Below, one piece after another: positions 1 through 64,000 of a stretch of DNA of 64,000 bases (its first letter is position 1; each line of letters begins with the position of its first letter). The position numbers and the translations under genes are program-made. This DNA is from Mesorhizobium koreense (GTDB lineage Bacteria > Pseudomonadota > Alphaproteobacteria > Rhizobiales > Rhizobiaceae). The notes beneath the pieces are model-generated. The model had not been told where the DNA came from, did no database searches, and saw nothing but the letters and a program-made list of their open reading frames with translations. The stretch is from the NCBI RefSeq assembly GCF_031656215.1, contig NZ_CP134228.1, positions 744,001-808,000 of the forward strand. Direction: 5' to 3'.

Positions 1-1
1 C

Positions 2-835
2 GCCAAGAATTACGACGCCATGAAGTACACCTTTCATGGCTATCTGACATCCGGTGCGCTTTCCGGTCTCGTCTGCAGCGCCGCCAAGGATATCCTGGTC
101 GACGGGCTGAAGATGAAGACCGCCGTCATCATGAGCGAGGACGCCGCCTGGACGACGCCGCTGGACGCCGGCTACCAGAAATGCCTGCCCGAGATCGGGC
201 TCAAGGTTCTCGATCACATCCGCTTCTCCCCCGACACCACCGACTTCACGCCGATCTTCAACCAGATCGAGGCGAAGAAGCCGGACGTGATCATCACCGG
301 CATCTCCCATGTCGGCACCCAGCCGACGGTGCAGTGGAAGAGCCAGCAGGTGCCGATCCCGATGTTCGGCATTTCCTCGCAGGCGACCAATTCGACCTTC
401 TGGAAGGATACCAACGGCGCCACCGACGGCGTGCTCTTCCAGGCGGTCTCCGGCCCGGGCGTGGCGACGACGGAAAAGACGCTTCCTTTCGTCGCCGCAT
501 TCGTGAAGAAGTTCGGCAACCAGCCGTCCTATGCCGGCTACACCTCCTATGACGAGGTGTATTACATCACCGAAGCCATCAAGCGCGCCGGCTCCACCGA
601 TGGCGACAAGCTCGTCGCAGCCATGGAGAAGACCGACTATGTCGGCACCATCGGCCGCATCCAGTTCCTGCCGAAGGGCGATCCGCACGTCCATGGCCTG
701 AAGACCGGCAAGGGCTTCATCACCGGGCTGATGCTGCAATGGCAGGACGGCAAGCAGGTCAATCTCTGGCCCAAGGACCTCGCCAACGGCAAACTGAAGT
801 TCCCGGACTTCGTCAAGATCGGCGGCGCCCATTAA
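2..835 (+). CDS. Branched-chain amino acid-type ABC transporter substrate-binding protein (5' truncated)
   Basis: This is the C-terminal part of a periplasmic solute-binding protein of the LivJ/LivK type (Peripla_BP_6 fold); the reading frame is open to the left edge, so the start and signal peptide lie outside the window. About 277 residues are visible. They include a second-lobe pattern typical of the family: a stretch predicting a ligand-dependent conformational domain, KPDVIITGISHVGTQP, and a late AGYTSYDEVYYITEAIKRAG helix where family members line the binding cleft. It is followed after 76 bases, including a hairpin, by two permeases and a fused ATPase, so it is the binding component of that importer. 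The ligand cannot be read from sequence; many members of this family bind aromatic acids, amides or polyols rather than branched-chain amino acids. Confidence 0.85.
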   Translation, partial: AKNYDAMKYTFHGYLTSGALSGLVCSAAKDILVDGLKMKTAVIMSEDAAWTTPLDAGYQKCLPEIGLKVLDHIRFSPDTTDFTPIFNQIEAKKPDVIITGISHVGTQPTVQWKSQQVPIPMFGISSQATNSTFWKDTNGATDGVLFQAVSGPGVATTEKTLPFVAAFVKKFGNQPSYAGYTSYDEVYYITEAIKRAGSTDGDKLVAAMEKTDYVGTIGRIQFLPKGDPHVHGLKTGKGFITGLMLQWQDGKQVNLWPKDLANGKLKFPDFVKIGGAH

Positions 836-846
836 AGCCGGCTTTC

Positions 847-870
847 GGCCCTCGGCATCAGCCGGGGGCC
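847..870 (+). terminator. Intercistronic hairpin between binding protein and permease genes
   Basis: A ten-pair stem (847-856 with 861-870, one G-U pair) closes an ATCA loop and is followed by TTCGCTCCCC rather than a real U-tract. Such hairpins between a binding-protein gene and its permease genes usually stabilise the upstream mRNA or attenuate transcription, so that binding protein exceeds permease. This role is inferred from position. Confidence 0.45.
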
Positions 871-911
871 TTCGCTCCCCTCAATATCCCTACCAGTACG
901 GAGCCTGACCG

Positions 912-1787
912 ATGCTCTTCTGGCAGATACTGATCGACGGCTTTGCGATCAGTTCCCTCTATGCGTTGGCGGCGACCGGCTTCACGCTGATCTTCGGCGT
1001 CTCCGGTGTGCTTAACCTGTCGCACGGCGCGTTGATGGTGGCCGCCGCGGTCGGCGCCTGGGCGCTCAACAGCGAACTTGGCTCCGGCGCTTATCTGGGC
1101 GCTGTCTTCGGCGTTGCCACCGGCGTCGTGCTGACACTCCTGACTTACGCGGTCGTCGTACGACCGCTGCAGCGGTCCTCCAGGATTCGCGAGGAGGAGA
1201 AGGAAATCTTCATTCTGACGGCGACGCTCCTGTGGGGCATCATGATCCAGGAACTGATCGCCTATTTCTTCACCAACAACGCGAAGTCCGTCCTGCCGGT
1301 GGTTGCCGGCGTGGTCCATATCGCGAGTGTTCGCACGCCGGCCAACGAAATCTTCACCGCGATCGTGTGCTGGGTCGCCATTGCCATCCTGTGGTTCATC
1401 GTCAACCGGACGCGCGCGGGCAAGTCCGTGCTTGCCGCGTCGATGAACCCGCGTGGCGTCACGCTGCTCGGCGTGGAACTGTCATCCGTCTATATCGCCG
1501 TATGGGTCATCTACGGCGTGCTCGTCGGTGTCGCGGGCGTGCTTCTCGGCATGTTCCTTGGTGTCTCCTCCTACAGCGCGGGACCGCTCACCGCGAGCGC
1601 CTTTTCCATCGTCGTGCTGGGCGGGCTCGGCAGCGTGCCGGGATCGCTGATCGCGGCCTATGCGGTCGGCTATCTGGAGACCATCACCGCCTACACGATC
1701 TCGCCCGCCTATCGTTCGATCCCGGCGCTGCTTCTGGTGGTGCTGGTCATGTATCTGCGCCCGCGCGGGCTGCTCGGGAGGCGCTGA
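912..1787 (+). CDS. Branched-chain amino acid-type ABC transporter permease (LivH-like)
   Basis: A 291-residue inner-membrane permease of the LivH family, one of two transmembrane subunits of a Liv-type importer. It opens with the usual motif ALAATGFTLIFGVSGVLNL near residues 17-36, has about eight hydrophobic segments, and carries the family's cytoplasmic coupling loop AGPLTASAFSIVVLGGLGSVPG near residues 220-241. Length is normal for the family. Six bases separate it from the LivM-like gene, so the two are translated from one message with the upstream binding protein. The ATG at 912 begins at the N-terminal hydrophobic segment, as expected for this family, which has no cleaved signal. Confidence 0.88.
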   Translation: MLFWQILIDGFAISSLYALAATGFTLIFGVSGVLNLSHGALMVAAAVGAWALNSELGSGAYLGAVFGVATGVVLTLLTYAVVVRPLQRSSRIREEEKEIFILTATLLWGIMIQELIAYFFTNNAKSVLPVVAGVVHIASVRTPANEIFTAIVCWVAIAILWFIVNRTRAGKSVLAASMNPRGVTLLGVELSSVYIAVWVIYGVLVGVAGVLLGMFLGVSSYSAGPLTASAFSIVVLGGLGSVPGSLIAAYAVGYLETITAYTISPAYRSIPALLLVVLVMYLRPRGLLGRR

Positions 1788-1793
1788 CGCACC

Positions 1794-2723
1794 ATGAAGA
1801 AACAGCTTTCTACCTCCCGGGTACTGTTCATTTCGGCCGTTGTCGTGGCGATTACGGCCGTTCTGCCCTTCTTCGTTTCCGGCTATATTCTGGGCCTCCT
1901 GACGGTGGCCTTCTATTTCGGCGTATTCGCCATGGCCTGGGACCTACTCTTCGGCTTCGCCGGCGAGGTCAACTTCGGCCCGACTTTCCTGATCGGCGTC
2001 GGCGCCTATACCGCGGGCATCCTCGACAATCTCTATCAGCCGCCGATCATCGTCTGCCTTATCGCCGGCACGCTTGCGGCAATTGTCGCCGGCGTTGCGT
2101 TGGCGCTTCCGGCACTTCGCCTGCGCGGGCCCTATTTCGGCCTCGTCACGCTGGTGGCTGTGCTGATATTGAGCAATTTCGTCGTCGTCGCCGCGGGGCT
2201 GACGGGCGGCGAGATCGGCCTCACCGTCCCGGATGTCATCACCTTCGACGCCAACACCAATTACTGGCTGGCGCTGGGCTTCATGGCGGTTTCGGGTGCC
2301 ATCCTCTATTTCCTGTCGCGCTCGCCGATCGGTCTCATCCTTCAGGCGAGCGGCCAGGACCCGGTGCAGACCGGCGCGCTCGGCTTCAATGTCAGCAAAC
2401 ACAAGCTTGCCGCCTTTATCGTCAGCGCCTTTTTCTCGGGGCTGGCCGGCGCGCTGATGGTCTTCTATTTCGGTGTCGCCTCGGTCGGCACTTTCGTCGA
2501 TGTCACGGTCGCCGTGCAGATCATCGTCGCCGCCGTCATCGGCGGCCGCCGCACGATCATCGGTGGCGTTCTCGGTGCCGTCTTCCTGATCGGCGCCAAT
2601 GAGGCGCTGAGGCCCGTCGGCGATCTCGCGACCTTCATCGTCTCGGCCATTGCGCTTGTCGTGGTGCTGCTGTTCCCGAGCGGCTTCCTCGGTCTCCTGT
2701 CGCGCTTCAGAGGTGCGGCATGA
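1794..2723 (+). CDS. Branched-chain amino acid-type ABC transporter permease (LivM-like)
   Basis: A 309-residue LivM-family permease, the partner of the preceding LivH-like subunit. It shows the characteristic AMAWDLLFGFAGEVNFG motif near residues 44-60, the ALRLRGPYFGLVTLVAV block near 107-123, and the late GGRRTIIGGVLGAVFL coupling region. About nine hydrophobic segments are visible. Its stop codon overlaps the start of the ATPase gene in an ATGA junction (2720-2723), a sign of translational coupling. The length is slightly below that of E. coli LivM but usual for rhizobial paralogues. Confidence 0.88.
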   Translation: MKKQLSTSRVLFISAVVVAITAVLPFFVSGYILGLLTVAFYFGVFAMAWDLLFGFAGEVNFGPTFLIGVGAYTAGILDNLYQPPIIVCLIAGTLAAIVAGVALALPALRLRGPYFGLVTLVAVLILSNFVVVAAGLTGGEIGLTVPDVITFDANTNYWLALGFMAVSGAILYFLSRSPIGLILQASGQDPVQTGALGFNVSKHKLAAFIVSAFFSGLAGALMVFYFGVASVGTFVDVTVAVQIIVAAVIGGRRTIIGGVLGAVFLIGANEALRPVGDLATFIVSAIALVVVLLFPSGFLGLLSRFRGAA

Positions 2724-4192
2724 GCGCGCCGGCCATGCTCGAGGTCTCCGGCCTTACCAAACGCTTCGGCGGGCTGGTCGCCGTCAAGGATATCGGCTTC
2801 ACCGTCAATTCGGGCGAGATATTGGGCCTGATCGGGCCCAACGGCTCCGGCAAGTCGACCGCCATGAAGGCGATCGTCGGCATTGAGAAGCCGAATTCCG
2901 GTTCCGTGCGCATCGACGGCGTGGAAGTTGCCGGCTGGCCATCGCATCGCATCGCGCGCCTCGGCGTCGGCATGGTCTTCCAGCATTCCCGGCCGCTGCA
3001 CCGCCAGACCGTGCTGGAGAATATCACGCTGGCGCTTCTGCCGGACAGCCTGCTTCATCTCTTCCATGACAGGGCAATCGAGGATCGGGCGCGCCGGATC
3101 GCCGATCGTGTCGGCCTGACCCCGGTGCTCGACCGGCTCCCCTCTACGCTTCCTTTCGCCGATTTGCGCCGGATGGAGGTCGCCAAGGCGGTGGCGCGCG
3201 ACCCCAAGGTGGTGCTCGTCGACGAGCCCTTCGCCGGGCTGACCTCTAAGGAGACCGAGACGTTCGCCGGGCTGATCCGCGAATTGCGCGATTCCGGCCA
3301 CGCCATCCTCTTGGTCGATCACAACGTCAAGAGCGTTGCCGCGCTCGCCGACCGCGTGTTCGCCATGTATGTCGGCGAACGCATCGCCGAAGGCACGGTC
3401 GATGAAGTCATGCGTGACGAGACGGTGCGCCGCGTCTACCTCGGCGGCAAGCTGGAGACGGCCGCACGCAAGGAGGCGTCCTTCGCCGACCGCGAGACGC
3501 CCTTCCTCGAGGTCGAGAAGTTGAACGTCTTCTACGGCAAGGCGCAGGCGCTGGAGGATGTCTCCCTGCATGTCCACAAGGGCGAGTTCGTCTCGGTGGT
3601 GGGGCTGAACGGCGCCGGCAAGACGACTTTGTTCAACGCCATTTCCGGCATGGTGCCCTATTCCGGCGAAATCCAGCGCGAAGGCCGCTCGCTTGCCGGC
3701 CAATCCGCCGCGTCCATAGCGCGGGGCGGTATCGTCCAGTCCTCCGAGGGGCGCGATCTCTTCACCGATATGACGGTGCGCGAAAATCTCGACATGGGCG
3801 GTCAGCACCTCGACGCTGCGGCGGCGAAGGAACGCATCGAGTGGCTGTTCGACCTGTTTCCCATCCTGAGGACGCGGCAGAAGCAGACGGCCGGCACGCT
3901 TTCCGGTGGAGAGCAGCAGATGCTGACGATTGCCCGTTCGCTGATGATGAACCCGGACCTTCTGATCCTGGACGAACCTACGCTCGGCCTGGCGCCGGTC
4001 ATCCTGGAACAGATCTCGAAGGCGCTTGAAAAGCTGCGCCAGACGACGCCGATCACGGTGCTGCTCGGCGAACAGAACGTCACCTTCGCGCTGCCGCATG
4101 CCGACCGCGTCTACGTGCTCGAACATGCGCGCATCGTCTGGGAAGGCGAACCGGCCCGCTTCGCCGCCGAGATCGGCGCGGAGTATCTGTAG
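2720..4192 (+). CDS. Fused double-domain ABC transporter ATPase (LivG-LivF fusion)
   Basis: A 490-residue protein with two complete nucleotide-binding domains that are normally separate LivG and LivF subunits; it should power the permeases encoded just upstream. Domain 1 (about 5-240) has Walker A GPNGSGKST at 39-47 and Walker B VVLVDEP at 164-170. The place of the LSGGQ signature reads LPFADLR (144-150), so the signature is degenerate. Domain 2 (about 262-490) has Walker A GLNGAGKTT at 295-303, a canonical LSGGEQQ at 394-400 and Walker B LLILDEP at 414-420. A short linker near 242-262 joins them. The start overlaps the stop of the LivM-like gene. The last gene of the operon, it converges on ppa. 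Confidence 0.9.
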   Translation: MSAPAMLEVSGLTKRFGGLVAVKDIGFTVNSGEILGLIGPNGSGKSTAMKAIVGIEKPNSGSVRIDGVEVAGWPSHRIARLGVGMVFQHSRPLHRQTVLENITLALLPDSLLHLFHDRAIEDRARRIADRVGLTPVLDRLPSTLPFADLRRMEVAKAVARDPKVVLVDEPFAGLTSKETETFAGLIRELRDSGHAILLVDHNVKSVAALADRVFAMYVGERIAEGTVDEVMRDETVRRVYLGGKLETAARKEASFADRETPFLEVEKLNVFYGKAQALEDVSLHVHKGEFVSVVGLNGAGKTTLFNAISGMVPYSGEIQREGRSLAGQSAASIARGGIVQSSEGRDLFTDMTVRENLDMGGQHLDAAAAKERIEWLFDLFPILRTRQKQTAGTLSGGEQQMLTIARSLMMNPDLLILDEPTLGLAPVILEQISKALEKLRQTTPITVLLGEQNVTFALPHADRVYVLEHARIVWEGEPARFAAEIGAEYL

Positions 4193-4194
4193 AG

Positions 4195-4220
4195 AGGCGG
4201 GCGCTCAGCCGCCTTTCTTC
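4195..4220 (+). terminator. Possible terminator between convergent livGF-type gene and ppa
   Basis: A short stem AGGCGG/CCGCCT (4195-4200 with 4209-4214) is followed by TTCTTC on the plus strand. It overlaps the ppa stop codon and could end the transporter transcript. The stem is only six pairs, so support is weak. Confidence 0.3.
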
Positions 4221-4738
4221 GCACGCTCGATCGATTCCACGATCATGCGCCGCGCGACGGTCGCATTATGCCAATCGCCGATCTTCACCCATTTGCCGGG
4301 TTCCAGATCCTTGTAGTGCTCGAAGAAATGCTGGATCTGCTGGAGCGTGATCTCGGGCAGGTCGGTATATTCGTGCACATTCTCATAGCGGCGGGTCAGA
4401 TGCGGCGAGGGGACCGCGATGATCTTCTCGTCTTCGCCCGACTGGTCCTCCATGATCATCACGCCGATCGGCCGGACATTGATGACGCAGCCCGGAACCA
4501 GCGCGCGCGTGTTGCAGACCAGCACGTCGATGGGGTCGCCGTCGCCGCACAGCGTATGCGGAACGAAGCCGTAATTCCCCGGATAGGTCATCGGCGTGTA
4601 GAGGAAGCGGTCGACGACGAGCGTCCCCGCTTCCTTGTCGAGTTCATACTTGATCGGCTGGCCGCCGACCGGCACCTCGACGATGACGTTCACGTCTTCG
4701 GGCGGATTGCTTCCGATCGAAATCGCATCGATGCGCAT
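4205..4738 (-). CDS. ppa: Inorganic pyrophosphatase
   Basis: A 177-residue family I soluble pyrophosphatase, which hydrolyses pyrophosphate to phosphate in the cytoplasm and pulls biosynthetic reactions forward. Visible hallmarks are the N-terminal [18 protein letters not shown] block, the [11 protein letters not shown] motif, the metal-binding signature DGDPIDVLV near residues 66-74, and the late KVIAVP-like segment (here KIIAVPSPH). The length matches the hexameric bacterial enzyme (about 175 residues). The ATG at 4738 gives the conserved start MRIDAISIG. It converges on the fused ATPase gene and is 87 bases downstream of a GNAT gene on the same strand. Confidence 0.95.
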
Positions 4739-4824
4739 CGCTGTCGCTCCTTTGTCGCGGGCACCGATAATCGCCCCGCGTCAAATGAGCAATATGACCA
4801 AATGGCACGAATTCTTTCGGGCGG

Positions 4825-5331
4825 TTAATCCCAGACGAAGGCGACCTTGCGCAGCGCCTTCTGGTCGAATACCTCGACGCCTTCGGCCACGTCGCGGCCG
4901 CCGGCCCCCGCATAAAAGTCCAGCGCACTGGAATTCTCTTCCAGTGCCCACACAACGAGCCCCTTCAGCCCGTGCGATTTCAGCTTCTGTCTCGCCGCCG
5001 CGAACAGACGGCTGCCGAAGCCGACGCCCTGGTATTCCGGCTTGATGTAAAGTTCATAGATCTCGCCCTGCTGCGGCAGGTCGCGCGAGCGGTTGCGCCC
5101 GACGGTGGCATAGCCCGCGACAGTGCCACCCACGTCGATCACCAGGATGGACGCAGCCCGACGCACGGCGTGCGCCCACCAGTCGCCGCCGCGCCGGCCG
5201 ATCATGGCGCCGAGCGCGCGATGCGGGATGATGCCGGAATAGGCACCCTGCCAGGCCTGGAGATGCACCTCCGCGATCGCTTCCGCGTCCGCCGGTTCCG
5301 CCTTGCGAATATCGATGGTGAGCGTCTTCAT
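4825..5331 (-). CDS. GNAT family N-acetyltransferase
   Basis: A 168-residue acetyltransferase of the GNAT superfamily, which moves an acetyl group from acetyl-CoA to an amine. Motif A is visible as YELYIKPEYQGVGFGSRLF near residues 92-110, including the QGVGFG pyrophosphate-binding loop. A downstream ENSSALDFYAGAG stretch is typical of motif B. The N-terminus (RKAEPADAEAIAEVHLQAW) is the common GNAT alpha1 region. The substrate cannot be inferred. It is the gene between ppa and the TPM cluster on the minus strand, with about 100 bases to the next gene, so it may be transcribed alone. Confidence 0.88.
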   Translation of the reverse strand: MKTLTIDIRKAEPADAEAIAEVHLQAWQGAYSGIIPHRALGAMIGRRGGDWWAHAVRRAASILVIDVGGTVAGYATVGRNRSRDLPQQGEIYELYIKPEYQGVGFGSRLFAAARQKLKSHGLKGLVVWALEENSSALDFYAGAGGRDVAEGVEVFDQKALRKVAFVWD

Positions 5332-5435
5332 GGCCGATTAACCATAGACGGCGGGACTCGCTCGCCGCAACCCGCGAGTGGCCGATTCGGGGCCGATTAT
5401 CAACGGAAATCTTTTTGATCGAGAGGCTGGTCGGG

Positions 5436-6074
5436 TCAGATCTCGACCAGATGGTCGTCGAGCTCGTTGCGGTCGTCCGGGGCCGGCGGAAAATGGCGGG
5501 CGAGAAGCGCTCCGACATCTTCCACTGCCTCGCAAAAACCCTCTGCCAGGCGGTCCTTGCCGGCATGCGAAATCAGAAGGGCGACGATGCGTTCCCAGTC
5601 TTTCTGTTCCACGCGCTGGTTGATGCCGCTGTCGGCGATCACCTCGGCGTAGCGCTCCTCCATGGACAGGAACAGCAGCACTCCGGTGCGCTCGCCGGTC
5701 AGATGGATATTGTGCGCGAGGAACTGCCGTACGGCGTTGTCATGGGCCCGCCTGCGCCGAACCGAATGCGGCACGTAGTGGACACGGATCGCCGGAAAGA
5801 CCCACAAGACGAGAAGCGCGGCAAGCACGCCGAGAAGCTGAAGTGCCGTGAATTCAGGCAGGCCGATGCTGAACCACCAATGGTCGAGCAGGAAGGCGAC
5901 GATCAGCCCGACCACCAGGACGGCGATGGTAACGAAGAAGGCGGAAGGAAAGAAATAGCTGTCGCTGGAGCGGGCCAGCACGCAGAATATCTCGCCGGAG
6001 GTCTTTTCCTCCGCCCGCCGAACCGCTTCGGCGACGCGAGCATGTTCCTCTGGCGTCATGGTCTTCCTGGCCAT
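5436..6074 (-). CDS. TPM domain-containing membrane protein (DUF5130/YgcG-like, second copy)
   Basis: A 212-residue protein with the start chosen at the ATG (6074) that overlaps the upstream stop codon as TGATG; a start two codons earlier at 6080 is possible. The N-terminus, HARVAEAVRRAEEKTSGEIF, is the beginning of a TPM domain, interrupted by two hydrophobic segments near residues 43-65 and 75-97. The domain then resumes with NIHLTGERTGVLLFLSMEER and ADSGINQRV. TPM domains bind divalent metal and occur in membrane or thylakoid proteins of uncertain function. It follows another TPM gene and LemA, a recurrent bacterial association suggesting an envelope complex. The longer reading frame upstream of 6080 is arginine/tryptophan-rich and is the shadow of the neighbour's glycine tail. 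Confidence 0.8.
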   Translation of the reverse strand: MARKTMTPEEHARVAEAVRRAEEKTSGEIFCVLARSSDSYFFPSAFFVTIAVLVVGLIVAFLLDHWWFSIGLPEFTALQLLGVLAALLVLWVFPAIRVHYVPHSVRRRRAHDNAVRQFLAHNIHLTGERTGVLLFLSMEERYAEVIADSGINQRVEQKDWERIVALLISHAGKDRLAEGFCEAVEDVGALLARHFPPAPDDRNELDDHLVEI

Positions 6075-6943
6075 CACCATCCCCCCGAGGCACCGCCACC
6101 GCCGGACGAACCGCCCCCACCCGAAAAGCCACCGCCTCCGCCGAAGCCGCCACCAGACGACCAGCCGCCGCCGCCGCCGCCGCCGGACCATCCGCCAGAC
6201 GAGCCCTGACTGTAGGTGAAGGTGCGGCCGAGCCAGCGATAGCGGTGCGGGCCGATCTTGTGGCCGAAAATCGGCGGCAGGATCGCGGTTGCGAAGCCGC
6301 CGAAGAACAGCGTTCCCCAGACGATGAAGAAGAGGATCGCCGGCCAGTTGACATCGTCATGCGCATTCTGGTTGCGCGCCGCCCGGGCTTCAACTTCGGC
6401 GGCATTGCCTGAAAGCACCGCGATGATGTCGTCGACGGCGTGCGAGATGCCGCCGGAAAAATCGCCCTTGCGGAAGGCGGGAACCATGCCCTCGATGATG
6501 AGGTTCGAATGCAGGTCCGTCAGCGTCCCCTCAAGGCCGTAGCCGACCTCGATGCGCATCTTGCGGTCGTTCTTCGCGACGAGCAGGAGAATGCCGTTGT
6601 TTTCCCCGGCCTGTCCCAGATGCCACGCGCGGAAGAGCCGGTTGGCGTAAGGCTCGATCGCCTCTCCATCGAGGCTGTCCACGGTAGCGACCACGATCTG
6701 GTCGGATGATTTCTTCTCGTAGTCGGCAAGTTTCCGCTTGATGTCCGCCTTGGTCGCGGGATCGATCATGTGCGCGTTGTCGACGACACGTCCCGTCAGC
6801 GCGGGCAGCGGAGCCGCAATCGCGGAGGCTACGGCGAACAGGGAAAATAAAACAGCCAGCATGAGATGCAGGGCCGGCCGGGTTGCCTCGGCCGGACTGC
6901 ATCTGCGGGCGGTTTGTCTGCCCGGTATGCCGTCGATCAACAT
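6074..6943 (-). CDS. TPM domain-containing protein (YgcG family) with glycine-rich tail
   Basis: A protein of up to 289 residues with an export signal (MLAVLFSLFAVASAIAA, from residue 28), a TPM domain (about 48-180: LTGRVVDNAHMIDPATKADI, then QIVVATVDSLDG and RIEVGYGLEGTLTD), a transmembrane segment near 213-236 (ILFFIVWGTLFFGGFATAI), and a C-terminal tail made almost entirely of Gly and Ser ending SGGGGSSGGGGASGGW. This architecture is the YgcG/LemA-associated family. The start is uncertain: 6943 leaves 19 bases after lemA, while 6862 begins directly at the signal peptide. Its stop overlaps the next TPM gene, so lemA and both TPM genes form one operon. Confidence 0.85.
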   Translation of the reverse strand: MLIDGIPGRQTARRCSPAEATRPALHLMLAVLFSLFAVASAIAAPLPALTGRVVDNAHMIDPATKADIKRKLADYEKKSSDQIVVATVDSLDGEAIEPYANRLFRAWHLGQAGENNGILLLVAKNDRKMRIEVGYGLEGTLTDLHSNLIIEGMVPAFRKGDFSGGISHAVDDIIAVLSGNAAEVEARAARNQNAHDDVNWPAILFFIVWGTLFFGGFATAILPPIFGHKIGPHRYRWLGRTFTYSQGSSGGWSGGGGGGGWSSGGGFGGGGGFSGGGGSSGGGGASGGW

Positions 6944-6962
6944 GGATGCCTGTTACGGCCGT

Positions 6963-7595
6963 TCAGCTTTTCTTGCCGAAATCGACCTTCGGCAGCTCCA
7001 TCTTGTCCTCGGAGATGGTGAAGTTCTCGAAGGGCTTTGCGTCCGTGTACCAGAACCTCGCCCACAGCACGGTCGGGAAGGTGCGGAGCGAGGTGTTATA
7101 GACCCGGACCGCCTCGATATAGTCGCGGCGGGCGACCGCTATGCGGTTCTCGGTTCCCTCGAGCTGCGCCTGGAGTGCCAGGAAGTTCTGGTTGGATTTC
7201 AAGTCGGGATAGTTCTCGACGATAGCGAGCAGCCGTGACAGCGCGCCGGTCAGGCCGGCCTGGCCTTCCTGGAAGGCCTTGAACTGTTCGGGATTGGTCG
7301 GCGTATTGACGTTCACCTGCGTCTGTGTCGCCTTGGCGCGCGCCTCGACCACCGAGGTCAGCACGTCTTTTTCCTGAGCAGCGTAGCCTTTCACCGTCTC
7401 GACCAGGTTCGGGATCAGGTCGGCGCGGCGCTGATACTGGTTGAGCACTTCGCTCCAGGCTGCCTTCGCCTTCTCCTCCTGGGTAGGAATGGTATTGATG
7501 CCGCAGCCGGAAAGGAGAGGCAGGGTGAAGAGGAGTATGAGGAACGCCGGTAGCAGGCGGGAGCCGAATGTCGGGTTCAGGCGCAGGGTCAACAT
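6963..7595 (-). CDS. lemA: LemA family lipoprotein
   Basis: A 210-residue LemA-family protein. The start at 7595 places a signal peptide (LLPAFLILLFTLPLLSGC) directly at the N-terminus with a lipobox LLSGC, so it is probably lipid-anchored; a GAGG-like ribosome site precedes it. The conserved LemA core is clear: AWSEVLNQYQRRADLIPNLV, then VKGYAAQEKDVL, LTGALSRLLAIVENYPDLKS and RRDYIEAVRVYNT. LemA folds as a four-helix bundle and is usually encoded beside TPM proteins, exactly as here; its molecular role is not firmly known. The reading frame runs 55 codons further upstream, but this extension lacks a signal or family similarity and overlaps the divergent gene's promoter region. Confidence 0.88.
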   Translation of the reverse strand: MLTLRLNPTFGSRLLPAFLILLFTLPLLSGCGINTIPTQEEKAKAAWSEVLNQYQRRADLIPNLVETVKGYAAQEKDVLTSVVEARAKATQTQVNVNTPTNPEQFKAFQEGQAGLTGALSRLLAIVENYPDLKSNQNFLALQAQLEGTENRIAVARRDYIEAVRVYNTSLRTFPTVLWARFWYTDAKPFENFTISEDKMELPKVDFGKKS

Positions 7596-7711
7596 GATTG
7601 GCCTCGTCGGTCGGTGATTTGCGAGCAATAGCATATCTCGGCGCCGAGGAAACGTGCGCGCGTTCCGAAGGCCGTTGCGACCGGACGGCCCGGCAGGATA
7701 AGGTTCGTGCC

Positions 7712-7978
7712 ATGACGAACCGACACCCCAGGGAGAGACCCGACCGCACTGTCGAGGCACGGCGAATACTGGCGCAGGTGGAAAAGGATACCGGCATCGC
7801 CGCGTCGTCGGCGCTTGCCCGGGCGGTGAGCCGTGCCCGCAACCATATGACCGGCACGGATGCCGATCCCGAGGATTGGGCTGAGCTCTGGGGCACTCGC
7901 GTCGGACGGCTGCTCAGCCTTGCCGCCTTCGTGGCGCTCTCGATCTATCTCTATCGGTTTCTGACGCGGGGCGGGTAG
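7712..7978 (+). CDS. Small hypothetical protein with C-terminal membrane helix
   Basis: An 88-residue protein that I do not recognise. The ATG at 7712 follows AGGATAAGG, a good ribosome site. The first 60 residues are charged and helical (VEARRILAQVEKDTG, then SRARNHM). The end carries one hydrophobic helix, LLSLAAFVALSIYLYRFL, near residues 65-83, followed by TRGG, which predicts a tail-anchored inner-membrane protein. It is divergent from lemA and ends seven bases before the pyridoxal kinase gene, so it may be co-transcribed with it. Confidence 0.7.
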   Translation: MTNRHPRERPDRTVEARRILAQVEKDTGIAASSALARAVSRARNHMTGTDADPEDWAELWGTRVGRLLSLAAFVALSIYLYRFLTRGG

Positions 7979-7985
7979 CACAATC

Positions 7986-8870
7986 ATGCAGGAAAATTCC
8001 GCCACCGCGCCGCGCGCGGTCATTGTCGTGTCGAGCCATGTCGTGCGCGGTTCGGTCGGTAACCGCGCCAAGGTGTTCACGCTGGAGACGCTCGGGTTCC
8101 CGGTATGGGCCGTCCCGACGGTCATTCTTCCCTGGCGCCCCGATCTCGCTCCGGGGGAAAGGATCGTACCGGACCCGGAACAGTTTGCCCGCCTGCTGGC
8201 CGATATGGGTTCGGCGAAATGGCTGGACGAGGTGACGGCCGTGCTCTCCGGCTATTTCGGCGATGCCGGGCAGGCGGAGGCGGTCGAAAAGTTCGTCCGC
8301 GCGGTGAAGGCGGCGAACCCGAACGCGCTTTATCTCTGCGATCCGGTGATCGGCGACGAAGGCGGGCTCTACGTGCCGACCGAGACGGCGGCCGCCATCC
8401 GCGACCGGCTGTTGCCGATCGCTGATATCGCCACGCCCAGCCGCCATGAGCTTGAATGGCTCGTCGGCAGGCCATTGCCTTCCACGGCGGATATCCTCGC
8501 CGCCGCACGTGATTTGGCACCGCCGACCATGCTCGTCACCTCGGCGCCGTCGATGATGGCGAAAAGTATCGGCAATCTGCTGGTGACGGAGAAGGGTGCG
8601 TGGCTTGCCGAACATCGGCTGATCGAGGGCGAGCCCAAGGGAACCGGCGATCTGACCTCGGCGTTGTTTCTTGCCCATCTTCTCAGTGGCGAAGACGGCG
8701 CGAAGGCGCTGGAGATGACGACGGCCTCCGTACTGGAGGTCGTGGCGCGGGCGGCCAAGCGCGGAGCCGACGAACTGATGCTGCAGACCGACGCGGCGAG
8801 CCTCTCGCACCCGGTGGCGATGGTGACGGTGCGCCAACTGCTTCAGCCTCGTCGGCGAAAGAAAGGCTGA
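7986..8870 (+). CDS. pdxY: Pyridoxal kinase (PdxY/PdxK type)
   Basis: A 294-residue ribokinase-superfamily enzyme that phosphorylates pyridoxal, pyridoxine or pyridoxamine in the B6 salvage pathway. Family marks include VVSSHVVRGSVGNRAK at the N-terminus (substrate-binding loop), LCDPVIGDEGGLYVP near 119-133, TPSRHELEWL near 150, and the anion-hole/catalytic segment EPKGTGDLTSALFLAHLL, with the GTGD catalytic Asp near residue 224. Length matches the family (about 285-300). It lies directly behind a small membrane-protein gene. Because kynureninase in this window needs PLP, salvage supports it, but no regulatory link is visible. Confidence 0.92.
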   Translation: MQENSATAPRAVIVVSSHVVRGSVGNRAKVFTLETLGFPVWAVPTVILPWRPDLAPGERIVPDPEQFARLLADMGSAKWLDEVTAVLSGYFGDAGQAEAVEKFVRAVKAANPNALYLCDPVIGDEGGLYVPTETAAAIRDRLLPIADIATPSRHELEWLVGRPLPSTADILAAARDLAPPTMLVTSAPSMMAKSIGNLLVTEKGAWLAEHRLIEGEPKGTGDLTSALFLAHLLSGEDGAKALEMTTASVLEVVARAAKRGADELMLQTDAASLSHPVAMVTVRQLLQPRRRKKG

Positions 8871-8994
8871 CTGCGGCAAATCGCATCTGTGCGGACGAAT
8901 AGGTGCAGTCATTCCAAAATGCGGTTGGCCGACCGCTTGTCCCGGGCCTATCTGATTGGGGACGAATGTCCGTCGAAAGGAAGGGAGTATTGAT

Positions 8995-9432
8995 ATGCAC
9001 CGTCAAGCCAACGCCGTATGGAAGGGAACACTGACCGAAGGGACCGGGACGCTCGATACGCAAAGCGGCGCGCTTGCCAATGTTCCCTATTCCTTCAAAG
9101 GCCGCTTCCAGGACGAGAGCGGCAAGTCTGGCACCAACCCGGAGGAACTGATCGCGGCAGCTCATGCGGGCTGTTTCGCCATGCAGCTTTCGCATTTCCT
9201 GGCCGAGAACGGCACGCCGGCAGAGAAACTGGACGCGAAAGCCGTCGTCACCTACGGACCGGCGGCCGGCGGCGGCTTCGAGATCACCGAAAGTGCGCTG
9301 ACGCTGACCGGCACGGTGCCGGGCATCGACGCGGCGAAATTCAAGGAACTGGCGGACAAGGCAAAGGCAGGCTGCCCGGTCTCCAAGGCGCTCGGCGCTA
9401 TCAAGGTCACGCTGGATGCGAAGCTGGCATAG
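8995..9432 (+). CDS. osmC: OsmC family peroxiredoxin
   Basis: A 145-residue OsmC protein, a thiol peroxidase that reduces organic hydroperoxides. The start at 8995 follows a strong ribosome site (AAGGAAGGGAG). The two redox-active cysteines lie in AAHAGCFAMQLS (about residue 61) and KAGCPVSKALG (about residue 126), as in E. coli OsmC, which it resembles throughout (TNPEELIAAAHA is shared). The longer upstream reading frame adds 13 residues with no family match. The gene has its own 124-base upstream region and is followed by a repeat element. Confidence 0.92.
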   Translation: MHRQANAVWKGTLTEGTGTLDTQSGALANVPYSFKGRFQDESGKSGTNPEELIAAAHAGCFAMQLSHFLAENGTPAEKLDAKAVVTYGPAAGGGFEITESALTLTGTVPGIDAAKFKELADKAKAGCPVSKALGAIKVTLDAKLA

Positions 9433-9524
9433 GGCGCTCCTCCCATTCTGCCTAGAGCATCCCGGCTGTCCAAGGCAGCCGGGGTTGCATCAAAGAGGCG
9501 TATTTTTTAGCGATAGGTGATCGG

Positions 9525-9677
9525 TGCGTCCTTCGAGGCTCCGCTTCGCGGAGCACCTCTGGATGAGGGAGGTTGGAGCCCGATCGCCTAGCCTGAGATA
9601 TCGGCTTCTGGCTACGAAGTAGCGCCCTGACCATCCCTCATCCTGAGGTGCGAGCGCAGCGAGCCTCGAAGGACGCA
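9525..9677. repeat. Large inverted repeat of a dispersed intergenic element
   Basis: The left arm (9525-9570) and right arm (9634-9677) are near-perfect reverse complements, sharing TGCGTCCTTCGAGGCT and the TGAGGGA end, and are separated by about 63 bases. Each arm also contains a small internal palindrome (CTCCGCTTCGCGGAG in the left, GCGAGCGCAGCGAGC-like in the right). A third partial copy is at 10392-10423. It fills the gap between osmC and msrA, whose 3' ends face each other. No open reading frame or transposase is inside. Confidence 0.8.
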
Positions 9678-9685
9678 GGGCAGAC

Positions 9686-10300
9686 TTACTCCTTGATGCC
9701 GCGATGCGCTTCCTTGCCCCATAGCTGCTCGACACGTGCATCGTGCCCGCAGCCATAGCGGTAGTATTTGTAGCGGAGCGGGTTCTTCTTGTAAAAATCC
9801 TGATGGTAGTCCTCGGCCGGATAGAAGGTCGAGGCCGGCAGGATTTTCGTCACGACCGGTCGGCCGAGTTCCTTGGCCGCCGCCGCCTTTGCCGCCTCGG
9901 CTTCCTTCTTCTGTTCCTCGTTCAGATAGAAGATCGCCGGCGTATAGCTTTCGCCACGATCACAGAACTGTCCGCCGCCATCGGTCGGATCGGTGGCGTG
10001 GAAATAGACGTCGAGCAGCTTGGCGTAGCTGGTCTTTGCCATGTCGAACTCGATCTTCTCCGCCTCGCGGTGGCCGGTGGTTTCCGTTACGACCTGTGCA
10101 TAGGTGGGGTCCTTGACGTGCCCGCCCGTATAGCCGGAGGTCGTGGAGGTCACGCCCGGTACGTGGTCGAAGTCGGATTCGACGCACCAGAAGCAGCCGC
10201 CGGCGAAGATTGCCGTTCCGGTTTCGGCGTTTGCGGTCCCGGCCATCGTCAGTCCGACGGCCGAGGCAAGGAAAAGCGCTGCGGCAAGGAAGCGAAGCAT
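9686..10300 (-). CDS. msrA: Exported peptide-methionine (S)-S-oxide reductase MsrA
   Basis: A 204-residue MsrA, which reduces methionine-S-sulfoxide in proteins. The catalytic motif AGGCFWCVESDF has its nucleophilic Cys at about residue 36, followed by the family blocks GVTSTTSGYTGG, PTYAQVVTETTGHREAE and VYFHATDPT. The N-terminal 25 residues (FLAAALFLASAVGLTMAGTANA) form a cleavable signal peptide, so the enzyme acts in the periplasm; most MsrA proteins are cytosolic. A C-terminal CGHD segment holds the likely resolving Cys. The gene stands alone between two repeat copies. Confidence 0.93.
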   Translation of the reverse strand: MLRFLAAALFLASAVGLTMAGTANAETGTAIFAGGCFWCVESDFDHVPGVTSTTSGYTGGHVKDPTYAQVVTETTGHREAEKIEFDMAKTSYAKLLDVYFHATDPTDGGGQFCDRGESYTPAIFYLNEEQKKEAEAAKAAAAKELGRPVVTKILPASTFYPAEDYHQDFYKKNPLRYKYYRYGCGHDARVEQLWGKEAHRGIKE

Positions 10301-10391
10301 GATGGATAGTCTCCGGACGGCGGTATCGTAGACGTACCAGCGCCTGCTCCGGTTTCAAGTCACACCGCAACACGGCTGCGTGACAAGGTAT

Positions 10392-10423
10392 AGGTGCGAG
10401 CGTAGCGAGCCTCGAAGGACGCA
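10392..10423. repeat. Partial copy of the osmC-msrA intergenic repeat
   Basis: This sequence (AGGTGCGAGCGTAGCGAGCC and onward to GGACGCA) matches the right arm at 9645-9677 almost base for base. It lies between the msrA start and the sdhB stop, so it could fall downstream of the sdh operon. Confidence 0.75.
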
Positions 10424-10450
10424 CCCCCCGATCGGCCAGCGCAGCGGCGA

Positions 10451-11230
10451 CTACACCCGCCGCTCGACCATCATCTTCTTGATCTCGGCGATGGCCTTGG
10501 CGGGGTTGAGGCCCTTCGGGCAGGCCTGGGTGCAGTTCATAATCGTATGGCAGCGGTAGAGGCGGAAGGGGTCTTCCAGATTGTCGAGACGCTCGCCGGT
10601 CGCCTCGTCACGGCTATCGATCAGCCAGCGATAGGCCTGCAGGAGCACGGCTGGGCCGAGATAGCGGTCGCCGTTCCACCAGTAGCTTGGGCACGAGGTC
10701 TGGCAGCAGAAACACAGGATACACTCGTAGAGCCCGTCCAGCTTGGCGCGGTCCTCGTGGCTCTGCAGCCATTCCTTTTCCGGCGGTGGGGAGACCGTCT
10801 GCAGATAAGGCTGGATCGTGGTGAGCTGCGTATAGGGCACGGTCAGATCCGGCACGAGATCCTTGACCACCGGCATATGCGGCAGCGGGTAGATCTTCAC
10901 CGCGCCCGAAATCTCGTCGGCGCCCTTGGTGCAGGCAAGCGTATTGGTGCCGTCGATGTTCATGGCGCAGGAGCCGCAGACGCCCTCGCGGCAGGAACGG
11001 CGCAGCGTCAGTGTCGGATCGATCTTGTTCTTGATCCACAAAAGCGCATCGAGAACCATCGGCCCGCAATCGTCCATGTCGACATAATAGGTGTCGATGC
11101 TGGGATTCTCACCATCGTCCGGCGACCAGCGGTAGATGCGGTACTCGCGCAGATTGGTTGCGCCCTCGGGCTTCGGCCAGATCTTGCCTTCCTTGACCTT
11201 GGAATTCTTCGGAAGTGTGAGCGCAACCAT
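10451..11230 (-). CDS. sdhB: Succinate dehydrogenase iron-sulfur subunit
   Basis: A 259-residue SdhB, the electron-transfer subunit of respiratory complex II that carries electrons from FAD to quinone. Three cluster motifs are visible: the [2Fe-2S] ligands in [21 protein letters not shown], counted here in two parts (CREGVCGSC and the later LAC); the first C-x2-C-x2-C group [15 protein letters not shown]; and the last group [17 protein letters not shown]. Length is standard for alphaproteobacteria. It is the final gene of the minus-strand operon sdhC-sdhD-sdhA-sdhB, 48 bases behind sdhA. Confidence 0.97.
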
Positions 11231-11278
11231 GAAAATTCCTCAACAGACCTTCTGCGTTCCGGCGGCGGGATCGGCCGT

Positions 11279-13123
11279 TTAGTACACCCGCTTCTTCGGT
11301 GCGATACGGGAAAGCGCGATGCCGCCGTCCTTCTCGTCGAGCAACGGGTCCTTGTGTACCGGCCGATAGGCAAGCGTCACCTTGCCGTTGTCGGCAACCT
11401 TGGCCAGCGTATGCTTGCGCCAGTCCTTGTCGTCGCGGTCGGGGAAATCCTCGCGCGCATGCGCGCCTCGGCTCTCCTTGCGCGCCTCGGCGCTGTAGAC
11501 CGTGGCGATGGCGTTGGTCATCAGGTTCTCGAGTTCCAGCGTCTCGACCAGATCGGAGTTCCAGATCATCGAGCGGTCGGTGACACGGATGTCGGGAAGT
11601 TCCTTCCATATTTCCGAGATGCGCCGGCAGCCCTGTTCCAGCGTCTCCTCGGTGCGGAAGACGGCAGCGTCCTCCTGCATGGCACGCTGCATCTTCTCGC
11701 GCAGTTCCGCTGTCGGATACTTGCCGTTGGCATGGCGCAGCCGGTCGAAGCGGTCCATGATCTTTTCGACGGCGGCTTCGTCAGGCGAAGGGATCGCGGC
11801 GGCGCGGTCGACGACCTTGCCGGCGCGGATGGAGGCCGCGCGACCGAAGACGACGAGGTCGATCAGTGAATTCGAACCCAAGCGGTTGGCGCCGTGCACC
11901 GAGGCACAGCCCGCTTCGCCGACCGCCATCAGGCCGGGCTGCACCCGGTCCGGTGCGGCCTTGGTCGGATTGAGCGCCTCGCCCCAGAGATTGGTCGGGA
12001 TACCGCCCATATTGTAATGCACCGTCGGCAGCACCGGGATCGGGTCCCTGGTGAGGTCGACGCCGGCGAAGATGCGCGCCGATTCGGAGATGCCCGGCAG
12101 CCTTTCATGGAGCACCGCCGGGTCGAGATGGTCGAGATGAAGGAAGATGTGATCCTTCTTCTTGCCGACGCCCCGGCCCTCGCGGATCTCGAGCGTCATG
12201 CAGCGCGAGACCACGTCGCGCGAGGCGAGGTCCTTGGCGCTCGGCGCATAGCGCTCCATGAAGCGCTCGCCCTCGGAATTGACGAGATAGCCGCCTTCGC
12301 CACGGGCGCCTTCGGTGATGAGGCAGCCGGCGCCGTAGATGCCGGTCGGGTGGAATTGCACGAACTCCATGTCCTGCAAGGGCAAGCCGGCGCGTGCCGC
12401 CATGCCACCGCCATCGCCGGTACAGGTATGCGCTGAAGTCGCGGAGAAGTAGGCGCGGCCGTAACCGCCAGTGGCGAGCACCACCATCTTCGCCGAGAAG
12501 CGGTGGATTGTGCCGTCATCGAGGTTCCATGCGACGACGCCGGTGCAGACCCCGTCCGACATGATGAGGTCGAGCGCGAAATACTCGATGAAGAACTCGG
12601 CGTTGTTTTTCACCGACTGGCCGTAGAGCGTATGCAGGATGGCATGGCCGGTCCGATCGGCGGCAGCGCAGGTACGCTGCACGGGCGGCCCTTCGCCGAA
12701 TTCCGTCATATGGCCGCCGAAGGGACGCTGGTAGATCCTGCCGTCCTCGGTGCGGCTGAAGGGAACGCCGTAATGTTCAAGTTCGTAGACGGCGGCCGGC
12801 GCCTCGCGGACCATATATTCCTGGGCGTCGATGTCGCCGAGCCAGTCCGAGCCCTTGACCGTATCGTAGAGATGCCACTGCCAGGAATCCGGCCCCATAT
12901 TCTGCAGCGAGGCGGCGATGCCGCCCTGCGCCGCGACGGTGTGGGAGCGGGTCGGGAAGACCTTGGTGATACAGGCGGTGCGAAGGCCCTGTTCGGCCAT
13001 GCCGAGCGTGGCGCGCAGGCCGGCGCCCCCGGCCCCGACCACCACGACGTCGAAAGCGTGGTCGACAAAAGTGTATGCCTTGGCGCCGATAGAAGGCGCC
13101 TCTTTCCTGGAAGCCTTTGCCAT
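11279..13123 (-). CDS. sdhA: Succinate dehydrogenase flavoprotein subunit
   Basis: A 614-residue SdhA, which oxidises succinate to fumarate with covalently bound FAD. The dinucleotide-binding motif [17 protein letters not shown] is near residues 27-43, and the FAD-attachment His lies in [12 protein letters not shown]. The catalytic region [20 protein letters not shown] and the C-terminal [21 protein letters not shown] blocks are present. The start at 13123 was chosen because it does not overlap sdhD and has an ACAGGCAG ribosome site; an upstream start at 13144 would overlap sdhD. The length is normal for the family. Confidence 0.97.
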
Positions 13124-13133
13124 TTGCTGCCTG

Positions 13134-13517
13134 TCAGCCTCCAAGCGTCAGTTTGAGAAGCGCGAAGATCGAGGCGACGCCGACCGCCACGCAAAAGAAG
13201 GCCGAGAGGATCAGGAGGACGAGCTTCTGTCCCTCGGCATGGATATAGTCCTCGATGATTTCCTGCATGCCGAGCCGCATGTGGACGAGCCCGACCAGCA
13301 CGAAGAGCCCCATCATCAGCGTCGCGAAGGGCTGGGCGAGCGCGGCGCGGACGGTCGCGTAATCGGTGCCGTTCAGCGAGATGACGAAGCCGAGGAAATA
13401 AAGCGAGAGAACGATGAGTGCGATCGAGGTGACGCGGACACGCCAGAAATGGCCGGTCCCCTCGCGCGCGGCGCCGAGGCCGCGAACCTTGCGGAGAGGC
13501 GTTTGCATGTCGGCCAT
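13134..13517 (-). CDS. sdhD: Succinate dehydrogenase membrane anchor subunit D
   Basis: A 127-residue hydrophobic anchor subunit with three predicted membrane helices (about 29-50, 63-85 and 99-122). Between helices 2 and 3 lies [15 protein letters not shown], the family segment that supplies a haem b or quinone-site histidine. It has the typical rhizobial N-terminus ([18 protein letters not shown]). Its start follows the sdhC stop after one base (TGA-C-ATG). It anchors SdhAB in the inner membrane. Confidence 0.93.
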
Positions 13518-13518
13518 G

Positions 13519-13926
13519 TCAGAATGCTCCCCTTGCCGCGTAGCCGGCGATCCAGACCAGCAGCGTCAGTACGACCGAGCCGATGATGGTCGCCCATGCC
13601 AGCCGGGTCGAGGTCTCCTTCTGCATCCAGGAGCCTGTGTCCCAGATGAGATGGCGGATGCCACCGAGCAGATGATGCAGCAGCGCCCAGGTGTAGCCCA
13701 GCAGGATCAGGCGACCCAGCCACGATCCGAAGAAGGAATTGGCGATGTCGAAGGCGTGCTCCGATGTCGCCGCCGCGATCAGCCACCATGCGAGCAAAAG
13801 CGTGCCGAAATAAAGCGCGCCGCCCGTGATGCGATGGACGATCGACATCACCATGGTCGGGATCAGGCGGTAGATCTGCAGATGCGGTGAGAGGGGACGC
13901 GCGGCGGCCGCTGTCTTTCTGCTCAT
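13519..13926 (-). CDS. sdhC: Succinate dehydrogenase cytochrome b556 subunit
   Basis: A 135-residue SdhC with three membrane helices. The N-terminal signature RPLSPHLQIYRLIPTMVMSI, then VHRITGG, is diagnostic of the cytochrome b556 subunit, and the haem-ligand region HHLLGGIRHLIWDTG is present in helix 2. The ATG at 13926 follows a strong purine run (GGGGGAAAAGG); the frame extends 37 codons upstream but that part is arginine-rich and lacks family features. It is the first gene of the sdh operon, 83 bases downstream of a candidate promoter. Confidence 0.95.
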   Translation of the reverse strand: MSRKTAAAARPLSPHLQIYRLIPTMVMSIVHRITGGALYFGTLLLAWWLIAAATSEHAFDIANSFFGSWLGRLILLGYTWALLHHLLGGIRHLIWDTGSWMQKETSTRLAWATIIGSVVLTLLVWIAGYAARGAF

Positions 13927-14008
13927 CCTTTTCCCCCGTCTTCGGCTGCGGCCAACCGGACGTCGCGAAGAAATCGGGAATGCCGGAAGCCGTATGTGGC
14001 TGGACCCG

Positions 14009-14037
14009 GTTCTAGAACGCTTGTTGCATCGCGTCAA
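14009..14037 (-). promoter_or_regulatory. Candidate sigma-70-type promoter of the sdh operon
   Basis: On the minus strand, TTGACG (14032-14037) and TAGAAC (14009-14014) are separated by 17 bases. This matches five of six bases of the -35 consensus and four of six of the -10 consensus. It lies 83 bases before the sdhC start in the otherwise empty region 13927-14191. Confidence 0.45.
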
Positions 14038-14191
14038 AGATAAATAGGCGTTTCAGGACCGCCGCTTACGGCTTAATCGATTGAGGCCAAGGCTGGGATC
14101 CCCTGTGCCGCCGGCTTCCGCGATTATTGCCTTGCACGCCGCCGGAGATTACCCGTTCGCGAGACGAATCCGCGCGAATCGCGAGATGCGC

Positions 14192-14539
14192 TCAGGCCGG
14201 GTTGCTTTCCTGCTTGCAATTGACCGGGTGCTTGCCGCTCACCATCCAGAGCGCCGTACCCCTCTCGAGGATCAGCGCGTAGCCGGGCTGGCCGTAGCGC
14301 GCCGTCTGGTTCGGTGGAGAGGCCGGCAGTTCGACATCCACGCCGCGCGTGTCGACCACGTGCACCGAGGTGCGGAAATTCTCCAGCGTGATCTCGCCTT
14401 CACCGTCACAGCGATAGGTGGCGTAACGCGGAGCGGTCGTCGACTGGAGCATCGTGCTCTTCGGCGGATCGGGAGGCATGCAGGCGGACAGGAACAGCGA
14501 CGCGGCAAGGACCGGCAACGCCAACTTCAAGGCCGGCAT
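14192..14539 (-). CDS. Putative lipoprotein with MliC-like (lysozyme inhibitor) domain
   Basis: With the start at 14539 this is a 115-residue lipoprotein: signal ALPVLAASLFLSAC with lipobox LSAC, then a small beta domain. The pattern YATYRCDGEGEITL, ARYGQPGYALILERGTALWM and a terminal PVNC resembles the MliC/PliC inhibitors of c-type lysozyme, which have a paired N- and C-terminal Cys and a central lipid- or lysozyme-facing loop. That resemblance is my judgement from the spacing and not a searched match. A start at 14635 has a better ribosome site (GGGAG) but would put 37 extra residues ahead of the signal. It is a monocistronic gene upstream of the sdh promoter region. Confidence 0.65.
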   Translation of the reverse strand: MPALKLALPVLAASLFLSACMPPDPPKSTMLQSTTAPRYATYRCDGEGEITLENFRTSVHVVDTRGVDVELPASPPNQTARYGQPGYALILERGTALWMVSGKHPVNCKQESNPA

Positions 14540-14838
14540 GAATGCATTTCGGCTTCCGACGATGCTGGGCGGTCGGAGCGGATAGGATTTGGCGGTCTGC
14601 CGATCCTTGCCGGCGTCGTCCTCGCGCTTGGCCATTCCGCTCCCGTCATGCTGGCGATTCGGTCCCGTGGTTTAGTCCGATTGACGCGCGCAGATCAATG
14701 GCGACTGCTGGTTTGGCGGCTGCCGTTAACCATGTTTTCCGAATTGCCGGGGAGCGAAAACAGCGGCGAGGTGACAAAGGTTAATAAGGCGTTAAATTCC
14801 GATTCGAGGAGGCTGCGACCTATCGGAAAGGACGCGCC

Positions 14839-15225
14839 ATGAATTTGAGATCATCGTCCGGCCGCGGGCTGAAGGGGCCGCTTCTCGGATGTCTCGTCGC
14901 CGTCGCGATGGCAATGCCGGCGGCCGCCGACAGCTTCTATCGCGATCATGTCTATGCCGATTCCTTCGGCAATCTCGTCGTTTATTCCCCGGCCGGCTAC
15001 AAGCGCATCGTCGTCGGCAAGGGTTACCTGGCCGACAGGCTTGCGAGCGCTGGCGAGAGCGATGGCCCTCGTGTTGTGCGCCTTCATCGGGCGCCGGGTC
15101 ATCATACCTATATCCGGGGTACTTATGCCCATAGGGGCGAATGCGCGGTGCTGCTGCATGGGCGCAGCTATATGTACGGCCTTCCGGACAATGTCGTGCC
15201 GGTTCCGGCGAAGGATTGCGACTGA
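14839..15225 (+). CDS. Small secreted protein of unknown function
   Basis: A 128-residue protein with a clear signal peptide (LLGCLVAVAMAMPAAADS, cleavage near residue 31) after a basic N-terminus. The mature part is about 97 residues, Tyr- and His-rich (FYRDHVYADSFGNLVVY, then HRAPGHHTYIRGTYAHRG), and contains two cysteines (ECAV and the final KDCD) that could form a disulfide. I do not recognise a family. The ATG follows GGAAAGGACG, a good ribosome site. It is divergent from the MliC-like lipoprotein and convergent with the diguanylate cyclase gene. Confidence 0.7.
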   Translation: MNLRSSSGRGLKGPLLGCLVAVAMAMPAAADSFYRDHVYADSFGNLVVYSPAGYKRIVVGKGYLADRLASAGESDGPRVVRLHRAPGHHTYIRGTYAHRGECAVLLHGRSYMYGLPDNVVPVPAKDCD

Positions 15226-15256
15226 GGGCACCGGAGGGGTGCTGGCCGGGGCCGGA

Positions 15257-16471
15257 TCAGCCGCTCGCCCGGACGGATGAGAGCGGCGGATTGCCGTCGG
15301 TTCCCGTCTTTCCGGCATGCGTCTCGGCGCTGCGTACGCGATCACGGCCGCGCCTCTTGGCCTCGTAGAGGGCGGCGTCCGCGCGCCGCATGAGCGAGGT
15401 CAGATCCTCGCCTGCCTGCATTTCCGCGACGCCGAAGCTGGCGGTCACCGCACAGTCCTCGGGCAGACCGGAAATCTTGAGCGTCGAACAGGCATTGCGG
15501 ACGGCCTCCGCGAAGAGCCGTCCGGTCTTCAAATTCGCTCCCGCCAGCACGACGGCGAATTCCTCGCCACCGATCCTGGCGGTGACGTGCTCGCCGCCGG
15601 CGGCGTCACTGAGACAGCGGCCGAAGGCGGTGATGACCTGGTCGCCGCAGGCATGGCCGAAGCGGTCGTTCACGGATTTGAAGTGATCGATGTCGCAGAT
15701 GAGCAGTGCCGCCGGCACGCCGATCCCGTCCGCATGCGCAAGGGCCTTGCGGCCGTGCTCCTCGAAACCGCGTCGGTTCAGGAGGCCCGACAGCAGGTCG
15801 GTCATGGATTCGGCGCGCAAATCCTGCATCGCATCGAGAACAACCATATAGGCGAGGGTCAGCGCGAACAGGAGTGCGAAGAAGGCCGCCGAGAAGTTCA
15901 AGACGAGCCAGGTGAGCGATCCGACATATTGCGCACGATCGACGATATGGCCTTCCACCAGCGAAATGCCGATGGTCCGGACGAAGGAATAGAGGCCGAT
16001 GGTCAGGGCCACGGCAAAGAGAACCCGTTCGATCGGTGTCTTGTTTCGGAAAGTATGCATGGTGGCAGCCGCCACGAGCATCATCGCGCCATAGCAGAAG
16101 TTCACCGCGTAGATGCGGCCGGTCATGTCGGGCACAATGACCGCAAACCAGAACTGCCCGGCGAAGGCAATCGCGCCCAGCACTCCCAATGCGAGAAAGG
16201 GCGTCGGCACCCCTCTTCTCAGCATGATGCCGTGAATGATCGCTATGTAGGCGTAAAGGATAAAGAGATTTGAAAGAAGGCCGTTGGCCGGATAGCCGAA
16301 CGGCCAATCCATTGCCTGCAGGCCGAAGGTGATGGCGTAGCTGAGATAGCCGGTGGAAAAGAAAAGGACGTGGCGGTATGCCGGTCGCTCCAGCCAGAGC
16401 TTCAGGAACAGGCCGGAAAGGACCATGGCAAGAACGGGGTTCAGCAAAGATATCAGAATGCCTTGAACCAC
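15257..16471 (-). CDS. Membrane-bound GGDEF diguanylate cyclase
   Basis: About 404 residues: six or seven hydrophobic segments fill the N-terminal half (MASE-like sensor), followed by a GGDEF domain from about residue 230. The domain starts with DLLSGLLNRRGFEEH, contains ICDIDHFKSVNDRFGHACGD, and has the active-site motif ARIGGEEFAVVL. GGEEF is a catalytically competent variant, so it should make cyclic di-GMP. The RxxD inhibitory site expected five residues before the motif is absent (AGGE). The GTG at 16471 was chosen because a purine-rich GGGGTGGG precedes it; a TTG at 16513 would add 14 residues. It is divergent from envC. Confidence 0.85.
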   Translation of the reverse strand: MVQGILISLLNPVLAMVLSGLFLKLWLERPAYRHVLFFSTGYLSYAITFGLQAMDWPFGYPANGLLSNLFILYAYIAIIHGIMLRRGVPTPFLALGVLGAIAFAGQFWFAVIVPDMTGRIYAVNFCYGAMMLVAAATMHTFRNKTPIERVLFAVALTIGLYSFVRTIGISLVEGHIVDRAQYVGSLTWLVLNFSAAFFALLFALTLAYMVVLDAMQDLRAESMTDLLSGLLNRRGFEEHGRKALAHADGIGVPAALLICDIDHFKSVNDRFGHACGDQVITAFGRCLSDAAGGEHVTARIGGEEFAVVLAGANLKTGRLFAEAVRNACSTLKISGLPEDCAVTASFGVAEMQAGEDLTSLMRRADAALYEAKRRGRDRVRSAETHAGKTGTDGNPPLSSVRASG

Positions 16472-16713
16472 CGTGCGCCCACCCCATTGTCGACAGGCGA
16501 GAAATAGGCCCAAAACGAAAACAAGCTGTTAAGGCCGGTATGCGGCGATCGGGAAGACGGCGAGGGCTGAGCCGTCCTTGCGAACCGCCCGGGCAGCGGC
16601 AGATTTCCCGCGCATATGGCGGTCACATGGTTTATCGTTCCTTAACGACCGGCTCCGTAGAGTCGGTACGCCAATATTGGCGGCAAATCAGCAATCGGCT
16701 GCGCTGCGGACGG

Positions 16714-17997
16714 ATGATCAGGGTTTTTCCAGGGGGCAGGACGGCCGCGCTTTGCGCAGCGCTCGCTCTTTGTGCCCATGTCGGAAGCGCCACCGCGCAG
16801 GCCGGTACGGTAAGCGATCTCCAGGCGCAGCACGCGCGCGGCGAAGCCGAATACGAGCAGCTTGCCCGCCGGAAGACGCTGTCGGACCAGAAGCTTGCGG
16901 CACTCACCGAGGAAGTCGCCGGGATCAGGAAGGATCAAGCGACGATCACGGCCGCTCTCATCCAGGCGGCGAAGACGGAGCGCAAGCTCAGCCAGGACAT
17001 CGACGATATCGGCGCCAGGCTCGATACCCTGCGCGGGCAGGAAACAACGATCCGCAAGTCGCTCAATGCGCGCCGCGGCGTACTCGCCGAAGTGCTGGGC
17101 GCGCTCGAGCGCATGGGCGTCAACCCGCCTCCGGCTATCCTGGTAAAGCCGGAAGACGCCCTCTCCTCGGTTCGCAGCGCCATCCTGCTTGGCGCGGTCG
17201 TTCCCGACCTGCGCGCGGAGACGGAAGTGCTCGTCGGCGACCTCAAGGAACTGTCGCGGGTGGCGAAATCCATCGACACCGAACGTGGCCGCCTCGTCGC
17301 CAAGGTCGAGGAGCAGACGGAAGAGAAGAAGCGGCTCAGCCTCCTCCTGGATGAGAAAAAGAAGCTACAGCAGCGGTCCGAGGCGGCGCTGGCCGACGAG
17401 CAGGCGAAGGCTGCGGAACTGGCGAAGAAGGCCGGCAGCGTCAAGGAACTCATCGCCAGCCTGGAAGCGCAGATCGAGAGCGTCCGCAAGGCCGAGGCCG
17501 AAGCCGCCAGCCGGCCGGCACCGGAAGGCCATCGCCTCGCGGCCACGCCCTTTGCGGCGATGAAGGGGCATACCCCGCTTCCCGTCGCCGGCCGTATCGA
17601 CAAGCGTTTCGGCGAAGCAGACGGCACCGGCGGCAGCATGCAGGGCGACATGCTTATAACACAATCTGGCGCGATCGTTACCACACCGGCGGATGGGATT
17701 GTGCTATATGCGGGCCCGTTCCGCTCCTACGGCCAACTCTTGATACTTGATGCGGGCGATGGCTATCATGTCGTTCTGGCGGGAATGGACAGAATCAGCG
17801 TATCGCTCGGCCAGTCCGTCCTGGCGGGCGAACCCGTCGGACTAATGGGAGAGGCCAGGCTTGCCAGCACCGTAGCGTTCGGCGGCGAAAACACCGGCCC
17901 GGAACTCTATGTCGAGTTCCGCAAGGACGGAAAGCCCATCGACCCGTCTCCATGGTGGATGGAGCGGATTTCTGGAAGGACAGGGAATGATTCGTAA
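16714..17997 (+). CDS. envC: Murein hydrolase activator EnvC family protein (degenerate M23/LytM)
   Basis: A 427-residue exported protein: signal peptide (AALCAALALCAHVGSATAQA), a long coiled coil (about 30-270, rich in ARRKTLSDQKLAALTEEV and EEQTEEKKRLSLLLDEKKK), then a C-terminal LytM fold (PVAGRIDKRFGEADGTGG to ELYVEFRKDG). The zinc ligands of active M23 enzymes are missing: the HxxxD position reads MQGDM and the HLHFE position reads LYVEF. Such degenerate domains activate amidases at the division site, not cleave peptidoglycan. The start at 16714 places the signal at the N-terminus; upstream frame is open but unconvincing. Its end overlaps ctpA. Confidence 0.88.
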   Translation: MIRVFPGGRTAALCAALALCAHVGSATAQAGTVSDLQAQHARGEAEYEQLARRKTLSDQKLAALTEEVAGIRKDQATITAALIQAAKTERKLSQDIDDIGARLDTLRGQETTIRKSLNARRGVLAEVLGALERMGVNPPPAILVKPEDALSSVRSAILLGAVVPDLRAETEVLVGDLKELSRVAKSIDTERGRLVAKVEEQTEEKKRLSLLLDEKKKLQQRSEAALADEQAKAAELAKKAGSVKELIASLEAQIESVRKAEAEAASRPAPEGHRLAATPFAAMKGHTPLPVAGRIDKRFGEADGTGGSMQGDMLITQSGAIVTTPADGIVLYAGPFRSYGQLLILDAGDGYHVVLAGMDRISVSLGQSVLAGEPVGLMGEARLASTVAFGGENTGPELYVEFRKDGKPIDPSPWWMERISGRTGNDS

Positions 17998-19318
17998 ATT
18001 GTCGCTTCTTTGTGCCGGGGTACTGATCGGCGCGTCGGCCATGAGCCTGGTCTATGGCGCGCCCGGCTCGACGGCCAACGCGGCCAGTTCGGAAACCTAC
18101 AAGCAACTGGCGCTGTTCGGCGACATTTTCGAGCGCGTCAGGGCGCAGTATGTGACGCCACCGGACGAGAAGGCGCTGATCGAGAACGCCGTCAACGGCA
18201 TGCTTGCCGCGCTCGATCCGCACTCCTCCTACATGAACGCCGACGAGGCGAAGGACATGCGGGTCCAGACCTCGGGCGAGTTCGGAGGTCTCGGCATCGA
18301 GGTGACGATGGAGGACGACCTGATCAAGGTCATCACGCCCATCGACGACACCCCGGCGGCGAAGGCGGGCGTGCTGGCCGGCGATTTCATCTCGAAGATC
18401 GACGGTGACGACGTCCGCGGCCTGACATTGCAGCAGGCGGTCGACAAGATGCGCGGCCCGGTCGATACGCCGATCAAGCTGACCGTGCTGCGCAAGGGCG
18501 CCGACAAGCCGATGCAGATCACCATCGTGCGCGCCATCATCAAGGTGAAGGCGGTGAAGTTCCATGTCGAGCGCGACGATGTCGGCTACATGAAGATCAC
18601 GTCCTTCACCGAGAAGACCTACGACGATCTGCGCAACGCCATCGACCAGATCAAGAAGGATGTGCCCGAGGACAAGCTCAAGGGCTATGTGCTCGATCTG
18701 CGCCTCAATCCGGGTGGCCTGCTCGACCAGGCCGTGAGCGTGTCCGACAGCTTCCTCGATCATGGGGAGATCGTCTCGACGCGGGGCCGCGATCCCAAGG
18801 ACGTATCCCGCTTCGATGCGCATCCGGGCGACCTGACCGACGGCAAGCCCCTGATCGTGCTGGTCAATGGCGGCTCAGCGAGTGCCTCCGAGATCGTCGC
18901 CGGCGCCTTGCAGGACCAGAAGCGGGCCACGGTGGTCGGCACCCAGTCCTTCGGAAAGGGATCGGTCCAGACCATCATCCCGCTGCCGGAAAACAACGGT
19001 GCGCTGCGCCTGACCACGGCGCTCTATTACACGCCGTCCGGCAAGTCGATCCAGGGCAAGGGCATCACGCCAGACATCAAGGTCGACCAGCCGCTGCCGC
19101 CTGAACTTCTCGGCCGCGACGTGGTGCGCGGCGAATCCGAGTTGCGCGGGCATATCAAGGGTGTCGATGAGAGTGCCCAGGGTTCCGGCTCGGCTGCCTA
19201 TGTCCCGCCTGAGGAGAAGGACGACAAGCAACTGAACTTCGCGCTCGACCTGATGGAGGGCAAGAAGACCGATCCGGCCTTCCCGCCCAGCCCGAACAAG
19301 GCGGCGCTGAACCAGTGA
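17987..19318 (+). CDS. ctpA: S41 family carboxyl-terminal processing protease
   Basis: A 443-residue periplasmic protease. It has a signal peptide (LSLLCAGVLIGASAMSLVYG), a PDZ domain (about 85-165, containing GGLGIEVTMEDDLIKVITP) and an S41 catalytic domain. The Ser-Lys dyad is visible in NGGSASASEIVAGALQD and in GTQSFGKGSVQT, about 25 residues later. CtpA-type proteases trim or degrade envelope proteins, including cell-wall hydrolases, which fits its overlap with envC. The start at 17987 has the ribosome site AAGGACAGGGA. A strong hairpin follows the stop. Confidence 0.95.
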   Translation: MIRKLSLLCAGVLIGASAMSLVYGAPGSTANAASSETYKQLALFGDIFERVRAQYVTPPDEKALIENAVNGMLAALDPHSSYMNADEAKDMRVQTSGEFGGLGIEVTMEDDLIKVITPIDDTPAAKAGVLAGDFISKIDGDDVRGLTLQQAVDKMRGPVDTPIKLTVLRKGADKPMQITIVRAIIKVKAVKFHVERDDVGYMKITSFTEKTYDDLRNAIDQIKKDVPEDKLKGYVLDLRLNPGGLLDQAVSVSDSFLDHGEIVSTRGRDPKDVSRFDAHPGDLTDGKPLIVLVNGGSASASEIVAGALQDQKRATVVGTQSFGKGSVQTIIPLPENNGALRLTTALYYTPSGKSIQGKGITPDIKVDQPLPPELLGRDVVRGESELRGHIKGVDESAQGSGSAAYVPPEEKDDKQLNFALDLMEGKKTDPAFPPSPNKAALNQ

Positions 19319-19326
19319 CGTACCGC

Positions 19327-19359
19327 GGCCGGCGCCCTTACGCGCCGGCCACTTCTTCT
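19327..19359 (+). terminator. Hairpin terminator or attenuator after ctpA
   Basis: A nine-pair perfect GC stem (GGCCGGCGC at 19327-19335 with GCGCCGGCC at 19342-19350) closes a six-base loop and is followed by ACTTCTTCT. It could end the envC-ctpA transcript or lower read-through to the deacetylase gene. Confidence 0.55.
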
Positions 19360-19441
19360 ATCCGTCCCGCCCCACCCCGCCGCATCCGCCATGCGAAGCT
19401 GAACAGGGTTAGCATAGCCAACCGGAATCCCGTCGCCGGCG

Positions 19442-20602
19442 ATGAACAAGGAAATTGAACGCCCCCTGGGGCAGGACAGACGGTCGGGCGGACGGCCGCG
19501 CAGGCTCCGGTTTTCGCCAGGTGCGGTTGCGGCGACGGTCGCCTGCCTTGCCATCATCGCGGTCGCCGGCGCGATCGCGCTCAGACCGCGCCCGTTCCAT
19601 CAGGCACCTGAAATCGTCGTTTCGACGCCGGAGGCCGCTGCATCCGCCTCGAAGCCGCCGGTCGGCATGGCTCCTTCCGGCCAGGCCATGTCCACATCCG
19701 GCCAGACCGGGCCGCACATCATCCACGTCAATCCCGATAGCACAGAGCCGAAAGGGACGATCGTCATCCGCGATCCCTCGACCCTCGGCCAGAACCTGCG
19801 CATGGCGCATCTTCCGGACCGCGCACTCATCGAGCAGTCGGAGATGGGGCCGCTGCCGATCCGTTCGATCGACGGGAGGCGGCCGGTCGACGTCTATGCG
19901 CGGCCGTGGTCGGGCACGCGCGGGGCCCGTGTCGCCATAGTCATCGGCGGGCTAGGCCTGTCGCAGACCGGTACGCAATATGCGATCCAAAAACTTCCGG
20001 GACCGGTCACGCTTGCCTTTGCGCCGCAGGGCAACAGCCTCGACCGCTGGATGCGGGACGCCCGCCAGAGCGGGCACGAGCTTCTGATGCAGGTACCGTT
20101 CGAGCCCTTCGATTATCCGAACGTCAATCCCGGCCGCAACACGCTGACGGTCGAGGCCTCGCCAGCCGAGAACCTCCGTTCGCTGCACTGGGCGCTGTCG
20201 CGGATTACCAACTATACTGGCATCATGAACTATATGGGCGCGCGCTTCGTTGCCGACGAGAATGTCATGGAACCCATCATGAAGGACCTAGCCCGGCGCG
20301 GACTGCTCTATCTGGACGACGGCACCTCGGCGCGTAGCGTGGCGCCGCAACTGGCGCTCAAGGACGGAGTTCCCTTCGCCGAGGGCGACATGACCATCGA
20401 CACCTCGCACGACCGCGGCGATATATTGAAAAAGCTCGACCAACTCGAAGCGACGGCGCGTGCCAAGGGTTTTGCCATCGGCACGGGCTCCGCCTTTCAG
20501 GTCACGGTCGACGCGGTCGCCGACTGGATCGGGGAAGCGGTGAAGCGCGGCGTCGAGATCGTGCCGGTGACGGCCGTCATGACCGATCCGGAGAAGGGGT
20601 AA
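19442..20602 (+). CDS. Divergent polysaccharide deacetylase family protein (YibQ-like)
   Basis: A 386-residue protein with an N-terminal membrane anchor (VAATVACLAIIAVAGAIALR, about 29-48), a Pro/Ser-rich linker and a C-terminal divergent NodB-like fold from about 150. Family marks are ARVAIVIGGLGLSQTGTQYA, VTLAFAPQGNSLDRWMRDAR, GHELLMQVPFEPFDYPN and FVADENVMEPIMKDLARRGL. The usual catalytic D-H-H metal set of NodB deacetylases is only partly retained, so activity is unproven. The gene commonly follows ctpA and precedes rppH in Hyphomicrobiales, suggesting an envelope role with EnvC and CtpA. Confidence 0.88.
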   Translation: MNKEIERPLGQDRRSGGRPRRLRFSPGAVAATVACLAIIAVAGAIALRPRPFHQAPEIVVSTPEAAASASKPPVGMAPSGQAMSTSGQTGPHIIHVNPDSTEPKGTIVIRDPSTLGQNLRMAHLPDRALIEQSEMGPLPIRSIDGRRPVDVYARPWSGTRGARVAIVIGGLGLSQTGTQYAIQKLPGPVTLAFAPQGNSLDRWMRDARQSGHELLMQVPFEPFDYPNVNPGRNTLTVEASPAENLRSLHWALSRITNYTGIMNYMGARFVADENVMEPIMKDLARRGLLYLDDGTSARSVAPQLALKDGVPFAEGDMTIDTSHDRGDILKKLDQLEATARAKGFAIGTGSAFQVTVDAVADWIGEAVKRGVEIVPVTAVMTDPEKG

Positions 20603-20608
20603 AACGGT

Positions 20609-21133
20609 GTGACCAGGCAAAAAGAGTTGGTGGATCCGGCGACCCTGCCCTATCGGCGCTGTGTCGGCGTGATGGTTCTTAACCACAACGGATTCGTCTG
20701 GGCAGGGCGGCGCATCGTCGAGGAAGATAGCGAGGTCTCCGATACGTCGCGGCTTTGGCAGATGCCGCAGGGCGGGATCGACAAGGGTGAAGAGCCGCTC
20801 GCTGCGGCGCGGCGCGAACTCTATGAGGAAACCGGTATGAAGAGCGCTTCGCTCATCGCCGAAGCGCCGCGTTGGATCGACTACGACCTGCCGCACGATC
20901 TCGTCGGTATCGCCCTCAAGGGAAAATACCGCGGCCAAACGCAGAAATGGTTCGCCTTCCGATTTGAGGGCAATGACGGCGAAATCGCCATCAACCCGCC
21001 GCCCGACGGGCATCCAGCCGAATTCGACGAATGGGCATGGAAGAAGTTACGCGACTTTCCCGACATCGTCGTGCCCTTCAAGCGCGCGACCTATGAGGAA
21101 CTGGTCGCGATATTCGGCCATCTGGCGTCCTGA
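20609..21133 (+). CDS. rppH: RNA pyrophosphohydrolase
   Basis: A 174-residue Nudix hydrolase that removes pyrophosphate from 5'-triphosphorylated RNA and so starts mRNA decay. The Nudix box is intact: [17 protein letters not shown] followed by YEETG. Other RppH features are [21 protein letters not shown] at the start (shown here within two blocks, [10 protein letters not shown] and FVWAGRR), [10 protein letters not shown], and the C-terminal [12 protein letters not shown]. It begins with GTG seven bases after the deacetylase stop, behind GGAGAAGGGG. It converges on ccmB. Confidence 0.94.
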
Positions 21134-21159
21134 ACCGGCAAAAGATCGACCCGTTCGCT

Positions 21160-21825
21160 TCAATCGGTCGCCTGCTTGAGCGCCAGCGCCGCGCCGAGCG
21201 GCCCGATAACGGCGAAGAAGAGCGTGAGCGCCGCGAGGATGAGGAAGGGGGGCAGGAAGGGCTCGGGATCGTTGACGGCTCCATAGCTTGCCGAGACGCC
21301 GAAGATCAGCACCGGCACGGTGAGCGGCAGGATCAGGATCGAGACGAGAAGCCCGCCGCGCGGCAGCGCCACCGCCACCGCCGCGCCGACGGCGCCGATG
21401 AAGGCGATGGCCGGCGTTCCGACCAGAAGCGTCAGCGTTGTGGCGCCGATCGCGGCCGCTTCCATGTTCATGAACAAGCCGAGGAGCGGCGAAGCGATCA
21501 CCAGCGGCAGCACGCTTGCGGTCCAGTGCGCCAGGCATTTGACGAGCACGGTCAGCGCCGGCGGGTGGCGATCGCCGGCAAGCGCCAGGAGATCGAGCGT
21601 GCCGTCCTCGCGGTCGGCCTGGAAGAGCCGTTCCAGGCCGAGCAGGCTGGCGAGCAGCGCGCCGATCCACAGGATCGCCGGACCGATCCGCGCCAGAAGC
21701 TTGAGGTCGGGCCCGACGCCGAAAGGAACGACCGCGACGACGGCGAGGAAGAACAGCACGCCCACCAGCGCCCCGCCGCCCGCGCGGATGCCGATCCTCA
21801 GATCGCGGAGGTAGAGGGCTAGCAT
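21160..21825 (-). CDS. ccmB: Haem exporter membrane protein CcmB
   Basis: A 221-residue CcmB, the membrane subunit of the CcmABCD machinery that delivers haem for cytochrome c maturation (System I). Six hydrophobic segments are visible, with the family segment LERLFQADREDGTLDLLALAG near 60-80 and VGTPAIAFIGAVGAAVAVAL in the middle. The start at 21825 gives MLALYLRDLRIG, the standard CcmB opening; the open frame upstream translates a repeat and is not coding. It is separated from ccmA by 273 bases of repeat, and ccmC does not follow. Confidence 0.92.
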   Translation of the reverse strand: MLALYLRDLRIGIRAGGGALVGVLFFLAVVAVVPFGVGPDLKLLARIGPAILWIGALLASLLGLERLFQADREDGTLDLLALAGDRHPPALTVLVKCLAHWTASVLPLVIASPLLGLFMNMEAAAIGATTLTLLVGTPAIAFIGAVGAAVAVALPRGGLLVSILILPLTVPVLIFGVSASYGAVNDPEPFLPPFLILAALTLFFAVIGPLGAALALKQATD

Positions 21826-21844
21826 AGGCAGTCCCCTCCTTTCC

Positions 21845-22051
21845 CCTTGCGGCAGGGCAATCGTATATGAAGTTCGACCCCCACTCCGATTTGCTTCGCA
21901 AACCACCTCTCCCCCGCTCGACGGGGGAGAGGAAACGCCGGCCGCAAGGCTTGGCTCCATTCCTCTACCCCACCGATGTGGGGGAGAGGTGGCGCGCGAA
22001 GCACGACGGAGTGGGGGATATCCGGCCATATATGATTACCCTGCCGCAAGG
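21845..22051. repeat. Nested inverted-repeat element between ccmA and ccmB
   Basis: Two nested pairs of arms are visible. The outer pair (21845-21869 and 22027-22051) shares CCTTGCGGCAGGG and TATATG with two mismatches. The inner pair (21878-21915 and 21980-22017) begins CCCCCACTCCG and ends CCACCTCTCCCCC. The same modules recur near 44371-44510 (inner type) and near 47443 and 51047 (outer type). There is no coding content. It interrupts what is normally a tight ccmA-ccmB pair. Confidence 0.8.
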
Positions 22052-22098
22052 GCGAGTATCGTGCATCACCGGCAGCACGGAGGGAGCCGGGAGGGAAC

Positions 22099-22713
22099 TC
22101 AGGCATTTGCCGCATCCCCCATCCTCAGTTCCTTCACCGCCTCCAGCCCGAGCGCCACATGGGTGGCCGCGACGATCATGCCGCCTTGGTGGAGATGCTC
22201 GGCCATCAGGGCAGCGAAACGCTCCTCGGAGCGTCGGTCGAGCCCCGCCGTCGGCTCGTCGAGCAGCCATAGCGGGCGATGGTTGATCAACAGTCGGGCG
22301 ATAGCGATGCGCCGCCGCTGGCCGGTCGACAGGTAGCCGTAGGGCAGGTGCGCGACCGTATCGAGACCGACCGCTTCCAGCGCGTCGCCAAGGCCGAGCG
22401 CCGGCCGGCCATTGAAGTTTTGCCAGAAATCGAGGTTCTCGGTGACCGAGAGCGCCGGCTTCATGCCGTTCTCATGGCCGAGATAGTGGCAGGCGGCGGC
22501 GGGATCCGGCGCTTGTTCGCCGCCCCCTTCCAGCCGAACCGCCCCTCCGGCCGCGGGAAGCAGCCCAGCGATGATTCGCAGCAGCGTCGATTTTCCCGAT
22601 CCGTTCGGCCCCGTAATGATCAGGGCCTCGCCATCGGACACGATAAAATCGATGTCCGTAAATACGGTCTCGCCGCCGCGTTCGCCCCCAACTCCCTCGG
22701 CGACAAGCCGCAT
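22099..22713 (-). CDS. ccmA: Haem exporter ATP-binding protein CcmA
   Basis: A 204-residue ABC ATPase of the cytochrome c maturation system. Walker A is TGPNGSGKST (about 35-44), the signature segment is YLSTGQRRRIAIARLL, and Walker B is LWLLDEPTAGLD. The STGQRRR signature is typical of CcmA. Length is as expected. A strong ribosome site (AAGGGGAAGGA) precedes the ATG at 22713. It is divergent from acnA across 276 bases that hold both promoters; I could not assign -35/-10 boxes there with confidence. Confidence 0.94.
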   Translation of the reverse strand: MRLVAEGVGGERGGETVFTDIDFIVSDGEALIITGPNGSGKSTLLRIIAGLLPAAGGAVRLEGGGEQAPDPAAACHYLGHENGMKPALSVTENLDFWQNFNGRPALGLGDALEAVGLDTVAHLPYGYLSTGQRRRIAIARLLINHRPLWLLDEPTAGLDRRSEERFAALMAEHLHQGGMIVAATHVALGLEAVKELRMGDAANA

Positions 22714-22989
22714 TCCTTCCCCTTTTCGCCCTTATTTCCCGGGTCCCGCTGGCCCAGTAACATTCATCCTTAGTTTCTCTAGACTCCTCTACGAAATTCT
22801 CTATATGCGAGGCAATCATGCCAGCGGTCGGCGTGAACTTCAATTTGCGCCGAACCAGCGCGCGAGCCGCCTTGAACGGCCCGAGAGCTTGGGAGCGGAC
22901 AGCGGAAATGACCGTACCCGCACCTTTGCGCGTGATACCATGCGACTGGCGTCCGTTCCCTATCGGCAACCGACAGTCAGGGATCGCTC

Positions 22990-25680
<2,691 letters not shown>

Positions 25681-25694
25681 CAGGAAGACTCGTT

Positions 25695-25722
25695 TCCCCG
25701 TTTGCCTTGCCGCGAACGGGGA
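25695..25722 (+). terminator. Possible hairpin after acnA
   Basis: An eight-pair stem (TCCCCGTT at 25695-25702 with AACGGGGA at 25715-25722) closes a 12-base loop 15 bases after the acnA stop. No U-tract follows, so it may stabilise the 3' end rather than terminate transcription by itself. Confidence 0.35.
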
Positions 25723-25784
25723 GACGGAAACTCTCACCTCAACGTGACTTCCCCTTGAGACTGGCCGCCGCCTATCTTCGTTGC

Positions 25785-26564
25785 ATGGAACCGAGAGGTC
25801 AAACGCCCGATCGGGCGGGCAGAGTGGCGGCGAGGCACCGCTTTTTAGCGGTAACGTTGACCGCGACCTGCCTTGCCATGACGATGCCGGCCGCCGCCAA
25901 GCCGCTCGGCGTGGTCGAACTCTTCACCAGTCAGGGTTGCAATTCCTGCCCGCCCGCCGACGCCGCGCTCGGTCGCTTTGTCCGACAGGGCAATGTCGTG
26001 GTGCTGGCCTATCATGTCGACTACTGGGACTATCTCGGCTGGAAGGATACGCTCGGCAGCCGCGCCAATACCGAACGGCAATACGCCTACGCCAAGGGCT
26101 TCGGCTCGAGCCAGGTCTATACGCCGCAGGCCGTCATCAACGGGCGTTCCCAAATGAACGGCGGATATGTCGGCGAGGTGGAGGCCGAACTCGATATGCT
26201 CGATCAATCCGGCGGGGGGCTTGTCGTGGATATTTCGGTTCGCGACACGGGCAATTCCTATGTCGTCGAGGCCGGAGCGGCGAAGGACGGGACAGGCGAG
26301 GCGCGGGTGATCCTCGTTTCCTATGCCCCTCAACGCGATATCCCCATTCGTCGAGGCGAGAACAGCGGCCGCACCATTACCTACTGGCACGCCGTGACCG
26401 GCACCCACATCGCCGGCATGTGGCACGGCAAGCCGATGCGCTACGAGGTGCCGAAAGCCGCGCTTCCGTCAGATGGCGGCCTCGCCGTCCTGCTACAATC
26501 GGGGGTGGGAGGTGCCGCGGGGCCGATCCTCGGCGCGGCGACGCTTGGCGACACGGGAAGCTGA
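25785..26564 (+). CDS. DUF1223 family secreted thioredoxin-like protein
   Basis: A 259-residue protein with a signal peptide (AVTLTATCLAMTMPAAA) and the DUF1223 core: VVELFTSQGCNSCPPADAAL, with a CxxC pair (GCNSC), then VVLAYHVDYWDYLGWKDTLG and SSQVYTPQAVINGRSQMNG. The family has a thioredoxin-like fold and is common in Hyphomicrobiales; its redox role is inferred from the CxxC pair and is not established. The ATG at 25785 was chosen over upstream codons because it precedes the signal directly. It stands alone 104 bases after acnA. Confidence 0.87.
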   Translation: MEPRGQTPDRAGRVAARHRFLAVTLTATCLAMTMPAAAKPLGVVELFTSQGCNSCPPADAALGRFVRQGNVVVLAYHVDYWDYLGWKDTLGSRANTERQYAYAKGFGSSQVYTPQAVINGRSQMNGGYVGEVEAELDMLDQSGGGLVVDISVRDTGNSYVVEAGAAKDGTGEARVILVSYAPQRDIPIRRGENSGRTITYWHAVTGTHIAGMWHGKPMRYEVPKAALPSDGGLAVLLQSGVGGAAGPILGAATLGDTGS

Positions 26565-26730
26565 TCGCCGATGCCGGAGCAAGCCTCCGGCACGAGCCCG
26601 AGCGGACAGGTTTCAGCAATATCCATAGATCTCCGACCCTCGGACGGGATGCGCCGGCTATCGTGCGGTTTCGAAGCGTCTCGGCTTGGGTTAGGTTGCG
26701 CCCGGAATCAGCCAGCATGGAATCTGTCAT

Positions 26731-28272
26731 ATGAATGGAGCCGAAAGCCTCGTCCGGACCTTGTTGAACGGGGGTGTGGACACCTGTTTCGCCAATCCCG
26801 GCACCAGCGAAATGCACTTCGTCGCAGCCCTCGATCGTATCCCGGGCATCCACTGCGTTCTCGGCCTCCAGGAAAATGTCGTAACCGGTATGGCAGACGG
26901 CTATTTCCGTATCGCGCGCAAGCCTGCCGCAACGCTGCTCCACTGCGGTCCAGGGCTGGCAAACGGCATGGGCAATCTGCACAATGCGCGCCGCGCACGC
27001 TCGGGCATCGTCAACATCGTCGGCGACCAGGCGACCTATCACAGGCCGCATGACGCGCCGCTCACCGCCGACACGGAAGGGATGGCCCGCACGGTATCGC
27101 ATTGGGTGCGGGCAAGCGCGCGTTCCACCGAAGTGGGCCGGGATGCCGCACAGGCGATCCAGGCGGCGCGGACGATGCCGGGGCAGATCGCTACGCTGAT
27201 CCTTCCGTCCGACACGAGCTGGGACGAATGCGGCAGCGTGGCCGAGGCGCTCCCCGTACCCGCGCCGCCACCCATCGATGCCTTCGCGATCGAGCGGGCC
27301 GCAAACGTGTTGCGGAGCAAAGAGCGGGTACTGATCCTTCTGGCCGGCCACGGCGTGCTCGCTCCGGCCCAGGCTCTGGCCTGGCGCATCGCGCGGGCAA
27401 CGGGCGCGGAGATCATGGCCGACTTCGTCACCGCGCATCTCGCGCGGGGCAGGGGACGGATGCAACTCGTCCGTGTGCCCTACAACACCGACGTGGCCCG
27501 GAAGACGCTGGAACCGTTCAAGCGGATCATCCTCGTCAACGCGAAGCCGCCGGTCGGGTTCTTCGCCTATCCAGGCAAGCCCTCTACGCAATATGCCGAT
27601 GATGCAGAGTTCGTGACGCTATCGCGCCCCGACCAGGACGCGGTGGCGGCCCTCCAAGCGCTTGCCGATGCCTTGGATGCACCGGCGGCCGAAATCCCCG
27701 ATCCGGGGCCACGACCGTCGGCGCCCACTGGCGCGGTCAGCCCGGATGGCCTTGCGCAGGCGGTGGCGGCCCTCATGCCGGACAATTCCATCGTTTCGGA
27801 CGAGAGTATCTCTTACGGGCGCGGCCTTTATCCGCATACCTTCGACGCCCCGCCGCATGATTGGCTGCATCTCGCTGGCGGCGCGATCGGCGACGGGTTG
27901 CCCGTGGCGACCGGAGCGGCCATCGGCGCGGGCGGCAAGCGTCGGGTGATCAGCCTGCAGGCCGACGGATCGGCCATGTATTCCCTACAGGCGCTGTGGA
28001 CGCAGGCGCGCGAGAAGCTGCCCTGCACCACGATCATCCTGTCGAACCGGAAGTACAGCATCCTTATCGGGGAATATGCCGGCGTCGGCGCCAATCCGGG
28101 CCGTACCGCGATGGATATGCTCGACCTCGGCAATCCGGATCTGAACTGGGTCGACCTCGCCAACGGCATGGGCGTCGAGGCCGCGCAGGCCCGCGACCTC
28201 GACACGCTGTGCGATCTGATGCGGAGTTCTTTCCGCAGACAGGAGCCTTTCCTCATCGAACTGGCGATCTGA
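26731..28272 (+). CDS. Thiamine diphosphate-dependent enzyme, acetolactate synthase-like
   Basis: A 513-residue ThDP enzyme of the acetolactate synthase/benzoylformate decarboxylase superfamily. The N-terminal Pyr domain has the catalytic Glu48 in GLQENVVTGMADGYF, and the PP domain carries the cofactor motif QADGSAMYSLQ, ending about 27 residues later in LSNRKYSIL. The central domain is present. True acetolactate synthases are near 560-600 residues and have a small subunit; none is encoded here. The shorter length and setting beside amine-oxidising enzymes suggest a catabolic carboligase or 2-oxoacid decarboxylase. The substrate is unknown. It converges on the flavin oxidoreductase gene at 28296. 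Confidence 0.82.
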   Translation: MNGAESLVRTLLNGGVDTCFANPGTSEMHFVAALDRIPGIHCVLGLQENVVTGMADGYFRIARKPAATLLHCGPGLANGMGNLHNARRARSGIVNIVGDQATYHRPHDAPLTADTEGMARTVSHWVRASARSTEVGRDAAQAIQAARTMPGQIATLILPSDTSWDECGSVAEALPVPAPPPIDAFAIERAANVLRSKERVLILLAGHGVLAPAQALAWRIARATGAEIMADFVTAHLARGRGRMQLVRVPYNTDVARKTLEPFKRIILVNAKPPVGFFAYPGKPSTQYADDAEFVTLSRPDQDAVAALQALADALDAPAAEIPDPGPRPSAPTGAVSPDGLAQAVAALMPDNSIVSDESISYGRGLYPHTFDAPPHDWLHLAGGAIGDGLPVATGAAIGAGGKRRVISLQADGSAMYSLQALWTQAREKLPCTTIILSNRKYSILIGEYAGVGANPGRTAMDMLDLGNPDLNWVDLANGMGVEAAQARDLDTLCDLMRSSFRRQEPFLIELAI

Positions 28273-28295
28273 CCCGAGCGAATGCCCGAAATCCG

Positions 28296-30278
28296 TCAGA
28301 GCCCAAGCGCGACCTTGCGTCCGTCATGGATGGCATAGGCGGCCTGCCGGGCGGCGGTGCAATCGCCGATCGCGGTGAAGGCGATCCCGCGCGCTTCAAG
28401 TTCGACCGAAAGACTGTCGGCCGCCATGCTTGTCGCGGCGAAGACGAGCGCGTCGGCCTCGATCTCCTGTTCGGTCCCGTCGAGCAGTGACGCGATCCTG
28501 GCCGACCCGCCGTCCCAGCGGGTGACGGCGCTTTCGGTCACGAAGCGGACGCCGAGGCGGGCGAGCGCGCGGCGCAGCGGCGCATCCGCTGCCATGCGCT
28601 GAAGCTCCTTGCCGACGAGGGCATCGGGCGTCACCAGCGTCACCTCATGGCCGTCTTCCGCGAGCCGCCAGGCCGTGCCGCATCCCTTCCAGTTGCCGCC
28701 GTCGTCGAGCAGGAGGATACGCTTTCCCGGCCTCGCCTCGCGCGCCATCACAGCTTCCGCCGATAAGACCGACCCGCCGCCGGGGATGGCATCGTACTGA
28801 GGCAGTGCCCGCTGGAAAGCCCCGTCAGGCGGCAGGGAGCCGGTCGCGACGATGACGTGATCGGCGCCTTCGCGCTCGACGTCTTCGGCTTCGACATATT
28901 GTCCGTGGCGCACATCCACCTGAAGCCGGGCAAGTTGCCGCTCGTACCAATCGATCAGGTCGAGGATCTGGGCGCGGCGCGGCTGCAGGCCGGCAAGACG
29001 GAATTGCCCGCCAAGACGATCCGAAGCCTCGGCGAGCACGACCCGATGGCCGCGTTCGGCCGCCACGCGTGCCGCCTCGAGGCCGGCGGGGCCGCCGCCC
29101 ACGACGAGGACATTTCCCGGCCGCTCCGAAGGGGTGAAGCGGTCGCCGCCCCATTCCCATTCACGGCCGGCCGACGGATTGATGACGCAGCTTATCCAGT
29201 AGTCGCGCGATCGGCGGCCCCAGCACATCTGGTTGCAGGAGAGGCAGCCGCGAATATCCTGCGCGCGGCCGGCCGCCGCCTTGTTGGCCAGATGCGGGTC
29301 GGCGATCTGCCCGCGCACGATGGAGACCAGATCGGCCCGGCCCTCGCTCAGCACGCCTTCGGCGTTTTCCGGCGTGCGGATATGGCTTTCGGCCGTGACC
29401 AGCGCGTGGCGCACCGTGGATTTGAGCACGGAAGCGAGATCGGCGCCGAGTTTCTCCGGATAAAGGAAGGTCGGCATGATCTTATAGAAGTCGAAATAGC
29501 TGCCGGAGCCGCAAGTCACGTAGTCCATCAGCGCGTCACGGTCATGCAGGGCGATGATCTCGGCCAGCGCCTCGCGCCCCAGCGCCACCTCGACCTCCGG
29601 CTCGTCATTGATCGCCAGCCCGACGATGAAATCCTCGCCGCAGACTTTGCGGATTCGGGTCATCACCTCGCGGCTCATCCGCGTGCGGTTTTCGAGGCTG
29701 CCGCCCCAGCGGTCGTCGCGCCGGTTCGACCATGGCGTCCAGAACTGGTCGAGCATCGAATGATAGGCGGCCCAGACCTCGACCCCGTCGAAACCGGCCT
29801 CTCGGCAGCGGCGTGCCGCCTGGACGAAGCCGTCGATCGTCTCCTCGATCTCGGCTTCGGTCATGCGGTGCGAACCGTCTGAATCGTGATAGCTCGGCAG
29901 GCCGGAGGGCGACCAGCCCGCATGGAACGAATTGTCCGGGTCGGCGTGCTGGCCGACATGGTAGAGCTGCTGGATGGCGACGGCGCCGTTGCCCTTGATC
30001 GCCTCGGTGATCTTGCGGAAGTGCGGAATGACGCTGTCGTCGGAGGGACGGAAATTGCCCCGGGTCAGCACCGCGGCCTGATGGACGGGCATCGGCTCGA
30101 CCACGACCAATCCCGCTCCGCCGATGGCGCGCTCGGCGTAGTAGCCGACATGCCGCTCTGTCGGCAGCCCTTCCTCCGCCATGTTGGCCGTATGCGCGCC
30201 GAAGACGATCCGGTTGCGAAGCGTCCTGCCGCGCAGCACGACCGGCGTAAACAGTCGCTTGAAGCTCTGTTCCGGCAT
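28296..30278 (-). CDS. Iron-sulfur flavin oxidoreductase (trimethylamine dehydrogenase/2,4-dienoyl-CoA reductase type)
   Basis: A 660-residue protein with an N-terminal FMN TIM barrel of the Old Yellow Enzyme family (LFTPVVLRGRTLRNRIVFGA at residues 9-28; GGSLENRTRMSREV near 189). A [4Fe-4S] motif follows, CLSCNQMC plus a later Cys (ISCVINP). A C-terminal FAD/NAD(P) domain begins VLVVGGGPAGLEAARVAAERG near 389. All four cluster cysteines of the C-x2-C-x3-C pattern are present. Family members demethylate tri-, di- or N-methylated amines or reduce enoyl-CoAs. Divergence from a LysR gene next to an MttB-type methyltransferase favours N-methyl amine demethylation. Confidence 0.85.
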   Translation of the reverse strand: MPEQSFKRLFTPVVLRGRTLRNRIVFGAHTANMAEEGLPTERHVGYYAERAIGGAGLVVVEPMPVHQAAVLTRGNFRPSDDSVIPHFRKITEAIKGNGAVAIQQLYHVGQHADPDNSFHAGWSPSGLPSYHDSDGSHRMTEAEIEETIDGFVQAARRCREAGFDGVEVWAAYHSMLDQFWTPWSNRRDDRWGGSLENRTRMSREVMTRIRKVCGEDFIVGLAINDEPEVEVALGREALAEIIALHDRDALMDYVTCGSGSYFDFYKIMPTFLYPEKLGADLASVLKSTVRHALVTAESHIRTPENAEGVLSEGRADLVSIVRGQIADPHLANKAAAGRAQDIRGCLSCNQMCWGRRSRDYWISCVINPSAGREWEWGGDRFTPSERPGNVLVVGGGPAGLEAARVAAERGHRVVLAEASDRLGGQFRLAGLQPRRAQILDLIDWYERQLARLQVDVRHGQYVEAEDVEREGADHVIVATGSLPPDGAFQRALPQYDAIPGGGSVLSAEAVMAREARPGKRILLLDDGGNWKGCGTAWRLAEDGHEVTLVTPDALVGKELQRMAADAPLRRALARLGVRFVTESAVTRWDGGSARIASLLDGTEQEIEADALVFAATSMAADSLSVELEARGIAFTAIGDCTAARQAAYAIHDGRKVALGL

Positions 30279-30492
30279 CGCCTTCTCCCTTGTCGCGACC
30301 TGTCGTGAGACGAGCGCGTTCCCGGTACCTGTTGCGCAATCGCCTTCGCGGAAGAAGACGACGGTTGCACATCGACAGGCAACCGGGGCTAATAGTCAAG
30401 GTGAACGAAATTCCAGCCCGGTTGAGCCACAGGCAACCGACGCCGGAAATCGGCGTTCATCTAACAATCGAGCCGCAGTGCGGAGGAGTTCG

Positions 30493-31476
30493 ATGGCCCG
30501 CCGTTTCTACAGCCTGCCTTCATTGATCGCGCTTGCGGCTTTCGAGGCGGCGGCGCGTCATCTCAGCCTGACCAAAGCGGCGGAGGAGCTCAACGTCACG
30601 CCCGGCGCCGTCTCCAAGCAGGTCCGGACGCTTGAGGAAGAACTCGGCGTCCCGCTGTTTCTGCGCAGGCACAGGGCGCTCGAACTGACGCGCGAAGGCG
30701 AAACGATGGCCGCGGCGCTGCGCGAAGGATTCGAGCGGATGTCGTCGACGTTCCGCCAGGTCAAATCGCTGGGCGGGCAGGCCGTGGCGACCCTCGGCAG
30801 CACCATGGCCATGGCGCATCTGTGGCTGATGCCCCGCATGGGTACTTTCTGGAACCAGCACGACGATATCGTCGTCGATCATGTGATCTCGGACCACCCG
30901 CATGGGCTCGACAGGCCGGACGTGGATCTGCGTATCCGCTACGGCGACGGCGAGTGGCCGGACGAACTTTCGGCTAAACTTTACGACGACCGCATCTTTC
31001 CCATTGCCAGTCCCGCTTTCGCCAAGGCGTATCCGGTGAAATCGGTGGCCGACATGGCGCAACTGCAACTGCTTTCCGTCGAGGGCATCGACTGGACCTG
31101 GACCACCTGGGCGGAATTCCTGCGCGAGGTCGGTCATCCGGATCGGCATGTGAATGTGCGACGCTTCAACAGCTACGTGATCGCCTTGCAGGCGGCGCGC
31201 AGCGGACAGGGGATCGCGCTGGGCTGGGAAAGCCTCGTCGCGCCGCTGATCGAAACGGGCAACCTCGTGCGCGTGACCGATGCCGTGATCGTCGCCCCGC
31301 AGTCCTATTTCGTGACATGGAGCGCGCGCCGGCCGCTCAGCCCGCAGGCGGTCCTCCTCAGGGACTGGCTGCTTTCACTTGGATCGTTGAGTTCAGCTCA
31401 AGCGAGCCGGCTTCCTATTTCGCTTGAACAACCAGCGCGCAGGCGCTCTCCTAGAGCCAAGGGAGAGCAGGCATGA
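30493..31476 (+). CDS. LysR family transcriptional regulator (GcvA-like)
   Basis: A 327-residue LysR regulator. The winged helix-turn-helix is at the N-terminus (HLSLTKAAEELNVTPGAVSK, then VRTLEEELGVPLFLRRHRAL), with a ligand-binding domain from about residue 90 (VATLGSTMAMAHLWLMPRMG). The motif TPGAVSKQVRTLE resembles the GcvA group. The ATG at 30493 follows GGAGGAG at the right distance; the frame upstream is non-conserved. It is divergent from the oxidoreductase at 28296-30278 and overlaps the MttB gene by ATGA, so it probably controls both transcripts from the 214-base region between. Confidence 0.9.
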   Translation: MARRFYSLPSLIALAAFEAAARHLSLTKAAEELNVTPGAVSKQVRTLEEELGVPLFLRRHRALELTREGETMAAALREGFERMSSTFRQVKSLGGQAVATLGSTMAMAHLWLMPRMGTFWNQHDDIVVDHVISDHPHGLDRPDVDLRIRYGDGEWPDELSAKLYDDRIFPIASPAFAKAYPVKSVADMAQLQLLSVEGIDWTWTTWAEFLREVGHPDRHVNVRRFNSYVIALQAARSGQGIALGWESLVAPLIETGNLVRVTDAVIVAPQSYFVTWSARRPLSPQAVLLRDWLLSLGSLSSAQASRLPISLEQPARRRSPRAKGEQA

Positions 31477-33029
31477 CGACAGATACGGCCTCAATGCAGG
31501 AAGCTCCTTTAACCCATCGGCGCGGCGGTGGCCGTGTCGGCCGCAAGGCGTTGCGGTCGGCGCCTGTCGCCTCTTTCCCGACGCTTGTTCGCAAGATCCC
31601 GGTTTACGAGATCGTCCCCGACGAGGCGATCGAACTGATCCACCAGGAATCGCTCGGCATCCTCGAGGATGTGGGCTGCGAGTTCCGCGACGACGAAGCG
31701 ATCGCGCTCTGGAAACAGGCGGGCGCGGACGTTTCCGGCACACGGGTTCGGCTCGACCGGGCGCTGCTGATGGACCTCGTATCGAGGGTGCCTGCGGAAT
31801 TCACGCTCAACGCGCGCAATCCGGAGCGTTCCGTCCGGATCGGCGGCAACAACTCCATCTTCATCCCGATGTACGGCGCGCCCTATGTGCGCGATCTCGA
31901 CAACAACCGGCGCTACGGCACGCTGGAGGATCTGCAGAACTTCCACAAGCTCGCCTATATGGCGCCGGCGCTGCACTCGACGAGCTCGATCATCTGCGAG
32001 CCGATGGATATCGCGGTGCCGAAACGGCACCTCCACATCATCCATTCGGCGCTGAAGCATTCCGACAAGCCGTTCATGGGGATCGTGACGTCCAAGGAAC
32101 GCGCCGAAGACACGATGGCGATGGCGGGCATCGTGTTCGGCGAGGATTTCGTGATGGACAATCCCGTCCTGGTCTCGATCACCAACTGCAACTCGCCGCT
32201 GGTGTGGGACGCCACCATGCTGGACGCCATGAAGGTCTATGCACGGCACAACCAGCCGGTGATCCTCGCGCCTTTCGCGCTCTGCGGCGCCTCGACCTCG
32301 GCCTCGTCCGTCGGCGCGGTGGCGCAGGTCAACGCCGAGGCGCTGGCGGGCGTCGCCTTCACCCAGCTCGTCCGGCCGGGTTCGCCGCAGATCTACGGGC
32401 AGTTCATGGTCACGGTCGACATGAAGACCGGCGCGCCGATGGGCGGCACGCCGGAAGCCGCGCAGATGATGTATCTGATGGGTGCGCTGGCGCGGAAGTA
32501 CAGGCTTCCATGGCGGACCTCCGGCTTCCATGTCGGCTCGAAGCTGAACGACGCCCAGGCCGGCTACGAGGCGAACATGCTGATGCATGCCGCCATCCTT
32601 TCCGGCGCCAACTATATCTGGCATGCGGCGGGATGGCTCGAGGCGGGACTGACCTGCGGCTATTCGAAATTCGCCACCGACTGCGAACAACTCGTCGGCT
32701 GGTACAAATATGCCGGCGGGCTTTCCTTCGAGGATTTCAAGGACGCGATGGCGGCGGTGCGCGAGGTCGGACCGCAAGGCCATTTCCTCGGCACCCAGCA
32801 CACGCTCGATCATTTCGAATCCGCTTTCTTCATGCCGACCCTGATGGATTTCAATTCCTTCGAGCAATGGAACGCCGAAGGTGCCAAGGACCATGACAGG
32901 AGGGGGCTGGAGAAAGCCCGCAACATGCTCCTCGACTACCAGGAACCGAAGCTCGACGAGGGGATCGGCGAGGCTCTCAGGGACTTCGTCGCACGGCGCG
33001 AGAAGGGCTTGCCGGACACCGTCAATTGA
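31473..33029 (+). CDS. Trimethylamine methyltransferase (MttB) family protein, non-pyrrolysine type
   Basis: A 518-residue protein of the MttB/MtgB superfamily. These enzymes move a methyl group from a quaternary amine such as glycine betaine, proline betaine or carnitine to a corrinoid protein or another acceptor. Family marks are IPVYEIVPDEAIELIHQES, GILEDVGCEFRDDEAI, ITNCNSPLVWDATMLDAM and TLDHFESAFFMPTLMDFN. The frame is continuous with no in-frame amber codon, so pyrrolysine is not used. No corrinoid protein is encoded nearby. It is coupled to the LysR gene (ATGA at 31473-31476) and precedes an N-methylproline demethylase-like gene by 85 bases. Confidence 0.88.
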   Translation: MTTDTASMQEAPLTHRRGGGRVGRKALRSAPVASFPTLVRKIPVYEIVPDEAIELIHQESLGILEDVGCEFRDDEAIALWKQAGADVSGTRVRLDRALLMDLVSRVPAEFTLNARNPERSVRIGGNNSIFIPMYGAPYVRDLDNNRRYGTLEDLQNFHKLAYMAPALHSTSSIICEPMDIAVPKRHLHIIHSALKHSDKPFMGIVTSKERAEDTMAMAGIVFGEDFVMDNPVLVSITNCNSPLVWDATMLDAMKVYARHNQPVILAPFALCGASTSASSVGAVAQVNAEALAGVAFTQLVRPGSPQIYGQFMVTVDMKTGAPMGGTPEAAQMMYLMGALARKYRLPWRTSGFHVGSKLNDAQAGYEANMLMHAAILSGANYIWHAAGWLEAGLTCGYSKFATDCEQLVGWYKYAGGLSFEDFKDAMAAVREVGPQGHFLGTQHTLDHFESAFFMPTLMDFNSFEQWNAEGAKDHDRRGLEKARNMLLDYQEPKLDEGIGEALRDFVARREKGLPDTVN

Positions 33030-33114
33030 ACCGCGACCTTGCAGCCACCCATGGAATTTCCGGTGAAAGGTTGACCCGGCTGCAGCTTCTGCTTCACGTT
33101 AGGGCAAGGCAGCC

Positions 33115-35169
33115 ATGAGCTCATTAACCGGAAAAGATCCGCTCCTCCAGCCCTTCCAGCTCAAGCATCTGACGCTCCGGAACCGGCTGATGTCGACCTC
33201 GCACGAGCCGGCCTATTCCGAGGATGGCATGCCCAAGGAGCGCTACCGGCGCTACCATGCCGAGAAGGCAAAGGGCGGCATCGCGCTCACCATGACGGCC
33301 GGCTCGGCCGTCGTCAGCCGGGACAGCCCCGCCGCCTTCGGCAATCTGCACGCCTATGACGACGCCATCGTGCCATGGCTGAAGGAACTCGCGGACGAAT
33401 GCCACGAACATGGCGCGGCGGTCATGATCCAGATCACCCATCTCGGCCGCCGCACCAACTGGAACAAGGCCGACTGGCTGCCGGTGCTTTCCGCCTCGCC
33501 GGTGCGCGAGCCGGCGCATCGCTCCTTTCCCAAGGAGGCGGAAGACTGGGACATCGAGCGTATCGTCGCCGACTATGCGGCAGCGGCCCAAAGGATGCAG
33601 GCCGCCGGCCTCGACGGGATCGAGTTCGAGGCCTACGGGCATCTGATGGATTCCTTCTGGTCGCCGGCGACCAACAAGCGCGAAGACGCTTTCGCCGGCA
33701 GCCTCGACAATAGGCTGCGCTTCGCCTTCATGGTGGTCGAGGCGGTCAGGAAGGCGGTCGGAGAAAAGTTCATCGTCGGCGTACGCATGGTCGCAGACGA
33801 GGATTGGGAAAAGGGCCTGTCGCGCGCCGAAGGTGTGGAGATCGCCCAGCGCTTCGCCCGTTCCGGCAAGGTCGATTTCCTCAACATCATCCGCGGCCAT
33901 ATCGAGACCGATGCGGCGCTCAACGAGGTCATCCCGATCGCCGGCATGCGCTCCGCGCCGCATCTCGATTTTACCGGCGAGGTGCGCGCCGCCACTAAGT
34001 TCCCGATCTTCCACGCCGCCCGCATCTCGGATGTGGCGACCGCCCGTCACGCGGTCGCCGAAGGCAAGCTCGACATGGTCGGCATGACGAGGCCGCATAT
34101 CGCCGATCCTTATATCGCCGCCAAGGTCGCGGCGGGCGAGGAGCATCGCATCCGTCCCTGCGTCGGCGCGACCTACTGCCTCGACCGGATCTATGAAGGC
34201 GGCGAGGCGCTCTGCATCCACAATGCCGCGACCGGGCGCGAGGCGACGATCCCGCATATCATTTCGCGTTCGGACGGGCCGCTGAAGAAGGTGGTGGTCG
34301 TCGGCGCCGGCCCGGCCGGGCTGGAGATGGCGCGCGCGGCTGCCGAGCGCGGCCATTCGGTCTCGGTGCTCGAAGCCGCGCCGCAGGCAGGCGGGCAGGT
34401 ACGGCTCGCCGCGCAGAACCCGCGCCGGCGCGAGCTGATCGGGATCGTCGACTGGCGCCTGTCCGAACTGGAGCGGCTCGGCGTGCCGATCCGCTACGAT
34501 TGCTGGGCCGAGGCGCAAGACGTGACGGCGCTCGAGCCGGACATCGTCGTGATCGCCACGGGCGGCCTGCCGCAACCGCCGCCGCTCGACGCGGGCGACG
34601 ATCTCGTCACGACGAGCTGGGACATCATTTCAGGCGCGGCCAAGCCGGCCGAGACGGTGCTGGTCTATGACGACAATGGCGGCCATCAGGGGATGACGGC
34701 TGCGGAGCTTGCGGCCATCGCCGGCTCGGGCGTCGAGTTGGTCTCGCCGGAGCGTTTCTTCGCGCCGGAAATGGGCGGCATGAACCATGTGCCCTATATG
34801 CGCGAATTCCACCGCCGCGGCGTCCGCGTCACCATCAACACGCGGCTGAGATCCGTCCGCCGCGACGGCAACAAGCTCATCGCTACGCTCGGCTCCGATT
34901 TCGTGCCGGAATGGAGCGAGGAACGGAGGGTGGACCAGATCGTCGGCGAGCACGGGACCTTCGCCAATGACGAACTCTATCACGTGCTGAAACCGCTCTC
35001 CTCGAATGGCGGCGCGGTCGACTACGAAGCGCTGGTCAAGGGCGGCAATGTCTTCCCCTTCCGCAATCCCGACGGCGGCTTCGCGCTTCTCAGGATCGGC
35101 GACGCGGTCGCCTCGCGCAACATCCACGCCGCCATCTATGACGGCATCCGCTACGCGTTGCGGTTCTGA
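33115..35169 (+). CDS. FMN/FAD-dependent N-methylproline demethylase-like oxidoreductase
   Basis: A 684-residue protein built like trimethylamine dehydrogenase: OYE barrel (LLQPFQLKHLTLRNRLMSTS near residues 10-29), a cluster region near 345-370, and a C-terminal FAD/NAD domain (KVVVVGAGPAGLEMARAAAE near 392). The cluster region reads CVGATYC with a later ALC. Compared with the CIGCNVC pattern of trimethylamine dehydrogenase, the second cysteine is Ala, leaving three cysteines. This form is, as far as I recall, shared by enzymes named N-methylproline demethylase in the stachydrine (proline betaine) pathway. It sits between the MttB gene and a binding-protein gene on the same strand, which fits betaine breakdown. 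Confidence 0.82.
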   Translation: MSSLTGKDPLLQPFQLKHLTLRNRLMSTSHEPAYSEDGMPKERYRRYHAEKAKGGIALTMTAGSAVVSRDSPAAFGNLHAYDDAIVPWLKELADECHEHGAAVMIQITHLGRRTNWNKADWLPVLSASPVREPAHRSFPKEAEDWDIERIVADYAAAAQRMQAAGLDGIEFEAYGHLMDSFWSPATNKREDAFAGSLDNRLRFAFMVVEAVRKAVGEKFIVGVRMVADEDWEKGLSRAEGVEIAQRFARSGKVDFLNIIRGHIETDAALNEVIPIAGMRSAPHLDFTGEVRAATKFPIFHAARISDVATARHAVAEGKLDMVGMTRPHIADPYIAAKVAAGEEHRIRPCVGATYCLDRIYEGGEALCIHNAATGREATIPHIISRSDGPLKKVVVVGAGPAGLEMARAAAERGHSVSVLEAAPQAGGQVRLAAQNPRRRELIGIVDWRLSELERLGVPIRYDCWAEAQDVTALEPDIVVIATGGLPQPPPLDAGDDLVTTSWDIISGAAKPAETVLVYDDNGGHQGMTAAELAAIAGSGVELVSPERFFAPEMGGMNHVPYMREFHRRGVRVTINTRLRSVRRDGNKLIATLGSDFVPEWSEERRVDQIVGEHGTFANDELYHVLKPLSSNGGAVDYEALVKGGNVFPFRNPDGGFALLRIGDAVASRNIHAAIYDGIRYALRF

Positions 35170-35241
35170 GCCTCAGTCGGGAGAAGAAGCCACAGGACAA
35201 TCAAATCCAGAGAAAAAGGGAACCTGAAAGGAGGAACGACC

Positions 35242-36894
35242 ATGACATTCTACAAGAGCAATTCGGATCGTGTGCCCCCTGTCGTGCACGACATGGCGGA
35301 AGAGGCGCGGCGCGGCCGGATGGACCGGCGCGAATTTCTGGCGATCGCGAGCACGATGGGCGCCTCCGCCGCCCTTGCATACAGCATGATCGGCCTGTCG
35401 CTCCCGAAAGAGGCGAAGGCGGCGGAGCCGAAGAAGGGCGGCACTCTCAGGATCGCCATGTCAGTGAAGGCGCAGAAGGATCCGCGCACTTATGACTGGG
35501 TCGAGTTGGCCAACGTCACACGCACCTGGCTCGAGCCGCTGGTCACCTATACGCGCACCTTCACCTTCGAGCCGACGCTGCTCGAAAGCTGGGAGATCAA
35601 CGACGACGCGACCGAATATGTCCTCCATGTCCGCAAGGGCGTTACCTGGAACAATGGCGACCCCTTCAATGCGGACGATGTCGTCTTCAACCTCAACCGC
35701 TGGTGCGACAAGGCGGCCTCGGGCAATTCGATGGCCGCGCGCGTCATCACACTGATTGACGACAAGACGGGCAAGGCCAAGAACGGCGCCATCACCAAGA
35801 CGGACGACCACACCGTCAAGCTCAAGCTCAACAAATCCGATATCTCAATCATCGCCAATTTCACGGATTATCCGGCGCTTATCGTGCATCGGAAATTCGA
35901 GGAGAACGGCAGAGATCCGGTGGCGCACCCCATCGGCACCGGCGCGTTCGAGCTGGTTTCGTACCAGGTCGGTTCACGCGCTTCCGTCAAGCGCCGCGAA
36001 AACGGCAAATGGTGGGGCGGCGAGGCACTGCTCGACGGCGCCGACTTCGTCGACTACGGCACGGAAGCGAACGCCGTGGTCAACGCGTTCGATTCAGGCG
36101 AGATCGACGCCAATATGGAGACGCCCGTCGATTTCATCGAGATCATGGACGGAATGGGGCTGGTGAAATCCGACGTGGACACCGCGACGACGGTCGTGGC
36201 GCGCACCCATGTGGAGAACAAGCCCTATGACGACCAGCGCGTACGCAACGCGCTGCAGATGGCGGTCGACAACAATGCCGTCCTCCAGCTCGGCTATGCC
36301 GGCAAGGGAAAGGTCGGCGAGAATCATCATGTGAGCCCGATCCATCCGGAGTATTACCCGCTGCCGAAGAAGCAGCGTGACCTCGATGGCGCCAAAAAGC
36401 TCATGGCGGAAGCCGGCCAGATGGATTTCGAGCACGAACTCATAACGGTCGACGACAACTGGCAGAAGAATACGGGTGACGCGATCGCCGGGCAGTTGCG
36501 CGACGCCGGCTTCAAGGTGAAGCGGACCGTGCTGCCGGGCTCGACGTTCTGGAACGACTGGACGAAATATCCCTATTCCATAACGATCTGGTATATGCGC
36601 CCGCTCGGCGTCCAGGCCCTCGCTCTGGGCTACACGACCGGCGCGGCCTGGAATGAATCGGGCTATTCCAATCCGGACTTCGACAAGAAGCTCGGCGAGG
36701 CGATGGCCATCGCCGATCCGGAGAAGCGCAAGCAGGTCATGAAGGATGTCGAGACCATCCTGCAGGATTCGGGCGTGATCATCCAGCCCTTCTGGCAGTC
36801 CCTTTTCTGTCACATGACAAAAGAGGTTCAGGGCTACGGCATCCATCCGACCTTCCAGGTCGATCTGCAGAAGGTCTGGCTCGAAAAGGCCTGA
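35242..36894 (+). CDS. ABC transporter substrate-binding protein, peptide/nickel (SBP_bac_5) family, Tat-exported
   Basis: A 550-residue periplasmic binding protein of family 5. It has a twin-arginine signal ([20 protein letters not shown], with RRE-F-L), cleaved near AKA-AEP at about residue 60. The mature part opens [16 protein letters not shown] and contains the family segment [20 protein letters not shown] and [13 protein letters not shown]. Family 5 proteins serve oligopeptide, dipeptide, nickel or betaine-type importers. A strong ribosome site (GAAAGGAGG) precedes the ATG. No family-5 permease or ATPase genes follow; a strong hairpin and an opposing Liv operon come next, so this is an orphan binding protein or its permease is elsewhere. 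Confidence 0.88.
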
Positions 36895-36910
36895 ATAGCG
36901 ATCCGATCAG

Positions 36911-36941
36911 CCATTCCGGGGCAGCCACTGCCCCGGAATGG
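36911..36941. terminator. Strong bidirectional hairpin between convergent operons
   Basis: A perfect 14-pair stem (CCATTCCGGGGCAG at 36911-36924 with its complement at 36928-36941) closes a three-base loop, 16 bases after the binding-protein stop and ahead of the livM stop on the other strand. It is the obvious transcription barrier between the two converging operons. Confidence 0.7.
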
Positions 36942-37018
36942 TTGAGACAGACGCCCCACCCGAGGCTTTCATCTGGGCGATCCGCGCATGCGGAAAACTA
37001 GCTGCCCGCGTGTTGGCT

Positions 37019-38323
37019 TCAATGACGCGCCCGTGGTTCGGGCAGGACGCCGTTCGGCGCATAACGCAGCACCAGGGTGATGGCCAGGCCGACGACGAAG
37101 ACACGCATTTCGAGCGCCCGGCTGTCGAGATCCGAAGGCGGCTGCCAGCCCACCCATTCGTGGCCGTAATAGGCGGCCAGATGGAAGAGCCAAAGCGCGA
37201 TCGGCGCCGAGGCGGTCCATATGATATAGACGAAGACGGCGCCCAGGATTGCGCCGCGATTGTTGCCGGCGCCGCCGAGGATAACCATCACCCAGATGAG
37301 GAAGGTGTAGTTGAGGTCGATGAAGGCCGAGGGATCGTAGATCTGCGCGAAATGGATGAGCATCGCGCCGCCTACCCCCATCGGGATGCAGCCGAGCACG
37401 AAGATCTGCAGGCGCCGCTTCGTTACGTCCTTACCCATGGCTTCCGCCGCGTCCTCATTGTCGCGGATGGCGCGCATCATCCGGCCCCAAGGGGCGTAGT
37501 AGGCGCGTTGCAGCAAGAGGTAGAGCAGCACCATGATCGCCACGACGACGCAGAGATAGTAGAAGCGGGCGAGGAAGAAATGGCCATCCGCCGGTGTCGG
37601 CACCGGCCAGGGCAGCGGCGAGACCGTCAGTGTGCCGCGCGTGAGCCAGTCGGCGTTCTTCAGGAAGGTCTTGATGATGGCGGCGATGCCGAGCGTGGCG
37701 ATCGCCAGATAGTCCGACCTCAGGCCTAGGCAGATCTTGCCGACGGCCCAGGCGATGATCGCCGCGACGAGGCCGGCGACCGCCCAGCCGAAGAAGACCG
37801 GAAGGCCAAGGCCGCCCATCCAGCCGCTCGTGCTTTCGATCTCTTTCGACATCGACGCCATGTGGTTCGAGATGACGACGAAGGAGACGATGAGGACAAG
37901 GGTGACGATGATTCCCTTCAGCCGCCGGCTGGCGCCGATCTGGTCCGCCTTGTTGGCGACCCAGATGGCGATGCCGCACAGGAAGAGCTTGCCGATGAAG
38001 AGGGCAACCAGCATCGGCCCGGGCGAGGCCCAGAATTTCGGGTTGGCCGGGAAGGAGATGAGCATCGAGCTCGCGGCACCAGCAGCGAGGAAACCCATGA
38101 TGCCGATGTTGAACATACCGGCATAACCCCACTGGATGGTGAGGCCGAGCGCCAGCAGCGCATAGCAGCCGGCTTCCACCATGACGCGGACCGAATAGAC
38201 CGCGCCCTGGCTGAGAAAGAGGACCAGGATGACGATCGCGAGTCCTGAGAAGGCGAGAACGTCACGCTGCCATCCGGCGGCGGAATGGTGGTCCTTGCGC
38301 TCGGAGGGAGCGGGCTGAGTCAT
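37019..38323 (-). CDS. Branched-chain amino acid-type ABC transporter permease (LivM-like, enlarged)
   Basis: A 434-residue LivM-family permease, the last gene of a minus-strand operon of alpha/beta hydrolase, livG, livF, livH, livM. It has the family motif LALGLTIQWGYAGMFNIGIMG near residue 55-75 and GLRSDYLAIATLGIAAIIKT before the later coupling loop WVMVILGGAGNNRGAILGA. The protein is about 100 residues longer than usual, because an insertion between these blocks (about 85-190) adds hydrophobic segments (GKLFLCGIAIWVANKA; LKGIIVTLVLIVSFVVISNH). The start overlaps the livH stop as TGATG at 38323. The frame upstream of this start shadows livH. Confidence 0.87.
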   Translation of the reverse strand: MTQPAPSERKDHHSAAGWQRDVLAFSGLAIVILVLFLSQGAVYSVRVMVEAGCYALLALGLTIQWGYAGMFNIGIMGFLAAGAASSMLISFPANPKFWASPGPMLVALFIGKLFLCGIAIWVANKADQIGASRRLKGIIVTLVLIVSFVVISNHMASMSKEIESTSGWMGGLGLPVFFGWAVAGLVAAIIAWAVGKICLGLRSDYLAIATLGIAAIIKTFLKNADWLTRGTLTVSPLPWPVPTPADGHFFLARFYYLCVVVAIMVLLYLLLQRAYYAPWGRMMRAIRDNEDAAEAMGKDVTKRRLQIFVLGCIPMGVGGAMLIHFAQIYDPSAFIDLNYTFLIWVMVILGGAGNNRGAILGAVFVYIIWTASAPIALWLFHLAAYYGHEWVGWQPPSDLDSRALEMRVFVVGLAITLVLRYAPNGVLPEPRARH

Positions 38324-39315
38324 CAGAGAACCCTCCCCTTGAAGATGCCTGTCGGCCGATAGATCAGCACGATGATAAGGATCAGGAACGGCACCATCAG
38401 CTTGTACTCGGTCGGCACCAGCGCCAGGCTCGATGGAATGTCGAACCACAGATATGGCTTGATCGGCCTGAGCAGGATCGCCCAGTTGAACACCGAGAGC
38501 GACTCGCACAGGCCGACGAGGAAGCCGCCGGCGATGGCGCCGTAGGGCTGGCCGATGCCGCCGACGATGGTCGCAGCGAAGATCGGCAGCAGGATGTTCC
38601 ATGAGAGGTCGGGCTTCAGCGCCACGTCCATGGAGAGCAGCGTGCCGGCCGCGCAGGCAAGCGCTCCCCCGATGATCCATGTCGCCCAGACGACATGCTC
38701 CGTGCTGATGCCGGTGATGCGCGCAAGGTCCGGGTTGTCGGAAACGGCCCGCATCGCCTTGCCGAGCCGTGTGCGCGTCAGGAAATAATGGAGCGCAATG
38801 ACGGTGACGGCAGTGAAGAGGAAGAGGATCACCTGCGGCTCGGTCAGCACGATCGGCCGGTGGGCGCCGGGAAGGTGGAACTGGAAAATCTCTTTCGGCC
38901 GATCGATGAACATGTTGCGCGCGCTGACGCCGCCGAAGAGCCGCAGCACGCCCTGCAGCATTAGGGTGACGCCGAGCGAAGCCATGACAAGCACGATCGG
39001 GCGGGCGCCGGCTTCGCGGAGCGGCTTGTAGAAGATTTTGTCGAGCCCGATGGCGATGGCCGCGGTGATGATCATTGCCGGGAACATGCCGATGAAGACG
39101 AGCGCGAAGGGGCCGTGGACGCCGGCCGATTTCAGCATGAAGGCGATAATGAGTGAAATGAACGCGCCCATCGTCATCATGTCGCCATGGGCGAAGTGGG
39201 CGAAGCGCAGGATGCCGAAGATCAGCGTCACGCCGATCGCGCCCAGCGCATAGATCGCGCCGATGATCAGGCCTGCGATCAGGCCGTTGTCGACGAAGAA
39301 GACCAGTTCGTTCAA
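38323..39315 (-). CDS. Branched-chain amino acid-type ABC transporter permease (LivH-like)
   Basis: A 330-residue LivH-family permease. It shows GAIYALGAIGVTLIFGILRF near residues 17-36, a first-half AHFAHGDMMTMGAFISLII segment, and the coupling loop LPIFAATIVGGIGQPYGAIAGG near 245-266. About eight hydrophobic segments are present. It lies 48 bases behind livF and overlaps livM. In this operon no binding-protein gene is present; the nearest candidates on the other strand are at 35242 (a different family), 49694 and 55153. Confidence 0.88.
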   Translation of the reverse strand: MNELVFFVDNGLIAGLIIGAIYALGAIGVTLIFGILRFAHFAHGDMMTMGAFISLIIAFMLKSAGVHGPFALVFIGMFPAMIITAAIAIGLDKIFYKPLREAGARPIVLVMASLGVTLMLQGVLRLFGGVSARNMFIDRPKEIFQFHLPGAHRPIVLTEPQVILFLFTAVTVIALHYFLTRTRLGKAMRAVSDNPDLARITGISTEHVVWATWIIGGALACAAGTLLSMDVALKPDLSWNILLPIFAATIVGGIGQPYGAIAGGFLVGLCESLSVFNWAILLRPIKPYLWFDIPSSLALVPTEYKLMVPFLILIIVLIYRPTGIFKGRVL

Positions 39316-39363
39316 GCCCGCGTGCCCCGTGCTGTTGCCTGTCCCGCCATACGCTGCTCCTCC

Positions 39364-40068
39364 TCAGCCGCCGAGGAAGCTGCGGGCGACGTCCGGATTG
39401 GCGAGCAGTTCATTCCCCGTCCCGGTATAGGAGTTCCGCCCGTTGGCGAGCACGAAGCCTTTGTGCGCGATCGCCAGCGCCTGTTTGGCGTTCTGTTCGA
39501 CCATCGCCACGGTCACCCCGGTCCTGTTGATGGCGATGACGCGGTCGAAGATCACCGACATGAACAGAGGCGACAGCCCTGCCGTCGGCTCGTCGAGAAG
39601 GATCAGCTTCGGCTCGATCATCAATGCGCGGCCGAAAGCGACCATCTGGCGTTGGCCGCCTGAAAGCTCGCCCGCCGGCTGCCCGCGCTTGTCCTTCAGG
39701 TCGGGGAAGATCTCGTAGACGCTGTCTATGACCGCGCCATAGGCGTCGCGCCGGCTATAGGCCCCCATCTCGAGGTTTTCCTGCACGGTGAGCGAGGAGA
39801 AGACATTCGCCTCCTGCGGCACGAAGGCGATCTTGTGCGCGGCGAGCTTCTCCGAGCGCATGCCGGTGATGTCGGCGCCGTCGAAGCCGACCGTACCCTC
39901 GCTGATATTGAGCATGCCGAAGATCGCCTTCAGCATCGTCGATTTGCCGGCGCCGTTCGGCCCGACGATGACGCCGATCTCGCCGGCGTCGAGTGTCATG
40001 TCGACGCCCTTCAGGATGGTCATCTGGCCGTAGCCGGCATGAAGGTTGGTAACCGCGAGCAGGCTCAT
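39364..40068 (-). CDS. Liv-type ABC transporter ATP-binding protein (LivF-like)
   Basis: A 234-residue ATPase with Walker A VGPNGAGKST (about 34-43), signature LSGGQRQMVAFGRALM (about 136-151) and Walker B LILLDEPTAGLSP. The late VAMVEQNAKQAL has the Gln-Asn switch typical of LivF. The start at 40068 overlaps the livG stop as ATGA, so translation is coupled. The reading frame upstream of 40068 is a shadow of livG. Confidence 0.92.
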   Translation of the reverse strand: MSLLAVTNLHAGYGQMTILKGVDMTLDAGEIGVIVGPNGAGKSTMLKAIFGMLNISEGTVGFDGADITGMRSEKLAAHKIAFVPQEANVFSSLTVQENLEMGAYSRRDAYGAVIDSVYEIFPDLKDKRGQPAGELSGGQRQMVAFGRALMIEPKLILLDEPTAGLSPLFMSVIFDRVIAINRTGVTVAMVEQNAKQALAIAHKGFVLANGRNSYTGTGNELLANPDVARSFLGG

Positions 40069-40895
40069 GCCGACGCTCCGGCGCCACGCGCCGCCTCCAC
40101 GGCAGCCGAAATGGTGGTGGCGTTGCCGGTCGGCGAGCCGCCGAAATAAGCCTCGATCACGGTTTCGTTCTTCTGGATGTCGGCGATATGGCCCTGTGTC
40201 ATGACGGAGCCGGCGGCCATGACGATCACCGGGTCGCACAGCCGCGCGATCAGGTCCATGTCGTGCTCGATGACGAAGAAGGTGTAGCCGAGCTCCTGAT
40301 TCAGCCGCTCGATATTGCTGGCGAGATCGTTGAGCAGCGTCCGGTTGACGCCGGCGGCGATCTCGTCGAGCAGGACGATTTTGGCGTCGGCCATCATGGT
40401 ACGGCCGAGTTCCAGGAGCTTCTTCTGGCCGCCCGAAAGGTTTCCCGCCAGTTCATTCTTGACGTGGGTGATCTTCAGGAAGTCGAGCACCTCCTCGGCC
40501 TTGCGGCGGATGGCGGCTTCCTCGCCAGCCACCCGCGCTGGGCGGAACCAGGCTTCCACGAGGCTTTCCCCGGACTGGCGCGCCGGGACCATCATCAGAT
40601 TCTCCGTCACCGTCATGTGCGAGAATTCGTGGGCGATCTGGAAGGTCCTGAGCAGGCCGCGCGAGAACAGTTCGTGCGCCGCGAGGCCGGTCACGTCCTC
40701 GCCGTCGAGCAGGATGGTGCCGGAGGTCGGAACCAGATTGCCGGCCACCATGTTGAACAGCGTCGACTTACCGGCGCCGTTCGGCCCGATCAATCCGGTC
40801 ACCGAGCCGGCCGTGACCGAGAGGCTGCAGTCATTGACGGCCAGAAAGCCGCCGAAGCGCCTCGATACGCCCCGGAGTTCGATGATGGTTCCCAT
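40065..40895 (-). CDS. Liv-type ABC transporter ATP-binding protein (LivG-like)
   Basis: A 276-residue ATPase with Walker A GPNGAGKSTLF (about 36-46), a FQIAHEFSHMTVTENLMM Q-loop region typical of LivG, signature NLSGGQKKLLELGRTMM and Walker B IVLLDEIAAGVN, where the usual DEP is DEI. The ATG at 40895 has the ribosome site CAGGGAG; the frame runs further upstream without similarity. About 150 bases separate it from the alpha/beta hydrolase gene upstream, so it may be co-transcribed or have its own promoter there. Confidence 0.92.
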   Translation of the reverse strand: MGTIIELRGVSRRFGGFLAVNDCSLSVTAGSVTGLIGPNGAGKSTLFNMVAGNLVPTSGTILLDGEDVTGLAAHELFSRGLLRTFQIAHEFSHMTVTENLMMVPARQSGESLVEAWFRPARVAGEEAAIRRKAEEVLDFLKITHVKNELAGNLSGGQKKLLELGRTMMADAKIVLLDEIAAGVNRTLLNDLASNIERLNQELGYTFFVIEHDMDLIARLCDPVIVMAAGSVMTQGHIADIQKNETVIEAYFGGSPTGNATTISAAVEAARGAGASA

Positions 40896-41045
40896 GGCTC
40901 CCTGCGGCGGTTTGCCCGCCGCCTGATTCTTTTTCAGTGTGCCGAAGCGGTTCGACGATTGTCGGGCCGCCCCGCTCTTATGCCTTAGCATCGGCCCTTG
41001 CGCCTGTGAAGCGCGGCACCGCTCACCCGTCCGTCCGCCTCTGCT

Positions 41046-41879
41046 TCATTGTGTCGCCAGAAGTGCGCGCGTCAGCGGATGCGAGGCGTCCTCGAGACCC
41101 TCGATCACGCTGTAATGGTGGCGGTCCGGTTCCTCGACGCAGGCCGTCGACGCGCCAAGCCCTGCCCACACATTGGCGAGCAGCGCGTTCTGGCGCACGA
41201 ATTCGGCGCGCTCGCCGGCGCCGGCCCAGCAGATGAGGCGTGTGCCGGGCAGGGGCCTTAGGAGGGCGGGACTTTCGGCAAGCGCCTCATCCTCGTCGAG
41301 CTTGAGTGTCGCGTTCATGGCCGTCGTCATCATCGGGCGGAGGTCGTGCAGTCCCGAAATGGAGACGACGTTGCCGATGCGGGACCGCACGGCCACGGAG
41401 AGCGGCGAGGTGGCGGAGACCATGCGCGCGGCGAGATGGCCGCCCGCCGAATGGCCCGTCAGATGCAGCGGTCCGGCCACGCGCGCGGCGGCTGCTTCTA
41501 TCGCAACGCATACCTCGCGCGTGATGCCGGAGATCCGGTTTTCGGGGCAGAGCGTATAGGTCGGCATCGCAACCGCGAACCCGGCTTCTAGCGATCCCGC
41601 GGCCAGATGCGACCAACTGCTCTCGTCGAAGCGCATCCAGTAGCCGCCATGGATGAAGACGACGAGCCCCCTGGGCGCGCTGGCGGGGTGGAACAGGTCG
41701 AAACGATTGCGCTCGCCTTTGCCGTAGCGAATGGAAAGTTCCGCCCGTCCCTCGTGCTGCAGAAGATGCCGGAACGAAGCAGCGTCCTTTTCCCAGCGAT
41801 CGGGATAGGCAGCGCCGCCGGCGATGTTGACGGTATTGGCATAGGCGGCATCCCAGTCCTCGACGTGACGGAAAACCAT
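41046..41879 (-). CDS. Alpha/beta hydrolase, probable N-formylkynurenine formamidase
   Basis: A 277-residue serine hydrolase. The oxyanion-hole motif HGGYW is at 77-81, the nucleophile elbow GHSAGG has Ser144, and a C-terminal HHYSVIEG supplies the histidine. The acid is less clear (GERAEF in the expected position). The arrangement matches the HGGYW-type arylformamidases (AFMID family), which hydrolyse N-formyl-kynurenine to kynurenine. Location supports this: it is divergent from an operon holding tryptophan dioxygenase and kynureninase, and no metal-dependent KynB is seen. The start at 41879 has the site GGGAGGAG. A general esterase cannot be excluded. Confidence 0.78.
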   Translation of the reverse strand: MVFRHVEDWDAAYANTVNIAGGAAYPDRWEKDAASFRHLLQHEGRAELSIRYGKGERNRFDLFHPASAPRGLVVFIHGGYWMRFDESSWSHLAAGSLEAGFAVAMPTYTLCPENRISGITREVCVAIEAAAARVAGPLHLTGHSAGGHLAARMVSATSPLSVAVRSRIGNVVSISGLHDLRPMMTTAMNATLKLDEDEALAESPALLRPLPGTRLICWAGAGERAEFVRQNALLANVWAGLGASTACVEEPDRHHYSVIEGLEDASHPLTRALLATQ

Positions 41880-41990
41880 CGCTCCTCCCTCCGGCCGGTC
41901 TCAGGCCAGTCACCCAAGCCCGCCCCTCGTAGCGCCGGTGGCGCGGTGTGTCATCCCTATCTGCAGGTCGGAAATTATTTCAACCTTAAA

Positions 41991-42006
41991 ACTTCATGCT
42001 TGAAGT
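41991..42006. promoter_or_regulatory. Perfect palindrome in the divergent promoter region, candidate MarR operator
   Basis: ACTTCATGCTTGAAGT has two perfect six-base half-sites (ACTTCA and TGAAGT) around four bases. It sits between the divergent hydrolase and the monooxygenase/reductase genes, 52 bases before the latter's start, in the AT-richest part of that region. MarR regulators bind palindromes of this size and type, and a marR gene is the third gene of the operon. Confidence 0.5.
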
Positions 42007-42057
42007 AACTCGCCGGCGGTGTCATGCTCCGGTCAATCAGGGAGGAAGGAACGCAGG

Positions 42058-44349
42058 ATGAAAATCGCGATCCTCGGCGGCGGGCCCGCCGGCCTCTATT
42101 TCGCGATTTCGATGAAGCTCAGGGACGCCGGCCATCAGGTCACCGTCTATGAGCGCAATCGCGCCGACGATACGTTCGGCTGGGGCGTGGTGCTGTCCGA
42201 CGAGACGCTCGACAATCTCGCCGCCAACGATGCCAAAAGCGCGACCGCCATCCGCGAGCATTTCGCCTATTGGGGCGACATCGCCGTCATCCACAAGGGC
42301 GTGCGCACCGTCTCCACCGGTCACGGCTTTTGCGGCATCGGCCGCATGCGCCTGCTCACCCTGTTGCAGGCGCGCGCCCGCGAGCTGGGGGTCGAACTGG
42401 TCTTTGAAAAGGAGATCGACGACCCTCGTCCCTTCATGGTGGAAAACGACCTCGTTCTCGCGGCCGACGGGGTGAACTCGAAGGCGCGACATGCCTTCGA
42501 GCATGTCTTCAAGCCGGACATCGACATACGTAAATGCAAGTTCGTCTGGCTTGGCACGCACCAGAAATTCAATGATGCCTTCACCTTCATCTTCGAGAAG
42601 ACCGAGCATGGCTGGGTGTGGGCGCATGCCTACCAGTTCGACGCCGACACGGCGACGTTCATCGTCGAATGCAGCGAGGAGACCTGGAACCGCTTCGGCT
42701 TCGGCCGGATGAGCCAGGATGAATCGATCGCCGTGTGCGAGCGTATCTTCGCCAAGTATCTGGACGGAAACAGCCTGATCTCCAATGCCCGCCATCTGCG
42801 CGGCTCGGCCTGGATCAATTTCCCGCGCGTTCTGTGCGAACGCTGGTCGCACGAGAACCTGGCCCTGATGGGCGATGCGGCGGCGAGCGCGCATTTCTCG
42901 ATCGGTTCCGGCACCAAGCTGGCGCTTGAAAGCGCCATCGCGCTTGCCGACTATCTCCATTCCGAAAAGAGCCTCGATGCGGCTTTCGGGAAATACGAGG
43001 ATGCGCGGCGCACGGAGGTGCTGAAGCTGCAATCGGCGGCGCGCAACTCGCTGGAATGGTTCGAGGAGGTCGAGCGCTATCTCGATCTCGACCCGGTGCA
43101 GTTCAACTATTCGCTCCTGACGCGCTCGCAGCGCATCAGCCATGAGAATCTGCGCCTGCGCGATCCCCGATGGCTGGCCGGCGCGGAGGCCTGGTTCCAG
43201 AAGCATGCCGGCGCCCCGGCCAACACCAACCGGCCGCCCATCTTCGCGCCTTTCCGCCTGCGTGATCTGACCTTGAAAAACCGCATCGTCGTTTCGCCGA
43301 TGGCACAGTATCGCGCCGTCGACGGCACGCCGACCGACTGGCACTTCGTGCATTATTGCGAAAGGGCCAAGGGCGGCGCGGGGCTCGTCACCATCGAGAT
43401 GACATGCGTGTCGCCGGAGGGCCGCATCACGCCCGGCTGCACCGGCTTCTACAAACCCGAGCACGAAGCGGCGTGGAAGCGCATCGTCGGTTTCGTGCAT
43501 CGCGAGACCGAGGCGAAGATCTGCGCGCAGATTGGCCATTCGGGACCAAAGGGCTCCACGCAGCTTGGCTGGGAAGAGGCCGACGCGCCGCTCGCGGAAG
43601 GCAACTGGCCGCTGATCGCCGCCTCTTCCGTCCCCTGGTCACCGCAAAACCAGGTGCCGAAAGCGATGGACCGCGCCGATATGGACAGGGTGCGGGACCA
43701 GTTCGTCGCCTCTGCCCGCATGGCGGAACGCTGCGGCTTCGACATGGTGGAGTTGCATTTCGCCCATGGCTATCTGCTTTCCTCCTTCATTTCGCCGCTT
43801 ACCAACAAGCGCACCGACGAATATGGCGGGTCGCTCGAAAACCGCATGCGCTATCCGCTGGAGATTTTCCGGGCGGTACGCGCCGTGTGGCCGGAAGAAA
43901 AACCGATCTCGGTGCGCATATCGGCGAATGACTGGGTCGGCGAGGAGGGCGTGACGCCGGGGGCGGCAGTCGGGATCGCGCGCATGCTGTATGAGGCGGG
44001 CGTCGATATCTGCGATGTCTCGGCAGGCCAGACCTCGACACGGGCAAAGCCTGTTTACGGCCGCATGTTTCAGACGCCCTTTTCCGACCGTATCCGCAAC
44101 GAGACCGGCATGGCGACCATTGCGGTGGGCAACATCTACGAGCCGGACCACGCCAATTCCATCCTCATGGCCGGCCGCGCGGACCTCGTCTGCATGGCGC
44201 GTCCGCATTTGGCCGATCCGTACTGGACGCTGCATGCGGCGGCGAAGCTCGGCGACCACGGCGTGAAATGGCCCGATCCCTACCTCCCCGGCCGCGACCA
44301 GCTATACCGGCTGGCCAAGCGCCAGGAAGCCATGACGGGGAAGGTGTGA
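42058..44349 (+). CDS. 2-Aminobenzoyl-CoA monooxygenase/reductase (fused; salicylyl-CoA 5-hydroxylase-like)
   Basis: A 763-residue fusion. The N-terminal half is a single-component FAD monooxygenase: [19 protein letters not shown] at 2-20, [18 protein letters not shown], and the FAD segment [20 protein letters not shown] near 269-288. The C-terminal half (from about 390) is an Old Yellow Enzyme barrel: [38 protein letters not shown] and [19 protein letters not shown]. This is the layout of 2-aminobenzoyl-CoA monooxygenase/reductase, known from Azoarcus evansii, which hydroxylates and reduces the ring of anthraniloyl-CoA. Homologues are also labelled salicylyl-CoA 5-hydroxylase. The ATG at 42058 follows GGAGGAAGGA; the CoA ligase and kynurenine genes downstream favour the anthraniloyl substrate. 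Confidence 0.87.
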
Positions 44350-44370
44350 TGTACGGCGACAAGGAAAGCA

Positions 44371-44510
44371 CCCCCACTCCGGTTCGCTTCGCGAACCACC
44401 TCTCCCCCTGCCCGAGGGAGAGGAAGGGCGCCCGACTCGCGGCCGGCATTTCCTCTACCTCACGCAGTGGGGGAGAGGTGGCTCGGGCGCAGCCCGAGAC
44501 GGAGTGGGGG
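44371..44510. repeat. Inverted-repeat element between the monooxygenase and SDR genes
   Basis: Arms at 44371-44408 and about 44468-44510 are inverted copies: both ends read CCCCCACTCCG on one strand and the inner sides read CCACCTCTCCCCC. It is the same module as the inner arms of the ccmA-ccmB element (21878-22017). The stretch 44350-44545 holds nothing else. Confidence 0.8.
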
Positions 44511-44545
44511 TATAGCGGCGGGCCCGGAACCACGGGGTCGATTCA

Positions 44546-45298
44546 ATGACCGCCCTTCATCACGCCCTGGTCAGCGGCGGCGGGTCAGGCATCGGCCGGG
44601 CGGTCGCGCTTTCGCTTGCCGAATCCGGTATCGCGGTGACCGTCTGCGGCCGCAAGGCCGCGCCTCTGGAAGCGGTCGCGGTGGGAAATCGGAATATCCA
44701 CGCTCATGTCGCCGACGTAACCGACGAGGCCTCCGTCGCGGCGCTCTATGAAGCCGCCGAAGGCGCGCGCGGCCCCTTCGACATTGTCGTCGCCAATGCC
44801 GGCACCGCCTCCAGCGCGCCCGCCTATAGGACGACGCTCGAAGACTGGAACCGTATTCTCAATGTCAATCTGACGGGAGCGTTCCTTACCGTGCGCCCGG
44901 CGCTGAAAGGCATGGCAGAGCGCGGGCGCGGACGCATCGTCTTCATCGCTTCCGTCGCCGGCCTGCGCGGCTCGGCCTATGTGGCGCCCTATGTCGCGTC
45001 CAAGCATGGCGTGGTCGGGCTCATGAGGGCGCTTTCCGCCGAATTGCTTAAGACCGGCGTCACCGTCAATGCGATCTGCCCCGGCTATGTCCAGACCGAG
45101 ATGCTGGAGGAATCGATCCGGCGCGTCATGGAGAAGACCGGCCGCGGCGAGGAGGAGGCCCGGCGCGGCTTTGCCGAGACCAATCCCAATCACCGGCTGA
45201 TCCAGCCCGAGGAGGTCGCGGCCGCCGCCATGTGGCTGGTCAGCGACGCAGCTATCTCGGTCACCGGCCAGGCGATCGCCATTTCGGGAGGCGCGTGA
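44546..45298 (+). CDS. SDR family oxidoreductase (3-hydroxyacyl-CoA dehydrogenase-like)
   Basis: A 250-residue short-chain dehydrogenase. The NAD(P) motif SGGGSGIGRAVAL is at 10-22, VVANAGTASSAP is near 87, and the catalytic Ser, Tyr and Lys are in FIASVAGLRG and YVAPYVASKHGVVGLM. The end ITGQAIAISGGA-like segment (SVTGQAIAISGGA) is standard. In an anthraniloyl-CoA operon an SDR of this type probably oxidises or reduces a hydroxy/keto-acyl-CoA after ring reduction, in a beta-oxidation-like step; the exact substrate is inferred. Its stop overlaps the marR start (TGATG). Confidence 0.85.
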   Translation: MTALHHALVSGGGSGIGRAVALSLAESGIAVTVCGRKAAPLEAVAVGNRNIHAHVADVTDEASVAALYEAAEGARGPFDIVVANAGTASSAPAYRTTLEDWNRILNVNLTGAFLTVRPALKGMAERGRGRIVFIASVAGLRGSAYVAPYVASKHGVVGLMRALSAELLKTGVTVNAICPGYVQTEMLEESIRRVMEKTGRGEEEARRGFAETNPNHRLIQPEEVAAAAMWLVSDAAISVTGQAIAISGGA

Positions 45299-45768
45299 TG
45301 GTGAGTGCGCCGTTGACGGCCTTCCAGCCCGATGCGCCTTCCAAGGACCGGCTTCGCCTGTGGATCAGGCTCCTGCGCGCCTCGCGCTCCATCGAGGCCG
45401 AGTTGCGCGAGCGGCTGAAGACGGAATTCGGCTCGACCCTGCCCCGCTTCGACGTGCTCGCCGCGCTCTATCGCGAGCCGGACGGGATGGCGATGAGCGG
45501 TCTTTCGCGCTTCCTGCTCGTCTCCAACGGCAATGTGACCGGCATCGTGGAGCGGCTGGTGGCGGACGGCCTGGTTGCGCGCTCCAAGCGCGACGGCGAC
45601 CGGCGCGCTTCCATCGTGCGGCTGACGGAACTGGGCACGGAGACCTTCGCCCGCATGGCTGCCGCGCATGAGGGCTGGGTGGACGCACTGCTCGGCGGGG
45701 TGGGCAGGGAGGAAGCCCGGCATCTCGCCGAGATGCTGAAATCGTTCCGGAGCGAATGGGAGGAATAA
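45298..45768 (+). CDS. MarR family transcriptional regulator
   Basis: A 156-residue MarR-type regulator with the winged helix-turn-helix in the centre: LPRFDVLAALYREPDGMAMS, then GLSRFLLVSNGNVTGIVERL (recognition helix) and the wing KRDGDRRASIVRLTELG. Members in aromatic-acid clusters usually repress and release DNA when the acyl-CoA intermediate binds. It overlaps the SDR stop and ends one base before the CoA ligase gene, so it is part of the operon and probably autoregulates it. Confidence 0.9.
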   Translation: MVSAPLTAFQPDAPSKDRLRLWIRLLRASRSIEAELRERLKTEFGSTLPRFDVLAALYREPDGMAMSGLSRFLLVSNGNVTGIVERLVADGLVARSKRDGDRRASIVRLTELGTETFARMAAAHEGWVDALLGGVGREEARHLAEMLKSFRSEWEE

Positions 45769-45769
45769 G

Positions 45770-47395
45770 ATGCTTGGGCCATCGGCGCATACCGACACAT
45801 TCGCGCGCGACAAGCTGCCGCCTGCAGAAGAATGGCCGGAATTCCCGCTCTCGGGCTTCGACTACCCCGAATATCTCAATGCCGGTGTCGAACTCACCGA
45901 CCGCATGGTCGAAAAAGGCTTCGGCGACCATGTCGCGCTGATCGGCAACGGCCGTCGACGCACATACAAGGAACTGGCTGACTGGACGAGCCGGCTGGCG
46001 CATGCGCTGGTCGAGGATTACGGCGTCCAGCCCGGCAACCGCGTATTGATCCGCTCGGCCAACAACCCGGCCATGGTCGCCTGTTGGCTTGCCGCGACCA
46101 AGGCCGGCGCCGTCGTCGTCAACACGATGCCGCTCTTGCGCGCCGGCGAACTTTCCAAGATCGTCGACAAGGCTGAAATCTCGGTCGCACTCTGCGACAC
46201 GAGGCTGATGGACGAGATGGTCGCCTGCGCCAAGACTAGCGGCTTCCTCAGACAAGTGATCGGCTTCGATGGCACCGCCAATTTCGACGCCGAACTCGAT
46301 CGCATCGCCCTCGACAAGCCGGTGATCTTCGAAGCCGTGAAAACCGGCCGCGACGACGTGGCGCTTCTCGGGTTCACCTCCGGCACGACCGGCGTGCCCA
46401 AGGCGACGATGCATTTCCACCGGGACCTTCTGATCATCGCCGACGGCTATGCGAAGGAGGTGCTCGGCGTCACGCCCGACGATATCTTCGTCGGTTCGCC
46501 GCCGCTTGCCTTCACCTTCGGCCTCGGCGGGCTGGCGGTCTTCCCGCTGCGCTTCGGAGCGGCCGCCACGCTCTTGGAAAATGCCTCGCCGCCCAACATG
46601 ATCGAGATCATCGAGAAATACCGCGCGACGGTCTCCTTCACCGCGCCGACCGCCTACCGCGCCATGCTGAAGGCGATGGACGAGGGGGCCGATCTCTCCT
46701 CGCTGCGCGCCGCGGTCTCTGCCGGCGAAACGCTGCCGGCGCCCGTCTTCGAGGAATGGACGAAGAAGACCGGCAAGCCGATCCTCGACGGGATCGGCTC
46801 GACGGAAATGCTGCATATCTTCATCACCAACCGTTTCGGCGATGCCGCGCCCGGCACGACCGGGCGGCCGGTTACGGGTTACGAGGCAAAGATCGTCGAC
46901 GACGACATGAACGAAATGCCGCGTGGCGAGATCGGCAAGCTCGCGGTGCGCGGGCCGACCGGCTGCCGTTATCTCGATGATCGACGCCAGCGTATCTATG
47001 TCCGCGACGGCTGGAACCTGACCGGCGATTCCTTCATCCAGGACGAGGGCGGTTATTTCCATTTCGCCGCGCGCTCGGACGACCTCATCATCTCGTCGGG
47101 CTACAATATCGCCGGCCCGGAGGTGGAGGCGGCACTTCTTTCCCATGAAGAGGTGGTGGAATGCGCCGTGATCGGCGCGCCCGACCAGGCCCGGGGGCAG
47201 ATCGTCGAGGCCTATGTCGTACTGGCCGAGGGCGTTGCCCGTGACGCGCTCACCGTCAAGCGGTTGCAGGACCACGTGAAGGCGACGATCGCGCCGTATA
47301 AATATCCGCGCTCGGTGAAGTTCATCGAAGCCTTGCCGAAGACACAGACGGGCAAGATCCAGCGCTTCCGGCTGAGGGAGGGAAAAGGATCATGA
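45770..47395 (+). CDS. Benzoate-CoA ligase family enzyme, probable 2-aminobenzoate-CoA ligase
   Basis: A 541-residue adenylate-forming acyl-CoA synthetase. The AMP-binding P-loop LGFTSGTTGVPKATMHFHRD is near 199-218, the A5 motif is GIGSTEMLHIFITNR, A7 is GWNLTGDSF, A8 is RSDDLIISSGYNIAGPEVE, and the C-terminal catalytic Lys lies in PKTQTGKIQRF near 523. The TMHFHRD and GSTEMLHIF forms are those of the benzoate/2-aminobenzoate-CoA ligase group. With kynureninase downstream and the fused monooxygenase upstream, anthranilate is the likely substrate. It would make 2-aminobenzoyl-CoA with ATP and CoA. Confidence 0.88.
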   Translation: MLGPSAHTDTFARDKLPPAEEWPEFPLSGFDYPEYLNAGVELTDRMVEKGFGDHVALIGNGRRRTYKELADWTSRLAHALVEDYGVQPGNRVLIRSANNPAMVACWLAATKAGAVVVNTMPLLRAGELSKIVDKAEISVALCDTRLMDEMVACAKTSGFLRQVIGFDGTANFDAELDRIALDKPVIFEAVKTGRDDVALLGFTSGTTGVPKATMHFHRDLLIIADGYAKEVLGVTPDDIFVGSPPLAFTFGLGGLAVFPLRFGAAATLLENASPPNMIEIIEKYRATVSFTAPTAYRAMLKAMDEGADLSSLRAAVSAGETLPAPVFEEWTKKTGKPILDGIGSTEMLHIFITNRFGDAAPGTTGRPVTGYEAKIVDDDMNEMPRGEIGKLAVRGPTGCRYLDDRRQRIYVRDGWNLTGDSFIQDEGGYFHFAARSDDLIISSGYNIAGPEVEAALLSHEEVVECAVIGAPDQARGQIVEAYVVLAEGVARDALTVKRLQDHVKATIAPYKYPRSVKFIEALPKTQTGKIQRFRLREGKGS

Positions 47396-47442
47396 CGGTA
47401 CTTGTTACGAGGGTGGCTTCTACCCCCAGCCTCTCCCTGCAA

Positions 47443-47620
47443 GGGCAGGGCGATCGCATATGGAATTCGCGCGGCTTCGTACCCCCACCCCTGTCCCCTC
47501 CCCACAAGGGGGAGGGAGACGCCGTCATCGCTTTCCGAGATGAAATCATCGAAATTTGCGCTATGCAGCGCCAGACTAAGTCCCCCTCCCCCTTGTGGGG
47601 AGGGGCCAGGGGTGGGGGTC
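47443..47620. repeat. Inverted-repeat element between CoA ligase and kynureninase genes
   Basis: Main arms lie at 47481-47517 and 47584-47619: ACCCCCACCCCTG then CCTCCCCACAAGGGGGAGGG, and the reverse complement. A further module at 47443-47463 (GGCAGGGCGATCGCATATGG) recurs inverted at 51047-51066 and, slightly diverged, at 21851-21869. The gap 47396-47642 holds only this element and the start of kynU. Confidence 0.8.
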
Positions 47621-47642
47621 TATCGGCGGTCGAGGCAGTCGC

Positions 47643-48836
47643 ATGACCGATTTCACACGCACCCGCGCCCTGTTCGATCTTCCCGCAGGCGTCGTCTATC
47701 TCGACGGCAATTCGCTCGGGCCGCTGCCGAAGGGCGTGGCCGAGCGGGTCTCCCGCACCGTCCGCGACGAATGGGGCGCGATGCTGATCCGCGGCTGGAA
47801 CGACGCGGACTGGATCGGCCTGCCGGAAAGGGTGGGCGACAGGATCGCCAGGCTGGTCGGCGCACCGAAAGGCACGGTGATGGCCGGCGATTCCACCTCG
47901 GTCAATCTGTTCAAGGTGCTGACAGCGGCGCTTTCGGTTGCCGGGACGCGCCGCGTGGTTCTGTCCGACAGCGGCAATTTCCCCAACGATCTCTATGTCG
48001 CGCAGGAGGCGGTCCGGGCCCTGGGCATGGGCTACGAATTGAAGATCGCGGCGCCTGAAGCGATAGAGCGGACGATTGACGAAACCGTCGCTGTCCTCAT
48101 GCTGACCGAGGTCGACTACCGCACCGGTCGTCTCCACGACATGAAGTCGCTGACGGAGAAAGCACACAAGGCGGGGGCGATCGCGGTCTGGGATCTTTGC
48201 CATTCCGCCGGCGCCCTGCCGATCGACCTCGATGGCGCCGATGCCGATTTCGCCATCGGCTGCGGCTACAAATATCTGAATGGCGGCCCTGGCGCGCCGG
48301 CTTTCATCTATTGCAAGCCGGAATGGGCAAAGCGCGCCGCCCCGGCCCTCGGCGGCTGGATGGGCCATGCGGAGCCCTTTGCTTTCGATCTTCAGTACCG
48401 GCCTGGCGACGGCATCACGCGCATGCGCGTCGGCACGCCGCCGATCCTCTCCATGGCCGCGCTCGATGCGGCGCTCGACGTGTGGGACGGAGTGGACATG
48501 AAGGCTGTCCGTGCTCGCTCGATCGAGCTGTCGGAATGCTTCATCAGGGAAGTGGAGGCACGCTGTTCCAGACTGGAGCTTGCCTCGCCACGCGATCCCA
48601 GCCGGCGTGGCAGCCAGGTGTCCTTCCGCTTCAAGCACGGTTATGAAACCATGCAGGCGCTGATCGCGGCCGGCGTGATCGGTGATTTCCGCGCGCCCGA
48701 CATCATGCGCTTCGGCTTCACGCCGCTCTATCTCGGCATGGACGATGTGCTCACCGCCGTCGACCGGCTGGAAGACGTGATGAAACGCCGGCTCTGGGAA
48801 GAACCGGCCTATGCCGTGCGGGCGAAGGTGACGTGA
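47643..48836 (+). CDS. kynU: Kynureninase
   Basis: A 397-residue PLP enzyme of fold type I that cleaves L-kynurenine to anthranilate and L-alanine. Landmarks are [14 protein letters not shown] at 16-29, [17 protein letters not shown] near 49, [15 protein letters not shown] near 82, and the PLP-binding Lys210 in [16 protein letters not shown]. The C-terminal [20 protein letters not shown] is also typical. The ATG at 47643 gives the normal length; an open frame upstream translates the repeat. Its stop overlaps the dioxygenase start as TGATG. Confidence 0.95.
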
Positions 48837-49669
48837 TGGGCGCGGACGATTTGAAGGAAAAAATGGCGGCCGCCGAACTGAGGCCGTCGATGTCCTACAG
48901 CGACTATCTCCAACTCGACAAGGTGCTGACCGCGCAGGCACCGATTTCCGCCTCGCCGGACGAGCTTCTCTTCATCATCCAGCATCAGACCTCGGAACTG
49001 TGGATGAAACTCGCTATCAGCGAATTGAGGGGCGCCATGCAGGCGGTGGCGGCGGACGAGTTGCGCCCCGCTTTCAAGAAGCTGACCCGCGTCGCCCGTA
49101 TTTTCGAACAGTTGAACAATGCCTGGGACGTGCTGAGGACGATGACGCCCAGCGAATATACGAGTTTTCGCGCCGTGCTGGGACAATCGTCGGGCTTCCA
49201 GTCATGGCAATACCGAGCCATCGAATTCCTCGCCGGCAACCGCAATGCCGCGATGCTGAAGCAATATGCCGATCAGCCCGACCGCGTGCGCATACTGGAA
49301 GCGATCCTGGTCCGGCCGAGCCTCTATGACGAGGCGCTGTTGCTGCTTGCCCGTAACGGCTTCGATATCGGCGAGGAAGCTTACCGCACCGACTGGAGCC
49401 GGAAACGCGAGCCGAGCGCGGCGGTCCAGGTGGCGTGGAAAGCCGTTTATGTCGAACCCGACAAATATTGGGGGCTTTACGAACTGGCCGAGAAGCTGGT
49501 CGATTTTGAGGATTATTTCCGCCGCTGGCGGTTCAATCACGTGACGACGGTGGAACGGATCATCGGAATGAAACGCGGCACGGGCGGGACCTCCGGCGTT
49601 TCCTACTTGCGCAAGATGCTGGATGTGGAACTCTTTCCAGAACTGTGGCATCTGCGAACGGAACTATAA
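48836..49669 (+). CDS. kynA: Tryptophan 2,3-dioxygenase
   Basis: A 277-residue haem dioxygenase that opens the indole ring of L-tryptophan to give N-formylkynurenine. The substrate-binding His50 is in [19 protein letters not shown], the segment [18 protein letters not shown] is diagnostic, and the haem-ligand His235 lies in [20 protein letters not shown] with the [10 protein letters not shown] loop after it. Length matches the tetrameric bacterial enzyme (about 280). The ATG at 48836 overlaps the kynureninase stop; a GTG one codon earlier is possible. A binding-protein gene follows after 24 bases. Confidence 0.96.
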
Positions 49670-49693
49670 CGGATAACCAAAGGGAGGAATGGA

Positions 49694-50830
49694 ATGAGGA
49701 AAATACTGGCAGCTTGCGTCATGACCCTGGCTCTCGGCGTGGCGGGAACGGCCTTTGCCGAGCCGATCAAGATCGGCATGATCACGACGCTTTCCGGCGG
49801 CGGCGCCGGGCTCGGCGTCGATGTACGTGACGCCTTCGACCTCGCCATGAAGAAATCCGGCAACAAGGATATCCAGATCGTCACCGAGGACGACGCGATG
49901 AAGCCGGAACTCGCCGTGCAGATCGCAGACAAGATGCTGCAGAGCGACCATGTCGACCTCATGACCGGCATCATTTGGTCCAACCTCGCCATGGCCGTCG
50001 TGCCGAACGTCGTCGCTCAGGACGTGATCTACCTCTCGCCCAATGCCGGCCCGTCGGCGCTTGCCGGCAAGAACTGCAACAAGAACTATTTCAACGTCGC
50101 CTACCAGAACGACAATTTCCACGAGGCGATGGGCGAATACGCGAACAAGCAGTACAAGAAGGTCTTCATCCTGGCGCCGAACTATCCGGCCGGAAAGGAT
50201 TCACTGACCGGCTTCAAGCGCTATTACAAGGGCGAGGTCGCGGGCGAGATCTACACCAAGCTCGGCCAGACCGACTATGCGGCCGAGATCGCCCAGGTCC
50301 GTGCGTCCGGGGCCGATGCCGTCTTCTTCTTCCTGCCCGGCGGCATGGGCATCGCCTTCACCAAGCAATATGCGCAGTCGGGCGTCGGCCTGCCGCTTCT
50401 GGGCCCTGCCTTCTCCTTCAGCCAGGATGTTCTGGGCGCCATCGGAGATGCCGCGCTCGGCGTCAAGAACTCCGCCTCCTGGTCGCACGACCTCGACAAT
50501 GCGGCCAACAAGGAATTCGTCGAGGCGTTCAAGGCCGAATATAAAAGGTTGCCTTCGGTCTACGCCGCACAGGCCTGGGATACGGCGAATTTGATCCTGT
50601 CGGCCGCCGCCAAGGCCAGCGTCAAGGACAAGGACGCCTTCCGCGCAGCGCTCAAGGCGGCCGACTTCAAGTCGGTGCGCGGCAAGTTCAAGTTCAACAC
50701 CAACAACCACCCCATCCAGGACATCTATGTGCGCGAGGTGGTGAAGGAAGACGGCGTGCTGACGAACAAGATCGTCGGCACGGCCTTCACCGACCACGGC
50801 GACGCCTACGCTGAGCAGTGCAAGATGTGA
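49694..50830 (+). CDS. Branched-chain amino acid-type ABC transporter substrate-binding protein
   Basis: A 378-residue periplasmic binding protein with a signal peptide (MRKILAACVMTLALGVAGTA, cleaved near AFA-EPI) and the Peripla_BP_6 core: IKIGMITTLSGGGAGLGVDV, then DAMKPELAVQIADKMLQ, YLSPNAGPSALAGKNCNK and a late YAAQAWDTANLI. It begins 24 bases behind tryptophan dioxygenase with an AGGGAGGAATG-type ribosome site and is followed by livH, livM, livG and livF. Its operon position suggests it brings in tryptophan, kynurenine or anthranilate; this is inference. Confidence 0.88.
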   Translation: MRKILAACVMTLALGVAGTAFAEPIKIGMITTLSGGGAGLGVDVRDAFDLAMKKSGNKDIQIVTEDDAMKPELAVQIADKMLQSDHVDLMTGIIWSNLAMAVVPNVVAQDVIYLSPNAGPSALAGKNCNKNYFNVAYQNDNFHEAMGEYANKQYKKVFILAPNYPAGKDSLTGFKRYYKGEVAGEIYTKLGQTDYAAEIAQVRASGADAVFFFLPGGMGIAFTKQYAQSGVGLPLLGPAFSFSQDVLGAIGDAALGVKNSASWSHDLDNAANKEFVEAFKAEYKRLPSVYAAQAWDTANLILSAAAKASVKDKDAFRAALKAADFKSVRGKFKFNTNNHPIQDIYVREVVKEDGVLTNKIVGTAFTDHGDAYAEQCKM

Positions 50831-50877
50831 GGGGAGTTCTGTCTCTCTTCATTGGACGAGGGTTCGCGTATGAAGAT

Positions 50878-51066
50878 ACCCCCACCCCTAACCCCTCCCC
50901 ACAAGGGGGAGGGGGATTCCGCTCTGACGTCGTACGGCATCAATCTTTGATGATTTTGGCTCAGAGCGCGGTGGCAGCATCTCCCTCCCCCTTGTGGGGA
51001 GGGGACAGGGGTGGGGGTAAGCAGCCACGCAAACCTTGCGTAACTTCCATATGCGATCGCCCTGCC
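50878..51066. repeat. Inverted-repeat element between binding-protein and permease genes
   Basis: Main arms at 50878-50914 and 50982-51018 are inverted copies of the module seen at 47481-47619 (ACCCCCACCCCT, CCTCCCCACAAGGGGGAGG). A second module at 51047-51066 is the inverted copy of 47443-47463. The region 50831-51107 contains nothing else. It may act as a processing or attenuation element between a highly expressed binding protein and its permeases. Confidence 0.8.
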
Positions 51067-51107
51067 TTTCTCGGCTGCCATCCGCAGAGGACGATGCTCA
51101 CCAAGAC

Positions 51108-52028
51108 ATGTCCACTGACCTCCTCATAGAACAGGTGCTCAACGGCGTTCAGTTCGGCGTCATGCTGTTCCTGATGGCGGCCGGGCTGACGCTGATCTTC
51201 GGCGTCATGGGGCTGATCAATCTGGCGCATGGATCGCTCTATATGGTCGGTGCCTTCGCCTGCGCGGCGGTCGCGGCGGCGACGGGTTCGTTCTGGCTCG
51301 GCCTCGCCGCGAGCCTCGCCGCGGCTGCTGCTGCCGGCGCCATCGTGGAGGTCCTCGTGGTGCGGCGTCTCTACGGCCGCGACCACCTCGATCAGGTGCT
51401 CGCCACCTTCGCGCTGATCCTCATCTTCTCCGAAGGTATGCGCTGGCTGTTCGGTTCCTCGCCGCTCTACCTGAACATCCCTTCGGCGCTTTCGGGCGCC
51501 GTGTCGCTGCCCGGCGGGCTCGACTATTCGCTCTACCGGCTCTTCATCATCGTCGTCGGCATAGCGGTGGCGGCGGGGCTCTATTTCCTCATCGCGCATA
51601 CGAGGCTCGGCATGCGCATCCGCGCCGGCGAATCCGACCGCGAGATGATCGCCGCCCTCGGTGTCGATATCACCACGCTCTATACGCTGGTCTTCGCGCT
51701 CGGGGCGGCGCTCGCCGGTCTTGCCGGCGCCATGGTCGGCGCGTTGCAGTCGGTCCAGGTCGGCATGGGCGAGCCGGTCCTGATCCTCGCTTTCGTCGTC
51801 ATCGTCATCGGCGGTATCGGCTCGATCAAGGGCGCGCTCATCGGCGCCGTTCTGGTCGGCGTCATCGACACGCTCGGCCGCTTCCTGCTGCCGGCCGCGC
51901 TTCATCTCTTCCTGCCGGCCTCGCAGGCCGCCTCCATCGGCGGCGCGGTCGCCTCGATGCTCATCTACGTCTTCATGGCCCTCGTTCTGGTGGTCAGGCC
52001 GCAAGGCCTGTTCTCGGCAAATGCGTGA
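51108..52028 (+). CDS. Branched-chain amino acid-type ABC transporter permease (LivH-like)
   Basis: A 306-residue LivH-type permease with the motifs GVQFGVMLFLMAAGLTLIFG (about 13-32), INLAHGSLYMVGAFACAAVA, and the coupling loop EPVLILAFVVIVIGGIGSIK followed by GALIGA. Hydrophobicity indicates eight membrane segments. The ATG at 51108 was chosen because it starts at the family N-terminus; the frame upstream runs through the repeat. Its end overlaps the next permease by eight bases. Confidence 0.9.
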   Translation: MSTDLLIEQVLNGVQFGVMLFLMAAGLTLIFGVMGLINLAHGSLYMVGAFACAAVAAATGSFWLGLAASLAAAAAAGAIVEVLVVRRLYGRDHLDQVLATFALILIFSEGMRWLFGSSPLYLNIPSALSGAVSLPGGLDYSLYRLFIIVVGIAVAAGLYFLIAHTRLGMRIRAGESDREMIAALGVDITTLYTLVFALGAALAGLAGAMVGALQSVQVGMGEPVLILAFVVIVIGGIGSIKGALIGAVLVGVIDTLGRFLLPAALHLFLPASQAASIGGAVASMLIYVFMALVLVVRPQGLFSANA

Positions 52029-53043
52029 GGCGCCCCTGAAAACAGCCATGTCGATGCCGCTGTCGAGGCCCGTGTCCCGCGAGACGGCGGTCAGCCTGAC
52101 ACTCCTTCTTGCGCTTTTGGCAGGCGCGCTCATCGCACAAGCGAGCGGCGAGACGTTTTATGTCACGCTTGCCACACGCATCGCCATACTGGCTCTGGCG
52201 GCAACCGGCCTCAATCTGGCGCTCGGGCTTGGCGGGCTTGTCTCCTTTGGCCATGCCGCCTTCTTCGGCATCGGCGGCTATGCCTGCGGCATACTGGCGA
52301 TTCACGCCTATAATGGCGAACCGATGATCTTCGGCCTGCCCGGCACGCAGGCGATGCCCGTCATCTGGCTTGTGGCGCTTGTCGCGAGCGGCCTCGTGGC
52401 AGTGGTGATCGGCGCGTTGAGCCTGAGGACTTCCGGCGTCTATTTCATCATGATCACGCTGGCCTTCGCGCAGATGATCTACTATTTCGCCATCTCCTGG
52501 CCGGCCTATGGCGGCGAGGACGGGCTGTCGATATTCGTGCGCAACAGTTTCCCCGGCGTGAACACGCTCCGCCCGCTGCCGTTCTTCCTCATATGTTTCG
52601 TTCTGCTTGCCGCGGGGCTCTTCTTCTTCAAGCTGGTGCGCGATTCCCGTTTCGGTGCCGCCCTTCAGGCGGCGCGCCAGAACCCGGTTCGCGTCGCAGC
52701 CCTCGGCATCGCGCCCTTCCGCATCCGTCTGGCCGCGTTCGTCCTGTCAGCGATGATGACCGGCGTGGCCGGGGCGCTCTATGTCGACCTGAATCGCTTT
52801 GTCAGCCCCTCGATGCTGTCCTGGCAGATGTCGGGTGAACTGATCGTCCTGGTCGTCCTGGGTGGGACCGGCCGGCTTGCCGGCCCGCTCGCCGGTGCTG
52901 CGCTCTATGTGCTTTTCGAATTCCTGCTGGGCGGCATGACCGAGCGCTGGCAGTTCTTCCTCGGACTGATCCTGCTTTTCGTCGTGCTCTTTGCGCGTGG
53001 CGGCGTGGTCGGTCTCTTGGCCGGGAGGGCGCGCCATGGCTGA
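52021..53043 (+). CDS. Branched-chain amino acid-type ABC transporter permease (LivM-like)
   Basis: A 340-residue LivM-type permease. The family motif ALAATGLNLALGLGGLVSFG is near 60-79 with HAAFFGIGGYACGI after it, and the block LSLRTSGVYFIMITLAFAQM follows near 136. The C-terminal coupling region ELIVLVVLGGTGRLAGPLAG is near 277. The start at 52021 overlaps the livH end; internal Met codons at residues 10 and 12 are alternatives. Its stop overlaps the livG start by a few bases. Confidence 0.9.
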   Translation: MREAPLKTAMSMPLSRPVSRETAVSLTLLLALLAGALIAQASGETFYVTLATRIAILALAATGLNLALGLGGLVSFGHAAFFGIGGYACGILAIHAYNGEPMIFGLPGTQAMPVIWLVALVASGLVAVVIGALSLRTSGVYFIMITLAFAQMIYYFAISWPAYGGEDGLSIFVRNSFPGVNTLRPLPFFLICFVLLAAGLFFFKLVRDSRFGAALQAARQNPVRVAALGIAPFRIRLAAFVLSAMMTGVAGALYVDLNRFVSPSMLSWQMSGELIVLVVLGGTGRLAGPLAGAALYVLFEFLLGGMTERWQFFLGLILLFVVLFARGGVVGLLAGRARHG

Positions 53044-53788
53044 GCCAGCGCTCCGCATCACCGGGCTTGCCAAATCCTTCGGCGCGCTGAAGGCGACCGA
53101 CGGCGTCGATCTCGAACTCCGTGCCGGCGAAATCCACGCGCTGATCGGCCCTAACGGCGCCGGCAAATCGACCCTGATCGGCCAGATTGCCGGAACGCTC
53201 AGACCCGACCGCGGCGAGATCAGGCTTTACGGGCAGGAAGTGACGCATCTCGGCGCCGCGGCACGCTCGCGCCTCGGCATCGCGCGCACGTTCCAGGTAT
53301 CCTCGCTGGTCGATGAATTCTCGGCGCTGCGCAATGTCATGCTGGCGGTTCAGGGGCAAAGCCGTACGAGTTACCGTTTCATCCGCAACGTCATGAACGA
53401 TCGCGCCCTGGTCGAGCCGGCGCGCGAGGCGCTCGACCGCGCCGGTCTCGGACCACGCGCCGATGTGGCGGCTTCCGAACTGTCGCATGGGGAGCGCCGC
53501 CAGTTGGAGATCGCGGTCGCGCTGGCGCTCGGGCCCAAAATCTTCCTCCTGGACGAGCCGATGGCCGGCATGGGTCCGGATGGATCGCGCGCATTGACGG
53601 GTTTCCTCCATCGGCTGTGCGATGAGGCGCCGATCCTGCTTGTCGAACACGACATGGATGCGGTCTTCGCGCTCGCCGACCGCGTCTCGGTGCTGGTCTA
53701 TGGACGGGTCGTGGCCAGCGGTACGGTCGACGAGATCAGGAACGATCCGATCGTGCGCGAAGCCTATCTCGGGGAGCCGGCCGCATGA
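53036..53788 (+). CDS. Liv-type ABC transporter ATP-binding protein (LivG-like)
   Basis: A 250-residue ATPase with Walker A IGPNGAGKSTLIGQ (about 36-49), the LivG-type SRLGIARTFQVSSLVDEFSA Q-loop region, signature ELSHGERRQLEIAVALAL and Walker B IFLLDEPMAGMG, then ILLVEHDMDAV for the switch His. The SHGERR form of the signature is usual in LivG proteins. Ribosome site CCGGGAGGG precedes the ATG. It overlaps livF by ATGA (53785-53788). Confidence 0.93.
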   Translation: MAEPALRITGLAKSFGALKATDGVDLELRAGEIHALIGPNGAGKSTLIGQIAGTLRPDRGEIRLYGQEVTHLGAAARSRLGIARTFQVSSLVDEFSALRNVMLAVQGQSRTSYRFIRNVMNDRALVEPAREALDRAGLGPRADVAASELSHGERRQLEIAVALALGPKIFLLDEPMAGMGPDGSRALTGFLHRLCDEAPILLVEHDMDAVFALADRVSVLVYGRVVASGTVDEIRNDPIVREAYLGEPAA

Positions 53789-54471
53789 CGCTGCTCGAAG
53801 TCTCCGGGCTTGAGACATATTACGGCGCCAGCCAGGCGCTGTTCGGCGTCGAGCTTGCCGTCGGTGAGGGCGAGGTCGTGGCGCTGATGGGACGAAACGG
53901 CATGGGCAAGACCACGACCATCCGTTCGATCTGCAATCTGACCCCGGCGCGGGCTGGCACGATACGGTTCGCCGGCCGCGAGACGACGCGGCTCAGCCCG
54001 CACCGTATCGCCAGATGCGGCGTCGGCCTCGTGCCGGAGGGGCGACGCTGCTTCGCCAATCTGACGGTGGACGAAAACATGCGCGCCGCGGCACGTCCGG
54101 GTCGCTGGACGCCCGAGGCCGTCCACGATCTCTTTCCGCAGCTTGCCGGGCGGCGCCGGCAATATGCCGGTACGCTTTCGGGCGGCGAACAGCAGATGCT
54201 CGCCATCGGTCGCGCGCTGACGACCAATCCCACGCTTCTCATCCTCGACGAAGCGACCGAAGGCCTTGCGCCGCTGGTCCGCCAGGAAATCTGGGCCGCT
54301 TTGCGCCGGCTAAAGGAAGAGGGCCAGGCGATCCTTGTCGTCGACAAGACGCTGAAGGAACTGATGCCGGTCGCCGACCGATGTACGATCCTCGAAAAGG
54401 GCCGGACCGTCTGGCAAGGCCGCCCAGCCGAACTTGGCGTCGATATCCAGGACCGCTATCTCGGCGTCTGA
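53785..54471 (+). CDS. Liv-type ABC transporter ATP-binding protein (LivF-like)
   Basis: A 228-residue ATPase with Walker A MGRNGMGKTTTIRS (about 34-47), the LivF segment HRIARCGVGLVPEGRRCFAN, signature TLSGGEQQMLAIGRALTT and Walker B LLILDEATEGLAP, in which the usual DEP is DEA. The switch region reads LVVDKTLKEL where most LivF proteins have EQN. It completes the SBP-H-M-G-F set and precedes the RidA gene by 16 bases. Confidence 0.92.
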   Translation: MTLLEVSGLETYYGASQALFGVELAVGEGEVVALMGRNGMGKTTTIRSICNLTPARAGTIRFAGRETTRLSPHRIARCGVGLVPEGRRCFANLTVDENMRAAARPGRWTPEAVHDLFPQLAGRRRQYAGTLSGGEQQMLAIGRALTTNPTLLILDEATEGLAPLVRQEIWAALRRLKEEGQAILVVDKTLKELMPVADRCTILEKGRTVWQGRPAELGVDIQDRYLGV

Positions 54472-54487
54472 AGTGCAGGAGAATCGC

Positions 54488-54898
54488 ATGAGCACGAATC
54501 CCATTCATCGGGCGCTTCATCCGGCGGGATGGAAACCTGCCAAAGGCTACGCCAACGGCGTGGTGGCAAAGGGCCGCACCGTCTTTCTCGGCGGCCAGAT
54601 CGGCTGGACCGGCGAGCAGGTGTTCGAAACGGAGGATTTCATCGGCCAGATGCGGCAGGCGCTCGCGAATATCGTCGATATCCTGCGCGAGGCCGGCGGA
54701 CGGCCGGAGCACATCGTGCGCATGACCTGGTTCGTTACCGACAAGGCGGAGTATCTCGCCCGGCTCGACGAACTCGGCCAGGCCTATCGCGCCGTCATGG
54801 GCAAGCATTTCCCTGCCATGAGCGTGGTGCAGGTGGTGGCGCTCATGGAAGACGCGGCCAAGGTGGAGATAGAGGCGACCGCCGTCCTGCCGGAATGA
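54488..54898 (+). CDS. RidA/YjgF/Rid family protein (enamine/imine deaminase-like)
   Basis: A 136-residue Rid-superfamily protein. It has the family N-terminus (ALHPAGWKPAKGYANGVVAK), the GRTVFLGGQIGWTG beta strand, FIGQMRQALANIVDILREAG helix and the VVQVVALMEDAAKVEIEATA end. The catalytic Arg of RidA deaminases (the R in the late P-x-R-x2 segment) is not at the usual place: the segment reads FPAMSVVQV. Rid proteins hydrolyse enamines and imines, and related ones act on aminomuconate. As the last gene behind the anthranilate operon it could act on the aminated ring product. The start at 54488 follows GGAGAATCGC. Confidence 0.83.
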   Translation: MSTNPIHRALHPAGWKPAKGYANGVVAKGRTVFLGGQIGWTGEQVFETEDFIGQMRQALANIVDILREAGGRPEHIVRMTWFVTDKAEYLARLDELGQAYRAVMGKHFPAMSVVQVVALMEDAAKVEIEATAVLPE

Positions 54899-55152
54899 TT
54901 GCGGCGGTCCGCTGTCTGTTGCGACGGATAGAGGCGTTCGGCGCGATTGCTGTCCGGCAAACGACGAGACACCGTCAAATGCGGTGCATTCCGGTCAGTC
55001 CAAGGTAGCGTGCCTGGGTCCCGAAATCGGCTTTCAAGTTGCGAGCGTTCCGCTATGATCACGATAACTTTCAGCTTTTTATGGCCTGGGAGGAAATGAC
55101 AAACTGGAGACTTGCCGGAAAGTCCGGCTCGAAATCAGGGAGAATGCTTACC

Positions 55153-56367
55153 ATGTTGCGTCGCATAAAGACCGCGTTGATCGCGGGCGCCGCCATCGCG
55201 GCCTTTTCACAGGTCGCTCTTGCCGCTGACGTCAAAATCGCCGTGATCGGCGGCATCACCGGGCCGATCGAGAGCCTTGCGCCGCCGATCATCGCCAGCG
55301 GGAAATTCGTCTTCCAGCAGGTCAACGAGCAGGGCGGCTTCTGGAAGGACGGCACCAAAGCCGCCACGGTCGTGCTCGACGCGACCTGCGCCGACGCTAC
55401 CAAGGCGGCGGACGCCGGCGACCGCGCCGTCAACGTCGAGAAGGTCGTCGCCATCAATGGCGCGCAGTGCTCCGGCGCGGCGATCGCGGTCGCCAACAAC
55501 GCGGCCATTCCAGGCGGCGTGCTGACGATCTCGCCGTCCGCCACGTCACCGGCGCTAACGGCGTTGAAGGACAATGACCTCGTCTTCCGCACGGTTACCT
55601 CCGACGCCTATCAGGGCGAGGTGCTCGCCCATCTGATCATGTCGAAAGGCGTCAAGAATGTCGCCGTCACCTACGTCAACAACGACTACGGCAAGGGTTT
55701 CGCCGATTCCTTCGACAAGGCATTCAAGGAACTCGGCGGCACGGTAGCCGCCAGCCAGGCGCATGAAGACGGCAAGGCCGACTATCGCGCCGAGATCGGC
55801 AATCTGTCGGCGACAGGCGCCGATGCGCTGGTGGTACTCGCCTATGCCGACGGCTCCGGCCAGACGATCCTGCGCCAGGCGCTCGAAGGCGGCGATTTCA
55901 GCACCTTTTTCGGTGGCGACGGTATGGTCGCGGCCTCGCTGATCAAGAACGTGCCAGGCATCGAGGGCAAGATCACCTTCACCAAACCCTCCACGCCGAG
56001 TGGCGAGGGAAGGAAGCTGTATGAGGACATGATGAAGAAGGCCGGGCTCAACGCCGACGGCACCTTCGTCGCCAACTCCTATGACGCTTCCTTCATCATC
56101 GCCATGGCGATCGAGAAGGCCGGCAGCGCCGACCGCGCCAAGATCGCCAAGGCCGTCCGCGAGGTGACGACGGGAGAGGGCGAAACCGTCCTGCCGGGCG
56201 AATGGAAGAAGGCGAAGGAACTCATCGACGCGGGCAAGTCCGTGAAATATGAGGGCGCCACCGGCCTCATCACCTTCGACAAGAGCGGCGATGTGCCCGG
56301 CGTCTATCATGAGACCGTGCTCGCCGACGGCGGCGTCAAGGATCTCGGCCTGATCAAGATGCAATAG
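55153..56367 (+). CDS. Branched-chain amino acid-type ABC transporter substrate-binding protein
   Basis: A 404-residue exported binding protein (signal KTALIAGAAIAAFSQVALAA) of the Peripla_BP_6 type: VKIAVIGGITGPIESLAPPI, then a Cys-containing TCADATKAADAGDRAVN, NGAQCSGAAIAVANNA and VTYVNNDYGKGFADSFDKAF. The start at 55153 has AGGGAGA nine bases upstream; an ATG at 55144 is too close to it. No permease follows, so it could serve the SBP-less minus-strand Liv operon at 37019-40895 or another transporter. The 254 bases before it hold no clear feature. Confidence 0.85.
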   Translation: MLRRIKTALIAGAAIAAFSQVALAADVKIAVIGGITGPIESLAPPIIASGKFVFQQVNEQGGFWKDGTKAATVVLDATCADATKAADAGDRAVNVEKVVAINGAQCSGAAIAVANNAAIPGGVLTISPSATSPALTALKDNDLVFRTVTSDAYQGEVLAHLIMSKGVKNVAVTYVNNDYGKGFADSFDKAFKELGGTVAASQAHEDGKADYRAEIGNLSATGADALVVLAYADGSGQTILRQALEGGDFSTFFGGDGMVAASLIKNVPGIEGKITFTKPSTPSGEGRKLYEDMMKKAGLNADGTFVANSYDASFIIAMAIEKAGSADRAKIAKAVREVTTGEGETVLPGEWKKAKELIDAGKSVKYEGATGLITFDKSGDVPGVYHETVLADGGVKDLGLIKMQ

Positions 56368-56378
56368 ACTGCATCGAA

Positions 56379-56423
56379 GCAATTCCAGGAAAAGTGGGAA
56401 CCGGTTTTCCGTTCGGAATTGCG
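56379..56423. repeat. Short palindromic repeat of rhizobial type
   Basis: The outer bases CAATTCC (56380-56386) and GGAATTG (56415-56421) pair, and the inner AACCGGTTTTCC stretch pairs partly with GGAAAAGTGGG. Elements of this sequence style (AATTCC...AAACGGTTTTCC...GGAATTG) are widespread between genes in Mesorhizobium/Rhizobium genomes. It lies 12 bases after a binding-protein stop. Confidence 0.7.
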
Positions 56424-56451
56424 TGAAACCAAAATGATGAAGCATGTAGCA

Positions 56452-56488
56452 GCCCCCGGGACGGCAACGCCCCGGGGCGTTTCATTTC
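56452..56488 (+). terminator. Terminator after the binding-protein gene
   Basis: A GC-rich stem (GCCCCCGGG near 56452 with CCCGGGGC ending near 56479, one bulged C) is followed by GTTTCATTT. It lies 85 bases after the binding-protein stop and 65 before the amidohydrolase start, and is likely Rho-independent. Confidence 0.6.
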
Positions 56489-56552
56489 CGGATCCGGGAT
56501 ATTGCCCGCGGCCGGAGTATATGGTCCGGTAGGGGGATTGGAGGGAGAGGAA

Positions 56553-57749
56553 ATGCCGCGAGAGCTTGTGATCCGCAATGTCAGGCCGGCCGGCGCCAAG
56601 CCCGCGAACATATTGATTCGCGACGGTATTATCGCGGAAACGGATGCAGCGGATGACGCGTCCGGCGCTGAGAGGCTCGACGGCGAAGGCATGTTGCTGC
56701 TGCCTGGGCTGGTCGAAGCGCATACGCATCTCGACAAGACCCTTTGGGGCATGGGCTGGCTCGAACATACGGCCGGACCGGGCCTGATCGACAGGATCGA
56801 AAACGAGCGACGGGTGCGGCGCGAAACCGGCATCGATCCGGAGCGGCAGTCCGTCAGACTTGCCGCCCGGATGGTGAAAATGGGCACCACCCATATGCGC
56901 AGCCATGTCGATGTCGATACCGAGGTGGGACTCGCCGGGATCGAGGGCGTGATGGCCGCGCGCGAACGCCTCAAAGCGATTATCGACGTGGAGATCGTTG
57001 CCTTTCCCCAGTCCGGTTTGCTGGTTCGGCCGGGCACTCTCGAATTGGTCGACCGGGCTCTGGAACTGGGCGCGGAAGTGGTCGGCGGCCTGGATCCCTG
57101 TGCGATCGACCGCGATCCCAAGGGCCATCTCGATGCCGTCTTCGGCCTGGCCGGGAAGCATGGACGCCCGATCGACATTCATCTGCATGAGCCCGGTGAG
57201 ATGGGCGCCTTCTCGCTGGACCTGATCATCGAACGTACACATGCGCTCGGCATGCAGGGCAAAGTCACGGTGAGCCACGCCTTCTGCCTGGGCATGCCCG
57301 ATACCGCGCAGGTCGACAGGCTGATCGCCGCTCTTGCGAAGGAAGGTATCGCAATCATGACCACTGGCCCGTCCGCTTCTCCGGCGCCGCCGGTCAGGAA
57401 ATGCCTCGACGCCGGCGTCGTGGTCTCGGCCGGATCGGACGGAGTACGCGACAGTTGGACACCCTACGGCAATGGCGACATGCTCGAACGCGCGATGCTG
57501 GTGGGGCTGCGCAACGGCTTCCGCCGCGATGAGGATATCGAACTTGCGCTCGACGTCTGCACCTATGGCGGCGCCAGGACTCTGGGTCTTGAGAACTATG
57601 GGCTGTCCGTCGGCTGCGCGGCGGACCTGCTTCTCGTGCCGGGCGAGACGGTGGCCGAAGCGGTGATATCGCGCCCTGCCGACCGTACCGTCATCAAGCG
57701 CGGCAGGATCGTCGCCCGTCGCGGAGAACTGACCGGCCCTGTTAATTGA
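56553..57749 (+). CDS. Amidohydrolase family protein (cytosine deaminase-like)
   Basis: A 398-residue metal-dependent hydrolase of the amidohydrolase superfamily. The metal ligands are recognisable in order: EAHTHLDKTLWG near 61 (HxH), MRSHVDVD near 114, IDIHLHEPGE near 210, TVSHAFCLG near 243 and the Asp in VSAGSDGVRDSW near 307. The HTHLDKT and GSDGVRDSW forms match cytosine deaminase/N-isopropylammelide hydrolase-like enzymes. Substrate is unknown. Because a Liv-type binding protein lies upstream, the pair may process an imported N-containing heterocycle or amide. A strong ribosome site (GGAGGGAGAGG) precedes the ATG. Confidence 0.85.
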   Translation: MPRELVIRNVRPAGAKPANILIRDGIIAETDAADDASGAERLDGEGMLLLPGLVEAHTHLDKTLWGMGWLEHTAGPGLIDRIENERRVRRETGIDPERQSVRLAARMVKMGTTHMRSHVDVDTEVGLAGIEGVMAARERLKAIIDVEIVAFPQSGLLVRPGTLELVDRALELGAEVVGGLDPCAIDRDPKGHLDAVFGLAGKHGRPIDIHLHEPGEMGAFSLDLIIERTHALGMQGKVTVSHAFCLGMPDTAQVDRLIAALAKEGIAIMTTGPSASPAPPVRKCLDAGVVVSAGSDGVRDSWTPYGNGDMLERAMLVGLRNGFRRDEDIELALDVCTYGGARTLGLENYGLSVGCAADLLLVPGETVAEAVISRPADRTVIKRGRIVARRGELTGPVN

Positions 57750-57770
57750 TCGGGGCGGCCCATTGGCATG

Positions 57771-57800
57771 AAAAAACCGGCGTCAGCTTGCTGACACCGG
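57771..57800 (-). terminator. Rho-independent terminator on the minus strand
   Basis: Read on the minus strand, an eleven-pair stem (CCGGTGTCAGC with GCTGACGCCGG, one U-G pair) closes a two-base loop and is followed by six U residues. On the plus strand the same stem has a C-A mismatch and no U-tract, so the minus strand is the transcribed one. Confidence 0.75.
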
Positions 57801-57930
57801 CATATTTGTTGGGTTGCCGCCTTGAGGCCGGGTTTTGAAAAACCTGGCTGGTTCGATCCGGCCAAGGCCCCGTGGGCGGGGGGCTTGGGGTTTACGGAGC
57901 CAATGCCGGACCGAACCGTCTCAGGCAACA
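57771..57930 (-). ncRNA. Candidate structured small RNA of about 150-160 nt
   Basis: Upstream of the minus-strand terminator the sequence folds into a compact structure. A closing stem pairs GTTGCC-TGAG (near 57920-57929) with CTCA-AGGC-GGCAAC (near 57812-57826). A 13-pair stem pairs GGTTCGGTCCGGC with GCCGGATCGAACC (one G-U), topped by CCAAGCCCC/GGGGCCTTGG. A third hairpin is GCCAGGTTTTTCAAAACCCG-type (57829-57849). The G-U pairs become A-C mismatches on the other strand, which again supports the minus strand. No protein gene is in frame here on that strand. I cannot assign a known family; the 5' end is approximate. Confidence 0.6.
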
Positions 57931-58114
57931 AGCGGATGGTGGCCAGATATTGGGGCGTCAGCTTGGATAATATACGGCGGGAATGTGGCGGCGCATCACC
58001 AATTCCGACACGCTGTTCCGCTTTGTGACCGCAAGCCGCACCCTGCCGCCGGGGTTGATTTTCCCGGATGAACGCGCGAACGTGAACAAACCTGCTGAAC
58101 GGAAGGCATTCTAC

Positions 58115-58501
58115 ATGGTCGATCGGGGAGACGCCACGGAGGATGGGGAAGATTCCGCAATATTGATCCCGTTCCCCGAAGCCCGGCGGCGGCGTCTCGA
58201 AATGCCGGTCACCTTCGACCGCCGGGAGCTTGACCAGATCCTGCGCATCTATGGCCGCATGGTGGCCGCCGGCGAATGGCGCGATTACGCCATCGACCAT
58301 TTATCCGATCGCGCCGTGTTCTCCGTTTTCCGGCGGACGAGCGAGGTGCCGCTCTTCCAGATCGCCAAGATGCCCAAACTCGCACGCCGCCAGGGCGCTT
58401 TCGCGGTGATCGCGGCGGGCGGAATCATCCTGAAGCGCGGGCACGAGCTCGCCCGCGTGCTCGGCGTTTTCGACAGGACGCTGAAACTTGCCGAGGCCTG
58501 A
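58115..58501 (+). CDS. DUF2794 domain-containing protein
   Basis: A 128-residue protein of DUF2794, an alphaproteobacterial family of unknown function. The conserved core is MPVTFDRRELDQILRIYGRM, then VAAGEWRDYAIDHLSDRAVF, SVFRRTSEVPLFQIAKMPKL, and AVIAAGGIILKRGHELARVL. The start at 58115 has GGAAGG eight bases upstream; the frame extends to 57983 but that part overlaps the small-RNA promoter region and is not conserved. No signal or membrane segment is seen, so it is probably cytoplasmic. Confidence 0.88.
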   Translation: MVDRGDATEDGEDSAILIPFPEARRRRLEMPVTFDRRELDQILRIYGRMVAAGEWRDYAIDHLSDRAVFSVFRRTSEVPLFQIAKMPKLARRQGAFAVIAAGGIILKRGHELARVLGVFDRTLKLAEA

Positions 58502-58528
58502 ACGGCTTCGCTGCCGGACGGGGGATGC

Positions 58529-58840
58529 TCAGTTCACCAGTGCGATGGTGGAGGCGCCCGCCATCAGGGCCGAGATAACGATCAATACGCCGTAAACCTT
58601 CGGCATGTCGAAGAGCATGGCGTGTCCGGCGAACCAGGCCGCCGTGGCCGCTCCGAGCGCAAAGAGAAAGCCGTCGCGCTGCCTGTAGACAAGGCTCGCC
58701 GCCATGAGGCCGCAAATGATGACGGCGCCGAAGACGATCGCTATCGCTATCGCCGACCGGTCAAGATCGCCGCCAATGCCCGCCCCGAGCGGGTTGCTCG
58801 GGATGCTCGGCCACTCATAATTCGGATCATCGTCGCTCAT
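58529..58840 (-). CDS. Small hypothetical membrane protein
   Basis: A 103-residue protein with a Pro/Asp-rich hydrophilic start (MSDDDPNYEWPSIPSNPLG) and three hydrophobic segments (about 30-50, 56-74 and 81-100: SAIAIAIVFGAVIICGLMAA, GFLFALGAATAAWFAGHAML, VYGVLIVISALMAGASTIAL). I do not recognise a family. The ATG at 58840 follows GGAGGGACAGG; the frame continues 19 codons upstream without support. It converges on the DUF2794 gene. The 275-base region 58841-59115 before the MFS gene holds no further gene; a TATAAA near 59052 is the only promoter-like element I noticed. Confidence 0.7.
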   Translation of the reverse strand: MSDDDPNYEWPSIPSNPLGAGIGGDLDRSAIAIAIVFGAVIICGLMAASLVYRQRDGFLFALGAATAAWFAGHAMLFDMPKVYGVLIVISALMAGASTIALVN

Positions 58841-59115
58841 GCCTGTCCCTCCGAAAGGAGCCTGGCGCACAAAAGCATCGCGCCGCGCCACAGGCAAGTG
58901 GCAGTTATGACACCATCCGCCAGGAAAATGTCGTAGCCGACGCCATGGGCTTTTATTGGAGGCAGTGAACCGAAGCTGACGATATCAAGAATGGCACTGG
59001 TTTGCCTCGCGCTTGCTTCGGGCTGCTGGCACAAGACATGCCCGCAACAGATATAAAAGCCGATGCGCTTTCCGATTCATTGCGGTAGGCGGAATCAGCA
59101 GTATTCTGAGATTTC

Positions 59116-60357
59116 ATGGACCGACCCCTCCATCAATCGCGCGCCGAACGATACGCGGCGTTCCGCCACCGGGCCTATCTGCGATTCTGGACGGCCCGGC
59201 TGCTCACCACATTCGCCACGCAGGTCGTTTCGGTCGCCGTCGGCTGGCAGATGTACGATCTGACGCGCGATCCCTTCGATCTCGGCCTGGTCGGGATCGT
59301 GCAGTTCCTGCCTTCGCTCATACTCTTCCTGGTGACGGGCATCGTCGCCGACCGTTTCGGCCGCCGGATCATCATGGGCCTCGCCGGCCTTCTCGAGGCC
59401 GCCTGCGCGGCGGCGCTTCTGCTCTTGACATGGAGCGGAGCGATCTCGGCGGCGCTGATCTTCGCCGTTCTTGCCGTGTTCGGCGTCGCCCGCGCCTTCT
59501 TCTCGCCGGCATCGGCCTCGCTGGTCGCCAATCTCGTGCCGGAGGAGGATTTCGCCAACGCCGTCGCCTGGAATTCCTCGGCCTGGCAGGTCGCCACCAT
59601 CGCAGGACCCACCGCCGGCGGTCTGCTCTACGGCATCTCGCCTGTCATCGCCTTCGCGACCGCGGCGAGCATGATGGCGGCCGGTGGCCTGCTTGCGCTT
59701 TCCATTCCGAAACCCGCGCAGCAGAGCCAGGCGGAAAAGCCCTCGCTCGATATGCTCTTCGCCGGTTTCCGCTATATCAGGGCCGAAAAGGTCGTGCTGG
59801 GCGCCATTTCGCTCGATCTCTTCGCCGTTCTCCTCGGCGGCGCTGTTGCCCTGCTGCCGGTCTATGCCCGCGACATCCTCGATCTCGGACCATGGGGCCT
59901 CGGCCTCTTGCGCTCGGCTCCAGGCGTCGGCTCGCTTGCGGTTGCGGTGTGGCTCGCCGGCCATCCGGTGCGCGACCGTGCCGGCGCCATCATGTTCGTC
60001 GGCGTGGGGCTGTTCGGCCTGTTCACCACGCTATTCGGCCTGTCCACGATCACCTGGCTGTCGGTTGCGACGCTGGCGCTTATCGGCGCCGCCGACATGG
60101 TCAGCGTCTATGTCCGCGAGACATTGATCCAGCTATGGACGCCCGATCATCTGCGCGGCCGGGTCAACGCAGTGAACATGGTCTTCGTCGGAGCGTCGAA
60201 CGAGGTCGGCGAGTTCCGGGCCGGCACCATGGCGGCCTTGATCGGCACGGTTCCGGCGGTAGTGGTCGGCGGCATCGGCGCGATCGCGGTCGCCGGGCTG
60301 TGGGCCGGCCTTTTCCCGGCGTTGCGCAAAGTACGCCATCTCGACGGGCGCGCCTGA
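59116..60357 (+). CDS. MFS transporter (EntS/enterobactin exporter-like)
   Basis: A 413-residue major facilitator protein with 12 hydrophobic segments. The first loop motif is seen as GIVADRFGRRIIMGLAGLLE near 73-92, and the N-terminal FRHRAYLRFWTARLLTTFAT is typical of the EntS/DHA3 group, whose members export drugs or siderophores. No siderophore genes lie nearby, so the substrate is unknown. The later DHLRGRVNAVNMVFVGASNE segment is also characteristic of this group. It is a single gene that converges on terB. Confidence 0.88.
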   Translation: MDRPLHQSRAERYAAFRHRAYLRFWTARLLTTFATQVVSVAVGWQMYDLTRDPFDLGLVGIVQFLPSLILFLVTGIVADRFGRRIIMGLAGLLEAACAAALLLLTWSGAISAALIFAVLAVFGVARAFFSPASASLVANLVPEEDFANAVAWNSSAWQVATIAGPTAGGLLYGISPVIAFATAASMMAAGGLLALSIPKPAQQSQAEKPSLDMLFAGFRYIRAEKVVLGAISLDLFAVLLGGAVALLPVYARDILDLGPWGLGLLRSAPGVGSLAVAVWLAGHPVRDRAGAIMFVGVGLFGLFTTLFGLSTITWLSVATLALIGAADMVSVYVRETLIQLWTPDHLRGRVNAVNMVFVGASNEVGEFRAGTMAALIGTVPAVVVGGIGAIAVAGLWAGLFPALRKVRHLDGRA

Positions 60358-60375
60358 CGGTTTTTCAAGCGTCTC

Positions 60376-60861
60376 TCAATCGTCGCCGGCCTTGCCGCGT
60401 GTCCCCGGATGCCGGTCCTGGACAAGCTGGCGCAGCGCGATCCGCTCGTGGCTGTCGACGCCGATCAGCTCCGCGACGCGCCAGACGATATTGTCTTCCA
60501 GTTCATGCAGCTCGCCATCCGCATAGACGATTTCCCACATGATCTTCACGAACTCCACGCAGCCTTCGCGGGTGAGGCTGCGCTTCAGGACGCTGGTGAA
60601 GGCATAGAGGTCGATCGCCTCCCGGTCGGCTTCCTCGCCGGCCCGCACGAGTTCGTCGAGTTTGGAGCCGGAAAGCCCATAGGCCTCCGCCAGAAGGGCC
60701 TTCAGCCTGGTGTTCTCCACCTCCCGCCGGTCGCCGTCGGCGTCCATGACGTGGAACATCAGCGCGGCTGCCGCGACCTTCGGGTCGTCGGCCGTGAGTG
60801 TCTTCCGGCCGGGCTTGTTGCCGGGGAGATCGCCAAGGAATTCGAGAAGTCGGTCGAACAT
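60376..60861 (-). CDS. TerB family protein
   Basis: A 161-residue alpha-helical protein of the TerB (tellurite resistance protein B/DjlA-like) family. It has AAALMFHVMDADGDRREVEN and VEFVKIMWEIVYADGELHEL, the paired acidic A-D-G-E/D-G-D segments that give the TerB helical bundle and its metal-binding surface. Other ter genes are absent, so a tellurite role is unlikely. In Hyphomicrobiales this gene usually sits next to hemY, as it does here, which suggests conserved co-location more than a proven link. The gap to hemY is 121 bases. Confidence 0.87.
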   Translation of the reverse strand: MFDRLLEFLGDLPGNKPGRKTLTADDPKVAAAALMFHVMDADGDRREVENTRLKALLAEAYGLSGSKLDELVRAGEEADREAIDLYAFTSVLKRSLTREGCVEFVKIMWEIVYADGELHELEDNIVWRVAELIGVDSHERIALRQLVQDRHPGTRGKAGDD

Positions 60862-60982
60862 GCAGGAAAGGAACCTGTAGGTTTATCGATCGTGGCGGAT
60901 AGGCTGCCTTATGAAGCTGGCGGGTCGGGAGAACATCTAGAGCGGTTTTCGGCCGAATGGAACCTTGCCGCCTGACGGAGGA

Positions 60983-62665
60983 TCAGAACAGCCGGAATCT
61001 GCCCGGCGCCGTCCCGTCTTCCTCCTCCGCATCCTTCACGCCCGGATCGTCCGGCGGCGGTGGGATGCGCGCCTCGCGTTCCTCCTCGCGATCGGCGGAA
61101 GAGCGATGCGAGCGGCGATCCACCGGAGCGGCATCGACCTTGCCGGTATCGGCCTTTTCCGTATGGACTGGAGGTGTCTTGGTCTTCACCTTGCCGTCGC
61201 CAGGCGCAGACGCGACCTCCTCGGCCGGAATGCTCTTCGCGGTGCCTTCCGGCTCCGCCTCTCCGTCTTTCGCCATCGTCCCGATTTCCACGACCTTCGC
61301 ATCGATGGCCGACGGCGGCTCGGTTGCTTTATTGAGTACCGGTGGCTCCAGCAGGTCCGGTTCGATGACCTGACCCAGACGCTCGGGCGGCTCCCGCCAT
61401 TCGAAGGCATCGAGCCTGCCGGTCACCGGCGAGACCGGCGCCCATTGTTCGGACACGACGCCGTCCGCTTCCCACACCGGGTCGCGCGGCGCCCGCACCG
61501 CGCGCGCCAGCCAGGCGCGGACGCGGCCCTGGTCGCCGGTCTCCGCCTCCTCGATGTCGGCACGCAGCAGATACGCGCCCTCACGAGGCTGCTGCCTGAT
61601 CGCAGCGTCCGCCTCTTCGCGCGCCAGCCTGAATTCGCCGGCATCGAGTGCCGCGCGCGCTATCGTGAGCGAGGATTCGGGGTTGTTCTGCCTGAGCGAG
61701 GCGAGTTTTTTCGCCCGCGCGAGCCGGTCGCGGGTCGAGTCGCCCGGACGCGCCTGCACATAGACGTCCGCGACCTGAGGATGCGCCGTCTTCTTCCACG
61801 CGGCTTCGAGGATCTTCGCGCCGCGTCTCAAATCGTCCTGCCGGAACAGCGCTTTCGCCGCCGTTACCGCTGCCGGCACGAAATCCGGCTCCAGCCGGTG
61901 CGCTTCGAGCGCCGCAGTCTTCGCGGCGGTCGGCTCGGCGTCGAGCACCGACATCGCCTTTGCCGTCAACAGCACCGCGCGGCGGCGATTGGCCGTCTTC
62001 TTCTCGACCTGGCCGACCGCGCGCTGCGTATCGAGCAGTTTCAGCGCGCCGTCCCAATCGCCTTCCTCGGCCTTCTCCTCCAGCGTAGCCTCGGCGGCCC
62101 AGATGAGCTGCGGCGCGAGCGACACGGCTTCGGCTGCATAATGGCGCTGGGCATTTCGGTCGCCGAGACGTTCGGCCTCTCGGTAAAGTCCGTGCAGCGC
62201 CAGCGGACGAAGCTCGGGATCGTCGAGCATCGCCTCGAATTTCTTGCGGGCCGCTGCATGATCGCCTTCAAGCAGCAGCGTCTGCGCCTCCAGAAGATGG
62301 ATGAGCGGCTTCTGATCGGCGCTGATCAGCTTCACCGCCTGCTTGTTCATCTGCCTGGCGCGCGACAGATCGCCGGCGCCGGCCGCGATGATGCCGGTCG
62401 ACAGCGACTGGTAGCCCCGGTCACGCCGCCGCGCCCGGAAATGCCGCGCCATCGCATAAGGGCTGTTCCAAATACTCTTCAGGAGCCACCAGAGGATCAT
62501 CACCGCTGCAACGATGGCGACCACGACCACCGCCGCGACCATCAGCGTCACCTCGTATTGATATCCGCCGAAGGTAACGACGAGGTCGCCCGGCCGGTCG
62601 GCCAGCCAGGAAAAGCCGATGCCGAGCGCGAGAACGACGAGGAGGAAGAAAAAGACCCGGACCAT
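60983..62665 (-). CDS. hemY: HemY N-terminal domain-containing protein
   Basis: A 560-residue inner-membrane protein of the proteobacterial HemY family (not the Bacillus oxidase of the same name). Two N-terminal membrane segments (VFFFLLVVLALGIGFSWLA; EVTLMVAAVVVVAIVAAVM) precede a tetratricopeptide-like domain (about 90-400: SRARQMNKQAVKLISADQKP, LEAQTLLLEGDHAAARKKFE and similar). The tail (about 420-560) is long, acidic, Pro/Glu/Lys-rich and probably disordered. HemY has been linked to haem synthesis only by gene position. It is seven bases downstream of the mitofilin-like gene, forming an operon that usually begins with hemC and hemD. Confidence 0.9.
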   Translation of the reverse strand: MVRVFFFLLVVLALGIGFSWLADRPGDLVVTFGGYQYEVTLMVAAVVVVAIVAAVMILWWLLKSIWNSPYAMARHFRARRRDRGYQSLSTGIIAAGAGDLSRARQMNKQAVKLISADQKPLIHLLEAQTLLLEGDHAAARKKFEAMLDDPELRPLALHGLYREAERLGDRNAQRHYAAEAVSLAPQLIWAAEATLEEKAEEGDWDGALKLLDTQRAVGQVEKKTANRRRAVLLTAKAMSVLDAEPTAAKTAALEAHRLEPDFVPAAVTAAKALFRQDDLRRGAKILEAAWKKTAHPQVADVYVQARPGDSTRDRLARAKKLASLRQNNPESSLTIARAALDAGEFRLAREEADAAIRQQPREGAYLLRADIEEAETGDQGRVRAWLARAVRAPRDPVWEADGVVSEQWAPVSPVTGRLDAFEWREPPERLGQVIEPDLLEPPVLNKATEPPSAIDAKVVEIGTMAKDGEAEPEGTAKSIPAEEVASAPGDGKVKTKTPPVHTEKADTGKVDAAPVDRRSHRSSADREEEREARIPPPPDDPGVKDAEEEDGTAPGRFRLF

Positions 62666-62672
62666 CAGCCGT

Positions 62673-64000
62673 TCACCCCGTCTTCAGCGCGGAAGCGAGC
62701 GCCTTTTGCGCCAGCGCGTCGACCTTCAGCCGCGCCTGCAGCCCGCCCATGAAATCAGCGCCGGCCGCCTTCACCTTTTCCGGCAGCGCGGCGTATTCCT
62801 CGGCGGCCTTGGCGAGATCACCGCCGGCTACCGCATTGCGGAAACGCGTGATATCGGCGGCGACACCATCGCCCTCGACCTTGCCCACAGGACGCACCCT
62901 AACCAGCGACCGCGCGCTGGCGATGAGCCGGTCGACGGCGCTACCATCGGAAGAGGCGGCCTGTTCGGTCGCATCGAGCATCCTGTCCGCCACCGGTCCC
63001 ACTTCGGCGGCGAGCCTAGCGCGTGTCGGCACGCCCTTGACGGCGAGTGCGCGCAACTCGCCGAGTTCGGGGGTGTCGGGCGCGACAGCGGCGAACATGT
63101 CGAGCTCGGCGGCAAACGAGCCGCCGCGATCGATCGCCGATTTCAGCGCCGAGGCGGCGATCGCGGCCGTCGCATGCGGCTCGTTTGCCCGGTCCGCGAC
63201 CTTGCCGCCCAACACCGCGACGTTCTGTTCAAGCTTCTTGAGCGCATCGGCATTGGCGGCCGCCGTCTGGCCAAGCGAAGCGATTTTCTGGTCAAGGGCA
63301 TCGACCGTCTGCGTGGAGGGGCTGGCTTTGCTCGCCGCCGCTACATTCTGTTCCAGCCTCGTGAGCCGATCCTGAACACCTTTCAGGGCAGCGGCATCCG
63401 TCGAGCCGCCGGAGGCCGTTGCCGATGTGGCGGCCGCGACATCCTTTTTTACCTGATCGAGATCGCTTGCCAGTTCGCCGATGTGCTTGTCAGACGGGGC
63501 GAGCGCCTGCTTTATCGTCTCCGCATCGACGGTGCCCGCATCAAAGGAAGCCACCTTCTGCTCGAGTGCGCCGACATCCGCACGCAGCGACTGGAGCGCA
63601 GCCGTGTCGCCGCCATTGCCGAGAGCAGGGATGAATCCGGCCCATTGCAGGCCGCCGGCAAGGAGAAGCGCAATCACGCCGCCCGCGATACCGGCGGCAA
63701 GCGGCCGGCCAAAACCGTCTGACGGGGTCGGCCGTGGCACGGACGCCGTCGCTTCGGCTTCAGCGGCCGAAGAACTCGCGCCATCGGCTCCATAGTAGGA
63801 AGTGAAGGCGGAAGAGTCGGTCCGGCCGGCGGAGGTGTCGGAGTCGATATTTTCCTCTGCCGTCACGGCTTCGTCCGGCGACTCGGTGCTTGCCGTCGAC
63901 GCGGCTTCATTCCCCGACGCGACGGATTCGACCGTGGTCTCCGCCGCCGCTTCAGCCGGATCGGTAAGCCGCGATACCTGATCGGCGCCAAGCTCGATCG
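62673..64000 (-). CDS. Mitofilin-like (COG4223) inner-membrane protein, 5' truncated
   Basis: The reading frame is open to the right edge, so only the C-terminal 442 residues are visible. A membrane segment (AAGIAGGVIALLLAGGLQWA) follows an acidic, low-complexity N-terminal part rich in Ala, Glu, Ser and Thr. Next come coiled-coil repeats (ALQSLRADVGALEQKVASFD; LKGVQDRLTRLEQNVAAASK; ALKKLEQNVAVLGGKVADRA) and a C-terminal mitofilin-type domain (GGDLAKAAEEYAALPEKVKA). A GTG at 63866 could serve as a start, but the frame and composition continue beyond it. Alphaproteobacterial relatives shape the inner membrane (the MICOS Mic60 ancestor). It is co-transcribed with hemY. Confidence 0.87.
   Translation of the reverse strand, partial: IELGADQVSRLTDPAEAAAETTVESVASGNEAASTASTESPDEAVTAEENIDSDTSAGRTDSSAFTSYYGADGASSSAAEAEATASVPRPTPSDGFGRPLAAGIAGGVIALLLAGGLQWAGFIPALGNGGDTAALQSLRADVGALEQKVASFDAGTVDAETIKQALAPSDKHIGELASDLDQVKKDVAAATSATASGGSTDAAALKGVQDRLTRLEQNVAAASKASPSTQTVDALDQKIASLGQTAAANADALKKLEQNVAVLGGKVADRANEPHATAAIAASALKSAIDRGGSFAAELDMFAAVAPDTPELGELRALAVKGVPTRARLAAEVGPVADRMLDATEQAASSDGSAVDRLIASARSLVRVRPVGKVEGDGVAADITRFRNAVAGGDLAKAAEEYAALPEKVKAAGADFMGGLQARLKVDALAQKALASALKTG

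Follow-up and report, generated by a model that had tools for sequence, protein, structure and literature searches.

Does a cluster that joins tryptophan-degrading genes with those of an aryl-CoA route carry tryptophan to a CoA thioester of anthranilate instead of to catechol? The question is raised by positions 41046-54898 of the window, the whole stretch of 64,000 nucleotides of Mesorhizobium koreense DNA that was analysed. All the genes that an earlier note had named in this cluster were found, at or very near the positions first assigned to them (Table 1), and their families scored over curated cut-offs, except for the ligase against TIGR02262 and the Rid protein against TIGR00004. Pfam models were over cut-off for the AMP-binding ligase, the SDR, MarR, the binding protein, the two permeases and the two ATPases. 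The likely starts of the fused gene, the kynureninase gene and the Rid gene, as judged by eye, are the ATG codons at 42058, 47643 and 54488, not the starts of the open reading frames. No Rfam match above the gathering score was found over 40900-58000.

Table 1. Features of the cluster, in window coordinates.
Feature	Position	Strand	Remarks
Alpha/beta hydrolase, proposed kynurenine formamidase	41046..41879	-	HGGYW, GHSAGGH; NF058665; 4e11 match
Operator-like site 1 (TTTCAACCTTAAAA)	41978..41991	+	Similar sites 5' of fused gene in relatives
Operator-like site 2 (CTTCATGCTTGAAG), directly adjoining site 1	41992..42005	+	Upstream of fused gene
Fused FAD monooxygenase/Old Yellow Enzyme (OYE) protein, proposed 2-aminobenzoyl-CoA monooxygenase/reductase	42058..44349 (ORF from 42019)	+	NF006101
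SDR family dehydrogenase	44546..45298	+	Pfam model over cut-off
MarR family regulator	45298..45768	+	Pfam model over cut-off
AMP-forming aryl-CoA ligase, proposed anthranilate-CoA ligase	45770..47395	+	Best PDB match 4wv3 AuaEII
Kynureninase	47643..48836 (ORF from 47595)	+	TIGR01814 over cut-off; 1qz9
Tryptophan 2,3-dioxygenase (TDO)	48833..49669	+	TIGR03036 over cut-off; 2nox
Liv-type periplasmic substrate-binding protein	49694..50830	+	Peripla_BP_6; best PDB match 4evq
LivH-like permease	51036..52028	+	Pfam model over cut-off
LivM-like permease	52021..53043	+	Pfam model over cut-off
LivG-like ATPase, start probably internal to this ORF	52991..53788	+	Pfam model over cut-off
LivF-like ATPase	53785..54471	+	Pfam model over cut-off
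Rid (RidA/YjgF) family protein, Met in place of UK114 Arg	54488..54898 (ORF from 54434)	+	PF01042

The locus very probably degrades tryptophan (or kynurenine) via anthranilate and anthraniloyl-CoA to a ring-reduced CoA ester. Tryptophan would be converted to N-formylkynurenine by TDO, then to kynurenine by the alpha/beta-hydrolase acting as formamidase, and to anthranilate by kynureninase; the ligase would form anthraniloyl-CoA, which the fused flavoenzyme would hydroxylate and reduce to 2-amino-5-oxocyclohex-1-ene-1-carbonyl-CoA. An aromatic substrate would be imported by the Liv transporter, MarR would repress at a tandem operator, and ring opening and beta-oxidation would fall to the products of other loci, perhaps to the hydratase and dehydrogenase that a second cluster at 4.55-4.57 Mb encodes. 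The observations that speak for this pathway are the gene families, the residues of the ligase pocket, a genome in which no usual alternative was found, and the repeated linkage; the substrate of each enzyme, and the completion of the pathway elsewhere, are what we infer.

The best PDB match of the ligase was the anthranilate-CoA ligase AuaEII (4wv3, 301.5 bits), followed by the benzoate ligases 2v7b (275.4 bits) and 4rlf (240.4 bits). Against TIGR02262, the benzoate-CoA ligase model, it scored 370.2, just short of the cut-off of 375.25, which leaves it outside that family. Seven of the eight AuaEII residues that contact anthranilate (F220, T221, F222, A293, G318, C319, H324 and I325) are kept in the ligase, where the pocket is formed by F248, T249, F250, A318, G343, S344, H349 and I350; the sole change, C319 to Ser, is also seen in the two aligned benzoate ligases. 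Both the ligase and AuaEII have a Phe-Thr-Phe motif (F220-T221-F222), whereas the benzoate ligases 2v7b and 4rlf have Phe-Ala-Tyr, and T221 of AuaEII binds the 2-amino group according to an excerpt of PMC11253843. Phe-Thr-Phe together with the Ala is common to 89 of 91 ligase homologues, and Phe-Thr-Phe is present in 31 of the 32 ligases of TDO-linked loci. On these sequence features, we propose that the enzyme is an anthranilate-CoA ligase. Counting against the pathway, three further genomes of the genus were compared and two of them have no orthologue of this ligase, their closest proteins reaching 32% and 31%.

An N-terminal flavin monooxygenase joined to a C-terminal OYE domain is the hallmark of 2-aminobenzoyl-CoA monooxygenase/reductase. 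The same fusion was found here (Pfam FAD_binding_3 at residues 14-314, Oxidored_FMN at 408-744), with a score of 1285.8 bits against NF006101 (cut-off 1078), and the protein is proposed to be such an enzyme. TDO scored 403 bits against TIGR03036 (cut-off 390.7) and 352.7 bits with 2nox. Kynureninase scored 292 bits against TIGR01814 (cut-off 246.4) and 415.5 bits with 1qz9, the next-best kynureninase match in the genome being at 30%.

The joining of kynurenine genes to the aminobenzoyl-CoA route had been singled out earlier as the noteworthy part, and a search for the same gene order in Hyphomicrobiales had been suggested. The joining proved not to be rare. Among the 80 close loci, retained as the best from 590 relatives, 20 show linkage of TDO with the fused gene, as do 13 of the 93 loci that were sampled in the order among the matches listed; gene orders and strands differ between loci. 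A near-identical operon is annotated in Thalassospira marina. The set of 93 consists of near-full-length fused genes (297 genomes searched, at least 267 with any match); it leaves out the genome under study and four partial genes (G176, G144, G114 and G047), retains six stretches shorter than 10 kb, and seems to share at least three genomes (G229, G069 and G209) with the set of 80. As loci truncated by contig ends were kept in both denominators, these counts are lower bounds. Since relatives repeat the linkage of these genes, the cluster is more than a chance assembly. A hybrid CoA pathway instead of catechol, as first suggested, gains from the ligase pocket, from genome searches that found no KynB, gentisate dioxygenase or anthranilate dioxygenase over cut-off, and from the recurring linkage; the weaker parts of the earlier interpretation are the substrate of the transporter and the rarity of the joining.

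A tandem operator-like site (41978-42005) is conserved 5' of the fused gene, with similar sites in relatives. The sites at the locus scored 22.9 and 18.5, and site 1 is one of two exact pattern matches in the genome. The whole-genome pattern search gave 10+8 matches vs 9+6 for the reversed control, and alone does not separate an operator from chance; the search for inverted and direct repeats in the gap did not report the site. MarR may bind at 41978-42005. The Liv transporter genes stand in the same gene run as the pathway genes, and the binding protein is closest in the PDB to the Liv-type binding protein 4evq, an aromatic-acid binder of R. palustris. The transporter may take up an aromatic substrate; Liv sets also adjoin versions of the cluster without tryptophan genes in the stretch examined.

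That later beta-oxidation steps are not encoded at the locus, as had been noted before, was confirmed: enoyl-CoA hydratase and acyl-CoA dehydrogenase genes are absent between marR and the ligase gene, the stop of the former adjoining the start of the latter. Where the ligase gene follows marR at a distance of up to 5 kb, the pair occurs in 20 of 24 loci (set of 80) and in 20 of 31 (set of 93), and the operon of the window is a reduced version compared with many relatives. Homologues of both missing genes are found in the second cluster at 4.55-4.57 Mb, and the hydratase and dehydrogenase of the genome are 71% and 58% identical to those of one relative (L043). Co-regulation of the second cluster via the same operator was rejected, the strongest operator-like site scoring 14.4 in L137, with none above 9 in L138, vs 22.9 and 18.5 at the locus. 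The end of the pathway is unproven, because the two beta-oxidation genes are absent and the second cluster has no strong operator site.

The catalytic Arg of the Rid enamine/imine deaminases (RidA) is R105 in E. coli. The Rid protein of the cluster (78 bits against PF01042, cut-off 27.3; 60.3 bits against TIGR00004, below the cut-off of 106.25) has Met at this position, as do 121 of 121 alignable relatives; the Met aligns to Arg of UK114 6tcd and 6tcc, while in 5v4f, the best match, the aligned residue is Asn. A classical Rid deaminase relying on the catalytic Arg was rejected on account of this Met. To our knowledge, no enzyme has been assigned to deamination of the ring enamine in this pathway. 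A doubtful but possible role for the Rid protein is that of a pathway-specific deaminase without the catalytic Arg, which would convert 2-amino-5-oxocyclohex-1-ene-1-carbonyl-CoA to 2,5-dioxocyclohexane-1-carbonyl-CoA and ammonia, ahead of ring opening by a BadI-like enzyme of the hydratase family, BadI being a precedent for such ring opening. If true, a Met-type Rid would supply the enzyme for the deamination step.

The formamidase step calls for a choice between two readings of the divergent hydrolase. It carries HGGxW and a nucleophile Ser motif and matches a proven alpha/beta-hydrolase-type kynurenine formamidase, the Drosophila enzyme 4e11 (E=3e-14, residues 37-245, with HGGYW and GHSAG in register), although the match stops ahead of the C-terminal His; these are the marks by which it would belong to that type. 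It also scores 362.7 bits against NF058665, the 'hormone-sensitive lipase' of NCBIfam (cut-off 320), and its second PDB match is the lipase 9n8r, as expected if it were a lipase or esterase and the formamidase another, unrecognised enzyme. We consider this unlikely in view of the 4e11 match and of the concentration of the hydrolase (above 60 bits) in TDO loci, 17 of 20 vs 2 of 60 others in the set of 80 and 8 of 13 vs 6 of 80 in the set of 93 (raw counts, kinship ignored). Moreover, KynB (TIGR03035) has no match in the genome, although none of 14 control genomes was over cut-off either, hence there is no positive control; the models that the hydrolase does match are those of alpha/beta hydrolases. 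The NF058665 family looks like a formamidase and is possibly misnamed.

The CoA genes could also have another purpose. NF006101 bears the NCBIfam name salicylyl-CoA 5-hydroxylase/oxidoreductase, and a Cupriavidus taiwanensis relative (58.7%) has gentisate-like surroundings, with a cupin and a member of the fumarylacetoacetate-hydrolase family next to it, so that ligase and fused enzyme might act on salicylate (salicylyl-CoA to gentisyl-CoA) or on some other aryl acid, with the tryptophan genes as chance neighbours. This is highly improbable: linkage of the tryptophan genes recurs at other loci and in other gene orders, the ligase pocket resembles that of AuaEII and is unlike those of the two aligned benzoate ligases, and gentisate dioxygenase has no match in the genome (0 of 14 control genomes over cut-off, no positive control). 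On the latter two grounds, the salicylate pathway was rejected. So was the catechol pathway, as the best match to AntA of anthranilate 1,2-dioxygenase in the genome reached 107.7 of 671.9 bits (again 0 of 14 control genomes over cut-off, no positive control). Alternatively, the upper genes might make kynurenine or anthranilate for a signal, an NAD precursor or a quinolone, the CoA genes detoxifying anthranilate instead of feeding growth. The locus indeed lacks the second half of the pathway, and the second cluster lacks a strong operator site. Further, in an excerpt of PMC8879955, kyn and abm genes are predicted for Cupriavidus metallidurans CH34, yet the strain did not grow on anthranilate, so that gene carriage does not ensure growth. 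We nevertheless find detoxification very unlikely, since the genome has counterparts of the missing L043 genes, the Liv transporter lies in the same gene run, and relatives carry a fuller gene set. Degradation of tryptophan through anthraniloyl-CoA is the reading we retain.

The basic pathway is already known; several alphaproteobacteria appear to have their tryptophan degradation wired to the CoA route, not to catechol, and the conserved candidate operator is usable for regulon prediction. For the joined cluster, no paper was noticed among the matches listed, in a search mostly outside the subscription literature, which does not imply that none is in print; the nearest, as excerpted, is PMC8879955, where kyn and abm genes are predicted in one genome. 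Azoarcus evansii is the precedent for the aerobic 2-aminobenzoyl-CoA pathway (Schuehle 2001, cited in an excerpt of PMC4539516). Compared by description, it shares with the window, by homology, a CoA ligase and the fused monooxygenase/reductase, whereas in the window TDO, kynureninase and a formamidase candidate are joined to them and the operon is without hydratase or dehydrogenase. Arthrobacter Rue61a is a precedent for the ligase activity and CoA esters (excerpt of PMC3534580), and AuaEII, which differs from the window ligase at C319 among the listed contacts, serves aurachin synthesis (excerpt of PMC11253843).

The Ruegeria pomeroyi DSS-3 megaplasmid (NC_006569.1) has TDO, hydrolase, fused gene, SDR, MarR, ligase and Rid like the window, but its TDO and hydrolase genes share the divergent strand, hydratase, dehydrogenase and cupin are present, and no kynureninase is annotated in the stretch examined. 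In Phaeobacter inhibens, kynurenine and 2-aminobenzoate are reportedly (Drueppel, in 2014) intermediates of tryptophan degradation, with 2-aminobenzoate broken down as in Azoarcus evansii. Plasmid pCSC3H3 of Thalassospira marina (NZ_CP024200.1) differs from the window by an enoyl-CoA hydratase and an acyl-CoA dehydrogenase between MarR and ligase, by a 3-hydroxyacyl-CoA dehydrogenase and a thioesterase, and by a Liv transporter not annotated in the stretch examined; by annotation it has the same divergent hydrolase and the same order, fused gene-SDR-MarR-...-ligase-kynU-kynA-...-Rid. Beside these systems, the cluster is real but largely ordinary: it joins two known pathways, and similar clusters are present in related bacteria.

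All the genes named in the earlier note were found on the plus strand, with the hydrolase divergent, in a genome of 5.04 Mb held on a single contig (the window is G000:C1:744001-808000). Gene ends in the cluster overlap or lie at most about 25 bases apart, save where C/G-rich palindromic repeats occupy the gaps, so that the spacing outside these gaps is operon-like. Among the best 80 of 590 loci, the closest named relative by the fused FAD monooxygenase/Old Yellow Enzyme (OYE) protein is a Hyphomicrobiales MAG (94%, locus L041), followed by Nitratireductor, Aquibium, Aliihoeflea, Mesorhizobium and others at 80-86%; L041 has no such repeat gap from the fused gene to the SDR. On either side of the cluster lie further Liv genes, possibly a split second system. 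Feature coordinates are collected in the table.

Coordinates of the features discussed (window positions unless a locus or contig is given)
Feature	Position	Strand	Remarks
NF058665 hydrolases of TDO clusters	window 41046-41879; L238:8103-8879; L241:7942-8790	- (window)	profile match
Operator-like sites	41978 and 41992 (41978-42005)		two, adjoining, 14 bp, TTTCAAnCTTrAAA form; divergent gap
C/G-rich palindromic repeats	44350-44545, 47396-47640, 50831-51069 (operon gaps); 21877-22017		77-80% alike in pairs
Rid	54488-54898	
Second Liv permease/ATPase set	37019-40991	-	upstream of cluster
Lone Liv-type binding protein, amidohydrolase	55039-57749	+	downstream of cluster; amidohydrolase PRK05985, 563 vs 408 bits
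Long OYE-family proteins	28296-30278; 33115-35169	-; +	ORFs 660 and 684 aa
Second cluster (L137, L138)	G000:C1:4543000-4575000		acyl-CoA dehydrogenases, hydratases, AliA-like ligase, BadH-like SDR, CaiB-type transferase, Liv set
Own hydratase; own dehydrogenase	4,564,834; 4,552,076 (contig)		71%; 58% identical to those of L043

Tryptophan 2,3-dioxygenase (TDO) and kynureninase both score above cut-offs and match solved bacterial enzymes; the second-best kynureninase match in the genome is at 30%. The hydrolase bears the NCBIfam label of hormone-sensitive lipase (NF058665). The model of this family also scores 361.9 bits on the cluster hydrolase of Ruegeria pomeroyi and 377.7 bits on that of Thalassospira marina, which with the window makes three of three. 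The window hydrolase matches Drosophila kynurenine formamidase (E=3e-14), in an alignment that covers HGGYW and GHSAG. Loci were collected with the fused protein as query: the 80 best of 590 among named genomes, and 93 from genomes of the order. A hydrolase above 60 bits was present in 17 of 20 TDO loci versus 2 of 60 without TDO in the first set (Fisher p 1.8e-12), and in 8 of 13 versus 6 of 80 in the second (p 2.7e-5); neither p value takes the relatedness of the loci into account. Of the two first-set loci with the hydrolase but no TDO, one is L041, whose sequence ends before the TDO position. NF058665 is a likely formamidase family, perhaps one of kynurenine formamidases, with the window hydrolase a candidate member.

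The top solved match of the ligase is the anthranilate-CoA ligase AuaEII (4wv3, 301.5 bits), the benzoate ligases 2v7b and 4rlf scoring lower (275.4 and 240.4 bits). A study of AuaEII (PMC11253843) gives F220, T221, F222, A293, G318, C319, H324 and I325 as required for anthranilate, with T221 binding the amino group. Seven of these eight residues are kept in the window ligase, as read by eye from the alignment (F248, T249, F250, A318, G343, S344, H349, I350), whereas the benzoate ligases have Ala and Tyr in place of T249 and F250. Phe-Thr-Phe and the Ala are present in 89 of 91 ligase homologues from 173 fused-gene loci, the other two being only 28-29% identical. Searches of the genome gave no match for KynB or gentisate dioxygenase, and 107.7 bits at best for anthranilate 1,2-dioxygenase (cut-off 671.9); each model passed its cut-off in 0 of 14 control genomes, hence these absences are without positive control. 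The alternative-route search covered these two dioxygenases and further kynureninases. The proposal that tryptophan is degraded via anthraniloyl-CoA and not catechol is supported by the AuaEII-like pocket, by these absences within that limit, and by the recurring linkage described below.

The Rid protein has Met where the UK114 proteins 6tcd and 6tcc align an Arg, essential in known Rid deaminases; its best PDB match, 5v4f, has Asn. Met was found in all 121 alignable relatives (of 124), and the Met type is, on these alignments, a pathway-linked Rid subgroup. The expected product of the fused enzyme, a proposed 2-aminobenzoyl-CoA monooxygenase/reductase, would be an enamine, and a report on anthranilate-grown Arthrobacter Rue61a describes a C7H8O4 CoA ester, possibly cyclohexanedione-carboxyl-CoA according to its authors (PMC3534580). 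For these reasons deamination of the enamine by the cluster Rid, without the catalytic Arg, was considered; we regard it as rather unlikely, the missing Arg and enzyme-free chemical deamination both counting against it.

Similar sites precede the fused gene across the order: at least 11 of the 14 letters of the operator-like pattern were matched upstream of it in 133 of 172 regions versus 0 of 172 shuffled ones, a count in which the regions are related, the shuffle preserves single-base composition only and the consensus derives from the same regions. In a congener (G316) hydrolase and ligase are direct neighbours in divergent orientation, and a site of the same kind, seen by eye, lies in the gap. 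MarR is the natural candidate to bind the tandem sites.

As the earlier note had it, later beta-oxidation steps are not encoded in the locus: the ligase start adjoins the marR stop. In many relatives this junction holds genes for enoyl-CoA hydratase and acyl-CoA dehydrogenase: where marR is followed by the ligase within 5 kb, both are present in 20 of 24 loci (80 set) and 20 of 31 loci (93 set). L054, in the 80 set, likewise lacks both, three loci retain the hydratase alone, and some of eleven flagged loci in the 93 set carry it upstream of the fused gene. The genome's own pair, compared with that of L043, a relative with both genes in the operon, lies about 3.8 Mb farther along the contig, in a second cluster whose gene content is suggestive of alicyclic acid breakdown; its AliA-like ligase is slightly below cut-off (755 vs 792.3) and its BadH-like SDR far below (264 vs 431.2). 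The best hydratase lies within contig range of the fused-gene locus in 17 of 18 relatives searched, one of which (G314) has a second copy (65%) elsewhere. Only in the L041 MAG is it on a different contig, 94% identical to ours and next to a dehydrogenase at 58%. The operon pair of this lineage thus appears either to have given way to genes of a second cluster or to have been relocated there; that cluster may complete the pathway.

Linked genes in the 80 and 93 sets were, respectively, hydrolase 19 and 14, ligase 24 and 67, hydratase 75 and 74, dehydrogenase 67 and 65, kynureninase 11 and 9, TDO 20 and 13, and Rid 53 and 71; TDO and kynureninase were both linked in 10/80 and 9/93. By our estimate, in a genome of 5 Mb chance would place a single gene less than about 12 kb from another in under 1% of cases. 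Lineages arrange these genes in different orders and on different strands (L153, L157, L159, L162, L176, L180, L183), a pattern that favours selection for the linkage. The cluster does not behave as a fixed unit, though: 55/80 and 25/93 loci, most Mesorhizobium loci among them, show neither ligase nor TDO nor kynureninase in the stretch, and several Nitratireductor loci have TDO and no kynureninase between ligase and TDO. Within the genus, an orthologous ligase (92%) occurs in only 1 of 3 other genomes. The suggested search for the same gene order bore out the linkage of TDO to the fused gene, with a near-match in T. marina, but not a constant arrangement.

Six annotated records were compared, from 30 listed of 95 matched. 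T. marina has the order fused gene-SDR-MarR-hydratase-dehydrogenase-AMP-binding-kynU-kynA-thioesterase-Rid; in R. pomeroyi, TDO and hydrolase diverge from a similar run, and Paracoccus denitrificans, Phyllobacterium and Sulfitobacter have the run with no tryptophan genes in the stretches examined. On a Cupriavidus taiwanensis plasmid (L243) a homologue of the fused protein (58.7%) is next to a cupin and a fumarylacetoacetate-hydrolase-family gene. This gentisate-like setting may fit a salicylyl-CoA/gentisate route, and a single family name could span two pathways.

Phaeobacter inhibens reportedly breaks down tryptophan via kynurenine and 2-aminobenzoate, the latter by the route of Azoarcus evansii (attributed to Drueppel, 2014). 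The aminobenzoyl-CoA route itself has been known for long (PMC4539516, PMC3534580, PMC6221969, PMC8879955). For an indole degrader, a 2-aminobenzoyl-CoA cluster is reported to be vital to the breakdown of anthranilate (PMC6221969), yet C. metallidurans CH34, for which kyn and abm genes are predicted, did not grow on anthranilate (PMC8879955), which cautions against reading growth straight from genes. The joining of upper kynurenine and aminobenzoyl-CoA genes, singled out earlier as noteworthy, recurs in the TDO-linked loci, and because both the route and its reported use in Phaeobacter precede it, the window cluster is a further, slightly reduced example of a pathway type already known.
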